DNA of 64,000 bases from Stenotrophomonas maltophilia (GTDB taxonomy: Bacteria; Pseudomonadota; Gammaproteobacteria; Xanthomonadales; Xanthomonadaceae), in NCBI RefSeq assembly GCF_006970445.1, contig NZ_CP033877.1:2302750-2366749 (forward strand), in the 5' to 3' direction. Position numbers and translations under genes: made by a program. The notes beneath the pieces were generated by a model. That model was not told the DNA's origin. It searched no databases and saw only the letters and a list, made by a program, of their open reading frames with translations. Below are positions 1-64,000 of the stretch, one piece after another (the first letter of the stretch is position 1; each line of letters starts with the position of its first letter).

Positions 1-66
1 TATCCGCGTGGTCAATCCCCCTCGTACCCGCAACGATGGAGGCACCTCCGGCAAGGAATCATGCAC

Positions 67-1107
67 ATGGATCGACGGCAATTCCTGGCCACCCTGGCCG
101 CCACGGCAGCGTTCACCCCCCTGCCCTCCGGGTGGGCCCTTGCCAGCCACAGCGCAGACTGGAAATGGTTGCAGGGCAACTGGCAGGTCCGGCACCAACG
201 GCTGAAGGACCGCCTCGTGGGCGATACCCGTTGGGAAGCCTTCACCGGCGCCAGCGCGGTCTGGCTCACCCTGGGCGGGCTCGGCACCATCGATGACAAC
301 GTCATGGCGCTGCCTTCGGGCCCCTACAGGGGCCTGGGCGTGCGTGCCTTTGATCCAGTGTCTTCCACGTGGGCGATCTGGTGGATCGATGGACGCAACC
401 CTGCCCATATCGAAGCGCCCGTGCGCGGCATCTTCGAAGGCGATGGCGGCAGCTTCCGCGGTCGCGATGACTTCAAAGGGCGCCCCATCGAGGTCTGGTT
501 CCGCTGGCATGACATCCATGGCGATGAGCCGTGGTGGGAACAGGCGTTCTCCGACGATGCCGGTGCGCACTGGGAAGTGAACTGGCGCAACTGGTTCCGG
601 CGCACTGCGGCGGCCCCCTCTCCGCTTCCGAAGCGGCCGGATGCACCGGGTGATTTTGATTTCCTGGTCGGTCGCTGGAACGTGCGCCATCGCCGCCTGC
701 GCGCTCGGCTGGCAGGCAGTGATGCGTGGGACGCGTTCAACGGCACCCTGCACAACTGGCCGGTGCTGGGGGGATTCGGTAACGTGGGTGACAACCTGAT
801 GGACGTGCCGGGAGCACCGCTGCGCGGCATGGGCATCCGCGCCTGGAATGTGGCGGAGCAGCACTGGCGGAGCTGGTGGCTGGATGGCCGGGAGCCGACC
901 CGGATCGGCGCGCCGCTGCGCGGTGGTTTCGAGGCTGGTGTCGGCCGCTTCTTCGGCGAGGACCAGCACGACGGGCGGGCGATCCAGACGCGGGTGATCT
1001 GGTCACGCATTACCCCGCATTCGGCGCGCTGGGAACAGGCGGCCTCGGCCGATGGTGGACGCAGCTGGGAAACCAACTGGGTCAGCGACTTCGAGCGACA
1101 GGCATGA
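67..1107 (+). CDS. Exported protein with two tandem DUF1579-like domains
   Basis: The protein starts MDRRQFLATL and has a twin-arginine-like signal peptide ending near ALA-S. I chose the ATG at 67 because AAGGA (53-57) is 9 nt upstream of it but only 3 nt from the ATG at 61. The mature part is one domain of about 150 residues present twice (roughly 28-175 and 195-344): both copies contain W-x-V-R-H-x-R-L, a glycine-rich GGxG segment, W-W-x-D-G-R and W-E-x-x-x-S-x-D-x-G-x-x-W-E-x-N-W. This resembles DUF1579-type lipocalin-like proteins of unknown function. No catalytic residues are obvious. The stop overlaps the next start (ATGA), so the two genes are probably cotranslated. Confidence 0.75.
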   Translation: MDRRQFLATLAATAAFTPLPSGWALASHSADWKWLQGNWQVRHQRLKDRLVGDTRWEAFTGASAVWLTLGGLGTIDDNVMALPSGPYRGLGVRAFDPVSSTWAIWWIDGRNPAHIEAPVRGIFEGDGGSFRGRDDFKGRPIEVWFRWHDIHGDEPWWEQAFSDDAGAHWEVNWRNWFRRTAAAPSPLPKRPDAPGDFDFLVGRWNVRHRRLRARLAGSDAWDAFNGTLHNWPVLGGFGNVGDNLMDVPGAPLRGMGIRAWNVAEQHWRSWWLDGREPTRIGAPLRGGFEAGVGRFFGEDQHDGRAIQTRVIWSRITPHSARWEQAASADGGRSWETNWVSDFERQA

Positions 1108-1985
1108 AGGCGCTGTTGGCCGTGGTGCTGCTGGTTGCTGCGTCACCTCCCGCGTCTCCATCTAGGCTGCTGCAGATCGTCGGCGCCGCCGAACGCTTTG
1201 CCCCGGGCGTTGCATCCACGCAGCATGACGAGATTCGACTGACCTTGAGCCCGGACGGAAAAACCGCACTGTGGTTCAGCCGCAACCGGCCCGGCGGTCC
1301 GGGCGGGTATGACATCTGGGTCTCCCACCACGATGGGCAGCGCTGGCGGCCGGCGACGCCGGTCTCGTTCAACACGCCGGGCCGTGACTTCGATCCCGCC
1401 TTTTCCGCCGATGGCCGTGTGGTGTATTTCTGTTCGGATCGAGCAGGCGGCCAGGGCGGCGACGATCTGTATCGAGTGAGCGTGGAACGCCACGGTCGCT
1501 TCGGGGAACCGGAGAATCTGGGGCCTGCGGTGAACAGTGCGGCCGACGAGTTCGCGCCGATGCTCTCGCCGGACGGTCGTACGCTGTTGTTCTCCAGCGA
1601 TCGTGCGGGCGGTGCCGGCGGCCATGACCTCTACAGCGCGGCGATGATCGGCGGCGTCGCGCAGCCGGCACGGCCGCTGGCGGGAGACCTCAATACCGCA
1701 GCGCAGGAGTTCGATGCCACGTTCCTGGGCGACGGCCGAACGGTGGTGTTTGCCCGCGCCCTGGACTTCGGCAGTGCACCGGTGCGCCAGTTCATTGCCT
1801 ACGCGCATGGAGGCCGTTATGACGCAGGCCTTGCATTGACCTCGCCCTTGAACGAGGCCTCCGGCGACAGCTACGGCGCGATGCTGGATGGCTCGCAACC
1901 CGGCACCTTGACCTATTCGGCGCGGCGCGCGGACGGTGCAGGGTTGGACCTGTACCGCATCCGCTACCGGATGTCGCGACCCTGA
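1104..1985 (+). CDS. Exported TolB-like beta-propeller (PD40 repeats)
   Basis: A 293-residue protein with an N-terminal signal peptide (MKALLAVVLLVAAS). At least three repeats of the type LSPDG(R/K)T-hydrophobic-S(D/N)R-x-G-G-x-G-G-x-D-(L/I) are visible, at about residues 45-80, 93-130 and 148-180. These are WD40-like PD40 blades, as in TolB and in OmpA-linked lipoproteins. Such propellers usually bind proteins in the periplasm; no enzyme motif is visible. It overlaps the preceding gene by 4 nt (ATGA), so it is probably in the same transcript. Confidence 0.8.
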   Translation: MKALLAVVLLVAASPPASPSRLLQIVGAAERFAPGVASTQHDEIRLTLSPDGKTALWFSRNRPGGPGGYDIWVSHHDGQRWRPATPVSFNTPGRDFDPAFSADGRVVYFCSDRAGGQGGDDLYRVSVERHGRFGEPENLGPAVNSAADEFAPMLSPDGRTLLFSSDRAGGAGGHDLYSAAMIGGVAQPARPLAGDLNTAAQEFDATFLGDGRTVVFARALDFGSAPVRQFIAYAHGGRYDAGLALTSPLNEASGDSYGAMLDGSQPGTLTYSARRADGAGLDLYRIRYRMSRP

Positions 1986-2053
1986 AGGCAGGTGGTGTCG
2001 ATTTCCAGCGCGCCAGTTCGTCGAGAGGATGAATACCCCAGGAGAAAATGCAG

Positions 2054-2590
2054 ATGCCCTCCCAACAGTCCCTTGCCTGCGCCTGTGGTCAGGTCCGCCT
2101 GACCACCACCGGCAGTCCCATCGCCACCGTCGAATGCTGCTGCGACAGCTGCCGCAGGGCTGGCGCCCAGCTGCAGTCGATGCCCGGAGCACCGCAGGTG
2201 CTGGGGCCACAGGGACAGACGCATTTCGTAATGCAGCGCAAGGATCGCGTCCGCATCGACGCCGGGCATTCCCTGCTGTACGCGTTGCGGCTGTCCAGCA
2301 CGGGCGGCAGCCGCCGCGTCCTGGCGAGCTGCTGCAATACACCGCTCTTCCTGGAGTTCAGCGGTGGCCATTGGTTGAGCCTGTATGGCCTGTTGTGGCC
2401 GGCCTCGATACGCCCCGCCGTCGAAATGCGGACGATGGTCAGTGATCTTCCAGACGCGTCTGTCCTTCCCGACGACGTGCCCAACCTGAAGACCCGGTCG
2501 CTTCAGTTCTATGCCCGGCTGATGAAGGCGTGGATCGCCATGGGTTTCCGCAGCCCACGCATCGAGGTCGCGGGAGATACCCATGTCTGA
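2054..2590 (+). CDS. GFA/DUF6151-like cysteine-rich protein
   Basis: About 178 residues. The N-terminus has a C-x-C-G-x-V motif followed by E-C-C-C-D-S-C, and later A-S-C-C-N-T-P. This spaced cysteine pattern is typical of GFA-like zinc-binding folds (Mss4-like; the family includes S-(hydroxymethyl)glutathione synthase). Related proteins are usually annotated DUF6151. AGGAG at 2040-2044 favours the ATG at 2054 over that at 2048. The end overlaps the next gene by 8 nt. Substrate unknown. Confidence 0.72.
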   Translation: MPSQQSLACACGQVRLTTTGSPIATVECCCDSCRRAGAQLQSMPGAPQVLGPQGQTHFVMQRKDRVRIDAGHSLLYALRLSSTGGSRRVLASCCNTPLFLEFSGGHWLSLYGLLWPASIRPAVEMRTMVSDLPDASVLPDDVPNLKTRSLQFYARLMKAWIAMGFRSPRIEVAGDTHV

Positions 2591-2891
2591 ACCCGAGCGG
2601 ATCGAGATCGAGAGCATCACTACCCCAGGTCACATCCAGCGCGTCGATCGTGGCAAGTACATGGCCATGCGCACGGCCCTGCTGCGTGCCTTGCCCAGGC
2701 AACCTCCCGGGATGACGGTGGCGCAGGCGAAGCAAGCGCTGTTGCCGCACCTGCCCGCGTCGCTGTTCCCGGAAGGAGCCACGGCGGGTTGGTGGTTGAA
2801 GGCCGTGCAGCTGGATCTGGAGGCCAAGGGGGTGATCGAGCGCATTCCAGGCACGCCGCTACGCCTGTTCAAGCACGTCGCGGCCGGCTGA
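2583..2891 (+). CDS. Small conserved protein (DUF6958-like), unknown function
   Basis: 102 residues with no signal peptide. It contains a helical segment K-Y-x-A-M-R-x-A-L-L-R-A-L-P and then a winged-helix-like stretch with GWWLKAVQLDLEAKGVIER, which could pack as a small DNA-binding fold. The start lies inside the end of the upstream gene, so the pair is translationally coupled. It ends one base before the end of the convergent sigma-54 activator gene. Confidence 0.65.
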   Translation: MSEPERIEIESITTPGHIQRVDRGKYMAMRTALLRALPRQPPGMTVAQAKQALLPHLPASLFPEGATAGWWLKAVQLDLEAKGVIERIPGTPLRLFKHVAAG

Positions 2892-4247
2892 TCAGCGCTG
2901 CGCCGGCAGCTCCAGCCGGTGCTTGCGGCACAACCGATATACGGTCACCCGCGAGATCTGCATCTGCCGCGCGCATTCGGAGACGTTGTAGCCGGTCTGG
3001 CGCAGGGTCTGCAGCAGTACATCGCGTTCGGCCTGGCCGCGGGCATCGTGCAGCATCGCCCCCGGCGGCGCATGCACCGGTCCGGCCAGTTCGAGATCAC
3101 GCTCACTGATCAGCTCACCCTCGGCCATGATTGCCGCCCGCTGCACCCGGTTGAGCAGTTCACGCACGTTGCCGGGCCAGGCGAAACGTCGCATCGCCTG
3201 CAGCGCAGCGGGCGCAAAGCCACGTGCACGCACGCTGTGGCGCAGGCGGAAGCAGCGCAGGAAGTGCTCGGCCAGCAGCTGCACATCGGTGCCACGCTCG
3301 CGCAATGGCGGCATCAGCAGGCGCAGCACATTGAGCCGATAGTAGAGATCACTGCGGAACCGCCCCTGCGCCACCGCGTGTTCCAGTTCGACGTGGGTCG
3401 CCGCGAGTACCCGCACGTCCGCCCGCAGCGGCTGGCTGCTGCCCACGCGCTCGAACGTGCCTTCCTGCAGCACGCGCAGCAGGCTGGTCTGCGCCTCCGC
3501 CGGCAGGTCGCCCACCTCGTCGAGGAATACCGTACCGCCGTGTGCGGCTTCGAATACGCCGATCTGGCGCTTGTCGGCGCCGGTGAACGAGCCGCGCTCG
3601 TGGCCGAACAGCTCCGACTGCACCAGGTTCGCCGGGATGGAACCGCAATTGACCGCGATGAACGGCTTGCCTGCACGGCCGGACAACGCATGCAGTGCAT
3701 GTGCCGCCAACTCCTTGCCGGTGCCGGTTTCACCGGTCACCAGGACCGGCAGTTCAACCGGCGCGAACTTGTGCAGCACCGTGCGCACCGCGTGCAGCGC
3801 AGGACTTTCGCCGATCAATGTGCGCGGCCCCTGCCCGCCGCACACCTCATTTGCTGGCGGATCATCCGCTTCGAACTGCTGGCGCATCGCAGCCACCAGG
3901 TCCTGCAGGCCGAAAGGCAGCGTGAACCGCGAGATGCAACGCTGCAGCAGGGGCAGCCACGCTGCAGGCATGGGCCCCGCGCCGGGCGGCAGCACCGCGA
4001 GCCAGGGCAGATGCGCGTGCTGTTCGATCCATGGCGCCAGCAACTGCAGCGCGGGCATATCCAGATGGCGAAGATCCAGCACAGCGAGCAGCCGATCACG
4101 CCCGCGCAGCCCGATCGCCATCGCCGGGTCAGGATGGATGCGACGCACGTACCAGCCTGCGGCCGCCAGCGCGCTGCGCTCGTTCGCCAGCGGCTCGCCG
4201 AACCAGAGCACGCAACGTGATGTAGAAGCCTCCGGGACCGCCGCCAT
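2892..4247 (-). CDS. Sigma-54-dependent activator (VpsR-like enhancer-binding protein)
   Basis: 451 residues. The N-terminal domain (about 10-125) looks like a receiver domain but lacks a clear phosphoacceptor site, as in VpsR-type activators. The AAA+ domain has Walker A GETGTGKE (172-179), the sigma-54 contact loop GSFTGA (219-224; the consensus is GAFTGA) and Walker B GGTVFLDEVGD (238-248). A Fis-type helix-turn-helix ends the protein (NVSECARQMQISRVTVYRLC). It is transcribed away from the Fap-like operon, whose upstream region carries a -24/-12 promoter and a CTGTAAC inverted repeat, so it is the obvious candidate activator. VpsR itself responds to c-di-GMP; whether this protein does is untested. 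Confidence 0.88.
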   Translation of the reverse strand: MAAVPEASTSRCVLWFGEPLANERSALAAAGWYVRRIHPDPAMAIGLRGRDRLLAVLDLRHLDMPALQLLAPWIEQHAHLPWLAVLPPGAGPMPAAWLPLLQRCISRFTLPFGLQDLVAAMRQQFEADDPPANEVCGGQGPRTLIGESPALHAVRTVLHKFAPVELPVLVTGETGTGKELAAHALHALSGRAGKPFIAVNCGSIPANLVQSELFGHERGSFTGADKRQIGVFEAAHGGTVFLDEVGDLPAEAQTSLLRVLQEGTFERVGSSQPLRADVRVLAATHVELEHAVAQGRFRSDLYYRLNVLRLLMPPLRERGTDVQLLAEHFLRCFRLRHSVRARGFAPAALQAMRRFAWPGNVRELLNRVQRAAIMAEGELISERDLELAGPVHAPPGAMLHDARGQAERDVLLQTLRQTGYNVSECARQMQISRVTVYRLCRKHRLELPAQR

Positions 4248-4421
4248 GCTTCCCCCAGCATCCGGACACCGTCGGCGGACTGTCAGGCAATCACCGGCGT
4301 GCCGCCCCCCGCCGGGACCTCTACGGCCACCGCAGCGGCCTTTGATGGGCGGATCCTAGCGCCGCGCTAAACGGCGGCGCAATGAGCGCCGCGTCAAGAA
4401 AGCACCGGCTGAAGCGGCATC

Positions 4422-4448
4422 GTTACAGTCCGCGGCGGCACCTGTAAC
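4422..4448 (+). promoter_or_regulatory. Candidate upstream activator site (CTGTAAC inverted repeat)
   Basis: GTTACAG and CTGTAAC form perfect 7-bp arms separated by 13 bp, and another CTGTAAC half-site lies at 4525-4531. The dyad is centred about 185 bp upstream of the predicted transcription start. This is a usual distance for a sigma-54 enhancer. Binding by the adjacent activator is inference. Confidence 0.5.
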
Positions 4449-4595
4449 ACCCGTGCGACAGTCGGGCGCCCGCCTTGCCCTGCGGCGCTTGGCGCTGCGC
4501 AATCCCAACATTTTTCCCACGCCGCTGTAACGGCGCGGCAGCAGCGCCCCACGCCTGCCAGCGCCTGGCGCCATGGCCGCCAAGCCTTCCAGGGT

Positions 4596-4610
4596 TGGCA
4601 CGGTTGATGC
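4596..4610 (+). promoter_or_regulatory. Sigma-54 (-24/-12) promoter of the Fap-like operon
   Basis: The sequence TGGCACG-GTTG-ATGC matches the consensus TGGCACG-N4-TTGC at every defined position but one. The invariant GG and GC are 10 bp apart. The expected start is near 4622, giving a short leader before the ATG at 4644, which has GGGAG upstream. Confidence 0.75.
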
Positions 4611-4643
4611 GAGGTTCGGCCGCACCCACCACGGGAGATCGGC

Positions 4644-5174
4644 ATGGACGGCATCACCCCCATTCGCGGCCTGCTGGCAACGCTGGCCGTGGCCCTGCTG
4701 TCGGTTGGCGCGAGCGCCTCTGCCTCCGGTGCCCGCCAGGGCGTGAAGGCTCAACCGGGCGAAATCGTCCTGTTGCGCGATGTGTCCGCGCGGCCGGCCT
4801 ATCGCATGGCGCCGCCCGGCATGGCGCTGATCGCCGACCCGAAACCGCAGCGCGAGATCGCGGCGGCCCTCGGTGCCGGTGCCCCGGCAAACGGGATGGA
4901 CGAGCTGAGCGATGAGGACTACGCAGGCATGGGGGCAGGTCACGCAGCCACAGCCAACGCACCCGCAGGCACCACGGTCGAACGTGTGACGCAACAGGCA
5001 TTGGGCGGCACGCTCGGCCGCAGCGGTGAGGGCATGGTCGGCAGCAGTCTCGGTGGCGCCATGAGTGGGCCGCTCGGCGCGGTCGGTAACAGTACCCGCG
5101 GCATCGGCGATACCGTGCGCGGCGCCCTCGGCCAGTTCCCGCTGCAGGGCATGGCCCCGGCAGGTGGCAAGTGA
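4644..5174 (+). CDS. FapA-position exported protein of a Fap-like amyloid operon
   Basis: 176 residues with a signal peptide ending near ASAS. The mature protein has a short segment N-G-M-D-E-L-S-D-E-D-Y-A-G-M, like the ELSDEEL motifs in exported Fap proteins, and a Gly/Ala/Thr-rich second half (LGGTLGRSGEGMVGSSLGGAMSG). Its place as first gene of the operon corresponds to fapA, a proposed chaperone or assembly modulator. I could not confirm sequence homology to FapA, so the name rests on position. The GTG start of the next gene overlaps the stop (GTGA). Confidence 0.6.
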   Translation: MDGITPIRGLLATLAVALLSVGASASASGARQGVKAQPGEIVLLRDVSARPAYRMAPPGMALIADPKPQREIAAALGAGAPANGMDELSDEDYAGMGAGHAATANAPAGTTVERVTQQALGGTLGRSGEGMVGSSLGGAMSGPLGAVGNSTRGIGDTVRGALGQFPLQGMAPAGGK

Positions 5175-5788
5175 GGCGGGCGCACTGGCTGCTGCTGATC
5201 CTGTCTGCCACGCCGTTGATCGCGCAGGCCGATGACTACAGCGGCATGCTCGCCTACCTCGACGTTGCCCGCATCGACGGCCATGCACTGGCCGGCGTGA
5301 ACGGTGCCATCGCGGTGAACCAGGCGGCCGGCGACCTCAACCTGCAGACCAACCTGCGCGGCATCGCCACGGGCGAACATGCCGACGTATCGATCAGCAA
5401 CCGACAACTGCGCGGTGGCAACCGCGTGCTGGGTGCACCGCTGCACGCCACCGCCGTCATCGATGGCAAGGCGCTGGCCGGTGCGAGCGGCATCGCATCC
5501 ATCAACCAGGCCAGCGGCATCGCCAACACGACGCTCAACGTCGTCAGCGCGACGCTGGCCCGACAGGGCATACGCGAAACCGACGATACGGCCTTGGCCG
5601 CCGAGGGTTCCGCGTTGGCAGGGGGGCGGGACGACGCCGGTCGCGGCGTCGCGACGGGCACCCGCAGCGCCGGTGTCACCAGCACCGCGCTGCGGGGATT
5701 CGACGGGGTCCTGCAACTCAATCAGATCGCGGGCAGCGGCAACGACACGGCCAATGTGCTGGGCCTGGTCGTGCAGGACCGCCCGTGA
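5171..5788 (+). CDS. FapB-like minor amyloid subunit
   Basis: 205 residues starting at a GTG that overlaps the upstream stop. A signal peptide (LLLILSATPLIAQA) precedes a chain of imperfect repeats: VNQAAGDLNLQTN, INQASGIANTTLN and LNQIAGSGNDTAN, separated by Ala/Gly-rich linkers. N-Q-x-(A/S)-G-x-x-N-x-x-x-N is the core signature of Fap amyloid repeats. In Pseudomonas FapB is the nucleating minor subunit and precedes FapC, as here. The short repeats and absence of cysteine fit an exported fibre subunit. Confidence 0.68.
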   Translation: MRRAHWLLLILSATPLIAQADDYSGMLAYLDVARIDGHALAGVNGAIAVNQAAGDLNLQTNLRGIATGEHADVSISNRQLRGGNRVLGAPLHATAVIDGKALAGASGIASINQASGIANTTLNVVSATLARQGIRETDDTALAAEGSALAGGRDDAGRGVATGTRSAGVTSTALRGFDGVLQLNQIAGSGNDTANVLGLVVQDRP

Positions 5789-5830
5789 CAACCACCCAAC
5801 CGATGCACCACTGATGAGAGAGAGGGCACC

Positions 5831-7147
5831 ATGAAAGCGACCGTCAAACGGACCATGCTCGCCATGGCGATTGCCACTGCCTCGACCGCCGCTGCGGCCA
5901 ATGGCTGGGACAACCAGAACGCCAACGCGAACATCAACCACAACCATACCGTCAGCGAAACCCGCAACGACACCCACAACCACACTGACAACGACGTGCG
6001 CAACCGCACCGTCAACGTCAACGTGCAGAAGCACAGCACCATCCAGGCCGACGAGCGCAAGGAGAAGAACAACCACGGCGTCGACGTGAACCTGGAGAAG
6101 GACCTGCGGCTGGGTACCGACATCAATTTCTCCGGTGACCCGAACATCACCGGCGACATCGACCTCGATTCTGCGGCCATCGCCGTGATCGACAACCGCC
6201 AGTCGATCAGCAACAACGCCACCAGCAACAGCCTGGTCACCAACAGTGCCTCCATCGGTGACAGCGTGGGTGCAGGTGCATCGGGCAATCTCGGCTTCAA
6301 CGTGGTATCCGGCGACAACAACGCCCAGGACAATGCCGCGTCGCTGTCCGCTGCCGATGCGTCCTTCAGCTTCGGCATGGCCGACGCCGAGGTGTTCGTC
6401 AACCAGGCCGGCTTCGGCAACGCCACCATGAACTCCGGCGTCACCAATGCCGCAGGTCTCGGTGGCAATGCCTTCGGCGGTGCGTCAGGCAACATTGGCG
6501 TCAACATCGCTTCGGGCAACAACAACGAGCAGAAGAACGCGCTCGCGGCCTCGGTCGCGACCACCGCAGTGGCGCAGTCGAGCATCAGCTCCAACCAGGT
6601 CTCCACCGGCAACACGGTCAGCAACGCCGGCTTCGTGCAGTCCTACACCGATACCGTGCAGGTCGGCATGCATGGCGGCGTCAGCGGCCTGACCCTGGCC
6701 TATGGCGCGGGTACCTACCGCGGCACCGGCAATGCCTACCAGATGGCCAATTACTACCTGGATACGTGGAACGGCGAGCTGCCGCATCCGGGTGGCAACA
6801 GCACCGGCCACATCGACCTGGACAACGAGATCCAGAACGCCACGATGAACCCCAACCGGCCGGGGGTGGGCGGCCTGGGCTTCGATACGCGTGAAAGCGG
6901 CACCAGCCAGTTCGTCGAACTGGGCGTGGCCGACCTGTATGCCAGCCTGAGCGGCACGGTCAGCACCACGCGCTGGGTGAACGTCAACGCGACCAATACC
7001 TCGGCGTTGTCCGGCAGTGCCTTCTCCGGCGCCTCCGGCAACATCGGCGTGAACGTCGCTGCGGGCACCGGCAACCTGCAGGCCAACAGCCTGGCGCTTG
7101 CTGTGGCCCAGCCGAGCACGGGCGGTGGTGGCGGCAACGGCGAGTAA
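5831..7147 (+). CDS. FapC-like major amyloid subunit
   Basis: 438 residues. After a signal peptide (ending near AAAA) comes a hydrophilic Asn/His/Thr-rich region. At least three amyloid-type repeats follow: GNLGFNVVSGDNNAQDN, GNIGVNIASGNNNEQKN and GNIGVNVAAGTGNLQAN, ending in a Gly-rich tail. GVN-x-A(S)-G-x-x-N-x-Q-x-N is the hallmark of the Fap fibre core. The linkers between repeats are long, as in FapC. I found no cysteine, so the C-terminal CxC motif of Pseudomonas FapC is missing. A good Shine-Dalgarno (GAGAGAGGG) precedes the ATG. Two strong hairpins follow the gene. Confidence 0.75.
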   Translation: MKATVKRTMLAMAIATASTAAAANGWDNQNANANINHNHTVSETRNDTHNHTDNDVRNRTVNVNVQKHSTIQADERKEKNNHGVDVNLEKDLRLGTDINFSGDPNITGDIDLDSAAIAVIDNRQSISNNATSNSLVTNSASIGDSVGAGASGNLGFNVVSGDNNAQDNAASLSAADASFSFGMADAEVFVNQAGFGNATMNSGVTNAAGLGGNAFGGASGNIGVNIASGNNNEQKNALAASVATTAVAQSSISSNQVSTGNTVSNAGFVQSYTDTVQVGMHGGVSGLTLAYGAGTYRGTGNAYQMANYYLDTWNGELPHPGGNSTGHIDLDNEIQNATMNPNRPGVGGLGFDTRESGTSQFVELGVADLYASLSGTVSTTRWVNVNATNTSALSGSAFSGASGNIGVNVAAGTGNLQANSLALAVAQPSTGGGGGNGE

Positions 7148-7156
7148 GCGCACCAC

Positions 7157-7226
7157 CCCGGCCGTCCGCCAACGGCCGGGTTCCCGGGAGCCCCTGTTCC
7201 TCCTCCCCCTTGGGACAGGGGCTCCC
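7157..7226 (+). terminator. Tandem hairpins between the fapC-like and fapD-like genes
   Basis: Hairpin 1 has 9-bp arms CCCGGCCGT (7157-7165) and ACGGCCGGG (7172-7180). Hairpin 2 has 15-bp arms at 7186-7200 and 7212-7226 with one G-U pair and an 11-nt loop. Neither ends in a T-run, so they may act as partial terminators or as 3' protectors of the abundant subunit mRNA. Downstream genes start 20 nt later, so some read-through is expected. Confidence 0.6.
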
Positions 7227-7246
7227 TCCTGCTGCTGGAGAACGTG

Positions 7247-7951
7247 ATGATCGGCCACCGTCTCTCGATGTGCCTGCTGGCCTGCCTGCTTTTGCTGGGC
7301 GGTGCATCGGCGCGGGCGGGCGACGTCGGCTTCGCCGGCGTGCTGCCCAATGGCGCATTGCTGCAGCAGAAGGTGGAAAGCATGCAAGAACGGCGCTACC
7401 GCAATGTGGTGCGCCAGCACACCGATTACAGCTGCGGGGCGGCCGCACTGGCGACCATCCTGCGCCATGCCTACCACCTGGACACCGACGAGGCGACGGT
7501 GATCGAAGGGATGATGGGGGTCTCCGACGCGGCGCTGGTGGCCGAGCGTGGCTTTTCGCTGCTCGACATCAAGCGCTACGTGGAGTCGCTGGGCATGCGC
7601 GGGCGCGGCTATCGCATCGATGAAACGCGCCTGCGCACGCTTCGCGTTCCCGGCCTTGTGCTGATGGACGTGCGCGGCTTCCGCCACTTCGTGGTGCTCA
7701 AGCAGGTCCGCCAGGGGGTCGTCGAGGTGGCCGATCCGATCCTGGGCAACCGCAGCCTGGCACTGCCCGAGTTCCTGGCGGCCTGGCCATCACGTGCGGT
7801 GTTCGTGGTGATCGGCAGTGATTTCGATCGCAACACGGTCCTGCTGCAACCCAGCGAACGGCCCAGTGCCCGCGCGCTCTACGCGCGACAGGGGCCGATC
7901 ACCGATGCCGAACTGGTCGACTTCGGCTTCAGCCACGCCGACCTGTTCTGA
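7247..7951 (+). CDS. FapD-like C39-family cysteine peptidase
   Basis: 234 residues with an N-terminal signal peptide or anchor (LSMCLLACLLLLGGASARA). The catalytic signature is R-Q-H-T-D-Y-S-C-G-A-A-A-L-A, with oxyanion Gln57 and nucleophile Cys63. GFRHFVVL provides His147, followed by V-x-D-P-I-L-G with Asp163, in the order expected for C39 (papain-like) peptidases. FapD of Pseudomonas is the same type of enzyme and is needed for export or maturation of the fibre subunits. There is no ABC transporter part, unlike bacteriocin C39 exporters. I chose ATG 7247, with GGAG 6 nt upstream, over the in-frame GTG at 7244. Confidence 0.82.
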   Translation: MIGHRLSMCLLACLLLLGGASARAGDVGFAGVLPNGALLQQKVESMQERRYRNVVRQHTDYSCGAAALATILRHAYHLDTDEATVIEGMMGVSDAALVAERGFSLLDIKRYVESLGMRGRGYRIDETRLRTLRVPGLVLMDVRGFRHFVVLKQVRQGVVEVADPILGNRSLALPEFLAAWPSRAVFVVIGSDFDRNTVLLQPSERPSARALYARQGPITDAELVDFGFSHADLF

Positions 7952-7964
7952 AGGAGGTTCCGCC

Positions 7965-8714
7965 ATGTTCCGCCACCGTCTGTTGATGGTCCTGCTGCTG
8001 GCCTGCCCCGCCCTGCCCCTGCAGGCGGCGGACGCGGCGCCCGGGCGCGGCCTGAAGGAAATCCCGGATCCCGAACTGAACCTGATGCGGGGCCGCTACA
8101 CCGTAGGCGGCAATACCGTGGCCTGGTTCGGGGTGACGATGGTCTCGCAGTGGCAGGCGGGCAACGGAACGGTGCTGCAGGGGGCGTTGACCCTGGGCAT
8201 GGATTTCCGCGGCGGCGGCAGCCCGAAACTGAGCTTCCAGCCCAGCGTGCACGTGACCACCTCAGATGCACCGCTGCCGGACACACAGGGTCGCCATATC
8301 GACAGCACCGGCCTGGCCAACGCCAGCGGCCTGGTGCAGAGCGTGCAGGTGGCCGGCGACGGCAACGCCGCCCGCAATGCGACCACGCTGGTGGTGCGCA
8401 ACGGTGCGGTGCCGGCCCCGTCGGGTGACGGTGCCCATTCGCTCAGCGCACAGGCCGCAGGCATCTCGGCCTCTGCGGTACTCGACGGCAACCAGGCACG
8501 CCTGCAGCTGCAGGTGGATGGCCAGGGCCTGGTCCAGCAATGGATACGCAACGGCAGCGTCGGCCAGGGCATCGCCCTGAACGGTGACGGCCAGATCGCC
8601 AGCAACCAGCTGCGGCTGGAGCTGGTGCGGGATACCGCGGGCGGCAACCTGCCGTTGAGCCAGAACGTGGCCCAGGCGATTGCGATGAACCGCGGCATGG
8701 GGCCGGGCCGCTAG
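7965..8714 (+). CDS. FapE-like exported protein
   Basis: 249 residues with a strong AAGGAGG ribosome site. A signal peptide (LLMVLLLACPALPLQA) is followed by IPDPELNLMRGRYTVGGNTVAWFGVTM. The E-L-x-x-M-R-G-R-Y box resembles the motif of FapE-type proteins and could be the point recognised by the neighbouring C39 peptidase (inference). The rest is rich in Asn, Gln, Ala and Val with motifs such as NASGLVQSVQVAGDGNAARN, so it may itself join the fibre. It sits between fapD- and fapF-like genes, as fapE does. Confidence 0.65.
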   Translation: MFRHRLLMVLLLACPALPLQAADAAPGRGLKEIPDPELNLMRGRYTVGGNTVAWFGVTMVSQWQAGNGTVLQGALTLGMDFRGGGSPKLSFQPSVHVTTSDAPLPDTQGRHIDSTGLANASGLVQSVQVAGDGNAARNATTLVVRNGAVPAPSGDGAHSLSAQAAGISASAVLDGNQARLQLQVDGQGLVQQWIRNGSVGQGIALNGDGQIASNQLRLELVRDTAGGNLPLSQNVAQAIAMNRGMGPGR

Positions 8715-8763
8715 CACCACGGCACGGCGTTGGGGGAAGCGTTCCACAACGCAGGACACGAAC

Positions 8764-10074
8764 ATGCACACCTTGATGAGGATCACCCCGTTGGCGCTGG
8801 CGGCGCTGGCGGGCACCGCCTTCGCCGCACCACCGGCGGCGGATGATGGCGCCGACGTGCAGGCACTGGCCAACCAGTTGGAGCAGCTCAAATCCAACTA
8901 CGCGCAGGAAGTGCGGCGGCTGCGCGAACTGGACATGCAGGTGCAGGCGATGCAGGCGCGGTTGAGCGGGAAGGTCGGCCCGATGGCGCCGGCTACGGCT
9001 ACGGCTTTGGCCCCGGCTACGGCAGGCGAGCAAGGCTCGACCCTACAGGCCTCGCCGAGCGGCGAAGGCTATGCCAGCAGCGCCGCCGAGGCGCAGCGGG
9101 CAAAACAGGAATCGCGGCGCAGCGTGGATGATGTGAAACAACAGCAGTCGGCGCTGTTCTCGCGCCGCTTCACCGTCGAGAACAGCCTCACCTACGCCCG
9201 CTATGACCGCAAGCAGCTCACCCTCAATGGCTTCCTGGCACTGGACGCGATCTTCCTCGGCAACATCGCCATCGAGAACGTCGAATCCGATTCGCTCACC
9301 TACAACCTGGCCGCCCGCTGGGGCGTCAGCCCGAACCTGACCCTCAATCTGGACGTGCCGTACCTGGCGCGGCGCACGGTCTACCAGAAAGGCGGCGCCG
9401 GCGGCGCGGCGGCGGCGATCGCGCAGGAAGAAACCAATGGCAACGGCCTGGGCGATATCGGCCTGAGCGCGAACTACCGCTTGTTCGGCGAACGCGGCTG
9501 GCGCCCGGAGACCGTGCTCACTGCCGGAGTGACCGCGCCCACCGGGCGCGCACCTTACGGCCTGGACTGGAAGGTGATCGAGCGCGACGACGATGACTAC
9601 ATCCGCTTCGCCGTGCCCAAGGAACAGCCCACCGGCAATGGCGTGTGGCAGGCCAACGTGGGGCTGTCGATGGTCAAGACCGCCGATCCGGCGATCCTGT
9701 TCGCCAACCTCGGCTACGTGCATTCATTCCCGCGTGGCTTCAGTGACATCGACAGCAATCCCGATACGGTCAATCCGGGTGACGTGAAGCTGGGCGGCTC
9801 GGTCTACTTCGGCGCCGGCGTGGCCTTTGCGTTCAACGAACGCACCAGCCTCAGCCTGTCCTTCAGCGATCGCATCAGCACACGTGCCTCCACCCGCTTC
9901 CAGGGCGGCAAATGGATGAAGGTGATCGGCAGCGACGCCAATGCGGCGTCACTGAATCTGGGTGTGACCTATGCGCTCAACCAGCACACCACGCTGGTGA
10001 CGCTGCTCGGCATCGGGCTCACCCCGGATGCACCGGACTTCACGCTGGCGTTCAAGATCCCTTACATGCTCTGA
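8764..10074 (+). CDS. FapF-like outer-membrane amyloid secretion pore
   Basis: 436 residues: a signal peptide, then a predicted coiled coil (about 28-70, DVQALANQLEQLKSNYAQEVRRLRELDMQ split by heptads). An Ala/Thr/Pro linker follows, then a C-terminal beta barrel from about residue 135 to the end, built of alternating strands (FTVENSLTYARYDRKQLTLNGFLALDAIF). This matches FapF, a trimeric barrel gated by an N-terminal coiled-coil plug. The linker DNA contains short GGCTAC tandem repeats. The gene ends the operon; a GC-rich hairpin follows at 10087-10114. Confidence 0.72.
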   Translation: MHTLMRITPLALAALAGTAFAAPPAADDGADVQALANQLEQLKSNYAQEVRRLRELDMQVQAMQARLSGKVGPMAPATATALAPATAGEQGSTLQASPSGEGYASSAAEAQRAKQESRRSVDDVKQQQSALFSRRFTVENSLTYARYDRKQLTLNGFLALDAIFLGNIAIENVESDSLTYNLAARWGVSPNLTLNLDVPYLARRTVYQKGGAGGAAAAIAQEETNGNGLGDIGLSANYRLFGERGWRPETVLTAGVTAPTGRAPYGLDWKVIERDDDDYIRFAVPKEQPTGNGVWQANVGLSMVKTADPAILFANLGYVHSFPRGFSDIDSNPDTVNPGDVKLGGSVYFGAGVAFAFNERTSLSLSFSDRISTRASTRFQGGKWMKVIGSDANAASLNLGVTYALNQHTTLVTLLGIGLTPDAPDFTLAFKIPYML

Positions 10075-10374
10075 CCCGCCCGATCCGGCGACGCCGTGGC
10101 CACAGCCCGTCGCCGCCGGACCGCGCTACCCACGCGCAGCCCCTGTGTGTCCTCCAGGACAATGCGCCAGCGCTGGTGCCGACGGCACTGATCATCAGTT
10201 CCGCCGTATTCACGCCGCACCTTCACGGTGATCCGCCCGCATTCTCCGTCGATTCCGCCAATCCGGCGGCGACGCCATTTCCTACTCTGGCCCCACGGTG
10301 AAGCCCAGGCCGCTGCAGGCAACGCACCGTGACACTGGATACCACGCACTTCCACCCTTTCGCAGGAGCAGGAC
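10075..10374. other. 300-bp gap between the Fap-like operon and the R-body genes
   Basis: A stem with arms GGCGACG (10087-10093) and CGTCGCC (10108-10114) may end the Fap-like transcript, but it has no T-run. The remainder should contain the R-body promoter. I could not identify a -24/-12 or CTGTAAC motif here, so the two operons do not obviously share a promoter type. No convincing ORF. Confidence 0.45.
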
Positions 10375-10665
10375 ATGGCATTTCCAACCGCGGTAAACGA
10401 CCAGATCACCGATTCGGTCACCCAGGCCAACACCAAGGTGCTGGGTGACGCGCCCGCCGTGGCGGTGGGCAATCTGTACCAGGCCACCGCACAGGCGCTG
10501 GCCAACGCCGCCCACAACGCCACCAATGCGCAGCAGCAGTCCTACGTGACAGCGCAGTCGGCCACCACCATGGGCGTGGCCACGCTGTACTCGGTCGATA
10601 CCGCCACCACCGCGGTGGCAAGCAGGGAAATCCTCAGCACCCGCGTTCGCGGCCTGGGTTCCTGA
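10375..10665 (+). CDS. RebB-family R-body subunit (copy 1)
   Basis: 96 residues. The core MAFPTAVNDQITDSVTQAN, then AQALANAAHNATNAQQQ and TTMGVATLYS, is the signature of RebB (killing-trait) proteins, which polymerise into coiled R-body ribbons in the cytoplasm. It is nearly identical to the next paralogue but has a longer C-terminus (STRVRGLGS). It has its own AGGAG ribosome site and no signal peptide. First gene of the R-body cluster. Confidence 0.88.
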   Translation: MAFPTAVNDQITDSVTQANTKVLGDAPAVAVGNLYQATAQALANAAHNATNAQQQSYVTAQSATTMGVATLYSVDTATTAVASREILSTRVRGLGS

Positions 10666-10708
10666 TCCGTCGTTCCATAGCTGACCCGCCAACCCCAAGG
10701 AGTTCGAC

Positions 10709-10978
10709 ATGGCATTCCCGACCGCTGTAAACGACCAGATCACCGATTCGGTCACCCAGGCCAACACCAAAGTGCTGGGCGACGCGCCCGCCGTGGCCAT
10801 GGGCAATCTGTACCAGGCCACCGCACAGGCCCTGGCCAATGCCGCCCACAACGCCACCAACGCACAGCAGCAGTCCTACGTGACGGCGCAGGCGGCCACC
10901 ACCATGGGTGTCGCCACGCTGTACTCGATCGACACCGCCACCACCGGCGTGGCCACCAAGCAGATCCTCGGCGCGTGA
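10709..10978 (+). CDS. RebB-family R-body subunit (copy 2)
   Basis: 89 residues differing from copy 1 at about seven positions in the shared part, mostly near the C-terminus (ATKQILGA against ASREILST). This is a recent tandem duplication. AAGGAG lies 6 nt upstream of the start. In characterised R-bodies several small Reb proteins are needed for assembly and for pH-driven extension; which copy is structural here is unknown. Confidence 0.88.
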   Translation: MAFPTAVNDQITDSVTQANTKVLGDAPAVAMGNLYQATAQALANAAHNATNAQQQSYVTAQAATTMGVATLYSIDTATTGVATKQILGA

Positions 10979-11004
10979 TGCGCCGGCAGGCAAGGAGCTG
11001 AGCC

Positions 11005-11271
11005 ATGGCATTTCCCACGGCCGTCAACGACCAGATCACCGACTCGGTCAGCCAGGCCAACCTGCAGGTGCTGGGCGTGGCGCCTGCCACGGCAATGGGC
11101 ACGCTGTACCAGGCCACCGCACAGGCGCTGGCCAATGCCGCCCACAACGCGACGCTCGCCCAGCAGCAGATGTATGTCACGGCGCAGGCCGCGACCACGA
11201 TGGGCGTCGCGCTGCTCTACGCCGTCGATACCGGCGCCACCGGCGCCGCCACCCGGAAGATTCTCGGCTGA
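11005..11271 (+). CDS. RebB-family R-body subunit (copy 3)
   Basis: 88 residues with the same MAFPTAVNDQITDSV start and ALANAAHNATLAQQQMYVTAQAATTMGV core, more diverged in the linker (LQVLGVAPATAMG). AAGGAG precedes the ATG. Same orientation, 26 nt after copy 2. Confidence 0.88.
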   Translation: MAFPTAVNDQITDSVSQANLQVLGVAPATAMGTLYQATAQALANAAHNATLAQQQMYVTAQAATTMGVALLYAVDTGATGAATRKILG

Positions 11272-11331
11272 TCCCATTGAGTGCCGGCAATCTCCGTTCC
11301 TGTAGTGCTGTCCACCCTAGGAGCTTCCACC

Positions 11332-11604
11332 ATGGCATTTCCCACCGCCGTCAACAGCCAGATCACCGATTCGGTCTCGCAGGTCAACACCAAGGTGCTT
11401 GGTGATGCGCCCGCCATCGCAATGGGCAACCTGTTCGTGGCCACCAGCCAGGCGCTGTCCAACGCCGCGCACAACGCCACCAACAACCAGCAGCAGTCCT
11501 ACGTGACCATGCAGGCGTCGACCACCCAGGGGGTGTCCACGCTGTATGCGATCGACACCGCCTCCAACGGCGTGGCCACCCGCGAAATCCTGGGTCTGCG
11601 CTGA
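11332..11604 (+). CDS. RebB-family R-body subunit (copy 4)
   Basis: 90 residues starting MAFPTAVNSQITDSVSQVN with ALSNAAHNATNNQQQSYV. I chose the ATG at 11332 because it aligns with the other copies and has AGGAG upstream. It is the most diverged of the four canonical copies (TTQGVSTLYAIDTASNGVATREILGLR). Confidence 0.87.
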   Translation: MAFPTAVNSQITDSVSQVNTKVLGDAPAIAMGNLFVATSQALSNAAHNATNNQQQSYVTMQASTTQGVSTLYAIDTASNGVATREILGLR

Positions 11605-11674
11605 CGTGTCGGCCCGGCGTGACGCCAACCACCGCGCCCCCGCTCAGGGCGGCGTCACGTCGGGCCCCTGATCG

Positions 11675-11911
11675 ATGGCCGCATCGCCCGCCACCGGCTA
11701 CCTGCTGGCAGCCACCAGCGCCGGATCCGGTGTGGCGATCGCCCTCGCCCCCTCGTTCGCGATGTCCGCCACGTACCTGGCGATGGCCGACAGCCTCGCC
11801 CTGGCAATGCAGAACGCGGTGGCCAACCAGCAACGCGGCCAGGTGACCGCCGGCGCAAGCCTGGCCCAGGTCCTGGCCCTGATCATCCAGAAGGGAGCCG
11901 TTCCGTCATGA
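11675..11911 (+). CDS. Short Reb-like protein
   Basis: 78 residues, mostly Ala, Leu, Val and Ser. The segment YLAMADSLALAMQNAVANQQRGQVTAGAS is recognisably the Reb core (A-x-x-N-A-x-x-N-Q-Q), but the conserved N-terminal TAVNDQITDSV block is absent. Two hydrophobic stretches could be helices. No good ribosome site precedes the ATG, so the start is uncertain. It overlaps the next gene by 4 nt (ATGA), which supports a real coupled gene. Confidence 0.7.
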   Translation: MAASPATGYLLAATSAGSGVAIALAPSFAMSATYLAMADSLALAMQNAVANQQRGQVTAGASLAQVLALIIQKGAVPS

Positions 11912-12492
11912 GCAGTGAGAACACCGTCAACAGCCAGATCGTCGACAGCGTCAGCGCCGCCTCGACCCTGCTGGTGGCCCAGGGGCCGGCGCAGTCCTTC
12001 AGCATGCTGGACATGGTGATGCTTGAGACGCTGGGCACCGCCATGCACAACGCCGTCGCGCGCCAGCAGGGTGCGGGCATGGTCAGCAACGCAGCGGTCA
12101 CCGCGACCTGCGCGAAGATGATCAATGCCCCCTGGCCGGTGCCGCCGCCCGCTCCGGAACCCCCTCCGCCGCCACCGCCGCAGGTCATTCCCCTGCCTGG
12201 CCCGGTGCCGGCGCCGCCTTCGCCTGCGGCGGTGATCGCCGCGGCCACCGCAGAAGGAAAGACCGCCATCAGCGTCCTGCAGGCACAGACCCACGGTGCC
12301 ACTGCCGACGCTGCGGCCGCTACCAGCAGCCTGCATGCACTCGAAACGCTTGCAGGCATTGCGGCAGCGCCCGCGCCCGGTCCTGCGCCCGACCCCGCGT
12401 CCGGTCCGGATCCGGACGCGGGTCCCGCCCAGGATCCCGCGCCAGACTCCCCTTCCCCTTCCCCGGCAGACGACGCTGACGCCGGGGCCTGA
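11908..12492 (+). CDS. Reb-like protein with long proline-rich C-terminal tail
   Basis: 194 residues. The first 80 are Reb-like: NTVNSQIVDSVSAAS, later ETLGTAMHNAVARQQGAGMVS. A run of prolines follows (about 85-120), then an Ala-rich helix and a low-complexity Pro/Asp/Ala/Ser tail to the end. Such a tail is unusual for RebB proteins and could be an extended spacer or surface of the ribbon. Translationally coupled to the upstream gene. Confidence 0.72.
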   Translation: MSSENTVNSQIVDSVSAASTLLVAQGPAQSFSMLDMVMLETLGTAMHNAVARQQGAGMVSNAAVTATCAKMINAPWPVPPPAPEPPPPPPPQVIPLPGPVPAPPSPAAVIAAATAEGKTAISVLQAQTHGATADAAAATSSLHALETLAGIAAAPAPGPAPDPASGPDPDAGPAQDPAPDSPSPSPADDADAGA

Positions 12493-12539
12493 CAGACTGC
12501 AGGCCGCCTGCGGCCCCACCCGCCCATCAAGGAGCCCGT

Positions 12540-12887
12540 ATGGACCCGAGCAACGTCAACGCCCAGGTCATCGATGTGATCAACCAGGTGCAGACGGCCA
12601 CCATGTCTGCGACCGTGGTGAAGACCAGTGGTGCCGGCAAGGCCTACCAGTCGGTGGCCCAGTCTGCGGCGATCGCCGTGCAGGATGCAGCTGACGCCCT
12701 GCGCAACGTCTCAACCATCGCGACCACCGCGGCCGGCGTGGCCATGGCCCAGTACCTGGCGACGGGGGACGAAAAGTATGCGAGGGTGCTCACGCAAGCG
12801 CAGAACATGATGCAGGGGGCCACCGACGACTTCAACCGGGTCGGCAATGCCGCTGCGACCGTCCTCAAGGAATTTCCGGCCCAGTGA
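12540..12887 (+). CDS. Divergent Reb-like protein
   Basis: 115 residues beginning MDPSNVNAQVIDVINQVQTA, which matches the position and pattern of the Reb N-terminal block (V-N-x-Q-I-x-D-x-V-x-Q). The central part SVAQSAAIAVQDAADALRN is an Ala-rich amphipathic helix, like the Reb core. The C-terminal 40 residues are unlike RebB. AAGGAG precedes the start. Probably a minor R-body component. Confidence 0.68.
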   Translation: MDPSNVNAQVIDVINQVQTATMSATVVKTSGAGKAYQSVAQSAAIAVQDAADALRNVSTIATTAAGVAMAQYLATGDEKYARVLTQAQNMMQGATDDFNRVGNAAATVLKEFPAQ

Positions 12888-12907
12888 GGCCGCCAGGAGA
12901 GCCACGC

Positions 12908-13987
12908 ATGAGCGTTTTCATTGCCGGTCGTTCCATCCCCCAGGCCAATCAGATCAGTCAATCCTGCAGGCATGTCCTTCAGTTCATCGACGGCGGCGAG
13001 CACTGGCTGAAGTGGGCCATGGAGTCGCATGAGCACCGTTATGCCTTCTCCGACGAGGGCACGATGCTCGATGGGGTGCAGCAGGGTCTGCACGGTTCGC
13101 GCATGACATGGTTGTCGCGCCTCGGGTTGCAGGTCGGCCCGATCAAGCTGCTCAGCCTCGGCAACAGCGATCTCAGTGCCTTGCGCCAGGTGGAGTTTGA
13201 AGACGAGACACGACTTTCGCACAGCGAGGCGCAGGGAGTCCTGGCACGACACCGGCTGCTGACCAACACCGAACTCGGCGCCTCACGCGCGTTCCTGGCC
13301 TCGATCGGCGCGGCCGACGCACCCCTGCTGCAGCAGCTGGATTTCCGTGAATCGGTGGCGCTCCACCAGCTGGCCGGTGAGCTGGGAATGTCCGCCGCTG
13401 GGCGCGACGACCTGGTCGACGCTGCCAGCTTCGCGCTGTTGCACGCGCGCAGGCCCATCGAGTTTGCCGACTACTTCCGCTTCTACCAGCGGGTGAGCGC
13501 AGGGGGCGGCAGTCGCGAGCATCGGCTGACACGTGCAACCCGTGCGTTGCAACAGGTGCTGCCGATCCTGTTCGGCTTCCTGGACGGGCCGCAGCTGCCA
13601 CAGTTGCCGTCGCCGGAGCAGGTACGCGAGGCGATTGCCGCAAGCCTGGCCGCGAACCGGCAGATCGGCTATGCCCGCATCTCGCTGGCCGCCCAGCAGA
13701 TGGCGGCCTGCTTCGACAACGATCCCGACCTGCTTCAGGATGACAGCCGGCTGCGCGAGGCCGCGCGGTGGCAGCTGCGCGATGCACAGGAATTCCTCAA
13801 CGAACATCCGGTTTCCCGTGGCCGTCTCGGCCAGGATGGTGCCAGCGTGCAGTTCCCGATCGATGGCTCCAAAGCACAGGCGCTGGTGCAGGTGGAGGAC
13901 AATGTGATCACCCTGCAGGACTACCGCCGAACCCGCGGCTACCTGGGCGAAGAAGCGCAGGTGGGCTACCAGGCGGATGCGGTGTGA
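12908..13987 (+). CDS. Uncharacterised R-body-locus protein
   Basis: 359 residues, cytoplasmic, with no motif I recognise. It begins MSVFIAGRSIPQANQISQSC and has many helical segments rich in Arg, Gln, Leu and Ala; two aromatic patches (DYFRFYQRV, VTLQDYRR-like) stand out. It lies 20 nt behind the last Reb-like gene, in the same orientation, with AGGAG upstream. The context suggests assembly, regulation or toxin delivery linked to R-bodies, but this is inference only. Its stop overlaps a GTG start of the next gene. Confidence 0.6.
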   Translation: MSVFIAGRSIPQANQISQSCRHVLQFIDGGEHWLKWAMESHEHRYAFSDEGTMLDGVQQGLHGSRMTWLSRLGLQVGPIKLLSLGNSDLSALRQVEFEDETRLSHSEAQGVLARHRLLTNTELGASRAFLASIGAADAPLLQQLDFRESVALHQLAGELGMSAAGRDDLVDAASFALLHARRPIEFADYFRFYQRVSAGGGSREHRLTRATRALQQVLPILFGFLDGPQLPQLPSPEQVREAIAASLAANRQIGYARISLAAQQMAACFDNDPDLLQDDSRLREAARWQLRDAQEFLNEHPVSRGRLGQDGASVQFPIDGSKAQALVQVEDNVITLQDYRRTRGYLGEEAQVGYQADAV

Positions 13988-14430
13988 ACCCGGCTCCGGC
14001 GCCAGGTGGCGACGGCGTGCAGGCAGCAACGGAGGCTCTCGCGTCGGCAGCCGGTGCGGCCGTTGCTGCCGGACGCCTGGCGGCCCGGCAACAGGCGCAG
14101 AAGATCCTGGCCGATGCCCAGGCGGCATTGCGCCATATCCTGGGGGAGCGCAGCGACGGTGCTCCCCCCTCATCCCCAGCAGGAGCACCGACGATGACCT
14201 TCCCGACCCCGCTTCCCGGCAAGCCCACTCCCGCCCATCCGGCGGGCAAAACCCCGATGGAAATCGCACAGGAACTGGCGGACGCCGCGATGGCCGCCAG
14301 TGAAGAAGGCATCCGCGCCGCGATGGAGGTTTCGCAACGCGCGGTCGAGGCCGCCGCCGAGGCGGCACGCCGTGCTGACGAAGCCGCCGAGCAGGCCGTG
14401 CAGCGCGCTGCTGAAGCAAACGCACGCTAA
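13984..14430 (+). CDS. Ala-rich helical protein of the R-body locus
   Basis: 148 residues if the GTG at 13984, overlapping the upstream TGA (GTGA), is the start. An internal ATG at 14194 with AGGAG upstream would give a 78-residue protein (MTFPTPLPGKPTPAHP). The first half is Ala-rich (AATEALASAAGAAVAAGRLA). The second half has a proline linker and then a long heptad-like Ala/Glu/Arg helix (AVEAAAEAARRADEAAEQA), which is probably a coiled coil. Last gene before a strong terminator. Confidence 0.6.
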   Translation: MNPAPAPGGDGVQAATEALASAAGAAVAAGRLAARQQAQKILADAQAALRHILGERSDGAPPSSPAGAPTMTFPTPLPGKPTPAHPAGKTPMEIAQELADAAMAASEEGIRAAMEVSQRAVEAAAEAARRADEAAEQAVQRAAEANAR

Positions 14431-14450
14431 CGCCGGATCTTCCGTTCCAG

Positions 14451-14491
14451 CGCCCCGGGCAGGCCCGCGCCTGCACCGGGGCGTTTGTTTT
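14451..14491 (+). terminator. Rho-independent terminator of the R-body operon
   Basis: Arms CGCCCCGG (14451-14458) and CCGGGGCG (14476-14483) enclose an inner stem GCAGGC / GCCTGC with a CCGC loop, followed by TTTGTTTT. The T-run overlaps the stop codon of the convergent regulator gene, so it ends the R-body transcript just before collision. Confidence 0.88.
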
Positions 14492-15983
14492 ACTGATCCG
14501 GCGTTCGCCGGTAGCTGCGCGGACTGACCCCCACCGCGCGCCGGAAACTCTTCTCGAAGTGGCTCAGGTCACCGAAGCCGACCTGCAGTGCGACATCAGT
14601 AATGCGCAGGCGTTGCCCATCCCGCAGCAGCTGCTTGGCATGCTCGATACGCAGTTGCTGCAGCAGCAGCTTGAAGGTCGTGCCCAGCTCGCTGCGGAAC
14701 AGGAAGCCCAGGTGCGACTGGCTCACATGGGCCTGACGGGCAAGGTCGCCCAGCGTGAGCGGCTCCGCGGCATGGTCCTTCAGATAGGCCAGGGCGCGTT
14801 TCAGGCCGTCGTGCAGGCCTTCCTGTGCCGTTGCTGCCGCTGTGGCGACATCGCGCCCGGTGTCCTGCGTTGCCGGGGCGTCCATGCCGGCCTCGGCCCC
14901 TGCGTCGGCGCCAACGGAATTGTCGGCGGCCATCAACCCGGGGGCATGCCTCAGCACATCCTCACGGCGGATGCTCCGGCCGCCGGTCATCACCGCCAGG
15001 CGAACCACCACGCGCTCCATTTCCAGAAGGTTGCCCGGCCAATCATGGCTGCGCAGCGTCTGCAGTACGTCCTCGCTGATTACCTGCGGATTGAAGCCGT
15101 GCATCTGCAGCGAACGCGCAACCAGTGCGCCGATGTCCTCGGTGCGCTCGCGCAGCGGCGGAACATCCGCCGTCAGGAACTCGAGGCCGGCCAGCAGCGC
15201 CCGCGAGAACAACCGGTCGCGCACGCGTTGCTCCAGGTCGGCGCTGGTGGATGCGATCACCCGGATGGCCTGTGCCGCACCCGCTTCGCCCGATGCAGGC
15301 TGCAGGCCACGGATGCAATGCGAGAGCTGCCCCTGCAGCGCCACCGGCAACTCGTCGACTTCGTGGAAGTACAGGGTGCCGCCACGCGCGTGACGGAACC
15401 AGTCCGAGGGTTCCTCCTGGGGATGGGCGCAGTTCACCTCGATGAAGGGCCCCCGCCGCAGCGGACTGCCGCTGTGCAGTGCGGCGGCCAGTTCCATCTT
15501 CTCGGTACCGAACTCGCCGCGCAGCAGCACAGGCAGTGAACTGGCGGCAGCGCGCTCGATGAACTCTTCCAGCCGCTTCAGCGCATCGCAGGTACCGACC
15601 AGCAGCAACGGCCGGCTCAGCGCCTGCTCGGCCCACGCCTGTGCTTCGTATCGCTTGATCAGGTGCGCGCAGCGATGCGCGAATGCTTCGCCCAGTGCCA
15701 GCGCGCTGCTGTCCAGACGCCCCGCCTGCGTTTCCAGCTGCAGCTCGCCCAGCACTTCACCGGCATAGCGGATCGGCAGACGCTGGCTGGCGCCGGTCCC
15801 ATCGTCCGCGTCCGCCACCGGGGTCCCGTCCGGATGGCCTGCACCGGAACCGCGCAGATGGACGCGGCCGCCACGCACTGCATGGTGTTGCGAAAACTCC
15901 TTCACGAACGCGCCCAACAGGTCGGGCAAGGACCGGTGGGGTCGGTAGGCGCGCTGCAACATCTCACTGACTTGCCTGTGCAT
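14490..15983 (-). CDS. Regulator fusing a degenerate NtrC-type AAA+ domain to an AraC DNA-binding domain
   Basis: 497 residues from the ATG at 15983, which has AGGGGAG upstream; longer in-frame starts lack a ribosome site. Residues 1-120 resemble a GAF-like sensor. Residues 125-350 align with a sigma-54 activator AAA+ domain, but the ATPase motifs are lost: Walker A is GEFGTEKM (156-163) instead of GETGTGKE, the GAFTGA loop is absent, and Walker B reads GGTLYFHEVDE. DWPGNLLEMERVV retains the sensor-II shape. The last 100 residues are a normal AraC/XylS double helix-turn-helix (LTLGDLARQAHVSQSHLGFLF). It cannot be an ordinary sigma-54 activator. It is convergent with the R-body operon and a likely regulator of it. 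Confidence 0.85.
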   Translation of the reverse strand: MHRQVSEMLQRAYRPHRSLPDLLGAFVKEFSQHHAVRGGRVHLRGSGAGHPDGTPVADADDGTGASQRLPIRYAGEVLGELQLETQAGRLDSSALALGEAFAHRCAHLIKRYEAQAWAEQALSRPLLLVGTCDALKRLEEFIERAAASSLPVLLRGEFGTEKMELAAALHSGSPLRRGPFIEVNCAHPQEEPSDWFRHARGGTLYFHEVDELPVALQGQLSHCIRGLQPASGEAGAAQAIRVIASTSADLEQRVRDRLFSRALLAGLEFLTADVPPLRERTEDIGALVARSLQMHGFNPQVISEDVLQTLRSHDWPGNLLEMERVVVRLAVMTGGRSIRREDVLRHAPGLMAADNSVGADAGAEAGMDAPATQDTGRDVATAAATAQEGLHDGLKRALAYLKDHAAEPLTLGDLARQAHVSQSHLGFLFRSELGTTFKLLLQQLRIEHAKQLLRDGQRLRITDVALQVGFGDLSHFEKSFRRAVGVSPRSYRRTPDQ

Positions 15984-16399
15984 TGAAACTCCCCTTTCGA
16001 ATGGCAACCCGCTGCCGTTGCAGCGGGCGATCGCGCAATGGGTACCGTGCGGCTTCACTGCGTGATGCTGCGACGCCCCCGCCGCGCCTCGCGCCAGCCA
16101 CAGCACACGCAGGTGAACGTGCACACTGTCCGCCCCCATGCCCCCAGGGGGTTGCCGTCGGTAGGTCGACGAAGCGGACGTCGGACGGATCCCGGTTCCC
16201 CGCGCGCAGACACGCGCATTCGCCTCCGGGATTATCGAAGGCGAGTTTCATTAGAATCGTGATGATAATCACGTGAATATCCGGGATTATCTTTCCCTGC
16301 GATGCAGCACAGGGTGTGGCGAACTGCATGTGCTGCGCGCAACCTGCCCTTCGCCGATCTGCGGCATGATGGGCGCCTTGCCATGATCGGGAACCTGCC
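15984..16399. other. 416-bp divergent intergenic region with repeats
   Basis: This gap lies between the degenerate regulator and the dehydrogenase gene. It holds a GC hairpin (CCCGCTGC-CGTT-GCAGCGGG, near 16007-16027) just upstream of the regulator. It also holds two direct copies of CCGGGATTATC (16224-16234 and 16279-16289) flanking a perfect inverted repeat CGTGAT-GATA-ATCACG (16256-16271). The AT-rich surroundings suggest promoters and an operator. No convincing ORF. Confidence 0.5.
16224..16289. promoter_or_regulatory. Candidate operator: CGTGAT/ATCACG dyad flanked by CCGGGATTATC repeats
   Basis: A 16-bp perfect dyad sits between two identical 11-bp direct repeats that start 55 bp apart. 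This is the most AT-rich part of the gap. The regulator that binds it is unknown; GATAAT-like elements give a weak resemblance to Fur sites. Confidence 0.4.
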
Positions 16400-17284
16400 A
16401 TGCCATTGGGATTCATCGGCCTGGGCGTGATGGGCACGCCGATGGCGGGCCACCTCGCGCGGGCCGGGAACACCGTACTGGGCTGGTCCCGCTCCGGTCG
16501 CAACCACGAAGCGGCACGCATCGCCGGCGTAGAGCCCGTCACGCAACTACAGGATGTGTTCTCTGCATGCCGCACCCTCGTTCTCATGCTGGCCAACGAC
16601 GAAGCCATCGACAGCGTGCTGGGGCGGAACACGGCGACCTTCCCTGCCCGCGTTCACGGCCGCCTGGTGATCAACATGGGCACCAGCTCGGCGGCCTATT
16701 CGCAGGCGCTGGGTGAACAGGTCCGCGCGGCGGGCGGACGTTACGTGGAGGCACCGGTCTCCGGCTCGCGGGTGCAGGCGGAATCCGCGCAACTGGTCGT
16801 GATGCTGGCCGGCGAGGATGCCGACGTTGCGGAGGCCTCGCCCCTGCTTGCGCCGCTGGGCCGGCAGTGCATTGCGTGCGGCCAGGTGCCAGCGGCGTTG
16901 CGCATGAAGTTGGCCGTCAACCTGTACCTGATCACGCTGGTCACCGCACTGGGCGAGGCCGTGCACTTCGCCGAGCGCCACGGCATTGCCCTGGCGCGCT
17001 TCGCCGAAGTGCTCAACGCCGGGCCGATGGCCAGCGAGGTATCGCGGATCAAGCTGGACAAGATGATCCACGGGGACTTCGCGGTCCAGGCCTCGATCAC
17101 CGATGTTCTGAAGAACAGCGGCCTGGTGGCCGATGCCGCGCGGGAGGCGGGCATGCACGCCCCCCTGATCGACGCCAGTGATGCGCTGTTCGCGCGGGCG
17201 CAGCAGATGGGGCTGGGAGGGCTGGACATGGCGGCCGTCCTGCAGGCGATCCGGGGCCGCCCGCCGGCCACCGGCGGGGCCTGA
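16400..17284 (+). CDS. NAD(P)-dependent beta-hydroxyacid dehydrogenase family protein
   Basis: 294 residues. The Rossmann motif GFIGLGVMGTPMAGHLARAG is at residues 4-23, the substrate-binding segment APVSGSRVQAE near 118-128, and the catalytic-lysine region R-M-K-L-A-V-N-L-Y near 171-179. These identify the 3-hydroxyisobutyrate dehydrogenase / glyoxylate-succinic semialdehyde reductase family, which oxidises or reduces short hydroxyacids. Full length for the family. The exact substrate cannot be read from sequence. Divergent from the R-body regulator. Confidence 0.88.
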   Translation: MPLGFIGLGVMGTPMAGHLARAGNTVLGWSRSGRNHEAARIAGVEPVTQLQDVFSACRTLVLMLANDEAIDSVLGRNTATFPARVHGRLVINMGTSSAAYSQALGEQVRAAGGRYVEAPVSGSRVQAESAQLVVMLAGEDADVAEASPLLAPLGRQCIACGQVPAALRMKLAVNLYLITLVTALGEAVHFAERHGIALARFAEVLNAGPMASEVSRIKLDKMIHGDFAVQASITDVLKNSGLVADAAREAGMHAPLIDASDALFARAQQMGLGGLDMAAVLQAIRGRPPATGGA

Positions 17285-17385
17285 TCCGGATTCATCTTCC
17301 GGCACCACAGTGGTCCCTGCCCGCTGCTATATTCAGTCCAGCTCGGCAGGCATGGTGCCTGCCCTCGAATCACAGGGAGTTGGTC

Positions 17386-18525
17386 ATGGGTCTGGTACAG
17401 GCGGTGAAGGGTGCGGTCGGTGGTGTGCTGGCCGACCAGTGGAAGGACTTCTACACCGTGCCGACAGGCCTGCCCTCGACGGCGGCCCTGTTCGCGGCGG
17501 TGCCGCAGGGCACCAACGCCGGCCGCGGCTCCAACACCAGCGGCTCGTCCAACATCATCACCGACGGCTCGAAGATCATCGTGCCCGAAGGCTACGGCCT
17601 GCTGCTGTTCCAGGACGGCGCGATCACCGCGTTCGTCGCCGAACCGGGTGGCTACGAGTGGCGTTCGGACGATCTGAACTCGCAGTCGATCTTCGCCGGC
17701 GACGGCCTGGTCAGCACCTTCATCAAGCAGAGCTGGGAACGCTTCAAGTTCGGCGGCCAGCCGGGCTCGCAGCAGGCGGCCTATTTCGTCTCGCTGAAGG
17801 AACTGCCGGACAACCGCTTCGGTACCCAGTCGGAAATCTACTGGGACGACGGCTTCCTCAACACCCAGGTCGGCGCGGTCACGCGTGGCTCGTACACGCT
17901 GAAGATCGTCGACCCGATCCTGTTCGTGAAGAACTTCGTGCCGGCCAGCTACCTGCAGCCGGGCCAGGTGTTCGACTTCACCGACCTGGACAACGCCGCC
18001 GCCAGCCAGCTGTTCAATGAAGTGGTCGGTTCGCTGGCCCCGGCCTTCAGCCTGTATACCAACGACCCGGGCAAGGGCAACCGCATCACCAAGCTGCAGC
18101 AGGACTCGCTGGGCTTTGCACAGAGCCTGTCGGCCGCCGTCGAGCAGGGCTACCAGTGGAAGTCCGACCGTGGCCTGGCCATCGTCAAGACCGCCATTGT
18201 CTCGATCGAGTACGACGCCAACACGCGCGAGCTGCTGAAGACCGTGCAGCGCGCCGATGCGCTGTCCGGTTCGCGCGGCAATTCCAACCTGCAGGCGAGC
18301 GTCGCCCAGGGCATCCAGTCGGCCGGCGAGAATGGCGGTGCGGCCGGCCTGGTTGGTGTCGGCATGGCCTCGGGCATGTTCGGTGTCGGCGGCATGCAGC
18401 AGCCGGTCACGCCCGCGGCCGACGACCCGGTGGCCAAGCTGAAGAAGGCCAAGGAAATGCTGGACCTGGGCCTGATCACCCAGGGCGACTATGACGCCCT
18501 GAAAGCCAAGGCACTGGGCCTGTAA
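17386..18525 (+). CDS. SPFH/band-7 domain protein with C-terminal SHOCT motif
   Basis: 379 residues. I chose ATG 17386, with AGGGAG 6 nt upstream, over an upstream TTG. The N-terminal 230 residues form an SPFH-like (virion-core-type) domain with MGLVQAVKGAVGGVLADQWKDF. A central helical region with SIEYDANTRELLKTVQRAD, a Gly/Ala segment and a C-terminal SHOCT motif (DPVAKLKKAKEMLDLGLITQGDYDALK) follow. SHOCT helices often mediate oligomerisation. A hairpin GGCAGGC-ATGGT-GCCTGCC (17345-17363) is just upstream. It forms a module with the next two genes. Confidence 0.82.
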   Translation: MGLVQAVKGAVGGVLADQWKDFYTVPTGLPSTAALFAAVPQGTNAGRGSNTSGSSNIITDGSKIIVPEGYGLLLFQDGAITAFVAEPGGYEWRSDDLNSQSIFAGDGLVSTFIKQSWERFKFGGQPGSQQAAYFVSLKELPDNRFGTQSEIYWDDGFLNTQVGAVTRGSYTLKIVDPILFVKNFVPASYLQPGQVFDFTDLDNAAASQLFNEVVGSLAPAFSLYTNDPGKGNRITKLQQDSLGFAQSLSAAVEQGYQWKSDRGLAIVKTAIVSIEYDANTRELLKTVQRADALSGSRGNSNLQASVAQGIQSAGENGGAAGLVGVGMASGMFGVGGMQQPVTPAADDPVAKLKKAKEMLDLGLITQGDYDALKAKALGL

Positions 18526-18545
18526 CGGCAGGACGCACAACCCAC

Positions 18546-19898
18546 ATGTCCGATCCCCGAAACGGCCCACCGCCGCTGCCCGGATCCGCGCCCGCGACGC
18601 CGCCGCCCTTGCCGGCGGCGTCGTTGGATGGGCCCGGTTCGCCGCAGGACGTCCCTCCCCTGCCCGGCAGCTTCCCGCTGGACACCTCGAAACTGCCGCA
18701 GGCCATCCGCGATGAAGTGGAAGCGCCCGACCCTGTGGCCATCGATACGTCGGCCAGCGAGCTGAAGGACGGCCTCAACCGCTGCCCGAAGTGCGGTGCC
18801 ACCGACATCCGGCCCAAGGCCGGTACCGACATCCTGGTCTGCCTGTATTGCCGTCACGAATGGCATGGCGCACGCGTCGAGGAGGAATTCGGGCTGGGCG
18901 AGGCCATCGACCAGCTGCGTGGCACGGTCATCGCCTCAGGCGCACGTGACATCGATGCCGACACATCGGCGTTGATGACGTTCAAGTGCACCGGCTGCGG
19001 CGCCGAGGTGACGGTCAACACCGAGAGTACGATGACGGCGCGCTGCCACTGGTGCCGCCATGTGTTCGGCGTCAACGAGCAGATCGCCAACGGCGCGGTG
19101 CCCGATGCGGTGCTGCCCTTCCATATAAAGAAGGACGATGCGGTCGCGCGCATCCGCCAGTTCGTCGACAAGCGCCGCATGTTCGCACTGAAGGCGTTCA
19201 AGGACCAGTTCACCCCGGAAAACGTGGTGGGCGTGTTCCTGCCCTACATGATCGTCGACAGCAATGTCAGCGCGGCCGTGGCCGGCAAGGGCGAGATCCA
19301 GACCCGGCAGTACACCGTGGGCAGCGAGAAGAACAAGCGCACCCTGTACGACGCCGATGTCTACCAGATCGAGCGCCAGGTCGACTTCACCGTCGATGAC
19401 CTGCCACTGGAATCCTCGGCCGAGCGCGGGAATCTCGATACCCGTGCCAACACCAACAACATCATCAACACCATCCTGCCGTTCGATACCAAGAACGCGG
19501 TGAAATGGAACGCTTCGTACCTGGCCGGCTTCACCTCTGAGAAGCGCAACCTCGATGTGGAGAAGCTGCGGCCGCGGCTGGAAGACCAGCTGCTGTCGAT
19601 CGCCCGCTCGCAGGTGGAGGGTTCGGTGAAGCGCTACAACCGTGGCGTGCGCTGGGAACAGGAACAGCTGGAGGTGCATGGCACCCGCTGGGTGTCGATG
19701 TACCTGCCGGTGTGGTTGTATTCGTACCACCAGCCCGGCAAGAACGGCGGCATGCTGCACTACATCGCGGTAAACGGCCGTACCGGCGAAACCATGGGCA
19801 GCGTGCCCGTGCAGCAATGGAAGATGCTGCTGGCGGCCCTGGCCACCGGCACCGTCATTGAAGCCCTCGCAATTGCCTTCCTGGTGGCATCGACATGA
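18546..19898 (+). CDS. Double zinc-ribbon protein with C-terminal membrane helix
   Basis: 450 residues. A Pro-rich N-terminus (about 1-50) precedes two CxxC...CxxC zinc ribbons: C80/C83 with C99/C102, and C148/C151 with C167/C170. A long region with no recognised motif follows, then a C-terminal hydrophobic helix (LLAALATGTVIEALAIAFLVA). Such TFIIB-like ribbon membrane proteins are commonly found beside SPFH proteins; their function is unknown. The stop overlaps the next start (ATGA). Confidence 0.75.
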   Translation: MSDPRNGPPPLPGSAPATPPPLPAASLDGPGSPQDVPPLPGSFPLDTSKLPQAIRDEVEAPDPVAIDTSASELKDGLNRCPKCGATDIRPKAGTDILVCLYCRHEWHGARVEEEFGLGEAIDQLRGTVIASGARDIDADTSALMTFKCTGCGAEVTVNTESTMTARCHWCRHVFGVNEQIANGAVPDAVLPFHIKKDDAVARIRQFVDKRRMFALKAFKDQFTPENVVGVFLPYMIVDSNVSAAVAGKGEIQTRQYTVGSEKNKRTLYDADVYQIERQVDFTVDDLPLESSAERGNLDTRANTNNIINTILPFDTKNAVKWNASYLAGFTSEKRNLDVEKLRPRLEDQLLSIARSQVEGSVKRYNRGVRWEQEQLEVHGTRWVSMYLPVWLYSYHQPGKNGGMLHYIAVNGRTGETMGSVPVQQWKMLLAALATGTVIEALAIAFLVAST

Positions 19899-20152
19899 GC
19901 GACGACAGTGGCCTCTGGCTGTTGGCGGCAGGTCCGGCCGGCGCAACCGCGCTGTACTGGGCGCTGTATCGCTATTACCGCAACACCGACAAATCGCACT
20001 CCTTCGAGCACGAAACCGCCATCGAAGCCAAGCCGGTCACCGGCTCGGAGCAGCAGGTGGGCCGGGTCACCGGCACCGAGGACAAGCGCATCCGCGGTGA
20101 CAATGTGTACGAGTACCGGAAACGGGTGGTTCGGGTGAAGCCCGACCCGTAG
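19895..20152 (+). CDS. Small single-pass membrane protein of the SPFH module
   Basis: 85 residues. One hydrophobic helix (LWLLAAGPAGATALYWALY) is followed by a charged cytoplasmic tail (EHETAIEAKPVTGSEQQVGRVTGTEDKRI). It overlaps the zinc-ribbon gene by 4 nt. Its TAG stop is the TAG of a GTAG palindromic repeat, so insertion of the repeat may have set the C-terminus. Confidence 0.72.
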   Translation: MSDDSGLWLLAAGPAGATALYWALYRYYRNTDKSHSFEHETAIEAKPVTGSEQQVGRVTGTEDKRIRGDNVYEYRKRVVRVKPDP

Positions 20153-20172
20153 CGCCAGGCCATGCCTGGCTG
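20149..20172 (+). repeat. SMAG/GTAG palindromic repeat (single unit)
   Basis: GTAG followed by a 7-bp stem GCCAGGC-CAT-GCCTGGC (20154-20170). GTAG-headed hairpins are characteristic REP-like elements of Stenotrophomonas maltophilia. It supplies the stop codon of the preceding gene and probably lies in its 3' end as a stabiliser or terminator. Confidence 0.75.
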
Positions 20173-20428
20173 ATCGGCAACGCCGCCACGACGACGGTGA
20201 ACAGCTTCAGCCGGGCAGATGTGTACGCACCTGCGACTGTGGGCTGCTTCGCAGATCAGCCCTGCCTGCCCTGCCTATACTACCGCCGCCTCCACCCCGG
20301 CCATCGCTGCACCTGCCGGTGGAGGCGGCGGGGCTGGATGTCCCCGTCGGGCCGGCCGCCACGCTGCCGCCGGTCCTGCCAGTGATTTGTAACCCGATGC
20401 GGTTCAACCAATCACCAGGGGGAAGGCT

Positions 20429-22093
20429 ATGCGCTACACACGTCGTGATTTTCTTGCCACCACCGCCAGCGCTTCATTGGCGTCTCTGGTCGCACCCGGG
20501 GCCTGGGCCAGCGGCGCTGCACCAGCCGACAAGGCAGTGCAGGCACGCTACCACCGCTACAACGTCACCAGCCCCGAAGGCCAGCGCATGCTGGCCAGCT
20601 ACGCACGCGGCATCAAGGCCATGCTGGCATTGCCGGCAGACGATCCACGCAACTGGTTCCGCAACGCCTTCGTGCACCTGATGGACTGCCCGCATGGCAA
20701 CTGGTGGTTCTATGTCTGGCACCGTGGGTATGTCGGCTACTTCGAACAGACCATCCGTACGCTCAGCGGTGATCCGCAGTTCGCCATGCCCTACTGGGAC
20801 TGGACCGAGCTGCCACGCATTCCCCCGGCGATGTTCGACGGCGTGCTGACGCCCACCGACAGCGCCTATGCGCCGTATACGCGCAACCTGGCGGTCTTCA
20901 CCCGGTTCATGCGGCCGGCATTGCAGCGGTACTGGAGCACGCTGGATGCAGGCCAGCGCGAGCAACTCAAGTTCCGCGGCTATCTCACCGCGGACGACGT
21001 CTGGAACGATGTGACCGGCTACAGCGTTGCGGAAAAGACCGGCATCTCGGGGAATGCAGCCTATGCGATCACCTGCGGTGCCCGCTATCTGTGGCGCGAG
21101 AATCCCGGCTTCGATGCAAAGACCGCTTCGGCCGTGTCTCCCGATACCATTCACGCGGGGCTGTCGCCGGTCGAGTTCTACAACGACGATGTGAGTCGCA
21201 GCTTCACCAGCTCGCGCACGGCCTCGCACGTGGTGCAACCGGACGGCGCCACGAAATTCTCGGTGCTCGAAGGCTTCCCGCACAACAAGGTGCACAACTG
21301 CATCGGTGGCGTCGGCGCGGTCGACCCCGGCCCCTACGGCAACATGACCAACTTCCTGTCGCCACTCGATCCGATCTTCTACCTGCACCACGCCAACATG
21401 GACCGCCTGTGGGACGTGTGGAACCAGCTGCAGCAATCCCGCGGCAAGCCGATCATGCCCGTCAACGTCGACCAGCGGCGTCAGTTCATGAACGAACCGT
21501 TCCGGTTCTTCGTTGATGCACAGGGCAAGCCGGTTGGCGCGCGTCCGGCCAGTGCGTTCTTCTCCACCACGGCCTTCGACTATGACTACGTCTACGGGGG
21601 CCGCAACGACCTGCTGAAGGCGGCCGCGCTGCCGGCAGCGGCTGGCGCGGTGCGGCTGGTGCGCGGTACGCGCGCCGATGGTGCGGTGCGCGTGGCCGTG
21701 CCCAATGAAGCGGTGCGCGCGCACCTGGCCACGTCGGCCCCGCGACAGTTGATTGCCGAAGTGACCCTGGAGCGACCGCGCGGCTTGAACAATACGCGTG
21801 AGTTCGACGTGCTGATCAACGCACCGGCCGGCACCGCGTCCGTATCGGCCGACAGCCCGTACTACGCCGGCACCGTATCGTTCTTCGGGCCGACCATGGC
21901 CGGGATGGACCACAGCCATCCCACCACGTTCGCGGTACCACTGCCGCAGAAACTGGGGGCCCTGCAGGCACTCACTGCTGCCGATGGTGGGACGGCCACG
22001 CTGGAGATCCGCCTGGTCGCATCGTCCGGCCAGGCACCGCAGACGTTCCCGGTGCTCGACGCCGCCATCCTGGTGGCACCACTGCAGCCGTGA
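20429..22093 (+). CDS. Tat-exported tyrosinase (copper monooxygenase)
   Basis: 554 residues. The N-terminus MRYTRRDFLATTASASLASL is a clear twin-arginine signal. Copper site A is formed by His83, His89 and His98 (HLMDCPHGNWWFYVWHRG). Copper site B has His285, His289 and His320/321 (HNKVHN...FYLHHANMDRLWD). PYWDW is also typical of the tyrosinase/hemocyanin fold. It should oxidise phenols to quinones outside the cytoplasm, with melanin-type products possible. The C-terminal 170 residues (from about 390) form a second domain with beta strands, as in larger bacterial tyrosinases. GGGGAAGG precedes the start. Confidence 0.88.
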   Translation: MRYTRRDFLATTASASLASLVAPGAWASGAAPADKAVQARYHRYNVTSPEGQRMLASYARGIKAMLALPADDPRNWFRNAFVHLMDCPHGNWWFYVWHRGYVGYFEQTIRTLSGDPQFAMPYWDWTELPRIPPAMFDGVLTPTDSAYAPYTRNLAVFTRFMRPALQRYWSTLDAGQREQLKFRGYLTADDVWNDVTGYSVAEKTGISGNAAYAITCGARYLWRENPGFDAKTASAVSPDTIHAGLSPVEFYNDDVSRSFTSSRTASHVVQPDGATKFSVLEGFPHNKVHNCIGGVGAVDPGPYGNMTNFLSPLDPIFYLHHANMDRLWDVWNQLQQSRGKPIMPVNVDQRRQFMNEPFRFFVDAQGKPVGARPASAFFSTTAFDYDYVYGGRNDLLKAAALPAAAGAVRLVRGTRADGAVRVAVPNEAVRAHLATSAPRQLIAEVTLERPRGLNNTREFDVLINAPAGTASVSADSPYYAGTVSFFGPTMAGMDHSHPTTFAVPLPQKLGALQALTAADGGTATLEIRLVASSGQAPQTFPVLDAAILVAPLQP

Positions 22094-22101
22094 TGAAGCA
22101 C

Positions 22102-22131
22102 GGCAGGTGCCGGCGCTGTCCGGCACCTGCC
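22102..22131. terminator. Bidirectional hairpin between tyrosinase and phosphatase genes
   Basis: Perfect 12-bp stem: GGCAGGTGCCGG (22102-22113), loop CGCTGT, CCGGCACCTGCC (22120-22131). It lies between two convergent stop codons and has no T-run. Confidence 0.65.
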
Positions 22132-22147
22132 CTCGACCTGGCAGGAT

Positions 22148-23044
22148 TCAGCCGGCTTGCCCCAGCCGCACCTTCAGCTGCTGGATCTCCTGTTCGCTGA
22201 CCCCGATCGACTTCAGGTACCCTTCCGCACCACCGTACTGGCTGTGCAGCGCGGCCAGGAACTGTTCCATGTTGTCCGGTGCGGTACCGGACATGCCAGC
22301 CATCTTGCGTGCGATCTCGGGGTTCTGCTTGATCAGCGCCATGATCTGCGCGTTCATCGCGCTGTCCTTCGGCTGCCCTTCCAGGTAGTGCGCGGAGATC
22401 GCGTAGTTGTGCACGATCTCGGCCTTGGGAACGCCCGCCAGGTCCAGCAGCAGGCCGGCGATGATGCCGGTGCGGTCCTTGCCGGCCGTGCAATGGAACA
22501 GCACGGCGCCATCCTGCTGCGCGGCGATGCGCTGGAACACCTGCTTGAACTGCGGCTGGCTGTGGCCCAGCCACTGCACATAGGCTTCGCCGAGCGAATC
22601 GGGGAAGCTGCTCATCATCTTCTGCAGGTCCATCTTCTCGGTGCCCATCAGCGAGATGCGCTGGTAGTCGAAGCGATCGTCCCTGGCCAGCAGGTCCGGC
22701 GACTGCGCTTCCTCATCGGCGGTGCGCAGGTCGATGTCCAGCTTCACGCCTGCAGCGACCAGGGCATCACGGTCGGCATCGGTGAGGCGGCCTAGGTCGG
22801 CGGTGCGCACGAACGCATCGCCCGGAATCGGGCCGTGGCGGCCCTGCAGGCCGGCGAAGCTTCGCACGTTCCAGGCCCCCTGCAGCGGGATCACGCGCTG
22901 CGCGTCGGCAGCGACCGGCTTCACGTTGGCTACGGCCGTCGGCTTCGCGGCGGCGGCCTGCGGTGCGTCGGCCGCAACGGCGGTCACGGCCAGCGGGAGG
23001 CTCAGCATCAGGGCCAGGGCGAGTTCGGTATGGCGGATCTTCAT
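22148..23044 (-). CDS. Exported tyrosine-type protein phosphatase
   Basis: 298 residues starting at the ATG with GGAG upstream (23044). A signal peptide (ALMLSLPLAVTAVAADA) is present. The phosphatase loop is H-C-T-A-G-K-D-R-T-G with Cys185 and Arg191 (CX5R), and the loop GKDRTG is typical of bacterial Y-phosphatase 3 enzymes. L-D-I-D-L-R-T-x-D-E-E upstream is the usual N-terminal motif of this family. It could act on phosphotyrosine or phosphoinositides. It lies directly behind the TonB receptor and is probably cotranscribed; a phytate- or phosphate-related role is only a guess. Confidence 0.85.
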   Translation of the reverse strand: MKIRHTELALALMLSLPLAVTAVAADAPQAAAAKPTAVANVKPVAADAQRVIPLQGAWNVRSFAGLQGRHGPIPGDAFVRTADLGRLTDADRDALVAAGVKLDIDLRTADEEAQSPDLLARDDRFDYQRISLMGTEKMDLQKMMSSFPDSLGEAYVQWLGHSQPQFKQVFQRIAAQQDGAVLFHCTAGKDRTGIIAGLLLDLAGVPKAEIVHNYAISAHYLEGQPKDSAMNAQIMALIKQNPEIARKMAGMSGTAPDNMEQFLAALHSQYGGAEGYLKSIGVSEQEIQQLKVRLGQAG

Positions 23045-23061
23045 GGGGTTCTCCGTTCGCA

Positions 23062-25359
23062 TCAGAAGTTGACGGCCATTTCCAGGCCGAAGGTACGCGG
23101 GTCGTTGAAGATGCCGCTCTGGCCCAGCGCCGCGCTGTTGATCTTGTAGAACAGGTGCTGCTCATCCAGCAGGTTGCGTGCCCACAACGAGAACGACATC
23201 GTGGTGCCGGTGCTGTTGACCGGAACGTCCACCAGCGCCACCCGTGCATTCACCACGAACGAACTGTCGGTGAGCATCTGGTCGTATTCGCTGGTGTAGT
23301 AACCATCGGACCAGTTGCCATCCACATGAAACTTCAGCGCCGAGAAATTGGCGAATGGCACCAGATAGTCGACCGACAGGCTGCCCGCGTTCTTCGGCGC
23401 CAGCAGCGGCTGCACGGTCACCTGCACCCCTGCGCCGAACGGGTCGGTCGCGGTCTGCGCATCGATCTTCGTGTAGGCGTAGTTGAGGCCGAGCGTGAGG
23501 TTGTCGACCGGCATCACGTTGAACTCCAGCTCCGCGCCACGCGACTTGCCATCGCTCAGCGCATTGGTGGTGACCATGGTGGTACGGGTTTCACCGCTGT
23601 TCGGGTCGAACGGTAGCGAGAAGTCCATCTGCTTGTGTGCGATGGTCGAATCGAACACGGCCAGGTTCAGGCGCGCGCGGTTGTCCCAGAACTGCGATTT
23701 GAAGCCCAGCTCATAGGCTGTTACTTCTTCCGGACCGAACGCGGTGTAGTTGGTGGAGCGCGAGTTGGCACCGCCGGCCTTGAAGCCGGTGCTGTATTTG
23801 GCATAGACCATTGCGTGCTCGCCGAGGTCGTAGGCGATGTTGACCATCGGGTCGAAGCGGCTCCAGCGGTCCTTGAAGGCGAGATTCGTCGCCGCGCCGT
23901 TGACGATGTACAGGCTGCCCTTCTTGTCATCGCGGGTGTAGCGGCCGCCTGCAGTCAGGTGCAGGCGCTGCAGTGCTTCCGGCGTCCACGTGGCCTGGCC
24001 GAACACACCCAGGCTGTCGGTCCACGCCTTGCTGGCGCGGTCGATGCGTACCCGCGAGAGATCCAGCGGATTGGTCGCCGGGTTCACCGTGTAGTTGTTG
24101 CCACCCGGCCCCCACACCAGCATGTTCGGGGTCTGCGCATTGTCACCGGCGGTTTCGTGGTAGTAGAACGCACCGCCGAGGAACTGCACCTGCGAGGTGT
24201 TGCCGATCAGCTGGAACTCCTGGCTGTACTGGTGCTGGTAGACCTGCGCCAGGCTGTAACGACCGAATGGCGTGCCGGCGCCACCATAGGCGGAAATCGC
24301 ATCGACCAGGCCCATGTCGAACTGGCCCTGGGTCAGTTCGCGGTAGGAACTGATCGACTTCAGCTCCAGGTTGTCATTCAACACCCACGACAGGTTCAAC
24401 AGATGGCCACTGGTGCGGCCGATGTTGTCATCCTGCGGTCCACCGAGGATTGCGCTGTCGCGGCGGTCCAGGCTGGCGCCGGCCTTCTGCAGCGGGCTGA
24501 GGTAGGCGCCCGGCACCAGCACCTGGGTGTGGTACGGCGTAGTGGCGTCGTAGGAGCGGTCGAACGCGTACAGCAACGAGAAATCATCGCTCGGCTGCCA
24601 CAGCGCACTCAGGCGTGCGCCGCGCTTGTCGTAGCTGTTGAAGTCACGCTCGCCGCGCATCGGGTTGTCGGTGGTGCCACCGCGCTTGGCCTGCACGGCG
24701 TCAATCTTGAAGCTGACATCGCCCACCTTGGGCAGGTCCAGGTGCAGCGCACTGTTGTAGCCGCTGAAATTGGACACGCCAGCGCTGACGCTGCCGCCGA
24801 ATTCACCGGTGGGCGCCTTGGTCACGATGCTCACCGCGCCGCCTTCGGTATTGCGGCCGAACAGCGTGCCCTGCGGGCCCTTCAACACTTCGATGCGCTC
24901 CACGTCGTAGAGCATGTTGCCCAGGCCCTGTGCGCGGCCCATGAACACCCCATCGACGTAGATGCCGACACCGGCGTCGCGCGCCGGCTGGTTGGCGTCG
25001 CCGGAGGCGCCGATGCCGCGGATGCCGATGTTCAGCGCCGAACTGCGGGTAGCGAACGGCGTGACCCGCAGCGATGGGATGGAGCCATCGGACAGGCTGC
25101 CCAGCGAAATCGCGCTGCGGTCCTTCAGCGCTTCGGCATCGACCACCGATACCGAGATTGGTGTCTCCTGCAGGTTGGTGGCGCGTTTCTGCGCAGTCAC
25201 AATCACCTGGTCGAGGGCGACCACGCTGCGCGCGGCATCGGCGGAAGTGGCAGCGTCGGCGCTGGGCGTGTCTTCGGCATGGGCCAGCGCCGGCAGAGCG
25301 GCGGCAATGGCGAGGGTGAGCAGCGGGCGGTGCAACAGGGCGTGGCGCATCGGACTCAT
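23062..25359 (-). CDS. TonB-dependent outer-membrane receptor
   Basis: 765 residues from the ATG at 25359 (an ATG at 25350 is also possible; both give a signal peptide ending ALAHA). The plug domain begins VIVTAQKRATNLQETPISVSV and contains EVLKGPQGTLFGRNTEGGAVSI. A 22-strand type barrel follows, and the C-terminus ends in an aromatic (FGLEMAVNF), as required for BAM insertion. The substrate is not evident. Divergent from a TetR gene with a palindrome between them, so it is probably repressed by it. Confidence 0.88.
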   Translation of the reverse strand: MSPMRHALLHRPLLTLAIAAALPALAHAEDTPSADAATSADAARSVVALDQVIVTAQKRATNLQETPISVSVVDAEALKDRSAISLGSLSDGSIPSLRVTPFATRSSALNIGIRGIGASGDANQPARDAGVGIYVDGVFMGRAQGLGNMLYDVERIEVLKGPQGTLFGRNTEGGAVSIVTKAPTGEFGGSVSAGVSNFSGYNSALHLDLPKVGDVSFKIDAVQAKRGGTTDNPMRGERDFNSYDKRGARLSALWQPSDDFSLLYAFDRSYDATTPYHTQVLVPGAYLSPLQKAGASLDRRDSAILGGPQDDNIGRTSGHLLNLSWVLNDNLELKSISSYRELTQGQFDMGLVDAISAYGGAGTPFGRYSLAQVYQHQYSQEFQLIGNTSQVQFLGGAFYYHETAGDNAQTPNMLVWGPGGNNYTVNPATNPLDLSRVRIDRASKAWTDSLGVFGQATWTPEALQRLHLTAGGRYTRDDKKGSLYIVNGAATNLAFKDRWSRFDPMVNIAYDLGEHAMVYAKYSTGFKAGGANSRSTNYTAFGPEEVTAYELGFKSQFWDNRARLNLAVFDSTIAHKQMDFSLPFDPNSGETRTTMVTTNALSDGKSRGAELEFNVMPVDNLTLGLNYAYTKIDAQTATDPFGAGVQVTVQPLLAPKNAGSLSVDYLVPFANFSALKFHVDGNWSDGYYTSEYDQMLTDSSFVVNARVALVDVPVNSTGTTMSFSLWARNLLDEQHLFYKINSAALGQSGIFNDPRTFGLEMAVNF

Positions 25360-25406
25360 TCGCGGAAGGAGAAGGCCGGCGCAGTCTGGGAGGCGGGAAT
25401 TACAAA

Positions 25407-25424
25407 TGAATGACCGTTCATTCA
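25407..25424. promoter_or_regulatory. Palindromic TetR operator
   Basis: TGAATGACCGTTCATTCA: 7-bp arms TGAATGA / TCATTCA with a 4-bp centre. It lies 48 bp upstream of the receptor start and 50 bp upstream of the TetR start. Short TGA-AT-N4-AT-TCA dyads like this are common TetR-family sites; autorepression and control of the receptor are inferred. Confidence 0.65.
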
Positions 25425-25473
25425 CACCTTTTGTGACGTACTATCCCGCCTCTGGACGCCCCGACCTCACGCA

Positions 25474-26118
25474 ATGACGCCGAAAACCGCCGTAGCCGCA
25501 CCCGCTGATGCCCCCGCCGCCGCCCATGCCGAAGCCCAGCGCCGGCGCATCCTCGACGCCGCCCAGAAGTGCTTCATCACCCGTGGTTTCCATGCCGGTT
25601 CGATCGGCGATATCGCCGCCGAGGCCGAGATCAGCCAGGGGCTGATGTACCGCTATTTCGCCAACAAGCGCGCCCTGATCCTGGCCCTGATCGAGCGCCA
25701 GCTGCGCCATGACCAGGCCTCGATCAGCGAAATGCCGGCGGCGTCCGATCTGGTTGATGGGCTGCTGGAGTGCTACCAGCAATGGGCACGCGGCGAGGTG
25801 CTGCCGATCCATGGCAATGCCATCGCCAGCGTGGCGCTGTATGCGGAGATCAACGCCGAGGCGCATCGCGACCCGGTGCTGGCGGGGGTGCTGCGCACCC
25901 ATGACAAGCAGACCAGTGCTGCCATCCAGGCCTGGCTGCGCCAGCGCGATGCAAGCCTTGGCCGGGCACTTGACGAAGAGCAGATTGCCGGCCGGACCCT
26001 GCTGCTGCGGCTGCTGGTGGAAGGCCTGGCGATGCGTGCGGTACGCGATCCGGACCTGCCGCCGGCGCGGGTGCGCGCCCTGCTGGCCGATGCCATCGGG
26101 CGGGTGATGGCCGATTGA
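25474..26118 (+). CDS. TetR-family transcriptional regulator
   Basis: 214 residues. The N-terminal helix-turn-helix is RRILDAAQKCFITRGFHAGSIGDIAAEAEISQGLMYRYFANKRAL (split across about 23-67), the hallmark of TetR proteins. The C-terminal ligand domain has no recognised motif. Divergent from the TonB receptor gene; the palindrome at 25407-25424 is the likely operator. Confidence 0.88.
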   Translation: MTPKTAVAAPADAPAAAHAEAQRRRILDAAQKCFITRGFHAGSIGDIAAEAEISQGLMYRYFANKRALILALIERQLRHDQASISEMPAASDLVDGLLECYQQWARGEVLPIHGNAIASVALYAEINAEAHRDPVLAGVLRTHDKQTSAAIQAWLRQRDASLGRALDEEQIAGRTLLLRLLVEGLAMRAVRDPDLPPARVRALLADAIGRVMAD

Positions 26119-26200
26119 AGGGCGTTGAGGCGCGCCATCACACCGCCTCCCGCCCTAGCGGTTCGATACTCGCGCGATCCAACCTGCCGAGGATGCTGCA

Positions 26201-26770
26201 ATGGCCGCCGTGCTCGCCCGTACCTGCCTGCTCGCGCTGTGCTGCCTGGCCCTGCCCGCCCTCGCCCAGGACGCCTCGTTCGGCTTCGGCCAGCAGACCA
26301 CCCGCACCGACCAGACCACCCAATCGAGCAGCACCGAGGTCCAGAACAGTGGCTCGATGAGCACGCAGACCACCACCAGTGACAGCTCGCAATCCGAGTC
26401 GCGCAGCGAAAGCAAAGGTATCGACGTGGGCTTCGGCTTCCGTGACAACAACCACGACTGGCGCGATGACCGCGATATACGCGACAGCGATCTGTTCGGC
26501 AGCTGGACACTGGGCCAGGAGAACGGCAGCACCTGTACCATCGAGCTGAAGAACATGGCGTGGTTCGGTGGCTACAGCGCCTATGTGCCTGCCGGCTGCC
26601 CGGATGGCTTCTTCTCGGCCAACCGCTGGGTGCTGTCGGGCAACCAGCTGCTGCTGACCGACACCAGCAACACCGTATTCGGGCGCTTCCGTGCCTCGGG
26701 AGGTGGGCGCTGGACGGGGTACCGTGAATCGGATGGCGCGCGCTTGTATCTCAATCCCAAGGGGCGCTGA
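26201..26770 (+). CDS. Exported AprI/Inh-type metalloprotease inhibitor domain protein
   Basis: 189 residues. A signal peptide (ALCCLALPALA) is followed by a low-complexity Thr/Gln/Ser region (about 30-75: TTRTDQTTQSSSTEV and similar) and an Arg/Asp segment. The C-terminal 90 residues match the Inh fold: D-L-F-G-S-W-T-L at the start, a Cys pair (TCTIEL ... AGCPDG), W-V-L-S-G-N-Q-L-L-L-T-D, and a terminal R-L-Y-L-N. Inh inhibitors block secreted metalloproteases of the serralysin type in the periplasm. GAGG precedes the ATG. No cognate protease is in the window. The Ser/Gln-rich linker is unusual for the family. Confidence 0.62.
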   Translation: MAAVLARTCLLALCCLALPALAQDASFGFGQQTTRTDQTTQSSSTEVQNSGSMSTQTTTSDSSQSESRSESKGIDVGFGFRDNNHDWRDDRDIRDSDLFGSWTLGQENGSTCTIELKNMAWFGGYSAYVPAGCPDGFFSANRWVLSGNQLLLTDTSNTVFGRFRASGGGRWTGYRESDGARLYLNPKGR

Positions 26771-26839
26771 TCGCACCGTGCACGCAGTGGGCACGCGCTG
26801 ATCTGGAAGATCAGGCGTCCGCCTCACCCCGCCGCCGAA

Positions 26840-27799
26840 ATGTCCGCCCCCACCGGCTCCCGTCTCGTCATCTATGCAGCCCTTGCGGGCAATCTGGCCA
26901 TCGCCGTGGCCAAATTCATCGCAGCCGGCATCTCCGGCAGCTCGGCCATGCTCAGCGAGGGCGTGCATTCACTGGTCGACACCCTCAATGAGGTACTGCT
27001 GCTGTACGGCCTGCGTCGTGCAGGCAAGGCCCCTGACCCGGTACATCCCTTCGGCTATGGCCGCGAGCTGTACTTCTGGAGCTTCATCGTCGCCCTGCTG
27101 GTGTTCGCGGCCGGTGCCGGCGTCTCGGCCTACGAGGGCATCCAGCACATCCGCCAGCCGGAACCGGCCAGCAACCACGCGCTGAGCTACAGCGTGCTGG
27201 GCATCTCCATCCTGTTCGAGGGTGCTTCCTGGTGGGTGGCGCTGCGGGAATTCCGGCGTACCAAGGGCAAACTCGGCTACTTCGAAGCCTTCCGCCGCAG
27301 CAAGGACCCGTCCACCTTCACCGTGTTGCTGGAGGACAGTGCCGCCCTTCTGGGCCTGGGCTTCGCGCTGATCGGGCTGCTGGCCGCCCAGCTGCTGGAA
27401 ATGCCGGTGCTTGATGGCGTTGCGTCACTGTGCATCGCCGGCGTGCTGGCCGCAACGGCCTTCCTTCTGGCGCGTGAGACCAAGGGCCTGCTGGTCGGAG
27501 AGCCTGCCCACCCCGCGGTGGCCGAGCGGATCATGGCGGTGGCCGAAACCGATCCGGACCTGCGTCGTGCGAACGGCGTGACCACCATGCAGATGGGGCC
27601 GGAACAGGTCGTGGCCATGCTCAGCGCCGAGTTCGAGGACGATCGGCAGACCCCGCAGATCGAAGCCTGCATCACCCGCATCGAAACGGCGGTGAAGCGT
27701 GAGTATCCGGAACTGGTTGCACTGTTCATCAAACCACAGACACCCGAGGTCTATGCCTCCCGCCGCGCGGCACTGGCCGCTCCGCCTGCGCAGGAATGA
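26840..27799 (+). CDS. Cation diffusion facilitator (CDF) family efflux transporter
   Basis: 319 residues with six predicted membrane helices. The family motifs are visible: HSLVDTLNEVLLLYG (HxxxD metal site) in helix 2, HPFGYGRELYFWSFIVALLVFA at helix 3, and L-E-D-S-A-A-L-L-G-L in helix 5. A cytoplasmic C-terminal domain (from about 215) contains the conserved VT-M-x-M-G-P-E-x-V. It exports Zn2+, Fe2+, Mn2+ or Co2+ in exchange for protons; the metal cannot be assigned. No strong ribosome site. Confidence 0.86.
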   Translation: MSAPTGSRLVIYAALAGNLAIAVAKFIAAGISGSSAMLSEGVHSLVDTLNEVLLLYGLRRAGKAPDPVHPFGYGRELYFWSFIVALLVFAAGAGVSAYEGIQHIRQPEPASNHALSYSVLGISILFEGASWWVALREFRRTKGKLGYFEAFRRSKDPSTFTVLLEDSAALLGLGFALIGLLAAQLLEMPVLDGVASLCIAGVLAATAFLLARETKGLLVGEPAHPAVAERIMAVAETDPDLRRANGVTTMQMGPEQVVAMLSAEFEDDRQTPQIEACITRIETAVKREYPELVALFIKPQTPEVYASRRAALAAPPAQE

Positions 27800-27829
27800 T
27801 GCTGCGTCTGCGCCCGTTTCACCTGACCG

Positions 27830-28498
27830 ATGCCACAGTGCCACTCTCTTTCACCCGAGGCTGCCACTACCGTGCCGGACTGGTTGCCCGCTTCACTGCA
27901 GATCCTTCCGCGCCGCTTCTACCAGCGCCTGTCTACCGACGTTGCGCCGGAGCTGCTCAACAAGCTGCTGGTGCGCGACGATGGTCGCGCGGCGCGCATC
28001 GTCGAAGTCGAGGCCTATGCCGGCAGCATCGATCCGGCGGCGCACTCCTATCGCGGGCAAACGCCGCGCACCGCCAGCATGTTCGGTGAGGCCGGCCATC
28101 TGTATGTCTACTTCACCTACGGCATGCACTGGGGCAGCAACGTGGTCTGCGGCGAAACCGGCGAAGGCGTGGCCGTCCTGCTGCGCGCCGCCGAGCCATT
28201 GGCGGGGCTGGAACGAATGCGCGAGCTGCGCCCGGCGGCTCGACGTGACCATGATCTGGCCAGCGGCCCCGGCAAGCTCTCGCAGGCCTTCGGGCTGGAC
28301 CGCAGCTTCGATGGCGCAGACCTGGTGAAAGGCAGCCACGGCATTGTCATTGCCAGCGATGGCGTACCTCCCCCCAGGGATCCGGTGGTCGGGCCCCGCA
28401 TCGGCATCACCCGTGCAGTGGACTTTCCCTGGCGCTGGCATGTTCGCGACCACCGTCACGTTTCGGTGCGCCCTTCTCGCGTGCCCCGCAAATCCTGA
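27830..28498 (+). CDS. 3-methyladenine DNA glycosylase (AAG/MPG family)
   Basis: 222 residues. Family signatures: ARIVEVEAYAG, DPAAHSYRGQTPRTASMFGEAGHLYVYFTYGMHW, and GPGKLSQAFGL. The active-site region is EVEAY with the usual glutamate. It removes alkylated purines in base excision repair. Full length for the family. The start is uncertain: ATG 27830 has no ribosome site and GTG 27872 is an alternative that shortens it by 14 residues. The C-terminus ends shortly after the GPRIGIT motif. Confidence 0.86.
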   Translation: MPQCHSLSPEAATTVPDWLPASLQILPRRFYQRLSTDVAPELLNKLLVRDDGRAARIVEVEAYAGSIDPAAHSYRGQTPRTASMFGEAGHLYVYFTYGMHWGSNVVCGETGEGVAVLLRAAEPLAGLERMRELRPAARRDHDLASGPGKLSQAFGLDRSFDGADLVKGSHGIVIASDGVPPPRDPVVGPRIGITRAVDFPWRWHVRDHRHVSVRPSRVPRKS

Positions 28499-28613
28499 CC
28501 GGGATGCGTCACGTCGGCGTCACCCCGTCGTGGCGATACATAACGGGGTACACACTAGCGTAGTGCCCGACAGCCGCCAAAGCCGCCCTCGCCACCCTGC
28601 CCTGAAAAGCACC

Positions 28614-30323
28614 ATGGACGAAGCCGAACGACTGCTTGAACTCGACCGCCTGCATCTGCTCGACACCCCGCCAGAGCCCGTTTTTGATGCGATCGTGGCT
28701 GCCGCCCGCGCCGCCACCGGCATGACCATGGCGCTGATCTCGGTGGTGGCCGACGAGCGCCAGTGGTTCAAGGCCAACATCGGGCTGGAAGGCGTCAGCG
28801 AAACCGCACGTGAGATTTCGTTCTGCACGCACGCCATCCAGCAGGACGCGCTGTTCGAGATCCCGGACGCACGCCAGGACCCGCGTTTCGCCACCAATCC
28901 GCTGGTCACCGGCGGCCCACGCATCCGCCACTACGCGGGCATCTCGCTGGGCTCGGCGCACGGCGCGCGGATCGGAACACTGTGCCTGCTCGACCCGATG
29001 CCGGGCGTGCTGTCTCCCTCGCAGCGCGAACTGATGGTGCATCTGGCGCGGGTCACCACCCAGGTACTGGAGCAGCGCAGCACGCTGATGGCGCAGGTCG
29101 GCCAGGCCAAGGCCCTGCATCGTGAGTTGAAGCGCAGCGAGGACTTCCTGGAACGCACCAACCGTGCGGCGCGGGTCGGCGGCTGGGAAATGGACCTGGC
29201 CAGCAACGAAGTGCGCTGGACCCGCGAGACCAAGCAGATCCACGGCGTGCGCAGCAACTTCGAACCGACGCTCGACACCGCGCTCTCGTTCTATCGCGAG
29301 GACAGCCGCAACATCATCCGCACGGCGGTGCAGCGTTGCATCGATGAAGGCACGTCGTGGGAGGTGCAGCTGCCGATGACCACCGCCGACGGGCGAGCCA
29401 TCTGGACCCGCGTGGTTGGGGGCCGACAGCAGGTCGATGGCCGGCCGCGGCTGGTCGGCGCCATCCAGGACATCACCGAGGAGCGTGCCGCGCTGGATGC
29501 CCTGGAGGCTAGCGAAACCCGCTACCGGCGGCTGTTCCACTACAGCCTTGGGCTGATCTGCACGCATACGCTGGAAGGTGTGCTGACCTCGGTGAACCCC
29601 GCGGCCGTGCAGTCGCTGGGCTTCGATGAGAGCTACATGATCGGGCGCAGCCTGTGCGACCTGATGCCGCCGGAGAAACGGGCCGCCTTCAAGGCGTATC
29701 TGGGACGCATCGCAGTCAACCACACCGATGCCGGCGTCATCGAGCTGATCGCCGCCGATGGCACCCGCCATTTCTGGGCCTATCACAACGTGCTCGACAG
29801 CGAGGCCAATCCCCCATACGTGCTGGGCCATGCGCAGGACGTGACGGCGCTGAGGATGCAGGAACAGCAACTGCGCGAGATGTCCTTCAAGGATCCGCTC
29901 ACCCAGAGCTACAACCGCCGCTTCCTGCCACGCCTGGACGAACTGATCGACCAGCCCTGGGCCTGCCTGATGTTCGATCTGGATCATTTCAAGCAGATCA
30001 ACGACACCCAGGGCCATGCGCGGGGTGACACGGTACTGGTCGAGTTCGCCGCCTTCCTGCGTGCCCCGCTGGGTGCGGCGGAGAACGTGGTGCGCATGGG
30101 CGGCGACGAATTCATGGTGGTGCTGACCGCGCCGGAACCGGGACGGCTGGCCGCACTGGAGCAGTGGTATGTGCAGCAGGCGGGACAGTCACCCACGCCG
30201 TTCTCGCTCGGTTCGACCCACCACACTCCCGGCGAATCGGTGGCCGATACCCTGCAGCGTGCCGACAGCCGCCTGTATCGCGAGCGTGCACGCGTGCGCC
30301 AGCATCCCCGTCCGGAGCCTTGA
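28614..30323 (+). CDS. Diguanylate cyclase with GAF and two PAS domains
   Basis: 569 residues. The start ATG 28614 gives MDEAERLLELDRLHLLDTPPE, the usual opening of GAF-containing cyclases. A GAF domain (about 20-165) and two PAS-type domains (about 180-290 and 300-415) precede a GGDEF domain (about 430-565). The catalytic motif is intact: GGDEF in RMGGDEFMVVL, and FDLDHFKQINDTQGHARGD upstream. The RxxD inhibition site is not present at the usual spot. It should make c-di-GMP. A c-di-GMP link with the VpsR-like activator of the Fap operon is tempting but untested. Confidence 0.88.
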   Translation: MDEAERLLELDRLHLLDTPPEPVFDAIVAAARAATGMTMALISVVADERQWFKANIGLEGVSETAREISFCTHAIQQDALFEIPDARQDPRFATNPLVTGGPRIRHYAGISLGSAHGARIGTLCLLDPMPGVLSPSQRELMVHLARVTTQVLEQRSTLMAQVGQAKALHRELKRSEDFLERTNRAARVGGWEMDLASNEVRWTRETKQIHGVRSNFEPTLDTALSFYREDSRNIIRTAVQRCIDEGTSWEVQLPMTTADGRAIWTRVVGGRQQVDGRPRLVGAIQDITEERAALDALEASETRYRRLFHYSLGLICTHTLEGVLTSVNPAAVQSLGFDESYMIGRSLCDLMPPEKRAAFKAYLGRIAVNHTDAGVIELIAADGTRHFWAYHNVLDSEANPPYVLGHAQDVTALRMQEQQLREMSFKDPLTQSYNRRFLPRLDELIDQPWACLMFDLDHFKQINDTQGHARGDTVLVEFAAFLRAPLGAAENVVRMGGDEFMVVLTAPEPGRLAALEQWYVQQAGQSPTPFSLGSTHHTPGESVADTLQRADSRLYRERARVRQHPRPEP

Positions 30324-30402
30324 CACGTCCGCCGGTGTACCGGCGCCCCCGGCGTAGCGCTATGCTCGGCAGCGGCCACCGTCGGCCTTTGGGGGAACAC
30401 GC

Positions 30403-31563
30403 ATGACCCGCAGCGTCTGCCTGGCTCTGCTGCTGTTGCTGCTTCCTTCCCCCGCGTTGCCAACGCCTGCGCCTGCGCCGGTCGAAGCACGGGTACCCTT
30501 CGCACCGACTCCCTTCGTTGGCAGCGACGGCCTGCGCCATCTGGCCTACGAGCTGCACATCACCAACTACTACGGCGACACCGGGGCGCTGCAGCCGCAA
30601 TCGCTGCAGGTGTTCGGTGACGATGCCGAGACACCGCTGCTGAGCCTGGATGCCCCTGCGCTGCGCCACTGGGTACGGCCGTCGCCTTCAGAGGATGACG
30701 CCATCTCCATTGCAGCGGGAAAGCGCATGGTGGTGTTCCTGTGGCTGTCACTGCCGGCCACCGATAACGTGCCGCACGTCCTTCGCCACCGCATGTTGCT
30801 GGGCACCGGGCAGCACGGCAGCGTGGAACTGGATGGCGCCCGGGTTGCGGTCAACGCGGCGCCGGTGATGGCGCTCGGTCCGCCCCTGCAAGGCGGTCGA
30901 TGGCTCGCCCACGAAGGGCCTGGCGCGGCGCAGTCGCACCACTGGGGCAGCCTGGTGGCGGTGAATGGTGATCTGACCATTCCGCAGCGCTTCGCGCTCG
31001 ATCTGGTCGGCGTCGACGACCGTGGGCGTGCCGTGCGCCCAACGATCCGCGATCTGCAGCACACCCGCCATTCGGACTGGGTGGGTTATGCGGCGCCCGT
31101 GCTGGCCGTGGCGGACGGCATCGTGCGTGCGGTCCGTGATGGTCAGCCCGAGCACCCGCCGTTGACCGCTCAGCCGGAACCCTCTTCACTGACAGCGGAT
31201 GGCCTGTTCGGCAACTACGTTGTCCTGGAAATCTCGCCGGGCGTCTTTGCCAGCTACGCCCATCTGCGCACCGGCAGCATCAGGGTAAAGCCCGGGCAAC
31301 GGGTCCAGCGCGGACAGGCATTGGCCCAGCTCGGCCAGTCGGGCAATTCCGCCGCCCCCCACCTGCACTTCCAGCTTTCCAACAAGGCCACGTTCGAAGG
31401 GTCCGAGGGCATTCCGTTCGTCTTCCAGGCCTTCGACGATTTCGGTCCTGAAAGCGAGGCGCAGCTGTTCGGCCAAGGGGATGCCTGGAAACCCGGCGTG
31501 GCCGTGCCGCGCGGCAACCAATTGCCGCTGAACGACATCGTCATTGCCTTCCCGCTGCGCTGA
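30403..31563 (+). CDS. Exported M23-family metallopeptidase
   Basis: 386 residues with a long signal peptide (LALLLLLLPSPALP). An N-terminal beta-rich domain (about 30-190) precedes a LytM/M23 domain with VLAVADGIVRAVRDG, NYVVLE, YAHLRTGSIRVKPGQRVQRGQALAQLGQSGNSAAPHLHFQ. HLHFQ carries the second metal histidine pair. The first HxxxD site is blurred (HTRHSDWVGYAAPV), so activity is less certain. Periplasmic peptidoglycan or peptide hydrolase by family. Confidence 0.8.
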   Translation: MTRSVCLALLLLLLPSPALPTPAPAPVEARVPFAPTPFVGSDGLRHLAYELHITNYYGDTGALQPQSLQVFGDDAETPLLSLDAPALRHWVRPSPSEDDAISIAAGKRMVVFLWLSLPATDNVPHVLRHRMLLGTGQHGSVELDGARVAVNAAPVMALGPPLQGGRWLAHEGPGAAQSHHWGSLVAVNGDLTIPQRFALDLVGVDDRGRAVRPTIRDLQHTRHSDWVGYAAPVLAVADGIVRAVRDGQPEHPPLTAQPEPSSLTADGLFGNYVVLEISPGVFASYAHLRTGSIRVKPGQRVQRGQALAQLGQSGNSAAPHLHFQLSNKATFEGSEGIPFVFQAFDDFGPESEAQLFGQGDAWKPGVAVPRGNQLPLNDIVIAFPLR

Positions 31564-31568
31564 CACGC

Positions 31569-33518
31569 TCACTCCGCCGCCAGCGCCTGGATCGGATCCA
31601 GCTGCGCCGCGCTGCGTGCCGGGAAATAGCCGAAGCCGAGCCCGATCGCAGACGAGCATGCCAACGCCGCCAGCACCGGCCCCACCGTGAACAGGAATGG
31701 CACACCCAGCGACAACAGGCTGGACAGCGCCCCCACCCCGAACGCGAACAGCACCCCCAGCACGCCACCGAACAGGCAGATCAGCACGGCCTCGATCAGG
31801 AACTGGCGCAGGATGTCGCCCTGCCGCGCGCCCACCGCCAGCCGCACGCCGATCTCGCGCACGCGCTCCTTCACCGAGACCAGCATGATGTTCATCACCC
31901 CCACCCCGCCGACCACCAGCGCCACGGCGGCAATGGCAGAGACCAGCGCGGCCATGGTCTGGCTGGATTTCATCACCGCCTTGCGGATCTGGTCGGCGTT
32001 GTAGATGAAGAAATCGCGGCGGCCATGCAGGCGCTCCAGCTCGGCGCCCAGCGAGGCCTCGGCGGCATTGGTGGGTACGTTGTCGCGTACGCGCACGGTG
32101 ATGCTCTCCAGCCGCTGGCTGCCCAGCAGCCGCGAAGCCGCCGAGGTGTACGGCACGTAGACCGTGGGGGTTGCACCACCCGCGAACGCATTGGCCCCGA
32201 CCACACCGATCACCTCCACCGGCATGCCGCCCAGCAGCACCGTGCTGCCGATCGGGCTGCCGCTGAACAGCGCTTTGGCGGCCTTCTGATCGACCACACC
32301 TACTGCTCGATGTGCATCCACTTCGGCGTCGGTGAAGAAGCGGCCAGCCTTCAGTCGCAGCCCACGCACGCGCGGCATGTCGGCCCCTACGCCCAGCACC
32401 TGGGTGTTGGCACGCCGGTTGCCCTGCAGCGCCGCCACCGATCCGCTCAGGTTCGGGCTTACGCTGTCCACGTAACTCAACGCCGCAAGATGGTCCGCGT
32501 CGCCCACCACCAGTGTCTCGATCTCCGCCGAGCGGGGGTCGCCGAAATCGGCGCCCGGGAAGATCTCCAGCGTACTGGCACCCAGTTCGTTGATCTGCGA
32601 CTCGACCTGCGCCTGTGCGCCCTTGCCCAACGCAACCACGGTCACTACCGCCGCGACACCGATGATGATGCCGAGCATGGTCAGCAGTGTGCGCAGGCGA
32701 TGGGCCAGCATCGAGCGCACGGCCATGCGCGCGGCTTCGCGGACTGCATCAATGCGTGCGCGGCGCTCGGTGACCGGCGACGCGCCGCGTTCGGTCGCGC
32801 GCCCCGAAGTCGCAGCACGCAATCCTGGCTCGGCGCGGTCGGCCACCACCCGGCCGTCGGCGATCTCGATCACCCGCGCCGCGTTGGCGGCGATCGCCGC
32901 ATCATGCGTGACCAGGATCACCGTGTGGCCCTGCGCATGCAGGCGCTTCAGCTCGGCCATCACCTGCTGGCCACTGGCGTGATCCAGCGCGCCGGTCGGC
33001 TCATCGGCCAGCACGATCGCGCCGCCGTTCATCAGCGAACGGGCAATGGACACGCGCTGCTGCTGGCCACCGGACAGCTGGCTCGGCCGGTTCCCGGTGC
33101 GTTCGCCCAACCCCAGTGTCTCCAGCAGCGTGCGTGCGCGCGCATTACGTGTCTCTGCGTCCACGCCCGCATAGACCGCCGGCAGCGCCACGTTCTCGGT
33201 GGCACTCAGGTTCTCCATCAGGTTGTAGCGTTGGAAGATGAACCCGAAATGCTCACGGCGCAGCCGTGCCAGCGCGTCCGGCGCCATCTGCTCGGTGGCC
33301 TCGCCGTTCACGCGGTAGCTGCCCTCGGTCGGCCGGTCCAGGCAACCCAGGATGTTCATCAGTGTGGACTTGCCCGAGCCCGAGGGGCCGATGATGGCGA
33401 TGAACTCACCGGCGTCGATGCGCAGCGAGACCTCCTTCAGCACCACCACTTCACCGGCGGCCGAGCGATAGGCGCGCGATACGCCATGCAGTTCCAGCAG
33501 TGCGTCGGCCATGCTCAC
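31569..33518 (-). CDS. macB: MacB-type ABC efflux transporter (ATPase-permease fusion)
   Basis: 649 residues from a GTG start that overlaps the macA stop; an ATG six bases downstream is also possible. The ATPase domain has Walker [10 protein letters not shown], signature LSGGQQQR and Walker [13 protein letters not shown]. After a linker comes the MacB membrane part with one helix ([24 protein letters not shown]), a periplasmic domain and three C-terminal helices ([25 protein letters not shown]). MacB with MacA exports macrolides, peptides or other substrates through an outer-membrane channel. No tolC-like gene is nearby. Confidence 0.9.
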
Positions 33519-34696
33519 ATCCCCAGCAGGCTGGTGGGTTCGGTGTCGTTGCCGCTCGGTGCCTGGCCAACCACCACGTTCTCGCCGGCCTTGAGGCCGG
33601 ACAGGATCTGCACAGCGGTGGCGGTACGCAGCCCGGTGGTCACTGCGCGCTCGCGGGCACGGCCTTTCGCATCGACCACCTGCACGGTTGCGCCGTTGCC
33701 GTTCTTGTCGTCGGACTCGCCCAGCGCGATCAGCGGCACCTGCAGTGCATTGGCCACGCGTGCCAGCTGGATCGTCACTTTCACCGTCATCGAAGGCTTC
33801 AGCTTCAGGCCGGGATTGGCCACATCGAACAGGCCGGCGTAGTACACCGCCTTCGGCGTCTGCGCCGATCCACCGCTGCTGCCACTGGCCGCGTCGGCAA
33901 TCGACGACGGCGCGGGCTCAAGCTGCTGCAGGTGCGATTCATAGCGGCGGCCGCTCGGCCCCAACGTCGAGAACCACAACGGCTGGCCGGGTGCGATCAG
34001 TTCCACGTCGGCCTCGGCGATCTCGGCGCGTACGGTCATCGTGTCCATCTGTGCCAGCATCACGATGGTCGGCGTGGTCTGCATCGAGTTCAGCGTCTGC
34101 CCCGCCTTGGTGACGATGGCCACGATATAGCCCTCGGACGGCGAGACGATACGGGTGTAGCCGAGGTTGATACGGGCGGTTTCCACCTGGGTCACCGCCT
34201 GGTCGATCTGCGCCTGCAACGCGGCGGCCTCCGCGCGCGCCGCATCGCGCGCCACACGGGCCGCTTCGAAGCCTTCCTGCGAGACCAGCCGCGATGCCAC
34301 CAGCTGCGACTGGCGCTCGTACGTGCGAAGGGCCTGGCTGTAACGCGCCTGGCTGGCCGCGTGCTGGGCACGCAGTGTGTTGGTGGCTGCTTCGGCACTA
34401 CGCAGGGCAATGCGCTGCGGCTGTGAATCCACTTCGGCAATCAGGTCGCCGGCCTGTACGTGCTGGCCCAGCACTACATGCAGGCGCTTCACCTGCCCCG
34501 AGACCTGCGCGCCCACGGCCACCAGCTCCTTCGGATTGACCCGGCCGACCGCCTGCACGGTCTTCTCCAGATCGGCGACCCTTGCCGGTGCGGTGATCAA
34601 CGCGGCATCATCGCTCTCGGCAAATGCCCACCAGCTGCCGCCGCCGGCAATAACGGCCAGCGTTGCGGCAATGATCCAGGTCCTGCGGTTGTTCAT
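33515..34696 (-). CDS. macA: MacA-type periplasmic adaptor
   Basis: 393 residues from the ATG at 34696. An N-terminal anchor (RTWIIAATLAVIAGGGSWWAFA) is followed by lipoyl and coiled-coil regions (TAPARVADLEKTVQAVGRVNPKELVAVGAQVSGQV; later SQARYSQALRTYERQSQLVASRLVSQEG) and beta-barrel domains. It is the membrane-fusion partner of MacB. Upstream, four TGGA-type repeats at 11-bp spacing (34764-34801) mark a response-regulator site. Confidence 0.88.
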   Translation of the reverse strand: MNNRRTWIIAATLAVIAGGGSWWAFAESDDAALITAPARVADLEKTVQAVGRVNPKELVAVGAQVSGQVKRLHVVLGQHVQAGDLIAEVDSQPQRIALRSAEAATNTLRAQHAASQARYSQALRTYERQSQLVASRLVSQEGFEAARVARDAARAEAAALQAQIDQAVTQVETARINLGYTRIVSPSEGYIVAIVTKAGQTLNSMQTTPTIVMLAQMDTMTVRAEIAEADVELIAPGQPLWFSTLGPSGRRYESHLQQLEPAPSSIADAASGSSGGSAQTPKAVYYAGLFDVANPGLKLKPSMTVKVTIQLARVANALQVPLIALGESDDKNGNGATVQVVDAKGRARERAVTTGLRTATAVQILSGLKAGENVVVGQAPSGNDTEPTSLLGM

Positions 34697-34763
34697 CGAA
34701 ACTTCCGGGGCTGCGTGCAGTCGCCCGGTGCGACCGCCAGGGCCGCAGTCTGGAAGCCGCAGG

Positions 34764-34801
34764 TGGATGTTTCTTGGAGCCATTGTGGAGATTGGATGGA
34801 G
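34764..34801 (-). promoter_or_regulatory. 11-bp-spaced CTCCA repeat array upstream of macAB
   Basis: Read on the minus strand, CTCCA occurs at 34797-34801, 34786-34790 and 34775-34779, with a degenerate ATCCA at 34764-34768. Every step is exactly 11 bp. Direct repeats at 11 bp are the typical binding pattern of OmpR/PhoB-family regulators. Confidence 0.7.
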
Positions 34802-34850
34802 ACGCGACCGCCGTTCAGGCACCGCGTCGGCAGCTGAATCCAGAGCGTGG

Positions 34851-34888
34851 CTCCACGCAATCTCGACACAATCTCGACCGAGTCTCCA
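34851..34888 (+). promoter_or_regulatory. 11-bp-spaced CTCCA repeat array upstream of the two-component operon
   Basis: CTCCA at 34851, CTCGA at 34862, CTCGA at 34873 and CTCCA at 34884, exactly 11 bp apart. It faces the membrane-protein/response-regulator/kinase operon that starts near 34934. Confidence 0.7.
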
Positions 34889-34933
34889 TCAACGGGCGCT
34901 AGCCTCGTCGGCCTCGCCGACTGCCTGCCCACC

Positions 34934-35500
34934 GTGACCCGCCCCTATCCCGAGCTGCCCCCGATTGATGTGCGCCGCGCCTACCTGGCCTGGTGTGCGC
35001 CCTCGCCCTGGTGGCTGGCGCTGGTGATGGCATCGACCACCGCCTGGCTGCTGGCCAGCCAGCATCCGATGCCCCCACTGCTGACGGGCCTCGGCGCCGC
35101 CGCGCTGGGCTGGTTCCGCAGCGATGGCCCCGGCCATGCCACCCGCGCGGGAACAGCGGCCTCGCTGCTGCTCATCGGGCTGGCGATGGTGTCCGCCACG
35201 GCCTCCGGCTCCCATGCCACGCTGCCGCTGCTGCTCGCGGTGACAGCGCTACTGCTGGTTGCCCTGCTGGCGCTGCGGCTGCGCGCCATCATCGCCATGG
35301 CGGCGCGCCTGCAGGCACGGGTGGATGCCACCCCGATGGCGTGCCGATGGACCCACCTGCCGGCAGCGCTCTCCACGCTGATGGTGCAGCGGCTGCGCAG
35401 CGTGGATCCGGTGGAGCCGTCCCTGCATCGCACGCTGGTGCTGGCCACACTGGCCTGGGCAGCCAACGAGGAAGCACAGGCCATGGAACGCCGACGATGA
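34934..35500 (+). CDS. Membrane protein upstream of a two-component system, unknown function
   Basis: 188 residues from GTG 34934 (an ATG at 34847 is less likely since it overlaps the repeat array). Three or four hydrophobic helices are visible (WWLALVMASTTAWLLA, AGTAASLLLIGLAMVSA, LPLLLAVTALLLVALLALRL). No motif is recognised. Its stop overlaps the ATG of the response regulator (ATGA), so it may act with the kinase or sense the same signal. Confidence 0.65.
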   Translation: MTRPYPELPPIDVRRAYLAWCAPSPWWLALVMASTTAWLLASQHPMPPLLTGLGAAALGWFRSDGPGHATRAGTAASLLLIGLAMVSATASGSHATLPLLLAVTALLLVALLALRLRAIIAMAARLQARVDATPMACRWTHLPAALSTLMVQRLRSVDPVEPSLHRTLVLATLAWAANEEAQAMERRR

Positions 35501-36270
35501 CCCTGCCGTTGATGCCGAACCTGCCCGCTCCCTCTTTGAACCCGTGCCACCCGATGAAACACGATCTCCGTAGCCGACCGGCTCCCCTGGTCCTGATTGC
35601 CGAAGACGAGGGCGAAATCGCCGATATCCTCGGCGCCTACCTGGCCCGCTCCGGACTGCGCAGCGCCCGCGCCGCCGACGGCGAAGCGGCCCTGGCCAGC
35701 CACCGCCAACTGCGCCCGGACCTGGTGCTGCTGGATGTGCAGATGCCCAAGCTGGATGGCTGGCAGGTGCTGAGCGAACTGCGGCGGCGCGGTAACACCC
35801 CGGTGATCATGCTCACCGCGCTCGACCAGGACGTGGACAAGCTGACCGGCCTGCGCGTCGGCGCCGACGACTACGTGGCCAAGCCGTTCAATCCCGCTGA
35901 AATCGTTGCGCGCATCCAGGCCGTGCTGCGCCGCAGTGCTCGCGCCGTCGTCGAAGAACCCAACGGATTGATCCGCCAGGGCCCGTTCGAGATCGACCTG
36001 CGCAGCCACGAGGTAACGGTCCGCAACGGCGAGCAGGTGCACGCGCTGAACTTCACCCTCACCGAGTTCCGGCTGCTGGTGCACATGGCACGCGCGCCGC
36101 GCCAGGTGCATGCGCGGGTGGACCTGCTGCACGCCTGCCTGCCCGAAGGCGATGCGCAGGAACGTACCGTCGACAGCCATGTCAGCAAACTACGGCGCAA
36201 GCTGGAGGATGTGGGCGTGATCGGCATTCCCGCCACCATCCGCGGCGTCGGCTACCGTTTCCTGGACTGA
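35497..36270 (+). CDS. OmpR-family response regulator
   Basis: 257 residues from the ATG coupled to the upstream stop; an internal ATG at 35554 gives a 238-residue protein closer to family length. Receiver domain: LIAEDEGE acidic pocket, LLDVQMPKLDGWQVL phosphoacceptor Asp, KPFNP lysine. The C-terminal winged helix has VRNGEQVHALNFTLTEFRLLVHMA and RTVDSHVSKLRRKLED...IRGVGYRF. The sequence resembles BaeR/AdeR-type regulators of efflux. Probable ligand of the three CTCCA arrays around it. The kinase follows immediately. Confidence 0.9.
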   Translation: MTLPLMPNLPAPSLNPCHPMKHDLRSRPAPLVLIAEDEGEIADILGAYLARSGLRSARAADGEAALASHRQLRPDLVLLDVQMPKLDGWQVLSELRRRGNTPVIMLTALDQDVDKLTGLRVGADDYVAKPFNPAEIVARIQAVLRRSARAVVEEPNGLIRQGPFEIDLRSHEVTVRNGEQVHALNFTLTEFRLLVHMARAPRQVHARVDLLHACLPEGDAQERTVDSHVSKLRRKLEDVGVIGIPATIRGVGYRFLD

Positions 36271-37350
36271 ATGATGAATCCCAAAGGCAAGAGCATCGGA
36301 CGCCAGATCACGCTGTCCATCACGGTGGCCTCGCTGTGTTCGACGGTGCTGTCGATCAGCGGCTTCTACCTGTTCTACTACCTGATGGAGGTGTTCTACC
36401 CGCGCTGGTATGACGAGCCGGAAACGATCATGCCATCGGGGCTGGAGTGGCTGTGGATCGGCTTGACCGCCTCCGTTGTCGTCATCTTCGCCACGCTGGT
36501 CGCCTCGCGCCTGACCCGCCGCATCATTACCCCGTTGAACTCGGTGGCCGAAAGCCTGCGCCGGGTCGCCAGCGGTGATCTGGAGGCACGTGCACGCGGC
36601 GGCGATACCTCGATGACCGAAGCGGCCACGCTGGTCAGCGACTTCAACTCCATGGCCGAGCGGCTGAACCGGATGTCCGAGAACCGGGTGTTCTGGAACG
36701 CCGCGATCGCGCACGAACTGCGCACGCCGATGACCATCCTGCGCGGCCGCCTGCAGGGCATTGCCGAAGGGGTATTCGAGCCCGGGCCGGAGCAGTTCAA
36801 CAGCATGCTCACCCAGCTGGAAGGCCTGACCCGGATCATCGAGGACCTGCGCGTGGTCAGCCTGGCAGAGAGTGGTCATCTGGATCTTCGCCTGCAGCGC
36901 AGCGATGTCAGCGTGCAGGTGGCCGCGGTGGTGGAAGCCATGTCCGAAGCGCTGACCGAAAGCGGCTTCTCGGTGACCTTGGATGCGCGCCCGTCACTGG
37001 CCGACTGCGATCCCGCACGCATCCGCCAGGCCGTGCTGGCACTGCTGGAGAACGCGCGGCGGCATGCCATTCCGTGCCCGCTGCGAGTGGCCGTCACCCT
37101 GGCCGAAGGCCATTGCACCGTAGCGGTGGAGGACGGCGGCCCCGGCGTGCCGGACGAGCTGCGCGACAGCATCTTCGAGGCCTTCCAGCGCACCGATGTC
37201 TCGCGTTCCCGGCAGAGCGGTGGCTCCGGGTTGGGCCTGGCGGTGGTGCGTGCGATTGCCGTGGCCCATCACGGAACAGCGCAGTGCCGCGCCACCGAGC
37301 GAGGTGGAAGTTCATTTGAAATCCGCTGGCCGGTGCATGCGCGTCGTTGA
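36271..37350 (+). CDS. Sensor histidine kinase (HAMP-HisKA-HATPase)
   Basis: 359 residues. Two membrane helices (about 10-40 and 60-80) flank a very short periplasmic loop. A HAMP domain follows, then a HisKA box with IAHELRTPMTILRGRL (phosphorylated His) and an ATPase domain with LLENARRHA (N box), DGGPGVPDE (G1) and GGSGLGLAVVRAIA (G2). It begins right after the response-regulator stop and must be its partner. Confidence 0.9.
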   Translation: MMNPKGKSIGRQITLSITVASLCSTVLSISGFYLFYYLMEVFYPRWYDEPETIMPSGLEWLWIGLTASVVVIFATLVASRLTRRIITPLNSVAESLRRVASGDLEARARGGDTSMTEAATLVSDFNSMAERLNRMSENRVFWNAAIAHELRTPMTILRGRLQGIAEGVFEPGPEQFNSMLTQLEGLTRIIEDLRVVSLAESGHLDLRLQRSDVSVQVAAVVEAMSEALTESGFSVTLDARPSLADCDPARIRQAVLALLENARRHAIPCPLRVAVTLAEGHCTVAVEDGGPGVPDELRDSIFEAFQRTDVSRSRQSGGSGLGLAVVRAIAVAHHGTAQCRATERGGSSFEIRWPVHARR

Positions 37351-37380
37351 GGGCGCAAGGTTGCGGCAGACGCTGCTCTG

Positions 37381-37402
37381 GTAGCGGCCCACCTTGGTGG
37401 GC
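37381..37402 (+). repeat. SMAG/GTAG palindromic repeat (single unit)
   Basis: GTAG at 37381 followed by the stem GCCCACC-TT-GGTGGGC (37387-37402). It lies between the sensor kinase and the ABC membrane protein, 30 bp after the kinase stop. Confidence 0.7.
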
Positions 37403-37429
37403 ATTCGCATCGCTGAACGGCGCCGATTT

Positions 37430-37467
37430 CTCCACGCAATCTCCATCGTCCCTCCATGCCCGCTCCA
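37430..37467 (+). promoter_or_regulatory. 11-bp-spaced CTCCA repeat array upstream of the orphan ABC membrane gene
   Basis: CTCCA occurs at 37430, 37441, 37452 and 37463, four perfect copies at exactly 11 bp. It is the best of the three arrays in this region and lies 84 bp upstream of the next start codon. Confidence 0.75.
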
Positions 37468-37550
37468 AAGGGCTGCAGATACTGGGCGTGACCAGGGAGG
37501 CGGCAGGTATCCAGCCCCCTGCCCTGTCTCCACTTTGCCCAGGCATCCCC

Positions 37551-38477
37551 ATGAAACACCCCCACGATCCGGCGGCCGCCGCCGGTAGCATCGGCCAGCA
37601 GAACGCGGCCGCCACCCTCAAGGCCATCCTGCGCACCTACCCGTGGCAGCTCACCGGCACGTTCTCGCTGGTGGCGCTGGAGAACGCGCTCCTGCTGGCG
37701 TATCCGCTGTTTGCCGGCTTCGCGGTGGACGCGATCATCCGCGGCGACATCGGCCACGCCATCTCCTACGCCGGCGTGGTGCTGCTGTTCTGGCTGGTCG
37801 GTGCCGCGCGCCGTGCGGTCGATACCCGCACCTTTACCCGCATCTATGCCGACCTGGCGGTGAACGTGGTGCAGGCACAGCGCAGGCTGGGCCACGCCAC
37901 CTCCACCTCGGCCGCACGCGTGGTGCTGGCCCGCGAGTTCGTCGACTTCTTCGAGAAGCACGTGCCGATCATCGCCACCGCGCTGGTATCGATGTTCGGT
38001 GCGGCGGTGATGCTGCTGGTGATCGAACCGCTGGTGGGCGCCGCGAGCCTGATCGCCCTGCTCGGCGCAGTGTTGTTGATGCCGTCGTTCGCACGCCGCA
38101 ACGAGCAGCTGCATGGGCGCCTGAACAACCGGCTGGAACATGAAATCCGACTGGTCGACCGGGTCAGCCCCTCGGTGTTGCGTCGCCACTACACCACGCT
38201 GTCGCGGCTGCGCATCCTGCTGTCTGATCGCGAAGCCGGTGCCTTCGTGGTGGTGGGTGCGGCGGCAGCGGTGTTGTTCGCGCTGACCATCGGCCGACTC
38301 GCCACCACCGACAGTGTGACGCCGGGTCATGTGTACGCGGTGATGACCTATCTTTGGACGTTCGTCGGCAGCCTGGACGATGCACCATCGATGGTGGATC
38401 AGCTGGCGCGCTTGAAGGACATCGGCCGCCGCGTCAGCCCTGGCATGGAAGATGCGGAGCGCAAGGACGACGCTTGA
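37551..38477 (+). CDS. ABC-transporter six-helix membrane domain protein without ATPase
   Basis: 308 residues from ATG 37551. Helices include LTGTFSLVALENALLLAYPLFAGFAVDAI, AISYAGVVLLFWLVGA, IIATALVSMFGAAVMLLVI and AGAFVVVGAAAAVLFALTIGRL, the usual six-span type-I exporter fold. R-V-S-P-S-V-L-R-R and the C-terminal VGSLDDAPSMVDQLARLKDIGRRV match the end of the membrane domain. No Walker A or signature motif is present, and no ATPase gene adjoins it. It may pair with an ATPase elsewhere or be a regulator. Confidence 0.78.
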   Translation: MKHPHDPAAAAGSIGQQNAAATLKAILRTYPWQLTGTFSLVALENALLLAYPLFAGFAVDAIIRGDIGHAISYAGVVLLFWLVGAARRAVDTRTFTRIYADLAVNVVQAQRRLGHATSTSAARVVLAREFVDFFEKHVPIIATALVSMFGAAVMLLVIEPLVGAASLIALLGAVLLMPSFARRNEQLHGRLNNRLEHEIRLVDRVSPSVLRRHYTTLSRLRILLSDREAGAFVVVGAAAAVLFALTIGRLATTDSVTPGHVYAVMTYLWTFVGSLDDAPSMVDQLARLKDIGRRVSPGMEDAERKDDA

Positions 38478-38480
38478 CCG

Positions 38481-38540
38481 GTAGATGCCCACCTTGGTGG
38501 GCAACGATGTATCGCGGCGCCAACCAAGGTTGGCGACTAC
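38481..38540 (+). repeat. SMAG/GTAG repeat dimer
   Basis: GTAG at 38481 and CTAC at 38537-38540 delimit two stems: GCCCACC-TT-GGTGGGC and GCCAACC-AA-GGTTGGC. A decayed third unit (GCCAACC-AGGA-TTGGC) continues to about 38575. It separates the ABC membrane gene from the convergent TetR gene. Confidence 0.8.
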
Positions 38541-38570
38541 CGGGGCAACGTTGCCAACCAGGATTGGCGG

Positions 38571-39185
38571 TTACCTCGCGCCTGCCGTGCGCCCGCACAT
38601 CGTCAATGCACCGATGATCAACGCCTCCATGCTGCGGTCGAACTCGGCCTGCTGTGCCTTCCTGTCCAGTGGCCGCCGCAACGTATCGACCACCGCATTC
38701 CGCGAATACACGGTGTCGGCCAACGCCACGGCGTGATAGGCCACGGTCGACAGCAGCCACGCCGCCTGCTCCAGCGGCAGACCATGCACGCGGCTGAATT
38801 CGGCATGGTGGCGCTGGATGCGCGCCAGCATCTCCGGTGTCTTCGCGCCGTGGCTGACCAGGAACGGCGCCAGCCCAGGATTACCGTCCACCAGCGTCCG
38901 CAATGAACACTGGAACGCACGCAGATCCTCCTCGATGCTGCGCTGGCCAGCGGCTTCGAGCGACGGTGCCTGCCAACGCTCGAAGATCGCCTCGGCCACC
39001 AGCTCGCGCAGTGCCGCCAGATTCGCCACATGCTTGTACAGCGCGATGTGGCTGACCCCCAGCGCCGCCGCCACGCCCACGAAGCTCAGCCCCGGCAGCG
39101 TCATGGCAATGCCGGCGTCGGCGATGCGCTCGCGGGTGATGCTGGGCGGCCGCCCACGGGCAGCGGTCTTTTTCGGTGCAGCCAT
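38571..39185 (-). CDS. TetR-family repressor of the first siderophore module
   Basis: 204 residues from the ATG at 39185, with AGGAG upstream. Helix-turn-helix region: ITRERIADAGIAMTLPGLSFVGVAAALGVSHIALYKHVANLAAL. It is a paralogue of the repressor at 46052-46636 (same RGRPP(S/T)IT start and shared LYK-x-VANL-x-AL recognition part). Divergent from the siderophore-interacting protein gene; the operator at 39301-39321 lies between. Confidence 0.88.
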   Translation of the reverse strand: MAAPKKTAARGRPPSITRERIADAGIAMTLPGLSFVGVAAALGVSHIALYKHVANLAALRELVAEAIFERWQAPSLEAAGQRSIEEDLRAFQCSLRTLVDGNPGLAPFLVSHGAKTPEMLARIQRHHAEFSRVHGLPLEQAAWLLSTVAYHAVALADTVYSRNAVVDTLRRPLDRKAQQAEFDRSMEALIIGALTMCGRTAGAR

Positions 39186-39300
39186 GCGGTAACGGCTCCT
39201 GCGCGGTGCGCGGGCAAGGGCTGTCATGGTGGTGCGCAGCGATGCAGTGGTCAACGCATCCTGCGGCCGCTGGACAGGCCGGGTTGCGGCGCGATCAATT

Positions 39301-39321
39301 TAGTTTACTATGATGTAACTA
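39301..39321. promoter_or_regulatory. Operator TTTAGTTTA...AACTAATTCG of siderophore module 1
   Basis: TAGTT (39301-39305) and AACTA (39317-39321) form an inverted repeat within flanks TTTAGTTTA and AACTAATTCG. The same flanks occur at 46686-46710 in front of the second TetR/receptor pair, with a spacer one base shorter. A shared operator for two paralogous TetR proteins is the simplest reading. Confidence 0.7.
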
Positions 39322-39353
39322 ATTCGCATCTGCAGTGTCCAGGATCGTTGTCG

Positions 39354-40190
39354 ATGTCCGCGTCCCCCACTTCCATCACCCCGGCCGGGCCGCTGCGTGG
39401 CGCCGACCACGATCGTGGCCTGCAGGCGCTGCAGGTCCAGGTGGTCGCGGTTGCGCAGCCGTGCGCCAGCGTGCTGCGCCTCGTGGTCCAGCTGCCGGAA
39501 CAGGCAGACACCGCATCCTGGCAGCGTGCCAACACGGCCGTGCGCATCCAGCTGGGCGCCGCGTTCGGCGATGTGTCACGGATCTACACCGTGCGCAGCG
39601 TCGATACGGCCACCCGTCAGTTCACTCTGGACGTGGTGCTGCATGAGGCACCGGGGCCGATGCTGGCCTGGGTGCGTGCGCTGCGCTGCGGTGATGCCTT
39701 CGATCTCACCGGGCCGCGCCCCCATCTGCAGGTACCGCATCGCGAAGGCACCTGCGCCCTGCTGTTCGCCGACCAAAGCGCCATTCCTGCCCTGTTTGCG
39801 CTGCTGCAGCAGTGGCCCACCGGCCTGCAGGCGCAGGCCTGGATCGCCTCGGATGATGCTTTCCCGGTAGACGAACTGCCCGCCATCGAAGGCGTTTGTG
39901 TGCACCGCCTCGCCATCGGTCACGCGCCGTTGCTGCAACAGGCGCGCCAACTGCGGCCGGAGCCCGGCAGCACGGTCTGGGCGGCCGGCGAGCGCGAGGA
40001 GATGCGCGCCCTGCGCCGCCACTTCATCGACACGGTCGGCCTGCCGCGCACCGATGTTGCCGTGGCCGGCTACTGGAAGCGTGGCGAGACCACCACCGAG
40101 ACCGACCAGCGTCGCCGCCGCAATTACGAGCGCGTGCTGGCGCGCGGCGGTGGCCTGCAGGACCTCGACGACCTCGCCGACGATATCTGA
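39354..40190 (+). CDS. Siderophore-interacting protein (ferric-siderophore reductase)
   Basis: 278 residues. It has the FAD-binding motif SRIYTVRS and the C-terminal hallmark AVAGYWKRG(E), typical of the SIP family (ViuB/YqjH type). These cytoplasmic enzymes reduce ferric siderophores to release iron. The start ATG 39354 is 33 bp after the operator. The gene precedes a TonB siderophore receptor. Confidence 0.9.
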   Translation: MSASPTSITPAGPLRGADHDRGLQALQVQVVAVAQPCASVLRLVVQLPEQADTASWQRANTAVRIQLGAAFGDVSRIYTVRSVDTATRQFTLDVVLHEAPGPMLAWVRALRCGDAFDLTGPRPHLQVPHREGTCALLFADQSAIPALFALLQQWPTGLQAQAWIASDDAFPVDELPAIEGVCVHRLAIGHAPLLQQARQLRPEPGSTVWAAGEREEMRALRRHFIDTVGLPRTDVAVAGYWKRGETTTETDQRRRRNYERVLARGGGLQDLDDLADDI

Positions 40191-40385
40191 TCCACCCCGC
40201 AGCATCCGCGCCCTGCGCTTCGTTCCACCCAGCCACAGATCGCCCACGCACCTCGCGTGCAGCACTGCCACAGCGGCAGCGCCGTGCCCTCTGCCAGCCA
40301 TTCCACAGCTCGCGTCGTCCTGCCCCTGCAGGTCATCGACGGCGCCGTGCTGGCCGATCGCACGACCCACCACACGAGAACCGCC

Positions 40386-42563
40386 ATGTCCCTCCCCCTG
40401 CGAACCCTGCCCCTCCCACGCCGCTCGGCGCTGTCCCTGGCCGCCCGTGCTGCGTTGCTGCCCACTCTGCTGATCGCCATCGCCGCGCACGCCAACGATG
40501 CACCCGATGGCGCCCGCCAGCTGCCCACCGTGAACGTGCGCGCCGACAAGACCACGCCTGCCGATGCCTATGCGGGTGGCCAGGTGACGCGCGGCAGCCG
40601 CGTCGGCCTGCTCGGCGAGCTCGACTTCATGGACACGCCGTTCAACACCACCCGCTACACCGCCGACTTCATCGACAACATCCAGGCGCCGGACCTGGTG
40701 CGGGTCATCGCACTGACCGACCCCAGCGTCTACAGCAGCGGCTCCAGCGGTGGCATCACCGACTACTTCAACATCCGCGGCTTCGGTGTCGCCTCGTCGG
40801 ATATCGGCTTTGGTGGCCTGTACGGGCTGATTCCGTACTACCGCGTCACCCCGGAACTGGCAGAGAGCATCGAGGTGCTGAAGGGCCCGTCCGCGCTGCT
40901 CAACGGCATGCCGCCGGGTGGCTCGGTGGGCGGTGCGGTGAACCTGGTACCGAAGCGTGCCGGCGACACGCCGTTGACCCGCTTCACTGCCAGCTACGGC
41001 AGCGGCGCGCAGTTCGGTGGCCACCTGGATATCGGCCACCGCTTCGGCGCCGACAAGCAGTTCGGCGTGCGCTTCAATGCCGTGCATCGCGACGGTGACA
41101 CCGCCACCGACCACCAGCAGCACAAGGCGCAGCTTGCATCGCTCGGCCTGGACTGGCGTGGTGAGCGCTCGCAGGTGTCGCTGGACCTGTTCAGCAGCCG
41201 CGACCATGTGGATGGCCTCAATCGCGGTGTATCGCTGGCGCCCGGCCTGGCCGTGCCCCGCCCACCGAAAGCCAGCACCCTGTTCGCACCGGACTGGACC
41301 TTCAGCACCGTCAAGGACTCGGCCGCCGCGCTGCGCTGGTCGTTCGAGATCACTGACCACCTGCAGGCGCATGCCAGCTACGGCCACGGCCATACCGATT
41401 TCGATTCCATCGCCAGCGCCACCACGCTGATCACCAACGCGGCCGGCGACTTCCGCAACAACTTCGCCCACCAGCGCTTCATCTACAGCAAGGACACCGC
41501 CGAAGCCGGATTGTCGGCACGGTTCCGTACCGGCGCGGTCGATCACGCGCTGGCGATCAGTGCGGCCTGGTACCAGCACGACCAGAAATTCGGCTTCAAG
41601 CGCAACCTGCTGGCCCGCGACTGGGTGACCAACCTGTACGACCCACAGTGGGGGCCTGCCATCGATCGCAGCTTCAGTGATGCGTCGCTGCCAAAGACCG
41701 CGGAAGTGCGCACCACCAGCTTCGGCATCGCCGATACGCTGTCCTTCATCGATGATCGCGTGCAGCTGACTCTGGGCATCCGTCACCAGACCGTGCTCAG
41801 CGATACCTTCGACGGCAGCACCGGCAAGCGCACCGCGCGCTACGACGCCAGCGCCAACACCCCGGCCGGTGCACTGCTGTTCAAGGCCAACGACCGCCTG
41901 TCACTGTATGCCAACTACATCGAAGGCCTGAGCCAGGGCAGCACCGCCCCGGCCACCGCCGCCAACGCGGGCGACGTGTTCCCGCCGTTCAAGACCCGCC
42001 AGCGCGAGGTCGGTGCCAAGTTCGACTTCGGCCGCCTGGCCAGCGCATTGAGCGTGTACGAGATCGAGAAGCCCAGCTCCTATACCGACCCGACTACCAA
42101 TGTGTTCTCGTTCGGCGGCCAGCAACGTAACCGAGGCGTGGAATGGACCGTGTTCGGCCAGGCCACCGAACAGCTGCGCGTGCTCGGCGGCATCGGCTGG
42201 CTGCAGCCGAAGCTGACCCGTACCCAGGGCGGCATCAACGAAGGCCGGCTGGCGACGGCCACACCGCAATGGCAGGGCAAGCTGGGCGTGGAATGGGACG
42301 TGCCGGCCGTGGCCGGCCTCACCCTCACCGGCAATGCGGTCAGTATGTCCAAGGGCTATATCAACGCCGACAACAGCCAATGGGTGGCCGGCCGCACCGT
42401 GCTCGACCTCGGTGCCCGCTATGCACTGCAGGCCGCCGGTCACCCGTTGGTGCTGCGCGCCACCGTGCAGAACCTGACCAACAAGGCGTACTGGGCAGGC
42501 AGCCTCGGCTCCGGGCTGGGTACGCCGCGCACCGTCCTGCTGTCGGCCACCGTCGATTTCTGA
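40386..42563 (+). CDS. TonB-dependent siderophore receptor (module 1)
   Basis: 725 residues with a signal peptide ending IAAHA. The plug contains VNVRADKTTPADAYAGGQVTRGSRVGLLG, the receptor motif EVLKGPSALLNGMPPGGSVGGAVNLVPKRA, and a barrel ending TVLLSATVDF with a C-terminal Phe. It closely resembles the receptor at 46876. It should import a ferric siderophore with TonB. Lies behind the reductase gene and ahead of three membrane protein genes. Confidence 0.92.
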   Translation: MSLPLRTLPLPRRSALSLAARAALLPTLLIAIAAHANDAPDGARQLPTVNVRADKTTPADAYAGGQVTRGSRVGLLGELDFMDTPFNTTRYTADFIDNIQAPDLVRVIALTDPSVYSSGSSGGITDYFNIRGFGVASSDIGFGGLYGLIPYYRVTPELAESIEVLKGPSALLNGMPPGGSVGGAVNLVPKRAGDTPLTRFTASYGSGAQFGGHLDIGHRFGADKQFGVRFNAVHRDGDTATDHQQHKAQLASLGLDWRGERSQVSLDLFSSRDHVDGLNRGVSLAPGLAVPRPPKASTLFAPDWTFSTVKDSAAALRWSFEITDHLQAHASYGHGHTDFDSIASATTLITNAAGDFRNNFAHQRFIYSKDTAEAGLSARFRTGAVDHALAISAAWYQHDQKFGFKRNLLARDWVTNLYDPQWGPAIDRSFSDASLPKTAEVRTTSFGIADTLSFIDDRVQLTLGIRHQTVLSDTFDGSTGKRTARYDASANTPAGALLFKANDRLSLYANYIEGLSQGSTAPATAANAGDVFPPFKTRQREVGAKFDFGRLASALSVYEIEKPSSYTDPTTNVFSFGGQQRNRGVEWTVFGQATEQLRVLGGIGWLQPKLTRTQGGINEGRLATATPQWQGKLGVEWDVPAVAGLTLTGNAVSMSKGYINADNSQWVAGRTVLDLGARYALQAAGHPLVLRATVQNLTNKAYWAGSLGSGLGTPRTVLLSATVDF

Positions 42564-42615
42564 TGCCTGATGCACGGGCGCCACGCCATCGCGCGTGGCG
42601 CCCAGGAGAAGTGAT

Positions 42616-42915
42616 GTGAGCGTTTCCCGTACCACCGCCGTGTTGGCCTGGCTGCCCCTGGTCTCACGCATCATCGCCGCGTTGTTCGGCGGCTATGTGC
42701 TGGCCGCACTGTGCAGCATCGCGGCACTGGCGCTGCCCATCGATGGCCGCCAAGCCGTGTTCACCGGCATGCTGGTCAGCTTCCTGCTGTACGCCGGCGC
42801 GGTGGTCTGGGTGTTCGCGGTGCGCTCGGCATGGCGCGCGTGGCTGGGCCTGCTCCTCGCCGCGTTGCCGCTGTGGTTGATCGCGCAGACGGTCGGCAAC
42901 GGAGGCGCTGCATGA
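42616..42915 (+). CDS. DUF3649-like small membrane protein
   Basis: 99 residues from GTG 42616 with AGGAG 7 nt upstream. Three hydrophobic helices (IIAALFGGYVLAALCSIAALAL, FTGMLVSFLLYAGAVVWVFAV, WLGLLLAALPLWLIAQTV). DUF3649 proteins are found beside siderophore receptors and PepSY proteins and are called iron-uptake proteins; the mechanism is unknown. The stop overlaps the next ATG. Confidence 0.8.
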   Translation: MSVSRTTAVLAWLPLVSRIIAALFGGYVLAALCSIAALALPIDGRQAVFTGMLVSFLLYAGAVVWVFAVRSAWRAWLGLLLAALPLWLIAQTVGNGGAA

Positions 42916-44522
42916 GCAAGGTCGATCGCAGCCCCAAGCCACGCGGCATCCGCCAGACCATGTCCGACCTGCATATCTGGGTCGGACTGCTGGCCGGCTG
43001 GATCCTGTACGCGATGTTCCTCACCGGCACCGCCAGCTACTTCCGCGACGAGCTCTCGCGCTACACCCGCCCGGAAATCGCCACACCATCCATGTTGCCG
43101 GATGCCGCTACGGTCGCGCAGCGTACCGTCACGGCGATCATGGCCGACACCCCTGCGGCCAGCCGGATCAACCTGAGCCTGCCGAGCACGCGCATGCCAT
43201 GGGTGTCGGCGATGTGGGCCAGCCCGGGCGGACGCGGCCGGCATGGTTTCGACTCGGGCCTGTTCGATGCCAGCACCGGCGCGCCGCTGCTGGCACGCGA
43301 CACCGGCGGCGGCGACTTCTTCTACGCCTTCCACTTCAACCTGCACTACATGCCGGCGATGTGGGGCCGCTGGATCGTCGGCCTGTGCGCGATGTTCATG
43401 CTGGTGGCCATCGTCAGCGGCGTGATCACCCACAAGAAGATCTTCGCCGACTTCTTCACCTTCCGCTGGGGCAAGGGCCAGCGATCGTGGCTGGATGGGC
43501 ACGCGGCGCTGTCGGTGCTCGGCCTGCCCTTCCATTTCATGATCACCTGGAGCGGGCTGGTGATGCTGGCGGTGCTGTACATGCCGTGGGGCCTGGCCAA
43601 ACTGCCGGACAAACGCCAGCAGGCCGAGGTGGTCAGCGAGATGCGCCTGTTCCTGCCACCGCAGAAGGCCGCCGGCCACCCTGCTCCGCTCACCAACGTC
43701 GGTGCACTGGTGCAACAGGCCGAGCAGCGCTGGGGAACCGGCGCTATAGGCAGCGTGCAGGTGCAGAATCCCGGCGACGAGAACGCACGCGTGGCCGTGG
43801 TGCGTGCGCAGTCCAGCCGTGTTTCGACCACCCCGAACTATCTGCTGTTCGACGGCAGCGGTGGGCAGCTGCTGCAGATCAAGGAACACTCGGGCGTAGC
43901 CGCCGATACCCAGGGTGTGCTGTATGGCCTGCATCTGGGCCGCTTCGCCGATGCCGCCCTGCGCTGGCTGTACTTCATCGTCAGCCTGGCCGGTACCGCC
44001 ATGGTCGGCACCGGGCTGGTGCTGTGGACGGTCAAGCGCCGCGCGCAGCTGCCCGATCCACAGCGACCCTACTTCGGATTCCGCCTGGTCGAGCGGCTCA
44101 ACATCGCCACCGTCGCGGGACTGTCGGTGGCGATGGCGGCCTATCTGTGGGCGAACCGCCTGCTGCCCACTGCCATGGACGGGCGCGCGGCGTGGGAGGT
44201 GCATGTGTTCTTCCTGGCCTGGGCGGCCATGTTCGTGCACGCCACGCTGCGCACACCGAAGCGCGCATGGATCGAACAGTTCCTGCTGGCGGCACTGCTG
44301 CTGGCGCTGCTGCCGGTGCTGACCGCGGTGACCACCCCGCATCCGCTGTGGCGCACGCTGGCCGCGGGCGATTGGGCGTTTGCCGGCACCGACCTGACCC
44401 TGCTGGGATTGGCCGCCCTGCACACGCTGCTGGCCTGGCGCACCTGGCGGCATGCGCCAAAGGTGAAGCGCGCACGGCCGTCTGCCGCGTCACGCACTGC
44501 GGCACCGGAGGCCAGCGCATGA
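42912..44522 (+). CDS. PepSY-domain membrane protein (PiuB-like iron-uptake factor)
   Basis: 536 residues. Starts MSKVDRSPKPRGIRQTMSDLHIWVGLLAGWILYAMFLTGTASYF, the usual first helix of the PepSY-associated family. A periplasmic domain, the HFNLHYMPAMWGRWIVGLCAMFMLVAIVSGVITHKKIF motif, and several more helices follow. Histidines in helices suggest haem or metal binding. In related bacteria this family (PiuB/FoxB-like) reduces or imports ferric siderophores. It overlaps both neighbours (ATGA junctions). Confidence 0.86.
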   Translation: MSKVDRSPKPRGIRQTMSDLHIWVGLLAGWILYAMFLTGTASYFRDELSRYTRPEIATPSMLPDAATVAQRTVTAIMADTPAASRINLSLPSTRMPWVSAMWASPGGRGRHGFDSGLFDASTGAPLLARDTGGGDFFYAFHFNLHYMPAMWGRWIVGLCAMFMLVAIVSGVITHKKIFADFFTFRWGKGQRSWLDGHAALSVLGLPFHFMITWSGLVMLAVLYMPWGLAKLPDKRQQAEVVSEMRLFLPPQKAAGHPAPLTNVGALVQQAEQRWGTGAIGSVQVQNPGDENARVAVVRAQSSRVSTTPNYLLFDGSGGQLLQIKEHSGVAADTQGVLYGLHLGRFADAALRWLYFIVSLAGTAMVGTGLVLWTVKRRAQLPDPQRPYFGFRLVERLNIATVAGLSVAMAAYLWANRLLPTAMDGRAAWEVHVFFLAWAAMFVHATLRTPKRAWIEQFLLAALLLALLPVLTAVTTPHPLWRTLAAGDWAFAGTDLTLLGLAALHTLLAWRTWRHAPKVKRARPSAASRTAAPEASA

Positions 44523-44797
44523 TCCACGTCATGCTGTTCGTGTTGTCGCTGGGCGCGTTCGCCTGCCTGGCACTGGCGATGGAGCGCCATCAGCGGGACG
44601 TCTTGCACCGTGTGTTGAGCGCGCAGGCAACCCAGCAGCTGCGCGCGATGGGCTGGGCACTGCTGGTGTTCAGCGCCGTGTTCGCGATGCGCGGGCTGGG
44701 GGTGGGTTTCGGTCTGGCCGCGCTGTCCGGGCACACCAGCGTGGCCGCGGGTGTGGTGGTGTTGGCGATGGTGGCGCAAGGGCGGCGGGATCGGTAG
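44519..44797 (+). CDS. DUF3325-like small membrane protein
   Basis: 92 residues with three helices (VMLFVLSLGAFACLALAM, LRAMGWALLVFSAVFAM, VAAGVVVLAMVA). DUF3325 proteins accompany PepSY iron-uptake genes. The start overlaps the upstream stop (ATGA), and the stop TAG is the TAG of a GTAG repeat. Confidence 0.8.
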   Translation: MIHVMLFVLSLGAFACLALAMERHQRDVLHRVLSAQATQQLRAMGWALLVFSAVFAMRGLGVGFGLAALSGHTSVAAGVVVLAMVAQGRRDR

Positions 44798-44853
44798 ATG
44801 CCCACCTTGGTGGGCACCGGTGGAAGCCAGCGCCAACCAAGGTTGGCGGCTAC
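44794..44853 (+). repeat. SMAG/GTAG repeat dimer
   Basis: GTAG (44794) and CTAC (44850-44853) bound two stems: GCCCACC-TT-GGTGGGC and GCCAACC-AA-GGTTGGC. Nearly identical to the dimer at 38481. It supplies the stop codon of the DUF3325-like gene and lies between it and the convergent glycosylase gene. Confidence 0.82.
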
Positions 44854-44885
44854 CGGGAGCGATAGGTACCCATCGCCGTTAGGCG

Positions 44886-45974
44886 CTACAGGAACTCCGC
44901 CATGCGATGCAGTTCGTCTTCCAACGCACCACGAAACACCTTGTCGCGGGCCAGTGACTTGCCGGCGTAGCCCACGCTGGACGCCAGTTCACCGTCGCGC
45001 GCACTGAGATTGGCCCAGCCCACCACCTGGTCGTGCCACAGCACCGGCAGCGCGTAGTAGCCGTACTGGCGCTTCGGCGCAGGCGTGTAGGCCTCGAACT
45101 TGTAGACCCAGCCCCACAGCAGCTCGAAGCGGCGGCGGTCCCACACCACCGGGTCGAACGGCGCCAGCAGGCGCACCTGTTCGTCCGGTGCATGCCGGCG
45201 CGAGCGCGGGTTCTCGTCCGCCGGCCAGTACCAGGTGGTGCCGTCCAGCGTGCAGCTGGCCAGCTGTTGCTTGGCCAGCTTCAACGCCTGCCGGGTCTGC
45301 TCGGCCAGATGTGGCGCGCCGTAGCCCAGCAGGCGCACCAGGTAGGTCAGGCTGGCCGATGGCAGCGGCGCGTACTTGCGTACCACCAGGTCGATCAGGG
45401 CGGCGGCACGTTCGATCTGCGCCTGCTCGCTGGCATCCGCCTCGGCGTGGTCGGCCACCGCATAGATGCGGGTGCCGCTGTCGCGCCGCTGCACGCGCAG
45501 CAGGCCACGGTAGTGCATGCCGTCCAGCAGGTGCGTGCTGGCATTGCTGGTGCCGCCCCAGTAGTTGGTCACCCGCCCATGCGCGAACGCCTGGTCGACC
45601 TCGCGTGGGTGCACGCTGCCACGCTCGCGCACGAAGGCCAGTACATCCGCCGCGCGGCGCTGGGTCTCGGCATCCCATGCGCGCTTGGACACACGCGGAT
45701 GCATCAGTGCCAGATGCTCGCGCGGCAGGAAGCCGTAGTTCACCAGGCAATCTTCTTCCACCGGCAAGCGCGAATAACGCCGCTCCAGGTCACCGGCGCG
45801 ATAGTCCTTCACCCGGTGGCGCAGGGTCAGGTCCTGCGCGCGTGCCGGTGCGCGGATCGGGTCGGCCTGCACGAAGCCCAGGCGCCGGATCGCAGTCAGC
45901 AGCGTGGTGGGCTTGAACAGCGTACGCGCCACCGCATGGCGGCGCAGATCATCGAGGGTGGGCGTGGCAGGCAT
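44886..45974 (-). CDS. YcaQ/AlkZ-family DNA glycosylase (winged-helix)
   Basis: 362 residues from ATG 45974. It carries the family catalytic motif Q-phi-D (Gln36-Ala-Asp38 in GFVQADPIRAPARAQDL) and HTH_42 winged-helix repeats. Further family segments: SRLPVEEDCLVNYGFLPREHL and PVLWHDQVVGWANLSARDGEL. YcaQ (AlkX) unhooks interstrand DNA crosslinks; AlkZ acts on bulky alkylation products. Which activity applies cannot be told. It lies between two siderophore modules but has no iron-related feature. Confidence 0.86.
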   Translation of the reverse strand: MPATPTLDDLRRHAVARTLFKPTTLLTAIRRLGFVQADPIRAPARAQDLTLRHRVKDYRAGDLERRYSRLPVEEDCLVNYGFLPREHLALMHPRVSKRAWDAETQRRAADVLAFVRERGSVHPREVDQAFAHGRVTNYWGGTSNASTHLLDGMHYRGLLRVQRRDSGTRIYAVADHAEADASEQAQIERAAALIDLVVRKYAPLPSASLTYLVRLLGYGAPHLAEQTRQALKLAKQQLASCTLDGTTWYWPADENPRSRRHAPDEQVRLLAPFDPVVWDRRRFELLWGWVYKFEAYTPAPKRQYGYYALPVLWHDQVVGWANLSARDGELASSVGYAGKSLARDKVFRGALEDELHRMAEFL

Positions 45975-45983
45975 GGCCGCATT

Positions 45984-46055
45984 GTAGAACCACGCCATGC
46001 GTGGATGGGGCCGTGGCGAACCGTGCAACGGCATCCACGCATGGCGTGGATCTAC
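45984..46055 (+). repeat. SMAG/GTAG repeat dimer
   Basis: GTAG (45984) and CTAC (46052-46055) bound two stems CCACGC-CAT-GCGTGG and CCACGC-ATG-GCGTGG. Its CTA supplies the TAG stop of the TetR gene on the minus strand (46052-46054), so the repeat sits at the gene end. Confidence 0.8.
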
Positions 46056-46636
46056 CGAAGTTCCAATACCTCCAGCGAACCGATCACCAGCGCACGCATG
46101 CCCTGCTTGAACTCGGTAATCACCTGGCCCTCTTCGTCGTCGGCAATCCCGTAGACCGTGTCCGCACCGGCAATGCAGTAGAACGCGATCGTGGCCAGCA
46201 GCCAGCGCGCCTTGTCCACCGGCAGGCCGAACACCTCGGCCACATGGGTCTGGTGCGAGGCGATCTTCTCCAGCATCGGTGCGGTCGCTACCGAACGACG
46301 CAGCAGGTATGGCGGCAGCCCGGGGTGCGCTTTCACCACCTCGCACAGCGAATCCACGAACCCCAGCAGGTAAGCGTGCAGCCCACCCGGCGCATCGGCC
46401 GAGGCGCGCGGAATCTGCCAGCGCTGGAACACCGTGTCGGCCACCAGCCGCTTCAAGGCCTCCAGGTTGGCCACGCGCTTGTAGAGCGCGGCCTGGGTCA
46501 CCGCCAGTTCGGCGGCCACGTTGGCCATGGTCAGGTTCGGCAGGCCCAGCGTGATGCCGATGTCGGCCAGGCGATCGGGGGTGATGGTGGGCGGACGGCC
46601 ACGGGCCGACGCCGGGATCTCAGGGTGCATGTTCAT
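46052..46636 (-). CDS. TetR-family repressor of the second siderophore module
   Basis: 194 residues from ATG 46636 (an ATG at 46630 is an alternative). N-terminus ARGRPPTITPDRLADIGITLGLPNLTMANVAAELAVTQAALYKRVANLEAL is a TetR helix-turn-helix and a paralogue of the repressor at 38571-39185. Divergent from the receptor at 46876; the operator is at 46688-46707. Confidence 0.88.
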   Translation of the reverse strand: MNMHPEIPASARGRPPTITPDRLADIGITLGLPNLTMANVAAELAVTQAALYKRVANLEALKRLVADTVFQRWQIPRASADAPGGLHAYLLGFVDSLCEVVKAHPGLPPYLLRRSVATAPMLEKIASHQTHVAEVFGLPVDKARWLLATIAFYCIAGADTVYGIADDEEGQVITEFKQGMRALVIGSLEVLELR

Positions 46637-46687
46637 ACCGTAGCGAGGGTGCCAGCAAAGGGACCCACTTGTCCGCTTCATATGGTT

Positions 46688-46707
46688 TAGTTTAATTTAC
46701 TCAACTA
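46688..46707. promoter_or_regulatory. Operator TTTAGTTTA...AACTAATTCG of siderophore module 2
   Basis: TAGTT (46688-46692) and AACTA (46703-46707) with the same extended flanks as at 39301-39321. The spacer is 10 bp here against 11 bp there. It lies between the TetR gene and the receptor gene. Confidence 0.7.
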
Positions 46708-46875
46708 ATTCGGAATGCGCCTGGTTCGTAACCCCGCCGCCGTCCGCAATCGAGCCCATGGCTCACTTCCCGCCAGGTCCCCACCCAGCCGACAACCCTG
46801 CGCTGCGCCCTCCCCCGTGCTTGCCGTCGGCAGCGCGCCAGGCGCGCTCGCACCTGCGATTCACAGGAACCTGGC

Positions 46876-49071
46876 ATGACCGTGTACCACCTTTCCTCTC
46901 CGCTGCAGCCCGCAGCGGCCTCCGCGACCCGCGTGCAGATGCATCCGCCGATGGCCCGGCGCTACCGGGTGTCGGCCCTGGCACTGGGGCTGCTGGCCTC
47001 GTTTGCCGCGCTGGCCGACTCCGCGCCGTCCACGCTGCCCTCGGTGCAGGTGCAGGAACAGCGCCGGGTGACCGGCGACTATGCCGGCGGCCAGGTGGCT
47101 TCCGGTAGCCGGGTTGGCCTGCTCGGCGACAAGGACTTCATGGACACGCCCTTCAGTACGGTCAGCTACACCGAAGCCTTCATCCGCGACCGCCAGGCCA
47201 AGGACCTCACTGACGTCATCGCCGCCACCGACCCCACGGTGTTCAGCAACGGCGTGACCGGTTCCTGGAGCGAGAACTACGCCATCCGCGGCTTCGCCTC
47301 CAGCACCAGTGACACCACCTTCAACGGCCTCAGCGGCATGGCGCCGTACTACCGCACCTCGCCGGAGATGTTCGAGCGCATCGAGGTCTTGAAGGGCCCG
47401 TCCGCCCTGCTCAACGGCATGCCGCCGGGCGGCTCGGTCGGTGGCAGCGTCAACCTGGTGCCCAAGCGTGCGGGCGAGCAACCGTTGCTGCGGGTCAGCG
47501 CCAACTTCGCCTCCGATGCGCAGTCCGGCACCCATGTGGATGTGGGCCGCCGGCTGGGCGCCGACAAGCAGTTCGGCATCCGCTTCAACGGTGCCTACCG
47601 TGATGGCGACGGTGCGGTCGGCAAGCAGAGCAAGAAGGTCCAGTTGGGTTCGCTGGCGTTGGACTGGCGCGGCCAGCGTGCGCGGCTGTCGGCCGATCTG
47701 TACAGCGCCGACGACCGCGTCGATGGCCCCGCCCGTGGTGTCGGCCTGGCACCGGGCGTAGCGATTCCGCGGCCACCGCGCGGCGACACCCTGATCAACC
47801 CGGACTGGGCCTACGTGGACAGCCAGGACAAGGGCGCAATGCTGCGCGGCGAGCTGGACATCAACGAACACCTGATGGCCTACCTGGCCTACGGCACCAG
47901 CAAGACCGACTACCGCTACAACGGTTCGATCAGCGCGCAGATCCTCAACCCGGCCGGTGACTTCACTACGGTGATGGGCCAGCTGGCGTTCGACATCAAG
48001 AAGCAATCCGGTGACGCCGGGCTACGCGGCAGCTTCCGTACCGGCAGCGTGAGCCATCAGTGGGCCGCCAACGTGACCCATTACCAGCACACCCAGAACG
48101 ACTACGGCCGCCGCAGCGTGCCGGGCTGGGACTGGACCACCAACCTGTACAACCCGGTATGGGGACCGGCCGCGCCGTTCATCGCGCCGCATATCTCGCA
48201 CACCGAACTGCGGCTGGACAGCCTCGGCTTCGCCGACACCCTCTCCTTCGCCGATGACCGCGTGCAGCTGACACTGGGCGTGCGTCGCCAGCAGGTGGTC
48301 AGCGAGACCTTCAACGTGGCCACGGGTGCGCGCACCTCACGCTATGACGAGAGCGCCACCACCCCGGCCGCCGCCCTGCTGGTGAAGGCCACCGATAAAC
48401 TTTCGGTCTACACCAACTACATCGAAGGCCTAAGCCAGGGCGCCACCGCACCGATGACCGCCGCCAATGCCGGCGATGTGTTTGCACCGTTCCGCACCAA
48501 GCAGAAGGAGCTGGGCCTGAAGCTGGACCTGGGCAGCTTCGCGCACACCTTTAGCGTGTACGAGATCAAGCGCCCGAGCAGCTACACCGATCCGGTCACG
48601 AATATCTTCTCGTTCGGTGGCGAACAGCGTAACCGTGGCGTGGAATGGGGCTTCTTCGGCTCACCGCTGGATGGCGTGCGCCTGCTGGGCGGCGTGGCCT
48701 ACGTGCAGCCGAAGCTGACCCGCACGGCCGGCGGCGTGAATGAAGGCCGCATCGCCACAGCGGTTGCGCAGCGGCAGGCGAAGCTGGGCGTTGAATGGGA
48801 TGTGCCGGCCTTGCAGGGCCTGACCTTGACCGGCAATGCCACTGCGATCTCGAAGCAGTACATCAGTGCCGACAATCGCCTGTCGGTGCCGGGGCGCACC
48901 TTGTTTGATGTGGGTGCGCGTTACAGCACCACGATGGCCGGACGACCGCTCGCCCTGCGCGCCAGCGTGAACAACGTGACCAACAAGGCGTATTGGGGCA
49001 TGCCGTTGCTTTCCAGCCTGGCACTGGGTGCACCGAGAACGGTGTTGTTGTCGGCCACGATGGATTTCTGA
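46876..49071 (+). CDS. TonB-dependent siderophore receptor (module 2)
   Basis: 731 residues; the signal peptide follows a longer-than-usual N-terminus (LALGLLASFAALA near residue 40). Plug: QVQEQRRVTGDYAGGQVASGSRVGLLGDKDFMDTPF and EVLKGPSALLNGMPPGGSVGGSVNLVPKRAG. It ends TVLLSATMDF. It is a paralogue of the receptor at 40386, with the shared YAGGQV-T/A-S/R-GSRVGLLG and NYIEGLSQG(S/A)TAP segments. No reductase follows, so it may share the reductase of module 1. Confidence 0.92.
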   Translation: MTVYHLSSPLQPAAASATRVQMHPPMARRYRVSALALGLLASFAALADSAPSTLPSVQVQEQRRVTGDYAGGQVASGSRVGLLGDKDFMDTPFSTVSYTEAFIRDRQAKDLTDVIAATDPTVFSNGVTGSWSENYAIRGFASSTSDTTFNGLSGMAPYYRTSPEMFERIEVLKGPSALLNGMPPGGSVGGSVNLVPKRAGEQPLLRVSANFASDAQSGTHVDVGRRLGADKQFGIRFNGAYRDGDGAVGKQSKKVQLGSLALDWRGQRARLSADLYSADDRVDGPARGVGLAPGVAIPRPPRGDTLINPDWAYVDSQDKGAMLRGELDINEHLMAYLAYGTSKTDYRYNGSISAQILNPAGDFTTVMGQLAFDIKKQSGDAGLRGSFRTGSVSHQWAANVTHYQHTQNDYGRRSVPGWDWTTNLYNPVWGPAAPFIAPHISHTELRLDSLGFADTLSFADDRVQLTLGVRRQQVVSETFNVATGARTSRYDESATTPAAALLVKATDKLSVYTNYIEGLSQGATAPMTAANAGDVFAPFRTKQKELGLKLDLGSFAHTFSVYEIKRPSSYTDPVTNIFSFGGEQRNRGVEWGFFGSPLDGVRLLGGVAYVQPKLTRTAGGVNEGRIATAVAQRQAKLGVEWDVPALQGLTLTGNATAISKQYISADNRLSVPGRTLFDVGARYSTTMAGRPLALRASVNNVTNKAYWGMPLLSSLALGAPRTVLLSATMDF

Positions 49072-49074
49072 AAG

Positions 49075-49099
49075 GCATCCACGCATGGCGTGGATCTAC
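49075..49099 (+). repeat. SMAG/GTAG palindromic repeat (single unit)
   Basis: CCACGC-ATG-GCGTGG stem (49079-49093) ending in CTAC (49096-49099), right after the receptor stop codon. Same sequence family as the repeat at 45984. Confidence 0.72.
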
Positions 49100-49102
49100 G
49101 TT

Positions 49103-49459
49103 TCATTCCGGGTGCAGGCGATAGATGGCATGACTGGTCAACGCCAATGCCGCCAGCTTCAGGCCTTCCATCACGCGATCGCCCACGTACTGATCCGGGC
49201 CGCCATTCTGGCGGGCGCGTTCGGCCGCCAGCAGGATTTCCTGCACGATACGCAGCCCGGCCAGCGCACCGTCGGCGTCGGCCAACGCCAGGCAGCGGCC
49301 CGGCAGCTGATGGCGCTCGGGCCAGGGCTGGCCGTCGGCGGCCGCGCCCAACCCGATGCGATGCAGCAGGGCCATCAGGCTGTTGGGATCAGTCGCGATG
49401 TCGTGCCCTTCATCGGCATTGGCCGGGGCGTGCTGATGAGGGAACTCCGATGCGTTCAT
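49103..49459 (-). CDS. Small hypothetical protein behind a structured leader
   Basis: 118 residues from ATG 49459, which has GGAG 7 nt upstream; longer in-frame starts would cross hairpins. It is soluble with helix-forming segments (RIVQEILLAAERARQ, VMEGLKLAALAL) and His-rich ends. The shape recalls small DUF3077-type proteins of Pseudomonas, but I cannot confirm homology. Function unknown. The region upstream (49557-49708) contains several stems with an alternative pairing. Confidence 0.6.
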   Translation of the reverse strand: MNASEFPHQHAPANADEGHDIATDPNSLMALLHRIGLGAAADGQPWPERHQLPGRCLALADADGALAGLRIVQEILLAAERARQNGGPDQYVGDRVMEGLKLAALALTSHAIYRLHPE

Positions 49460-49556
49460 GGCAGGTCTCCGTGCAAGGCATGCGGGACCACCGCCCTTAA
49501 CAATCAAGGCGGCGGACGGTACGTGGCTGGAAATCCCGTGAGTCAGTGCTATACCC

Positions 49557-49708
49557 GGGCGGTGGGCTTGCGCCCACCTCCACGCACCGCCCGCCATGGA
49601 ACGCGAACGGAATGCCAGCCGACGCCGCGCAAGACGACGCCGGCCGGCAAGCGTAAACAGCACTTACTCAACGGGGTTTCCAGGCCCCGGCCACCCTTAT
49701 TCGGTGGC
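49557..49708 (-). ncRNA. Putative structured leader with alternative pairing
   Basis: On the minus strand, upstream of the gene at 49459: stem GCCACC / GGTGGC (49690-49708), stem CGGGG / CCCCG (49672-49689), and a 7-bp stem GGTGGGC-GCAA-GCCCACC with a GNRA loop (49561-49578). The last stem competes with GGGCGGTG / CACCGCCC (49557-49564 with 49585-49592), since both need bases 49561-49564. Mutually exclusive stems near a gene start suggest a regulatory leader. No known riboswitch was recognised. Confidence 0.4.
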
Positions 49709-49770
49709 ACCCCATCATGTGCACAACGAGATGGCAGGCGCCAACAACCCACGTGCAAAGACAGCGACGT

Positions 49771-49923
49771 TTACGCAGCGATGGCATTGTCGCATATCGT
49801 CAATTGATCCGAATATTCAACAACTTGCGCCATACCATCTGCGGCATTCCCCACCCGCATTGGCACCGCGCATTCCTTGACTGCATCCGGCATTCGAGAC
49901 ATGCGAGATGCCAGTTCCGACAT
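49771..49923 (-). CDS. Possible 50-residue small protein coupled to the TraX-like gene
   Basis: ATG at 49923 shares its A with the TAA stop of the TraX-like gene (TAATG), a common arrangement for coupled reinitiation. It begins MSELASRMSRMPDAVKECAV and has a short amphipathic part and a Cys near the end. No known family. The overlap is the only support, so the call is tentative. Confidence 0.35.
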   Translation of the reverse strand: MSELASRMSRMPDAVKECAVPMRVGNAADGMAQVVEYSDQLTICDNAIAA

Positions 49924-50588
49924 TACGCAAGCAGATGGGCAATCAACGCCAGCACCGCCAGATGCCCCACGTAGTACCCGTAGAACACCCAGCGCCAGCG
50001 CGGCAGTTGCCACGTCATCCGCGCCGCCAGCAGCACTATCGGAATGGCCAGCAGCGCCCAGCCGTTGTGGTTGGCCCAGCACACCGCTGCAAGCGCGGCC
50101 AGCAACAACCACCAGGCCCGATGCCGGAACGCGATCCAGGCCAGCAGTACGCTGCCCACACCGGCCCACTGATAGTCCACCAGCATCGGCAGCAGACCTG
50201 CGGCCAGCAACAGCTGCACCGGCCGATTGTTCGCCAACGCATGCACGGCCACCGCGGCCAGAGCGAAGGTCAACAGGATGTTGAGCGGCAGCCAGGAACC
50301 GAACGCGAGTGCATGCAATGGCTGCGCGATCACCCCCCATAGCGCGAGCCGGCGTATCGATTTGCGCAGGTCCGCCCCGGGCTGGGCCAGGTTGCAGGCC
50401 ATCACCAGCGCGAACAGCGGGAACGCGATACGCCCCAGTTCGCTGACCACCGGCAGGTAGCCGCCGAAGACCACCTTGGCCACGTGATCGCCGGTCATGG
50501 TCAGCAGTGCGATCCATTTCAGCAGCTCGCGCGCGCCGCTGCCGAGAGTGAGGTTGAAGGTGGACGTCCCGGTCGTGGTCGCTTGCAT
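49923..50588 (-). CDS. TraX-like membrane protein
   Basis: 221 residues with seven or more hydrophobic helices. It has the TraX family pattern: LLKWIALLTMTGDHVAKVVFGGYLPVVSELGRIAFPLFALVMACNLAQ, then QPLHALAFGSWLPLNILLTFALA. TraX N-acetylates F-pilin, but chromosomal homologues are common and their substrates are unknown. No other conjugation gene is in the window, so a role in conjugation is unlikely. Confidence 0.82.
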   Translation of the reverse strand: MQATTTGTSTFNLTLGSGARELLKWIALLTMTGDHVAKVVFGGYLPVVSELGRIAFPLFALVMACNLAQPGADLRKSIRRLALWGVIAQPLHALAFGSWLPLNILLTFALAAVAVHALANNRPVQLLLAAGLLPMLVDYQWAGVGSVLLAWIAFRHRAWWLLLAALAAVCWANHNGWALLAIPIVLLAARMTWQLPRWRWVFYGYYVGHLAVLALIAHLLA

Positions 50589-50702
50589 CGCGGAAGCTTA
50601 TGCGCATCGGCCAGCCCATTTCCAGCGTCGCGCAGGAGCCGGCCGCTGCAAGCCGCAGGCGGCGGCGCTATGCTGGCCGCCCCTGCTTGTGAGACGCCCG
50701 CC

Positions 50703-51662
50703 ATGCGCACCCTGTACCCCGCCATCGAGCCCTACCGCGAGTTCACCCTGCCGGTGAGCGATCTGCACACCCTGCATATCGAAGAGTGCGGCACGCCCGA
50801 GGGCATCCCGGTGGTGTACCTGCATGGCGGCCCGGGCGCCGGCATCTCACCGACCCATCGGCGCTTCTTCGACCCGGCGCGCTACCGCATCGTGCTGATC
50901 GACCAGCGCGGCAGCGGCCGCTCCACGCCGTTCGGCGAGCTTCGCGACAACACCACGCAGGATCTGGTGGCCGACATCGAGAAGGTGCGCGAGCATCTGG
51001 GTATCGAGCGCTGGCTGGTCTACGGCGGCTCCTGGGGTTCGACCCTGTCGCTGGCCTACGCACAGGCGCATCCCGAACGTGCCACCGGCCTGATCGTGCG
51101 CGGTGTGTTCCTTGGCCGCGAGATGGAAAATCGCTGGTTCGCCGAGGCCAACGGCGGTGCACGCTGGATCTTCCCGGAACGCTGGGATCGCTACGAGGCC
51201 TACATTCCAGAAGGCGAGCGTGGTGACATGATTGCGGCCTACTGGACGCGCATGGACAGCGCCGATGAGGCCACCCGCATCGCAGCCGCGCAGGCCTGGC
51301 TGGGCTGGGAAGACAACGCCGCCACCCTGCAACACGACGTGGATGCGGTTTCCACGGATGACCCGCTGGATACCCTGGCCAAGGCCCGCATCGAGGCCCA
51401 CTACTTCCGCAATGGCATCTTCCTGGAGCCGAACCAGCTGCTGCGCAACATCGACCGCATCCGCCACCTGCCCGGCGTGATCGTGCAAGGCCGCTACGAC
51501 ATCATCTGCCCGCCGCGCAGCGCCTGGGACCTGGCCAAGGCCTGGCCGGAAGCCAGGCTGCAGATGGTGACCTCAGGGCATAGCGCGAACGAGCCTGCGA
51601 CGGTGGATGCGTTGGTGCGGGCCACGGATGCGTTTGCCGACCAGTTCGGCAGCGCAACCTGA
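50703..51662 (+). CDS. pip: Proline iminopeptidase (alpha/beta hydrolase)
   Basis: 319 residues. HGGPGAG oxyanion motif (41-47), nucleophile elbow G-G-S-W-G-S with Ser110, and the catalytic Asp and His in GRYDIICPP and SGHSANEP. MRTLYPAIEPYREFTLPVSDLHTL is the usual start of proteobacterial proline iminopeptidases, which remove N-terminal proline from peptides in the cytoplasm. Full length. Divergent from the TraX-like gene. Confidence 0.93.
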   Translation: MRTLYPAIEPYREFTLPVSDLHTLHIEECGTPEGIPVVYLHGGPGAGISPTHRRFFDPARYRIVLIDQRGSGRSTPFGELRDNTTQDLVADIEKVREHLGIERWLVYGGSWGSTLSLAYAQAHPERATGLIVRGVFLGREMENRWFAEANGGARWIFPERWDRYEAYIPEGERGDMIAAYWTRMDSADEATRIAAAQAWLGWEDNAATLQHDVDAVSTDDPLDTLAKARIEAHYFRNGIFLEPNQLLRNIDRIRHLPGVIVQGRYDIICPPRSAWDLAKAWPEARLQMVTSGHSANEPATVDALVRATDAFADQFGSAT

Positions 51663-51671
51663 CCCACGGCG

Positions 51672-53033
51672 TCAGCAGGCCACGGTGAACCCCACCGTGG
51701 TCAGCCCGTCACGGCTGGCGACGAACACGTCGCCACCATGCAGCACGGCGATGGCCTTGACGATGGACAGGCCAAGACCGTGGTGGCGCTCGCCGCGGTA
51801 CTCACGGGCCTCGTCCACGCGATAGAAGCGCTCGAACAGCAATGGCAGGTGCTCGGCAGCAATCCCCTCGCCTTCGTTCAGTACCGCGATGCGCGTGCCT
51901 TCACCCTCGGCCTGCAGCTGCACACGCACCTCGGTTCCCGGCCGCGCGTGTTGCACCGCATTGTGCAGCAGGTTGGTCAGGGCGCGCCGGAACAGCGAGG
52001 GATCGATGCTGGCCGTCGCTTCACCTTCGATGCGCAGGGTCAGCCCGGCTTCCTCGAACAGGAATTCAAGGAAGTCCCCGGCGGCGGCCACTTCGTCGGC
52101 CAGCGCCACCGGCCGGGTTTCCATCGCGATGTCGCCCTGCCCGGCCCGCGACAGGAACAGCATGTCGTTGACGATGGCGCGCAGCCGCTCCAGCTCTTCC
52201 AGGTTGGACTGCATCACGTCCTGCAGCTGCGCGTTGTCGCGCGGACGCGACAGGGCCACCTGGGTCTGGCCCATCAGATTGGCCAGCGGCGTGCGCAGTT
52301 CATGGGCCACGTCGGCGTTGAACGCATCCAGCCGCGTGTAGGCGGCCTCGAGACGATCCAGTGCACCGTTGAAGGCATGCGTCAGGTGCCCCAGCTCTGC
52401 CGGCAGCGCCTGTGTGCCGAGCCGCTGCGACAACCGCTGCGGGCTGAGCGATCGCGCCTCATCCGAGAGCGCCCGCAACGGGGCCAGCCCCAGGCGAGCG
52501 ATCCAGTAGCCCAGCCCGGCCACCAGCAGCACGCCCAGCGCACCCGCGATCCACAGCGCCCAGGCGAAGCGCTGCAGGGCATCGGTGTAGGGTTCGGAGT
52601 CGATGCCGATCCAAAGGTCCACCGCCGGCCGCGCGCCCTTGCCGGGGACGCGCTCATAGAGCGTGCGCAACGGATGCCCGCCAGTCCTCTGCAGCGTCCC
52701 CATGCCTCGATCGCCCTTCTCCGGCGGCTGCACGTCGGGTCGTGCAGGACCGATACGGAACGTCGGGTCGTCACTCCAGGCCCAGACCAGCGTGTCGCGG
52801 TCGCCGGAAATCAGGTTGCCGACCTTGTCGCGCACCTTGCTCCAGCGCTCGCGGGTATCGCACATGGCCACACTGCCGCTGACCGCGTGCAGCTTGGTCT
52901 GCAGCTCCGCGTGCTGGTAGCGCACCACCTGCCGTTCCAGCACGCCGTATACGCCGATGCCCAACAGGGTGAACACCAGCAGCGCGGCCAGCGCAAACAT
53001 CGCCGACAGGCGCTGGGCGATCGACCACCTCAT
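51672..53033 (-). CDS. Heavy-metal-type sensor histidine kinase of the RND operon
   Basis: 453 residues. Two membrane helices (about 8-30 and 165-190) flank a 130-residue periplasmic sensor, followed by a HAMP segment, DVAHELRTPLANLMGQ (phosphorylated His) and an ATPase domain with LLHNAVQHA, NEGEGI and HGLGLSIVKAIA. The layout matches CusS/CzcS-type kinases for metal or envelope stress. Its start overlaps the response-regulator stop. Last gene of the operon. Confidence 0.9.
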   Translation of the reverse strand: MRWSIAQRLSAMFALAALLVFTLLGIGVYGVLERQVVRYQHAELQTKLHAVSGSVAMCDTRERWSKVRDKVGNLISGDRDTLVWAWSDDPTFRIGPARPDVQPPEKGDRGMGTLQRTGGHPLRTLYERVPGKGARPAVDLWIGIDSEPYTDALQRFAWALWIAGALGVLLVAGLGYWIARLGLAPLRALSDEARSLSPQRLSQRLGTQALPAELGHLTHAFNGALDRLEAAYTRLDAFNADVAHELRTPLANLMGQTQVALSRPRDNAQLQDVMQSNLEELERLRAIVNDMLFLSRAGQGDIAMETRPVALADEVAAAGDFLEFLFEEAGLTLRIEGEATASIDPSLFRRALTNLLHNAVQHARPGTEVRVQLQAEGEGTRIAVLNEGEGIAAEHLPLLFERFYRVDEAREYRGERHHGLGLSIVKAIAVLHGGDVFVASRDGLTTVGFTVAC

Positions 53034-53719
53034 CGGCCATCGTCCTCGTCATCACGCACTTCCAGCACGTAGCCCATGCCGCGCACCGTATGCAGCAGCT
53101 TGCTGGGGTACGGGCCATCGAGCTTGCTGCGCAGGCGCTTGATCGCCACTTCCACCACGTTGGTGTTGCTGTCGAAATTGATGTCCCAGACCTGCGCGGC
53201 GATCACTGTCTTGGACAGGATCTGCCCGCGCCGCTGCGCGAGCAGGGCCAGCAGTGCGAACTCCTTGCCGGTCAGGTCCAGCCGCGCGCCGTCACGATAG
53301 GCGCGCCGCGCCAGCAGGTTGACCTGCAGATCGCCCACCTGCAGTTCGGTCGGCTCCTGCTGGCGGCCGCGCCGGACCAGCGCCTGCAGGCGCGCCAGCA
53401 GTTCGATGAACGAGAACGGCTTGACCAGGTAGTCATCGGCACCCTGCCCCAGCCCATGCACGCGGTCATCCACGCGGTCGCGTGCGGTCAGCATGATCAC
53501 CGGGGTCTGCTTGCTGCGGCGCAGTTCACGCAGCACATTGAAGCCATCCATGCCGGGCAGCATCACGTCCAGCACGATCACGTCGTAGTCGAATTCGCGC
53601 GCCAGGTGCAGGCCGGTCACACCGTCGGCGGCCAGGTCCACTGCCCAGCCCTGTTCGCCCAGGCCGGTGCGCAGATAGTGGGCAGTCTTGCTCTCATCCT
53701 CGACGATCAGCAGTTTCAT
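53030..53719 (-). CDS. CusR/CzcR-type response regulator of the RND operon
   Basis: 229 residues. Receiver: MKLLIVEDESKTAHYLRTGLGEQGW, phosphoacceptor in VLDVMLPGMDGF, lysine in LVKPFSF. C-terminal winged helix with LDLTGKEFALLALLAQRRG and NTNVVEVAIKRLRSKLD...VRGMGYVLE. It clusters by pattern with CusR/CopR/IrlR regulators. A CusR-like box lies upstream of the operon. It overlaps both neighbours by 4 nt. Confidence 0.9.
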   Translation of the reverse strand: MKLLIVEDESKTAHYLRTGLGEQGWAVDLAADGVTGLHLAREFDYDVIVLDVMLPGMDGFNVLRELRRSKQTPVIMLTARDRVDDRVHGLGQGADDYLVKPFSFIELLARLQALVRRGRQQEPTELQVGDLQVNLLARRAYRDGARLDLTGKEFALLALLAQRRGQILSKTVIAAQVWDINFDSNTNVVEVAIKRLRSKLDGPYPSKLLHTVRGMGYVLEVRDDEDDGR

Positions 53720-56700
53720 CCGGGCTCCGTCAGTGCAGCGCCTGCCGCCGCCCTGCGCTCGCGTCGGCGCTGCAGGAACAGCCGGTCCAGGGCCAGGTAG
53801 ATCACCGGGGTACTGTACAGGGTCAGCAACTGGCTGATCAGCAGGCCACCGACCACCGCCACGCCCAGCGGCTGGCGCAGCTCCGAACCAGTGCCGAACC
53901 CGATCATCAGCGGAATGGCACCCAGCAGTGCAGCCAACGTGGTCATCATGATCGGGCGGAAGCGGGTCAGGCAGGCTTCGTGGATGGCCTGCAGCGGGGT
54001 CAAGCCACGATTTCGCTGAGCATCAAGCGCGAAATCGACCATCAGGATGCCGTTCTTCTTGACGATGCCGATCAGCAGCACGATGCCGATCAGCGCCATG
54101 ATCGAGAAATCCAGCCCCCATACCCACAGCATCAGCACCGCGCCGATACCGGCCGACGGCAGCGTGGACAGGATGGTGAGCGGGTGCACGAAGCTCTCGT
54201 ACAGCACGCCGAGGATGATGTAGACCGCGAGCAGCGCGGCCAGGATCAGCAACGGCTGGCTGGCCAGCGATTCCTGGAACGCCTGTGCGGTGCCCTGGAA
54301 GCGCCCGTTGATGCTGTCGGGCATGCCGATCTGCGCCTGCGCCTGCTCGACCAGGGTAACTGCCTCACCCAGCGAGACGCCCGGCGCCAGGTTGAACGAC
54401 AGGTTCACTGCCGGCAGCATGCCGTTGTGGCTGATCGACAGTGGCCCGTTGCCCGGTGGCTGCACCTGCGCCACGGCCGACAGCGGCACCATCTGCCCGG
54501 TCAGCGGCGAACGCAGGTGGAAGTAGGACAGCGCATCGACCTCGCCAAGCAGGCCGGGTGCGATCTCCAGGATCACCCGGTACTGGTTGGTCTCGGTCTG
54601 GAACTCGTTGATCTGGCGCTGGCCGAACGCATCGTAGAGCACCTGGTCGATATCGTTGGCGGTCAGGCCGAAGCGCGCCGCAGCAGTACGGTCGATCTGC
54701 AACCGGGTAACGCTGGCGCCCACCTGCTGGTCGTTGGACACATCACGCAGCTGCGGTAGCCCGCGCAGGCGTTCGGTCAGCTGCTCGGCCCAGCGTGACA
54801 GCTCGCGGCTGTCCTGGCCGCGCAGTGCGTACTGGTACTGCGTACGCGCCGGCCCCGCGCCCAGGTTGATGTCCTGCGCGGCACGCATGTACACGGTGAT
54901 GCCCGGCACACTGGCCATCTTCGCACGCAGCCGGTCGATGAAGCCGTGCACATCGACGTCGCGGTCGCCGCGGTCCTTCAGGATGAACCAGAAGCGTCCG
55001 TTGGACAGGGTCTGGCTGCCGCCGGTGGCGCCCACTGCATGGTTGTAGGCCTGCAGTGCCGGATCCTCCGCGGCGATCTTCGCCAGCTGCTGGTGCTTGG
55101 CCGCCATCTCCTCGAAACCGATGTCCTGCGCCGCTTCGGTGGTGGCGAACACGAAGGCGGTGTCCTGCAGCGGGAAGAAGCCCTTTGGGATCACCACATA
55201 CGAGGCCACCGCTACCGCCACCGTCGCGCCGAAGCCGAGCAGCACCAGCCGCTGGTGGCCCAACGCCCACTGCAGGCTGCGGTCGTAGCCGGCCAACAGG
55301 CGCCCGGCCAGCGTGTCCTGGCCGTCGCGGTGGGCCGGCATGCGCTTCATCAGGTGCGCGGCCATCATCGGCGCCAGCGTCAGCGAGGCCACGATGGAAA
55401 TCAGGATCGCGACCGTGATCGTCATTGCGAACTCGGCAAACAGGCGCCCGACCACGCCGCCCATGAACAGCAACGGGATGAACGCCGCGATCAGTGACAG
55501 GCTGATCGACACCACGGTGAAGCCGATTTCCTCGGCACCCTTCAGCGCCGCTTCAACGGGCCCGAGGCCGGCTTCGCGATGGCGGTGGATGTTCTCCACC
55601 ACCACGATGGCGTCGTCCACCACGAAGCCGACCGCCACCACCAGTGCGACCAGGGTGAGATTGTTGAGGCTGAAGCCGGCCACATACATCGCCGCGAAGG
55701 TGGCAACCAGCGCCACCACCAGCACCGCACCGACGATGAGCGTGGCCGAGAGCTGGCGCAGGAACAGCCCCATCACCAGCACCACCAGCACGATGGTCAG
55801 CACCAGCGTGACTTCCACTTCGTGCAGCGAGGCACGGATGGTGCGCGTGCGGTCGTTGAGCACCTCCACATCGACGCTGGCCGGCAGGTTCGCGCTCAAC
55901 GCCGGCAGTGCCGCCAGCACCGCATCGGTGGTGCGCACGATGTTCGCACCCGGCTGCCGGCTGATGATCAGGCCTACGCCGGGCTGACCGTTCGGCCACG
56001 CCTGCACATAGGCGTTCTCGGCACCGTCGACCACCTGCGCGACATCACCCAGCGTGACCGGTGAACCCTGCCGGTAGGCGACCACCAGCTGGCGGTAGTC
56101 CTGGGCATCGAACAGCTGGTCGTTGGCCTCGAACGTGGACGTGCGCTGTTCGCCCATCAAAGCGCCCTTGGCCTGGTTGAGGCTGGCGTTCTGGGCCACG
56201 CCGCGCAGGTCGGACAAGGTCATCCCCATCGCGGCCAGGCGCTCGGGTTGGGCCTGTATGCGGATGGCCGGGCGTTGCTGGCCAACGATGTTGACCTCGG
56301 ACACGCCACTGATCTGGCTGATTGAACGCGCCAGGCGGCTCTCGGCCAGGTCGCTCAGCTCGGTCATCGACATCTGTGCCGAGACCACGCTGAGCACCAG
56401 GATCGGGCTGTCGGCCGGGTTGACCTTGCGCCAGGTCGGCAGGTTCGGCAGGTCGCTGGGCAGGCGCCCGGCCGCGGCATTGATGGCTGCCTGCACTTCC
56501 TGCGCGGCGGTATCGATGTTCTTTTCCAGATCGAACTGCAGCGTGATCGAGGTGCTGCCCAGCGCGCTGGTGGAGGTCATCTCGATGATGCCGGGCACGC
56601 CGGTCAGCTGCGTTTCCAGCGGCGTGGCCACCGCCGATGCCATGGTCTCGGCACTGGCGCCGGGCAGGCTGGCATTGACCCGGATGGTCGGGAATTCCGC

Positions 56701-56829
56701 TTCCGGTAATGGCGCCACCGGCAACCGCGGCAGTGCGGCTACACCAAGCAGTATCACCGCCAGCGTCAGCAGCGTGGTGGCCACCGGATGCCGAACGAAC
56801 CAGCTGGACAGCGAGACGCGGGCACTCAT
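53716..56829 (-). CDS. RND multidrug efflux permease (MdtB/MdtC-like)
   Basis: 1037 residues, full length. Twelve membrane helices and two large periplasmic loops. N-terminus SSWFVRHPVATTLLTLAVILLGVAALPRLPVAPLPEAEFPTI; proton-relay aspartates in VGFVVDDAIVVVENIHRH. The sequence is of the hydrophobic/amphiphilic HAE-1 type, closest to MdtB/MdtC by eye, rather than the metal CusA type. It works with the adaptor encoded just upstream. No outer-membrane factor gene is nearby, so a shared TolC-like channel is expected. Confidence 0.9.
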   Translation of the reverse strand: MSARVSLSSWFVRHPVATTLLTLAVILLGVAALPRLPVAPLPEAEFPTIRVNASLPGASAETMASAVATPLETQLTGVPGIIEMTSTSALGSTSITLQFDLEKNIDTAAQEVQAAINAAAGRLPSDLPNLPTWRKVNPADSPILVLSVVSAQMSMTELSDLAESRLARSISQISGVSEVNIVGQQRPAIRIQAQPERLAAMGMTLSDLRGVAQNASLNQAKGALMGEQRTSTFEANDQLFDAQDYRQLVVAYRQGSPVTLGDVAQVVDGAENAYVQAWPNGQPGVGLIISRQPGANIVRTTDAVLAALPALSANLPASVDVEVLNDRTRTIRASLHEVEVTLVLTIVLVVLVMGLFLRQLSATLIVGAVLVVALVATFAAMYVAGFSLNNLTLVALVVAVGFVVDDAIVVVENIHRHREAGLGPVEAALKGAEEIGFTVVSISLSLIAAFIPLLFMGGVVGRLFAEFAMTITVAILISIVASLTLAPMMAAHLMKRMPAHRDGQDTLAGRLLAGYDRSLQWALGHQRLVLLGFGATVAVAVASYVVIPKGFFPLQDTAFVFATTEAAQDIGFEEMAAKHQQLAKIAAEDPALQAYNHAVGATGGSQTLSNGRFWFILKDRGDRDVDVHGFIDRLRAKMASVPGITVYMRAAQDINLGAGPARTQYQYALRGQDSRELSRWAEQLTERLRGLPQLRDVSNDQQVGASVTRLQIDRTAAARFGLTANDIDQVLYDAFGQRQINEFQTETNQYRVILEIAPGLLGEVDALSYFHLRSPLTGQMVPLSAVAQVQPPGNGPLSISHNGMLPAVNLSFNLAPGVSLGEAVTLVEQAQAQIGMPDSINGRFQGTAQAFQESLASQPLLILAALLAVYIILGVLYESFVHPLTILSTLPSAGIGAVLMLWVWGLDFSIMALIGIVLLIGIVKKNGILMVDFALDAQRNRGLTPLQAIHEACLTRFRPIMMTTLAALLGAIPLMIGFGTGSELRQPLGVAVVGGLLISQLLTLYSTPVIYLALDRLFLQRRRERRAAAGAALTEPG

Positions 56830-57995
56830 GGTGCGGCCCCGGCCTTGGCAACCGGTGCGCCGGCTTCAGTGACGACCACACCCGGGCGCAGGCGCGACTG
56901 GCCATCGCGCACGATCACATCGCCCACCCGCAGTTCACCCTGGACGGCCACCTGACCGTTCTCGGCTTCACCGACAGTGACCGGCAGCACCTCGACGCTC
57001 CCATCGCCCACTACGCGGTAGACGAAGCTGCCCTCGACACCGCGCTGGATTGCGGCAGCGTCCACCACCAGTGCGTCCGTCGTCTGGCCGATGCGTACCC
57101 GCACGCTGACCAGCTGGCCCGGCCACAGCCGGTCGTCGGCATTGGCGAAGCGCGCACGCAACCGCACCGTGCCGGAAGTCTCGTCGATCTGGTTGTCGAT
57201 CACCTGCAGGATGCCTTCCGCCAGGGATTGGCCACCATCGCGGTCCAGTGCCTGCACCGCCACGCCGCCGGCCGCCAACGCCTGCCTCAACTGCGGCAAC
57301 GCGTCCTGCGGCAGCGCGAACACCACCGAGATCGGGTCGGTCTGCTGCACCGTCACCAGTCCCTGCGTATCGGTGGCACGCACCAGGTTGCCGGGGTCCA
57401 CCTGCCGCAGGCCGATGCGGCCGTCCATCGGCGCCAGGATACGGGTGTACGACAGCTGCACCTGCGCGGCGTCCACCGCCGACTGGTTGCCACGCCCGGT
57501 GGCCTGCAACTGCTGCACCGTGGCCGCCTGCTGCTCCAGCATCTGCCGCGAGACCAGCTGGTCGGTAGACAGGTGCTGCAGCCGCGCCAGGTCCGAGCGC
57601 GCGGCATCCAACGTGGCCCGGTCGCGCACCACTGCGGCCTGTGCGCCACCCAGGTCGGCGCGGATCGCGCGATCATCGATACGGGCCAGCAACTGGCCCT
57701 TGCGCACCTTCTGGCCCTCCTCAAACAGCACCTCGGTCAGCACGCCATCGACCTGCGGCCGCAGCACGGTGCTCTGCAGCGACTGCACCGTGCCTACGCC
57801 GCTGCGCCAATGCGCCACATCGCGCTGCTCGACACGGCTGGTCACCACCGGTACCGGCGGCGGCGCACTGGCCGGTTGCGCGTCGCTGCGCGACACACCC
57901 TGGAACAACATCACCAGCGACAGCGCCACCAGCAGCAGCGCGCCCAGGGCCAGGTTGCGGCGACGCATTCGCGAGGACAGGAAGGGGATTCGCAT
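56826..57995 (-). CDS. RND periplasmic adaptor (membrane-fusion protein)
   Basis: 389 residues with an N-terminal anchor (LALGALLLVALSLVMLFQG). Lipoyl motif VQSLQSTVLRPQVDGVLTEVLFEEGQKVRKGQLLARID, a coiled-coil hairpin (ATLDAARSDLARLQHLSTDQLVSRQMLEQQAATVQQLQ) and barrel domains are visible. First gene of the operon adaptor-permease-regulator-kinase, all overlapping by 4 nt. A CusR-like box is 92-105 bp upstream. Confidence 0.88.
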   Translation of the reverse strand: MRIPFLSSRMRRRNLALGALLLVALSLVMLFQGVSRSDAQPASAPPPVPVVTSRVEQRDVAHWRSGVGTVQSLQSTVLRPQVDGVLTEVLFEEGQKVRKGQLLARIDDRAIRADLGGAQAAVVRDRATLDAARSDLARLQHLSTDQLVSRQMLEQQAATVQQLQATGRGNQSAVDAAQVQLSYTRILAPMDGRIGLRQVDPGNLVRATDTQGLVTVQQTDPISVVFALPQDALPQLRQALAAGGVAVQALDRDGGQSLAEGILQVIDNQIDETSGTVRLRARFANADDRLWPGQLVSVRVRIGQTTDALVVDAAAIQRGVEGSFVYRVVGDGSVEVLPVTVGEAENGQVAVQGELRVGDVIVRDGQSRLRPGVVVTEAGAPVAKAGAAP

Positions 57996-58084
57996 GACAG
58001 GGATCCATACCGGTGCCGGCGCGGGGGCTGCGCGGGCCTGACCCCATCCTCACGGCTGGCCTCCGGCGCCTTGCTGTCGCCTGC

Positions 58085-58102
58085 CTGACAATTTCGTCAG
58101 GT
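58085..58102. promoter_or_regulatory. CusR-like box upstream of the RND operon
   Basis: CCTGAC-AATTTC-GTCAGG is a perfect 6-bp dyad. Its core TGACAATTTCGTCA differs from the E. coli CusR core TGACAA-N2-TTGTCA at one base. It lies 90-107 bp upstream of the adaptor start. The operon encodes a CusR-type regulator, so autoregulation is likely (inference). Confidence 0.6.
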
Positions 58103-58257
58103 GCCGATGGCGCTCGCATGGGGCGTGCGGGTGAACGGTGGCCCACCGCTGCATGGCGACCCGGTCGGTTCTTCGCAGCTCGCTTACAGACCCGGGCCGA
58201 AGATCCGGCCGTGGCCATCCACATCCGTGGCCCGCGCACCCACTCCTGGAGCCTGTC

Positions 58258-58557
58258 ATGACCGGTATTCGCTACGTTCCTGTTGTCCTCGCCATCTCCG
58301 TCGGCCTGCTGCTGGGCGCCTGCTCCAAGACCCAGGAGGCGAGCAAGGCCACCGCCGCCGAGGACGTCACCGAAGTGAAGCTGATACCGCCGTATGAGTC
58401 GCTGGACAAGGACAAGGACGGCATCGTCACGCTGGCCGAGGTGGATGCGGTGGCGCCGGACTGGGCCGAACGCCTGCATGCCTGCGATACCGACCGTGAC
58501 AAGACGTTGACCCGTGGCGAGTACGACGTGTGCAAGCAGACCAGCGCTTCGCATTGA
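58258..58557 (+). CDS. EF-hand lipoprotein
   Basis: 99 residues. A lipoprotein signal ends in LLGAC, so the Cys is lipidated. Two EF-hand loops: DKDKDGIVTLAEV (about 50-62) and DTDRDKTLTRGEY (about 77-89), both with Asp at positions 1, 3 and 5 and Glu near 12. It should bind Ca2+ at the periplasmic membrane face. Divergent from the RND operon. Confidence 0.82.
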   Translation: MTGIRYVPVVLAISVGLLLGACSKTQEASKATAAEDVTEVKLIPPYESLDKDKDGIVTLAEVDAVAPDWAERLHACDTDRDKTLTRGEYDVCKQTSASH

Positions 58558-58590
58558 TCCATCACTGAATCCTCGATTGGCGCTGCGCAT

Positions 58591-58618
58591 GCCCGGCTAT
58601 ACCAAGGTATAGCCGGGC
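58591..58618. terminator. Perfect 28-bp palindrome (hairpin) after the EF-hand gene
   Basis: GCCCGGCTATACC-AA-GGTATAGCCGGGC, 13 matching bases on each side. It lies 33 bp after the EF-hand lipoprotein stop and before the magnesium locus. It is probably a terminator, although it has no T-run; a binding site cannot be excluded. Confidence 0.55.
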
Positions 58619-58649
58619 TAACCCACGGGCCTCTAGGCCTGCCGCATTC

Positions 58650-58689
58650 AGTGGCGGACAATAGCGCCACTGGCCAGGGCAACCCTGGC
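58650..58689 (+). promoter_or_regulatory. Two hairpins in the magnesium-locus leader
   Basis: Stem AGTGGCG / CGCCACT (58650-58656 and 58665-58671) followed at once by GCCAGGG-CAA-CCCTGGC (58673-58689). They precede the leader peptide by about 28 nt. The -10 and -35 boxes of the locus could not be assigned with confidence. Confidence 0.45.
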
Positions 58690-58716
58690 TGGCACCCTCC
58701 CCTCATGGAGACGCAG

Positions 58717-58806
58717 ATGGACCCCGACCCTGCCGGGCGCACCGCGCCCCGGATGACCGCCTGTTGCCTGTTCCTGGCGCCTGCCCGCCGGTCCCTGCCT
58801 GCCTGA
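58717..58806 (+). CDS. MgtL-like leader peptide (29 residues)
   Basis: The ATG at 58717 has GGAG 6 nt upstream and opens a 29-codon ORF beginning MDPDPAGRTAPR. Acidic-proline starts such as MEPDP of E. coli and Salmonella MgtL destabilise the ribosome at low Mg2+ and so raise expression of the downstream magnesium transporter. The following two genes are a small ORF and MgtA, which supports the same role here. An upstream in-frame ATG at 58705 adds four residues (METQ), but the ribosome site favours 58717. Confidence 0.6.
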   Translation: MDPDPAGRTAPRMTACCLFLAPARRSLPA

Positions 58807-58850
58807 GTGACGGGGGATCGCCAGGCGCCGCCTGCCTGGAGATCGCCCCC

Positions 58851-59150
58851 ATGTCCTACAAGATCCTCTACATCACCCTGCGCCGCCTGATCGGCGAGCG
58901 CGATGTTGCCGCGCTGCGCAGCCAGCTGCTGCAGCACGGCCCGGTCACGTTTGCCCGTTCGCTGTCGCTCGGTTCGCCACGCGTGGTGGCCGACGCGCTG
59001 TCGCTGCTGCCGATCAGCGAGCGCATCAATGTGCTGCGCCACCTGCCCTATCCCCTGCGCGATGCGATGAAGCCGCTGTGCATCGGTGGCAGCCAGCGGC
59101 TGCACATGCAGCCATGGTCACCGGCGGTGCTGGCGATGCGCCACGCCTGA
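58851..59150 (+). CDS. Small protein between the leader peptide and mgtA
   Basis: 99 residues starting MSYKILYITLRRLIGERDVAALR with GGAG upstream. It is basic and helical, with a Pro-containing C-terminus (HMQPWSPAVLAMRHA). No known family. Lying between MgtL-like leader and mgtA, it may regulate or stabilise the transporter, but there is no direct evidence. It overlaps no other gene; a GC palindrome (59177-59190) separates it from mgtA. Confidence 0.6.
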   Translation: MSYKILYITLRRLIGERDVAALRSQLLQHGPVTFARSLSLGSPRVVADALSLLPISERINVLRHLPYPLRDAMKPLCIGGSQRLHMQPWSPAVLAMRHA

Positions 59151-59213
59151 CCTGTTCCAACTGTTCCGTTCGTGTTCCGGCCGCGGCCGGCTCTGACATT
59201 CGAGGAGAGTCCC

Positions 59214-61973
59214 ATGAGCCTGCTCAACGCCTGGTTCAATGCCTTCCTGCGCAGCCGTCGCGCAGGCAACCTGTTCCGCCGCCGTGCGATGCCCGAAGCC
59301 GGCTTTGGCCCGGGCAGCGCCGAAGCAGCGCCGTTCGCGCTCACCACCGGCCTGGTCACCCTCGCCCAGCAGGAGGAAGCCGAGCTGCTGGCCACGCTGG
59401 AATCGCACGCCGACGGCCTCAGCCCGCATGAGGCCGAGGAACGGCTGGCCACGCTCGGCCCCAACGAGGTGGATCACGAAAAGCCGCTGCCGTGGTGGCG
59501 GCACCTGTGGCAGTGCTACCGCAATCCGTTCAATCTGCTGCTGACCGTGCTGGCGGCGGTGTCCTGGCTGACCGAGGACATCAAGGCCACCGTGGTGATC
59601 GGTGCGATGGTATTGCTGTCCACGCTGATCCGCTTCGTGCAGGAGGGGCGTTCGAACCGTGCCGCCGAGCGGCTGAAGGCACTGGTCGGCAACACTGCGC
59701 GCGTGCTGCGCCGCAATCCCGGCACCGAGGCTGCGGACGTGGCCGACCAGTACTTCGGCGCGCACCTGCACAGCCGTCGCCCGGCACGCCTGCTCGACCT
59801 GCCGATCCGCGAACTGGTGCCCGGCGACCACATCGTGCTGTCGGCCGGCGATATGATTCCGGCCGATTGCCGTGTACTGACCGCCAAGGACCTGTTCGTT
59901 GCCCAGGCCGCGATGACCGGCGAATCGCTGCCGGTAGAGAAGTTCGCGCACCCGGGCGACGGCCTGGCCGGCCTGCTGGAACAGCACAACCTGCTGTTCA
60001 TGGGTACCAATGTGGTGTCCGGCACGGCCACCGCCGTGGTGCTGGCCACCGGCAACCGCACCTACTTCGGCACCCTGGCCCAGCGCAGCACCGCCACCGA
60101 CCGTGCGCCCACCGCGTTCCAGGCCGGCGTCAACAGCGTCAGCTGGCTGCTGATCCGCTTTGCGCTGGTGATGGTGCCGTTCGTGCTGCTGATCAACGGC
60201 TGGACCAAGGGTGACTGGACCGAGGCGTTCCTGTTCGCGCTGTCGGTGGCGGTAGGCCTGACCCCGGAAATGTTGCCAATGATCGTCACCTCCACCCTGG
60301 CCAAGGGCGCGGTGCTGCTGTCGCGACGCAAGGTGATCGTCAAGCGCCTGGATGCGATCCAGAACTTCGGCGCCATGGAAGTGCTGTGCACCGACAAGAC
60401 CGGCACGCTCACCCAGGACAAGATCGCGCTGGAGCGCCACACCGATGTGTTCGGTCACGATTCGGAAGACGTGTTGACGTTCGCCTATCTCAACAGCCAC
60501 TTCCAGACCGGCCTGATCAACCTGCTTGACCGCGCGGTACTGGAGCACGTGGAGCTGCAGAGTTCGCTGCGGCTGTCGCAGGACTACCACAAGGTGGATG
60601 AGATCCCGTTCGATTTCGAGCGCCGCCGCATGTCGGTGGTGGTCTCCGAGCGCGAGGACCATCACGAGCTGATCTGCAAGGGAGCCGTGGAAGAGATGCT
60701 GGCGGTGTGCAGCACCGTGCGCGAGAACGGCCAGGACATGCCGCTGGACGAGCGCCGCCTGGCCCGCGTGCGGCAGACCACCGAGGAACTGAACGAACAG
60801 GGCCTGCGTGTGGTGGCGGTGGCAATGAAAGAGACCGCTGCCAGCCAGACTGTGTACACGCAGGCCGACGAGTGCGGCCTGACCCTGGTCGGCTACGTGG
60901 CCTTCCTGGACCCGCCGAAGGAATCGGCTGCGCAGGCGCTGCAGGCGCTGGCCGCGCATGGCGTGGAAGTGAAGGTCTTTACCGGCGACAACGAGCTGGT
61001 GACCGCCCGCGTCTGCGCGCAGGTGGGGCTGGACGCGGACACCATCCTGACCGGCCCGCAGATCGAGCGCATGGATGACGGTGCGTTGTCGCGGGCGCTG
61101 CACCACCACCGTGTGTTCGCCCGGCTGACGCCGCTGCACAAGGAGCGCCTGGTACGCGAGCTGCGCGCACAGGGCAAGGTGGTCGGCTTCCTCGGCGACG
61201 GCATCAACGATGCACCGGCGCTGCGCGCGGCCGACATCGGCATCAGCGTGGACAGCGCGGTGGACATCGCCAAGGAGGCCGCCGACATCATCCTGCTGGA
61301 AAAGAACCTGATGGTGCTGGAGGAAGGCGTCATCCAGGGCCGGCGCACGTTCAACAACATGCTGAAGTACATCCGCATGACCGCCAGCTCCAACTTCGGC
61401 AACGTGTTCTCGGTACTGGTGGCCTCGGCCTTCCTGCCATTCCTGCCGATGCTGCCGCTGCAGCTGCTGGTGCAGAACCTGCTGTACGACATCTCGCAGA
61501 TCGCCATTCCGTTCGACAACGTGGACGAGGAGCTGGTGCGCAAGCCGCTGAAGTGGAACCCGGCGGACATCGGCCGCTTCATGGTGTTCTTCGGGCCGAT
61601 CAGCTCGATCTTCGACCTGACCTGCTTCGCCTTGATGTGGTACGTGTTCGATGCACGCACGCCGGCCGACCAGGGCCTGTTCCAGTCCGGCTGGTTCGTG
61701 GTGGGCCTGCTGACCCAGACCCTGATCGTGCACATGATCCGTACGCCGAAGGTGCCGTTCCTGCAGAGCATCGCCGCACCGCCGCTGCTGGTGATGACCG
61801 GCCTGATCATGGCCATCGGCGTGGCCCTGCCGATGAGCCCGCTGGCCGGCTACTTCAAGCTGCAGGCCCTGCCGACCGGCTACTGGCCGTTCCTGGTGGC
61901 GATCCTGTTCGGCTACGCGGTGCTGACCACCGCACTGAAGAAGTTCTACATCCGTCGCTACGGCTGGCAGTAA
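59214..61973 (+). CDS. mgtA: Magnesium-transporting P-type ATPase MgtA
   Basis: 919 residues from ATG 59214 with GAGGAGAG upstream. P-type signatures: MTGES, phosphorylation motif DKTGTLT, KGAVEEML, and GDGINDAPAL. The N-terminal extension (residues 1-60) is basic and typical of MgtA. Helix segments fit a type IIIB magnesium ATPase. It imports Mg2+ at low external magnesium. The leader peptide and MgtC-family gene confirm the context. Confidence 0.94.
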   Translation: MSLLNAWFNAFLRSRRAGNLFRRRAMPEAGFGPGSAEAAPFALTTGLVTLAQQEEAELLATLESHADGLSPHEAEERLATLGPNEVDHEKPLPWWRHLWQCYRNPFNLLLTVLAAVSWLTEDIKATVVIGAMVLLSTLIRFVQEGRSNRAAERLKALVGNTARVLRRNPGTEAADVADQYFGAHLHSRRPARLLDLPIRELVPGDHIVLSAGDMIPADCRVLTAKDLFVAQAAMTGESLPVEKFAHPGDGLAGLLEQHNLLFMGTNVVSGTATAVVLATGNRTYFGTLAQRSTATDRAPTAFQAGVNSVSWLLIRFALVMVPFVLLINGWTKGDWTEAFLFALSVAVGLTPEMLPMIVTSTLAKGAVLLSRRKVIVKRLDAIQNFGAMEVLCTDKTGTLTQDKIALERHTDVFGHDSEDVLTFAYLNSHFQTGLINLLDRAVLEHVELQSSLRLSQDYHKVDEIPFDFERRRMSVVVSEREDHHELICKGAVEEMLAVCSTVRENGQDMPLDERRLARVRQTTEELNEQGLRVVAVAMKETAASQTVYTQADECGLTLVGYVAFLDPPKESAAQALQALAAHGVEVKVFTGDNELVTARVCAQVGLDADTILTGPQIERMDDGALSRALHHHRVFARLTPLHKERLVRELRAQGKVVGFLGDGINDAPALRAADIGISVDSAVDIAKEAADIILLEKNLMVLEEGVIQGRRTFNNMLKYIRMTASSNFGNVFSVLVASAFLPFLPMLPLQLLVQNLLYDISQIAIPFDNVDEELVRKPLKWNPADIGRFMVFFGPISSIFDLTCFALMWYVFDARTPADQGLFQSGWFVVGLLTQTLIVHMIRTPKVPFLQSIAAPPLLVMTGLIMAIGVALPMSPLAGYFKLQALPTGYWPFLVAILFGYAVLTTALKKFYIRRYGWQ

Positions 61974-62001
61974 GCGGCTGCCTTGTCCAGGGAGAAACAC
62001 A

Positions 62002-62739
62002 ATGGACATCAATCCCAACCTGCCGGCGTTCAACGCCGGCGCCACGCTCAGCTCGCTGATCAGCCTGTCGGTGGCGTTCGTGCTGGGCACGATCATCGGC
62101 CTGGAGCGACAGCTGCGCCAACGCACCGCCGGCCTGCGCACCAACACGCTGGTGGCAGTAGGTGCGGCAGTATTCGTCGATCTGGCAGTCCGCTTCCATG
62201 ACCTGTACGGTGGCCCACCGTCACCGCTGCATGTGGTGGCCTATGTGATCTCCGGCGTCGGCTTCCTCGGCGCCGGCGCGATCATGAAGGACGGCGCCCA
62301 GGTGTCCGGCCTGAACACCGCTGCCACCCTGTGGGGATCGGCGGCGGTGGGTGCCTGCGCAGGCATCAAGCTGCTGCCGGAAGCGGTGATGGCGGCGGTA
62401 TTCGTGCTGGCCGCTAACACCCTGCTGCGACCGGTGGTGAACCGCATCCAGCGGCAGCCTCTGCCGGAGGCGTTCAGCGAGGCGACCTATGCGATCAACG
62501 TGGTCTGCCAGCGCGAGCAGCAGGCCGAGGTGCTGGACCAGCTGTTGCTGCTGCTTGAGCAGGCGCAGTACCCGGTGCGCGCGGTGGACCAGCGCCCGTT
62601 CGGCGAGCGCGACGTGGAAATCGAAGCGGTGTTGTATGCCACCACGGTGGATGCCGGCGAACTGGATGCCGTACTGGCGACGCTGGCGACCACGCCCGGG
62701 GTGTTGCAGGGGTTCTGGAACGCCAGCCTGGAGGAGTAG
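62002..62739 (+). CDS. MgtC/SapB-family membrane protein
   Basis: 245 residues. MgtC motifs: LISLSVAFVLGTIIGLERQLRQRTAGLRTNTLVAVGAAVFV, VVAYVISGVGFLGAGAIMKDG, and GLNTAATLWGSAAVGACAG. Four or five helices are followed by a cytoplasmic ACT-like C-terminal domain, as in the long form. MgtC aids growth in low magnesium and dampens the F-type ATPase in Salmonella. Located 28 bp after mgtA. Its TAG stop belongs to a GTAG repeat. Confidence 0.9.
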   Translation: MDINPNLPAFNAGATLSSLISLSVAFVLGTIIGLERQLRQRTAGLRTNTLVAVGAAVFVDLAVRFHDLYGGPPSPLHVVAYVISGVGFLGAGAIMKDGAQVSGLNTAATLWGSAAVGACAGIKLLPEAVMAAVFVLAANTLLRPVVNRIQRQPLPEAFSEATYAINVVCQREQQAEVLDQLLLLLEQAQYPVRAVDQRPFGERDVEIEAVLYATTVDAGELDAVLATLATTPGVLQGFWNASLEE

Positions 62740-62811
62740 TGCCGGCCGCTGGCCGGCAACCTCATGATCTCCGGGGAGGTCCTGCAGCTGCCGGCCAGCG
62801 GCCGGCACTAC
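62736..62811 (+). repeat. SMAG/GTAG repeat dimer
   Basis: GTAG (62736) and CTAC (62808-62811) enclose stems GCCGGCC-GCT-GGCCGGC and GCCGGCC-AGC-GGCCGGC. It supplies the stop codon of the MgtC-family gene and separates it from the kinase gene. Confidence 0.82.
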
Positions 62812-62891
62812 CGGGCATCACGTTGATGCGTGCCGGCATCCACCAATGGCGGCTTTGCTATCCTTTCCGCCCACGCCAGGGAGCCGTCCCG

Positions 62892-63947
62892 ATGCCATCG
62901 CTGTTGCCCCGCCGCCCACTGGTGCTGCTGGCCCTGATCGTCGTGATGGCGGCGATCTTCCTGATCGACACCGTCACCGATTACGCGGTCGCCGCCGCCT
63001 GCTTCTATGCAGCGGTCATTCTCGCCGCATCGCGCGTACTGAGCGCGCGCGGGCTGATCACCCTGGCCATTGCCTGCATCGCGCTGACCGGGCTGAGCTT
63101 CTTCCTCACCCGCTTCGGCACCTACCGCATCGGCCTGGTCAACTCGGTGATCGGCATGCTGGTGATCGGCATCACCACCTACCTCGCCCTGAACATGGAA
63201 GCGGCCAAGGCCGCCGTGCAGGAAGCGCAGGGCCGCCTGCTGCGGGTGGCACGCGCCTCCACCGTAGGCGAACTGACCACCTCCATCGCCCATGAGGTGA
63301 ACCAGCCGCTGGCGGCCATCGCCAGCAGCGCCGAAGCCTGCCAGCGCTGGCTGGCGCAGGACCCGCCGAACGTGGACAAGGCACGCCAGACCGTGGCCCG
63401 CATCCTGGCCGATGCGCACCGCGCCGGTGACGTGATCGCCCGTATCCGCGGCCTGACCCAAGGTGCCGCACCGGAACGGCGCGCCTTCGACCTGAACCAG
63501 GCGGTGGAGGAAATGCTGGCACTGTCGCGCAGCGAGCTGGACCAGCATGGCGTGGCCGTGGCGCTGCTGCTGGACGCCGACCTGCCGCCGGTGCAGGCCG
63601 ACCGCGTGCAGGTGCAGCAGGTGATCGGCAACCTGATCCTCAATGCGGTGGACGCGATGGAAGGCGTGCCCGCCGCCGACCGGCGCCTGTCGCTGCTGAC
63701 CCGGCGTGACGGCCAGCGGGTCAGTCTCAGTGTGCGCGACCGCGGCGTCGGCCTGCCCGTCGACCATCCCGAACGTGTGTTCGATGCGTTCTGGACCACC
63801 AAGTCACACGGACTGGGGCTCGGGCTCAGCCTGAGCCGCTCAATGATCGAGGCCAACGACGGCCAGATCCGCGCCGAACGACCGGCAGGCGGCGGTGCCT
63901 GCTTCGTGTTCGACCTGCCGATCGCCACGGATTCTCCCCATGCGTAA
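62892..63947 (+). CDS. Sensor histidine kinase (FixL-like with four membrane helices)
   Basis: 351 residues from ATG 62892. Four helices in the first 110 residues (LVLLALIVVMAAIFLIDTV, AACFYAAVILAASRVL, LITLAIACIALTGLSFF, VNSVIGMLVIGITTYLAL), then SIAHEVNQPLAAIASSAEACQR with the phosphorylated His. The ATPase domain has NLILNAVDAM, RDRGVGLP and GLGLGLSLSRSMIE. The H-box with EVNQPLAAI is that of FixL/TodS-type kinases. Its stop overlaps the start of the response regulator by 8 nt. Confidence 0.9.
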   Translation: MPSLLPRRPLVLLALIVVMAAIFLIDTVTDYAVAAACFYAAVILAASRVLSARGLITLAIACIALTGLSFFLTRFGTYRIGLVNSVIGMLVIGITTYLALNMEAAKAAVQEAQGRLLRVARASTVGELTTSIAHEVNQPLAAIASSAEACQRWLAQDPPNVDKARQTVARILADAHRAGDVIARIRGLTQGAAPERRAFDLNQAVEEMLALSRSELDQHGVAVALLLDADLPPVQADRVQVQQVIGNLILNAVDAMEGVPAADRRLSLLTRRDGQRVSLSVRDRGVGLPVDHPERVFDAFWTTKSHGLGLGLSLSRSMIEANDGQIRAERPAGGGACFVFDLPIATDSPHA

Positions 63948-64000
63948 GCCCGCTGCACCCATCGTCGACCCGGCACCCATCGTCTACGTGATCGACGACG
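63940..64000 (+). CDS. Response regulator (partial, runs past the window end)
   Basis: ATG 63940 opens MRKPAAPIVDPAPIVYVIDDD, the beta-1 strand and acidic pocket (VIDDD) of a FixJ/LuxR-type receiver domain. Only 20 residues are in the window. It overlaps the kinase gene by 8 nt, so the two form a two-component operon. Confidence 0.75.
   Translation, partial: MRKPAAPIVDPAPIVYVIDD

Follow-up and report, generated by a model that had tools for sequence, protein, structure and literature searches.

R-bodies are coiled protein ribbons of some bacteria. Across positions 10375..14430 of the window, by which we mean the whole 64,000-nucleotide stretch of Stenotrophomonas maltophilia DNA analysed, we found nine genes, all on the plus strand, whose open reading frame positions were checked and are collected in Table 1. 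AGGAG or GGAG precedes R1-R4, S2, S3 and HP1.1; upstream of S1 and of the GTG start of the Ala-rich frame no clear one was found. The series ends at a hairpin for which none of 200 shuffles folded as well (z -4.9), bearing out the strong terminator proposed in the first-pass annotation, and a terminator consensus scan alone gave 2 terminator-like sites against 3.3 in shuffles. Searching the whole genome (4.55 Mb, one contig) with the RebB profile PF11747, at its curated cut-off of 24 bits, yielded six matches, every one inside this locus. Across 91 genomes of the genus, 16 contained matches and each of these had exactly six, indicative of a locus pattern more than of chance.

Table 1 Genes and features of the reb locus, in window coordinates
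Feature	Position	Strand	Description
R1	10375..10665	+	RebB-type subunit, predicted ribbon component, 96 aa, short additional C-terminal tail; PF11747 102.6 bits; R1/R2 position class
R2	10709..10978	+	RebB-type subunit, 89 aa, near-duplicate of R1; PF11747 108.3 bits
R3	11005..11271	+	RebB-type subunit, class of its own, 88 aa; PF11747 96.2 bits
R4	11332..11604	+	RebB-type subunit, class of its own, 90 aa; PF11747 106.5 bits
S1	11675..11911	+	Short divergent Reb, 78 aa; PF11747 38.6 bits
S2	11908..12492	+	Divergent Reb, Pro-rich C-terminal tail, 194 aa; PF11747 62.8 bits; 18% Pro
S3	12540..12887	+	Distant Reb-like protein, 115 aa; weak profile support
HP1.1	12908..13987	+	359 aa, without known domain; confident predicted fold
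AlaP (Ala-rich protein, name coined here)	13984..14430	+	148 aa; GTG start overlaps HP1.1 stop
AlaP internal start, probable	14194..14430	+	78-aa product; SD-like site before internal ATG
Intrinsic terminator hairpin	14449..14485	+	Between cassette and convergent regulator; -33.9 kcal/mol
Probable regulator	14490..16139	-	AAA+ (sigma-54-type) domain with degenerate motifs, and AraC-type HTH; ORF as listed, true start probably further inside

Reb subunits and the Group 1 type

The PF11747 cut-off was passed by six of the seven proposed subunits (R1-R4, S1 and S2), and RebB conserved motifs were found in subunits of the locus. The four RebB paralogues claimed earlier are thus confirmed, as are two of the three divergent Reb-like proteins, S1 and the Pro-rich S2. 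The third, S3, gave no Pfam match above cut-off; its alignment with the Reb profile reached an hhalign E of 3.5e-4 (probability 37%), and with a combined Reb profile three of ten S3 homologues scored above 7.8 bits, the top value among 2000 shuffles, the window copy lying below it at 4.5. By profile alone, S3 appears weakly Reb-like, and it is strongly conserved (86% mean column identity in 10 loci).

We then compared the subunits by position. Among a chosen set of 16 loci, 55 of 64 proteins had their closest cross-genus match at their own position, and all nine misses were swaps between R1 and R2. This comparison divides the subunits into three position classes, R1/R2, R3 and R4, a division that predicts which of them would be redundant. 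Such a pattern resembles the reb operon of Azorhizobium caulinodans as summarized in PMC5527310, whose four reb genes comprise an essential pair and a mutually replaceable pair.

The arrangement was matched to described loci. In its passages on Group 1 synteny, Raymann 2013 (PMC3583457) places HP1.4 (60-80 aa) and HP1.3 (~170 aa), both distant Reb homologues, together with HP1.2 (110-120 aa) and HP1.1 (~360 aa) next to clustered reb genes, with Azospirillum brasilense as an example species. S1, S2, S3 and the 359-aa gene fit HP1.4, HP1.3, HP1.2 and HP1.1, as matched by description, size and order and not by the paper's own sequences: S1 and S2 agree in size and in their Reb scores, and homologues of the 115-aa and 359-aa genes keep this order on a plasmid of A. 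brasilense. The same gene order recurs in further Stenotrophomonas loci and in loci of Xanthomonas, Azospirillum, Eleftheria and the Rhodospirillales type. Judged from its genes, the locus is a full reb (R-body) cassette of Group 1, a type already described, and is predicted to form ribbons. The earlier view that known R-body loci have fewer subunits does not hold, since by the same source Vibrio fischeri has seven reb genes and Marinomonas mediterranea nine, split between two regions. Of the two accessory genes that had been called novel, the one fitting HP1.1 has been linked to reb genes since 2013; the Ala-rich ninth gene does appear new relative to described Group 1 loci, with no mention in the Group 1 passages of Raymann 2013 and no description in the abstracts and excerpts of the literature on these loci.

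The 78-, 194- and 115-aa genes likewise fit the secondary groups S1 (short), S2 (Pro-rich tail) and S3 that Dorr 2026 (PMC13430693) sets beside the primary Reb proteins. That study takes the members of a group to be repeated copies, whereas here R1/R2, R3 and R4 fall into separate position classes, and it left HP1.1 out as not Reb-like. In the reb cluster of Pseudomonas aeruginosa PA14, the available account (PMC8322103) describes rebD/rebP with RapA, RcgA and the sigma factor FecI2; RapA, an R-body-associated protein that co-localises with the ribbon, may serve by analogy as a precedent for a non-ribbon partner.

Behind HP1.1, a convergent AAA+/AraC gene was present in 27 loci of a chosen set of 31. 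Sigma-54 activators carry an intact Walker A motif and a GAFTGA loop. The AAA+ (sigma-54-type) domain of the gene matches Pfam, yet alignment by eye of eight homologues revealed G[ED]FGT[ED] at the expected Walker A place and no GAFTGA in any of the eight. The A. caulinodans operon, by the summary in PMC5527310, is instead under PraR and the Crp-Fnr type activator RebR. As a side observation, NCBIfam model matches to fap genes lay below the curated cut-offs.

HP1.1 and the Ala-rich protein

The most interesting part of the locus is its terminal gene pair, HP1.1 and AlaP. In agreement with the first-pass annotation, both lie in the orientation of the reb genes, AlaP is Ala-rich (31% Ala), and HP1.1 is without a known domain: it gave no Pfam or NCBIfam match up to E 1 and no PADLOC or PHROGs match up to E 0.01. 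Its predicted model is confident (pLDDT 89.1, pTM 0.86), and structure comparison of the predicted fold gave no fold match. Set against BECR, RelE-ParE and CdiA-CT toxins, its C-terminal domain showed at most a weak toxin-like arrangement. Neither protein has a transmembrane-like stretch (highest 19-residue hydropathy 1.12 for HP1.1 and 1.10 for AlaP), which speaks against the membrane-anchor role suggested earlier.

Far from being missing at other reb loci, HP1.1 is present in 16 of 16 reb-bearing genomes of the genus, in loci of other genera and classes, and in every uncut cassette examined. It was found in 18 of 91 genus genomes, against 16 for PF11747; the two carriers without PF11747 genes, together with G111, make up the genomes (G226, G281, G111) in which we found no PF11747 match and no S3 match. 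Copies also stand beside an intact cassette in G230 and beside a different reb locus in G386. The gene is rare at the level of the family (19 of 395 genomes, one chance hit set aside). Raymann 2013 (PMC3583457), in the passage on its distribution, says HP1.1 is limited to Reb-harbouring taxa; G226, G281 and G111 depart from that statement, which bears on the family claim and not on the membership of this locus. One distant HP1.1 protein, P0104, taken apart from its genomic context, has an eCIS_core domain (30.4 bits, cut-off 22).

AlaP probably has a second, internal start. AGGAG or GGAG precedes its internal ATG in all 23 homologues overlapping HP1.1, which are related loci and not independent ones, while an SD-like site stood ahead of 7 of the 88 ATGs serving as controls (per gene, the four leading internal ATGs were listed). 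L031, L096 and L097 fall outside the 23, being without an open frame overlapping HP1.1, and in L009 and L088 another ATG likewise shows a weak SD-like site. By dN/dS both halves of AlaP are constrained: in Stenotrophomonas the values are 0.16-0.33 for the upstream and 0.07-0.21 for the downstream half, and in Xanthomonas the upstream half is weakly constrained (0.40-0.87) and the downstream half lies at 0.22-0.57.

Fusion of the pair and loss of ribbon genes

HP1.1 copies without ribbon genes bear a fused Ala-rich tail. These solo frames run through 430-497 aa uninterrupted by stop codons and share 46-63% mutual identity; in L086 and L087 the tails are Ala-rich, with homology to AlaP unproven. 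Three of the five fused loci with genomic DNA sit apart from any cassette. On a tree of the core columns of HP1.1, tail excluded and with P-id rows scored as fused or separate from the protein alone, the fused state needs five changes, at least four of them forced by well-supported branches. Fused HP1.1 as one clade was rejected (p 0.0025) in tests run after the first tree had been inspected. Parsimony cannot separate gains from losses; that the ribbon was lost and the partner kept is drawn from L015, L108 and L089, which stand at sites that hold the full cassette in relatives, an equivalence judged by eye from neighbouring genes. Solo copies have a dN/dS of 0.42-0.59 vs 0.22-0.34, rough values at high divergence (dS 0.43-1.18). 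As read from these comparisons, the pair is kept as one fused gene in some relatives after loss of most or all ribbon genes.

Additionally, other loci carry extra genes, partly enzyme-like, behind the pair. None were found in the window, in nine of nine other S. maltophilia-type loci, or in L031 and L096; the cassette can thus do without them, and they may be bystanders. HP1.1 without PF11747 genes, the recurrent fused tail and these extra genes are, at the level of gene content, what goes beyond the accounts of Group 1 loci consulted.

Possible roles of the HP1.1-AlaP pair

Taken as a whole, we consider it probable that the locus is a Group 1 cassette of ribbon subunits, minor Reb parts, a separable pair and a regulator. 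R1-R4 would be the ribbon subunits, R1 and R2 near-duplicates that are probably interchangeable, R3 and R4 distinct and probably both required, as the Azorhizobium precedent would suggest. S1-S3 may be minor parts, likely acting at ends, in nucleation or in assembly, and the convergent AAA+/AraC gene is the probable regulator. HP1.1 and AlaP would form a functional pair, overlapping here and fused elsewhere, and one separable from the ribbon, as its carriers without PF11747 or S3 suggest. It could be a payload or payload adaptor that rides on the ribbon and is exposed or pushed out at unrolling, a role we hold tentatively and at somewhat less than even likelihood. The extra genes behind the pair elsewhere and the eCIS_core domain of P0104 favour it; their dispensability, the lack of a fold match for HP1.1, and the scarcity of solo copies, with a faster or looser evolution such as remnants might show, count against it.

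Those same solo copies bear on a different reading, in which HP1.1 and AlaP are ribbon assembly factors (scaffold, chaperone or end cap) and the fused copies vanishing remnants. Raymann 2013 (PMC3583457), where it discusses the HP proteins, named them candidates for assembly regulation or toxin. Constant presence in reb-bearing genomes and uncut cassettes agrees with an assembly role, and the raised dN/dS and cassette-free sites of solo pairs with decay; their frames are nevertheless open, mutually similar and below a dN/dS of 1, and decay does not predict recurrent fusion to an Ala-rich tail. We regard this reading as unlikely, if a serious one. Less probable again is that the pair shields the cell against an R-body or payload, self-made or from a neighbour, and outlasts the weapon as orphan immunity genes do. 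The ribbon-free carriers and the copies in G230 and G386 would suit such a role, but HP1.1 is rare, no known immunity fold was found for it, and R-bodies are thought, in the account of PMC3583457, to act within eukaryotic cells, where bacterial immunity would serve little. We give least weight of all to a cassette that makes no classical R-bodies in this organism, its Reb proteins forming another polymer or staying silent. Among the papers listed, none was, judged by title and opening of the abstract, on R-bodies seen in Stenotrophomonas, and their physical presence still awaits confirmation in many species (Dorr 2026, PMC13430693). All subunit classes are however retained and constrained (R1 dN/dS 0.075; R4 dN 0 against L011), with the RebB motifs present.

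Returning to the payload reading, its wider form would give Group 1 R-bodies a dedicated payload module that can part from the ribbon, HP1.1 with dual-start AlaP, followed by a variable slot for extra enzyme-like genes. The ribbon would have been repeatedly lost while the fused module was retained, so that the module would be useful without the ribbon. We offer this as a speculative proposal, somewhat less likely than the payload role at this locus. R-body loci of the published Group 2 type lack HP1.1, and R-bodies in general therefore do not need it. What R-bodies deliver is an old question, and the recurrent persistence of HP1.1, in fused form, where ribbon genes are gone offers a natural experiment that parts the ribbon from its partner. 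Solo HP1.1 genes allow the function of the partner to be studied alone; the payload-module proposal, if true, would point the way to the missing toxin of R-bodies or to the part by which it is loaded.

A complete Group 1 reb locus

Nine plus-strand genes are called in 10375-14430 of the window, and the R-body locus (coiled protein ribbons) with seven Reb-like and two further genes proposed by the first-pass annotation is borne out. Six of the products score above the cut-off of the RebB family PF11747 in a Pfam search; S3 gives no match above it, and profile comparison makes it weakly Reb-like (E 3.5e-4, probability 37%). With a combined Reb profile, the maximum score from 2000 shuffles was exceeded by 3/10 S3 homologues, though not by the copy in the window. 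A profile search found no PF11747 outside the locus in this genome. The single strong terminator suggested for the gene set also holds, in the form of a closing hairpin that folds at -33.9 kcal/mol (z -4.9) and faces a convergent AAA+/AraC-type gene, probably the regulator.

The locus is real and complete, an ordinary representative of a published type. Group 1 reb synteny includes two distant Reb proteins, HP1.4 (60-80 aa) and HP1.3 (about 170 aa), together with HP1.2 (110-120 aa) and HP1.1 (about 360 aa) (Raymann 2013, PMC3583457); S1, S2, S3 and the 359-aa gene fit this set in size, type and place. The example given there is an A. brasilense plasmid, and on the Sp7 plasmid of A. brasilense the genes run in the order seen in the window. 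S1, S2 and S3 likewise match the secondary groups of Dorr 2026, namely a short S1, an S2 with a Pro-rich tail, and S3; that study leaves out HP1.1 as not Reb-like (PMC13430693). The idea that known R-body loci have fewer subunits fails, because seven reb genes are published for V. fischeri and nine, over two regions, for M. mediterranea (PMC3583457); the number in the window is thus not unusual. As to two novel accessory genes, the 359-aa gene fits published HP1.1, and AlaP stands as new as far as literature searches reach.

Features of the reb locus and of related HP1.1 loci
Feature	Description	Coordinates	Strand
R1-R4	RebB proteins, 88-96 aa	within 10375-14430	+
S1	divergent Reb-like, 78 aa		+
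S2	divergent Reb-like, 194 aa, 18% Pro		+
S3	divergent Reb-like, 115 aa		+
HP1.1	359-aa protein	12908-13987	+
AlaP	Ala-rich 148-aa protein	13984-14430	+
Probable regulator	AAA+/AraC-type	14490-16139	-
Fused genes	HP1.1 + Ala-rich tail, no full reb cassette around	L015 10001-11368; L017 10001-11494; L084 9353-10747; L086 8819-10144; L087 9179-10471; L108 8527-9966	
Extra genes	between HP1.1/AlaP and regulator	L018 12173-15318; L085 9062-12536; L088 6614-8371; L097 9977-13496; L030 2551-4689; L103 5950-8316	

The cassette is immediately preceded by six genes resembling fapA to fapF of a functional-amyloid operon (4644-10074, +; all matches under curated cut-offs), with a divergent sigma-54-type activator (2892-4211, -). 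This fapF-to-reb neighbourhood recurs at several Stenotrophomonas loci and is absent at L016 and in Xanthomonas. Downstream are an SPFH/Band 7 protein (17386-18525, +) and, weakly so, a tyrosinase-like protein (20537-22093, +).

Ribbon-subunit classes and the spread of the cassette

In 16 loci with four RebB copies each, we sought the best match of every copy in another genus. It occupied the same position for 55/64 proteins, and all 9 misses were R1/R2 swaps, which marks R3 and R4 as old, separate classes and R1 and R2 as near-duplicates. Two reb genes of Azorhizobium are indispensable, and the remaining two can stand in for one another (PMC5527310); the same pattern is predicted for the window locus. 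These position classes are new as far as our searches reach. R2 (10709-10978, +) matches phrog_32040, a PHROG family of unknown function (E 2.5e-21), although tblastn matched no phage record.

Absence of the accessory genes from other reb loci, named beforehand as evidence against the proposal, is not what we observed for HP1.1: R1-R4, S1-S3 and HP1.1 are all present in 20/26 HP1.1 loci from named genomes. Among the remainder, L024, L027 and L030 are interrupted by contig starts, L029 has R4 and HP1.1 only, and L015 and L017 have HP1.1 without any other cassette gene. Complete cassettes also occur in E. terrae, A. brasilense, L085 and L088 (both of the window's genus), L102 and L103, the latter with a third RebB closest to R2. 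The window's HP1.1 has its closest relatives in S. maltophilia loci. HP1.1 is rare: it was found in 20/395 family genomes and 3/398 from the phylum, each count including one chance match, and in 4/297 from the order to which the Rhodospirillales MAG belongs.

AlaP and the genes before the regulator

AlaP (31% Ala) starts at a GTG spanning the HP1.1 stop, with no clear SD. Further in, a conserved ATG (window position 14194) is preceded by AGGAG (21) or GGAG (2) in 23/23 homologues with a frame overlapping HP1.1; among 88 control internal ATGs from 11 other window genes, 7 have an SD-like site in front. Since both halves of AlaP are also constrained in Stenotrophomonas, we propose that the gene probably gives two products, of 148 and 78 aa. 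Searching by sequence recovers 15 relatives; an Ala-rich gene is free-standing behind HP1.1 in Azospirillum and Eleftheria, and in the Xanthomonas loci examined and in L031, L085, L088, L096 and L097 the gene after HP1.1 has 25-38% Ala. No description of an Ala-rich ninth gene was found in the available text of PMC3583457, where a text search finds none of the words 'alanine', 'fusion' and 'overlap', or in the R-body literature searched by title and abstract. The same paper describes HP1.5 as related to HP1.3. With its probable second start, AlaP is new as far as searches reach.

The HP1.1-regulator interval holds AlaP alone in the window and nine other S. maltophilia-type loci (10/31 loci; 483-505 bp), and an Ala-rich gene is its sole occupant in L031 and L096. 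More genes occur there in Xanthomonas, E. terrae, L085, L088, L030 and L103. BLAST grouping, with Pfam run on single members, gave a group of 13 (one member Rv2525c-like, glycoside-hydrolase-like), a group of 10 (380-594 aa; no Pfam match in four members tested), a NUDIX group (n=4) and a group of 2 (712-788 aa); L085 carries an HNH/PtuB-like and a DUF4135 protein. Two of the groups gave no Pfam match in the single members searched. These extra genes would fit the species-specific toxins suggested by Raymann 2013 (PMC3583457), or may be bystanders. P0104, a distant HP1.1 from a metagenome, carries an eCIS_core domain at its N-terminus (PF13699, 30.4 bits against a cut-off of 22).

For the HP1.1-AlaP pair, we tentatively prefer a payload or payload adaptor; an assembly factor seems somewhat doubtful, and a role in protection improbable.

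HP1.1 without the ribbon genes

In the survey of 91 genomes from the genus, PF11747 occurs in 16 and HP1.1 in 18, namely those 16 plus G226 and G281, in which neither PF11747 nor S3 was matched. G111, from the family survey, also has HP1.1 and no PF11747 match; G230 carries another HP1.1 some 85 kb away from the cassette, and in G386 HP1.1 lies 2.1 Mb from three PF11747 genes of a second kind of reb locus (L107 6191-9371). All five copies are 430-497 aa long and consist of HP1.1 plus an Ala-rich tail. In G317 the cassette is reduced to R4 plus an HP1.1-AlaP fusion of 479 aa; G159 has R4 and unfused HP1.1 among neighbours resembling those in G317, and neither genome gave an S3 match. In G281 (L015), fapF and a 16400-type gene flank the fused gene; the window has its full cassette at this site.

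Mapped on a tree built from HP1.1 cores, fusion requires five changes, at least four of them forced by well-supported branches. A single clade of fused forms is rejected (AU p 0.0025, 11/40 rows; 3.4e-6, 10/39 rows) in tests run after a first tree had been seen. Four solo pairs give dN/dS of 0.42-0.59; intact loci give 0.22-0.34 (three Stenotrophomonas pairs) and 0.28 (one Xanthomonas pair). These ratios indicate that solo copies are still constrained, but looser or faster evolving. The presence of HP1.1 in genomes without PF11747 contradicts its published confinement to Reb-harbouring taxa (Raymann 2013, PMC3583457), and its apparent recurrent survival without the ribbon, fused to an Ala-rich tail, is new as far as searches reach.
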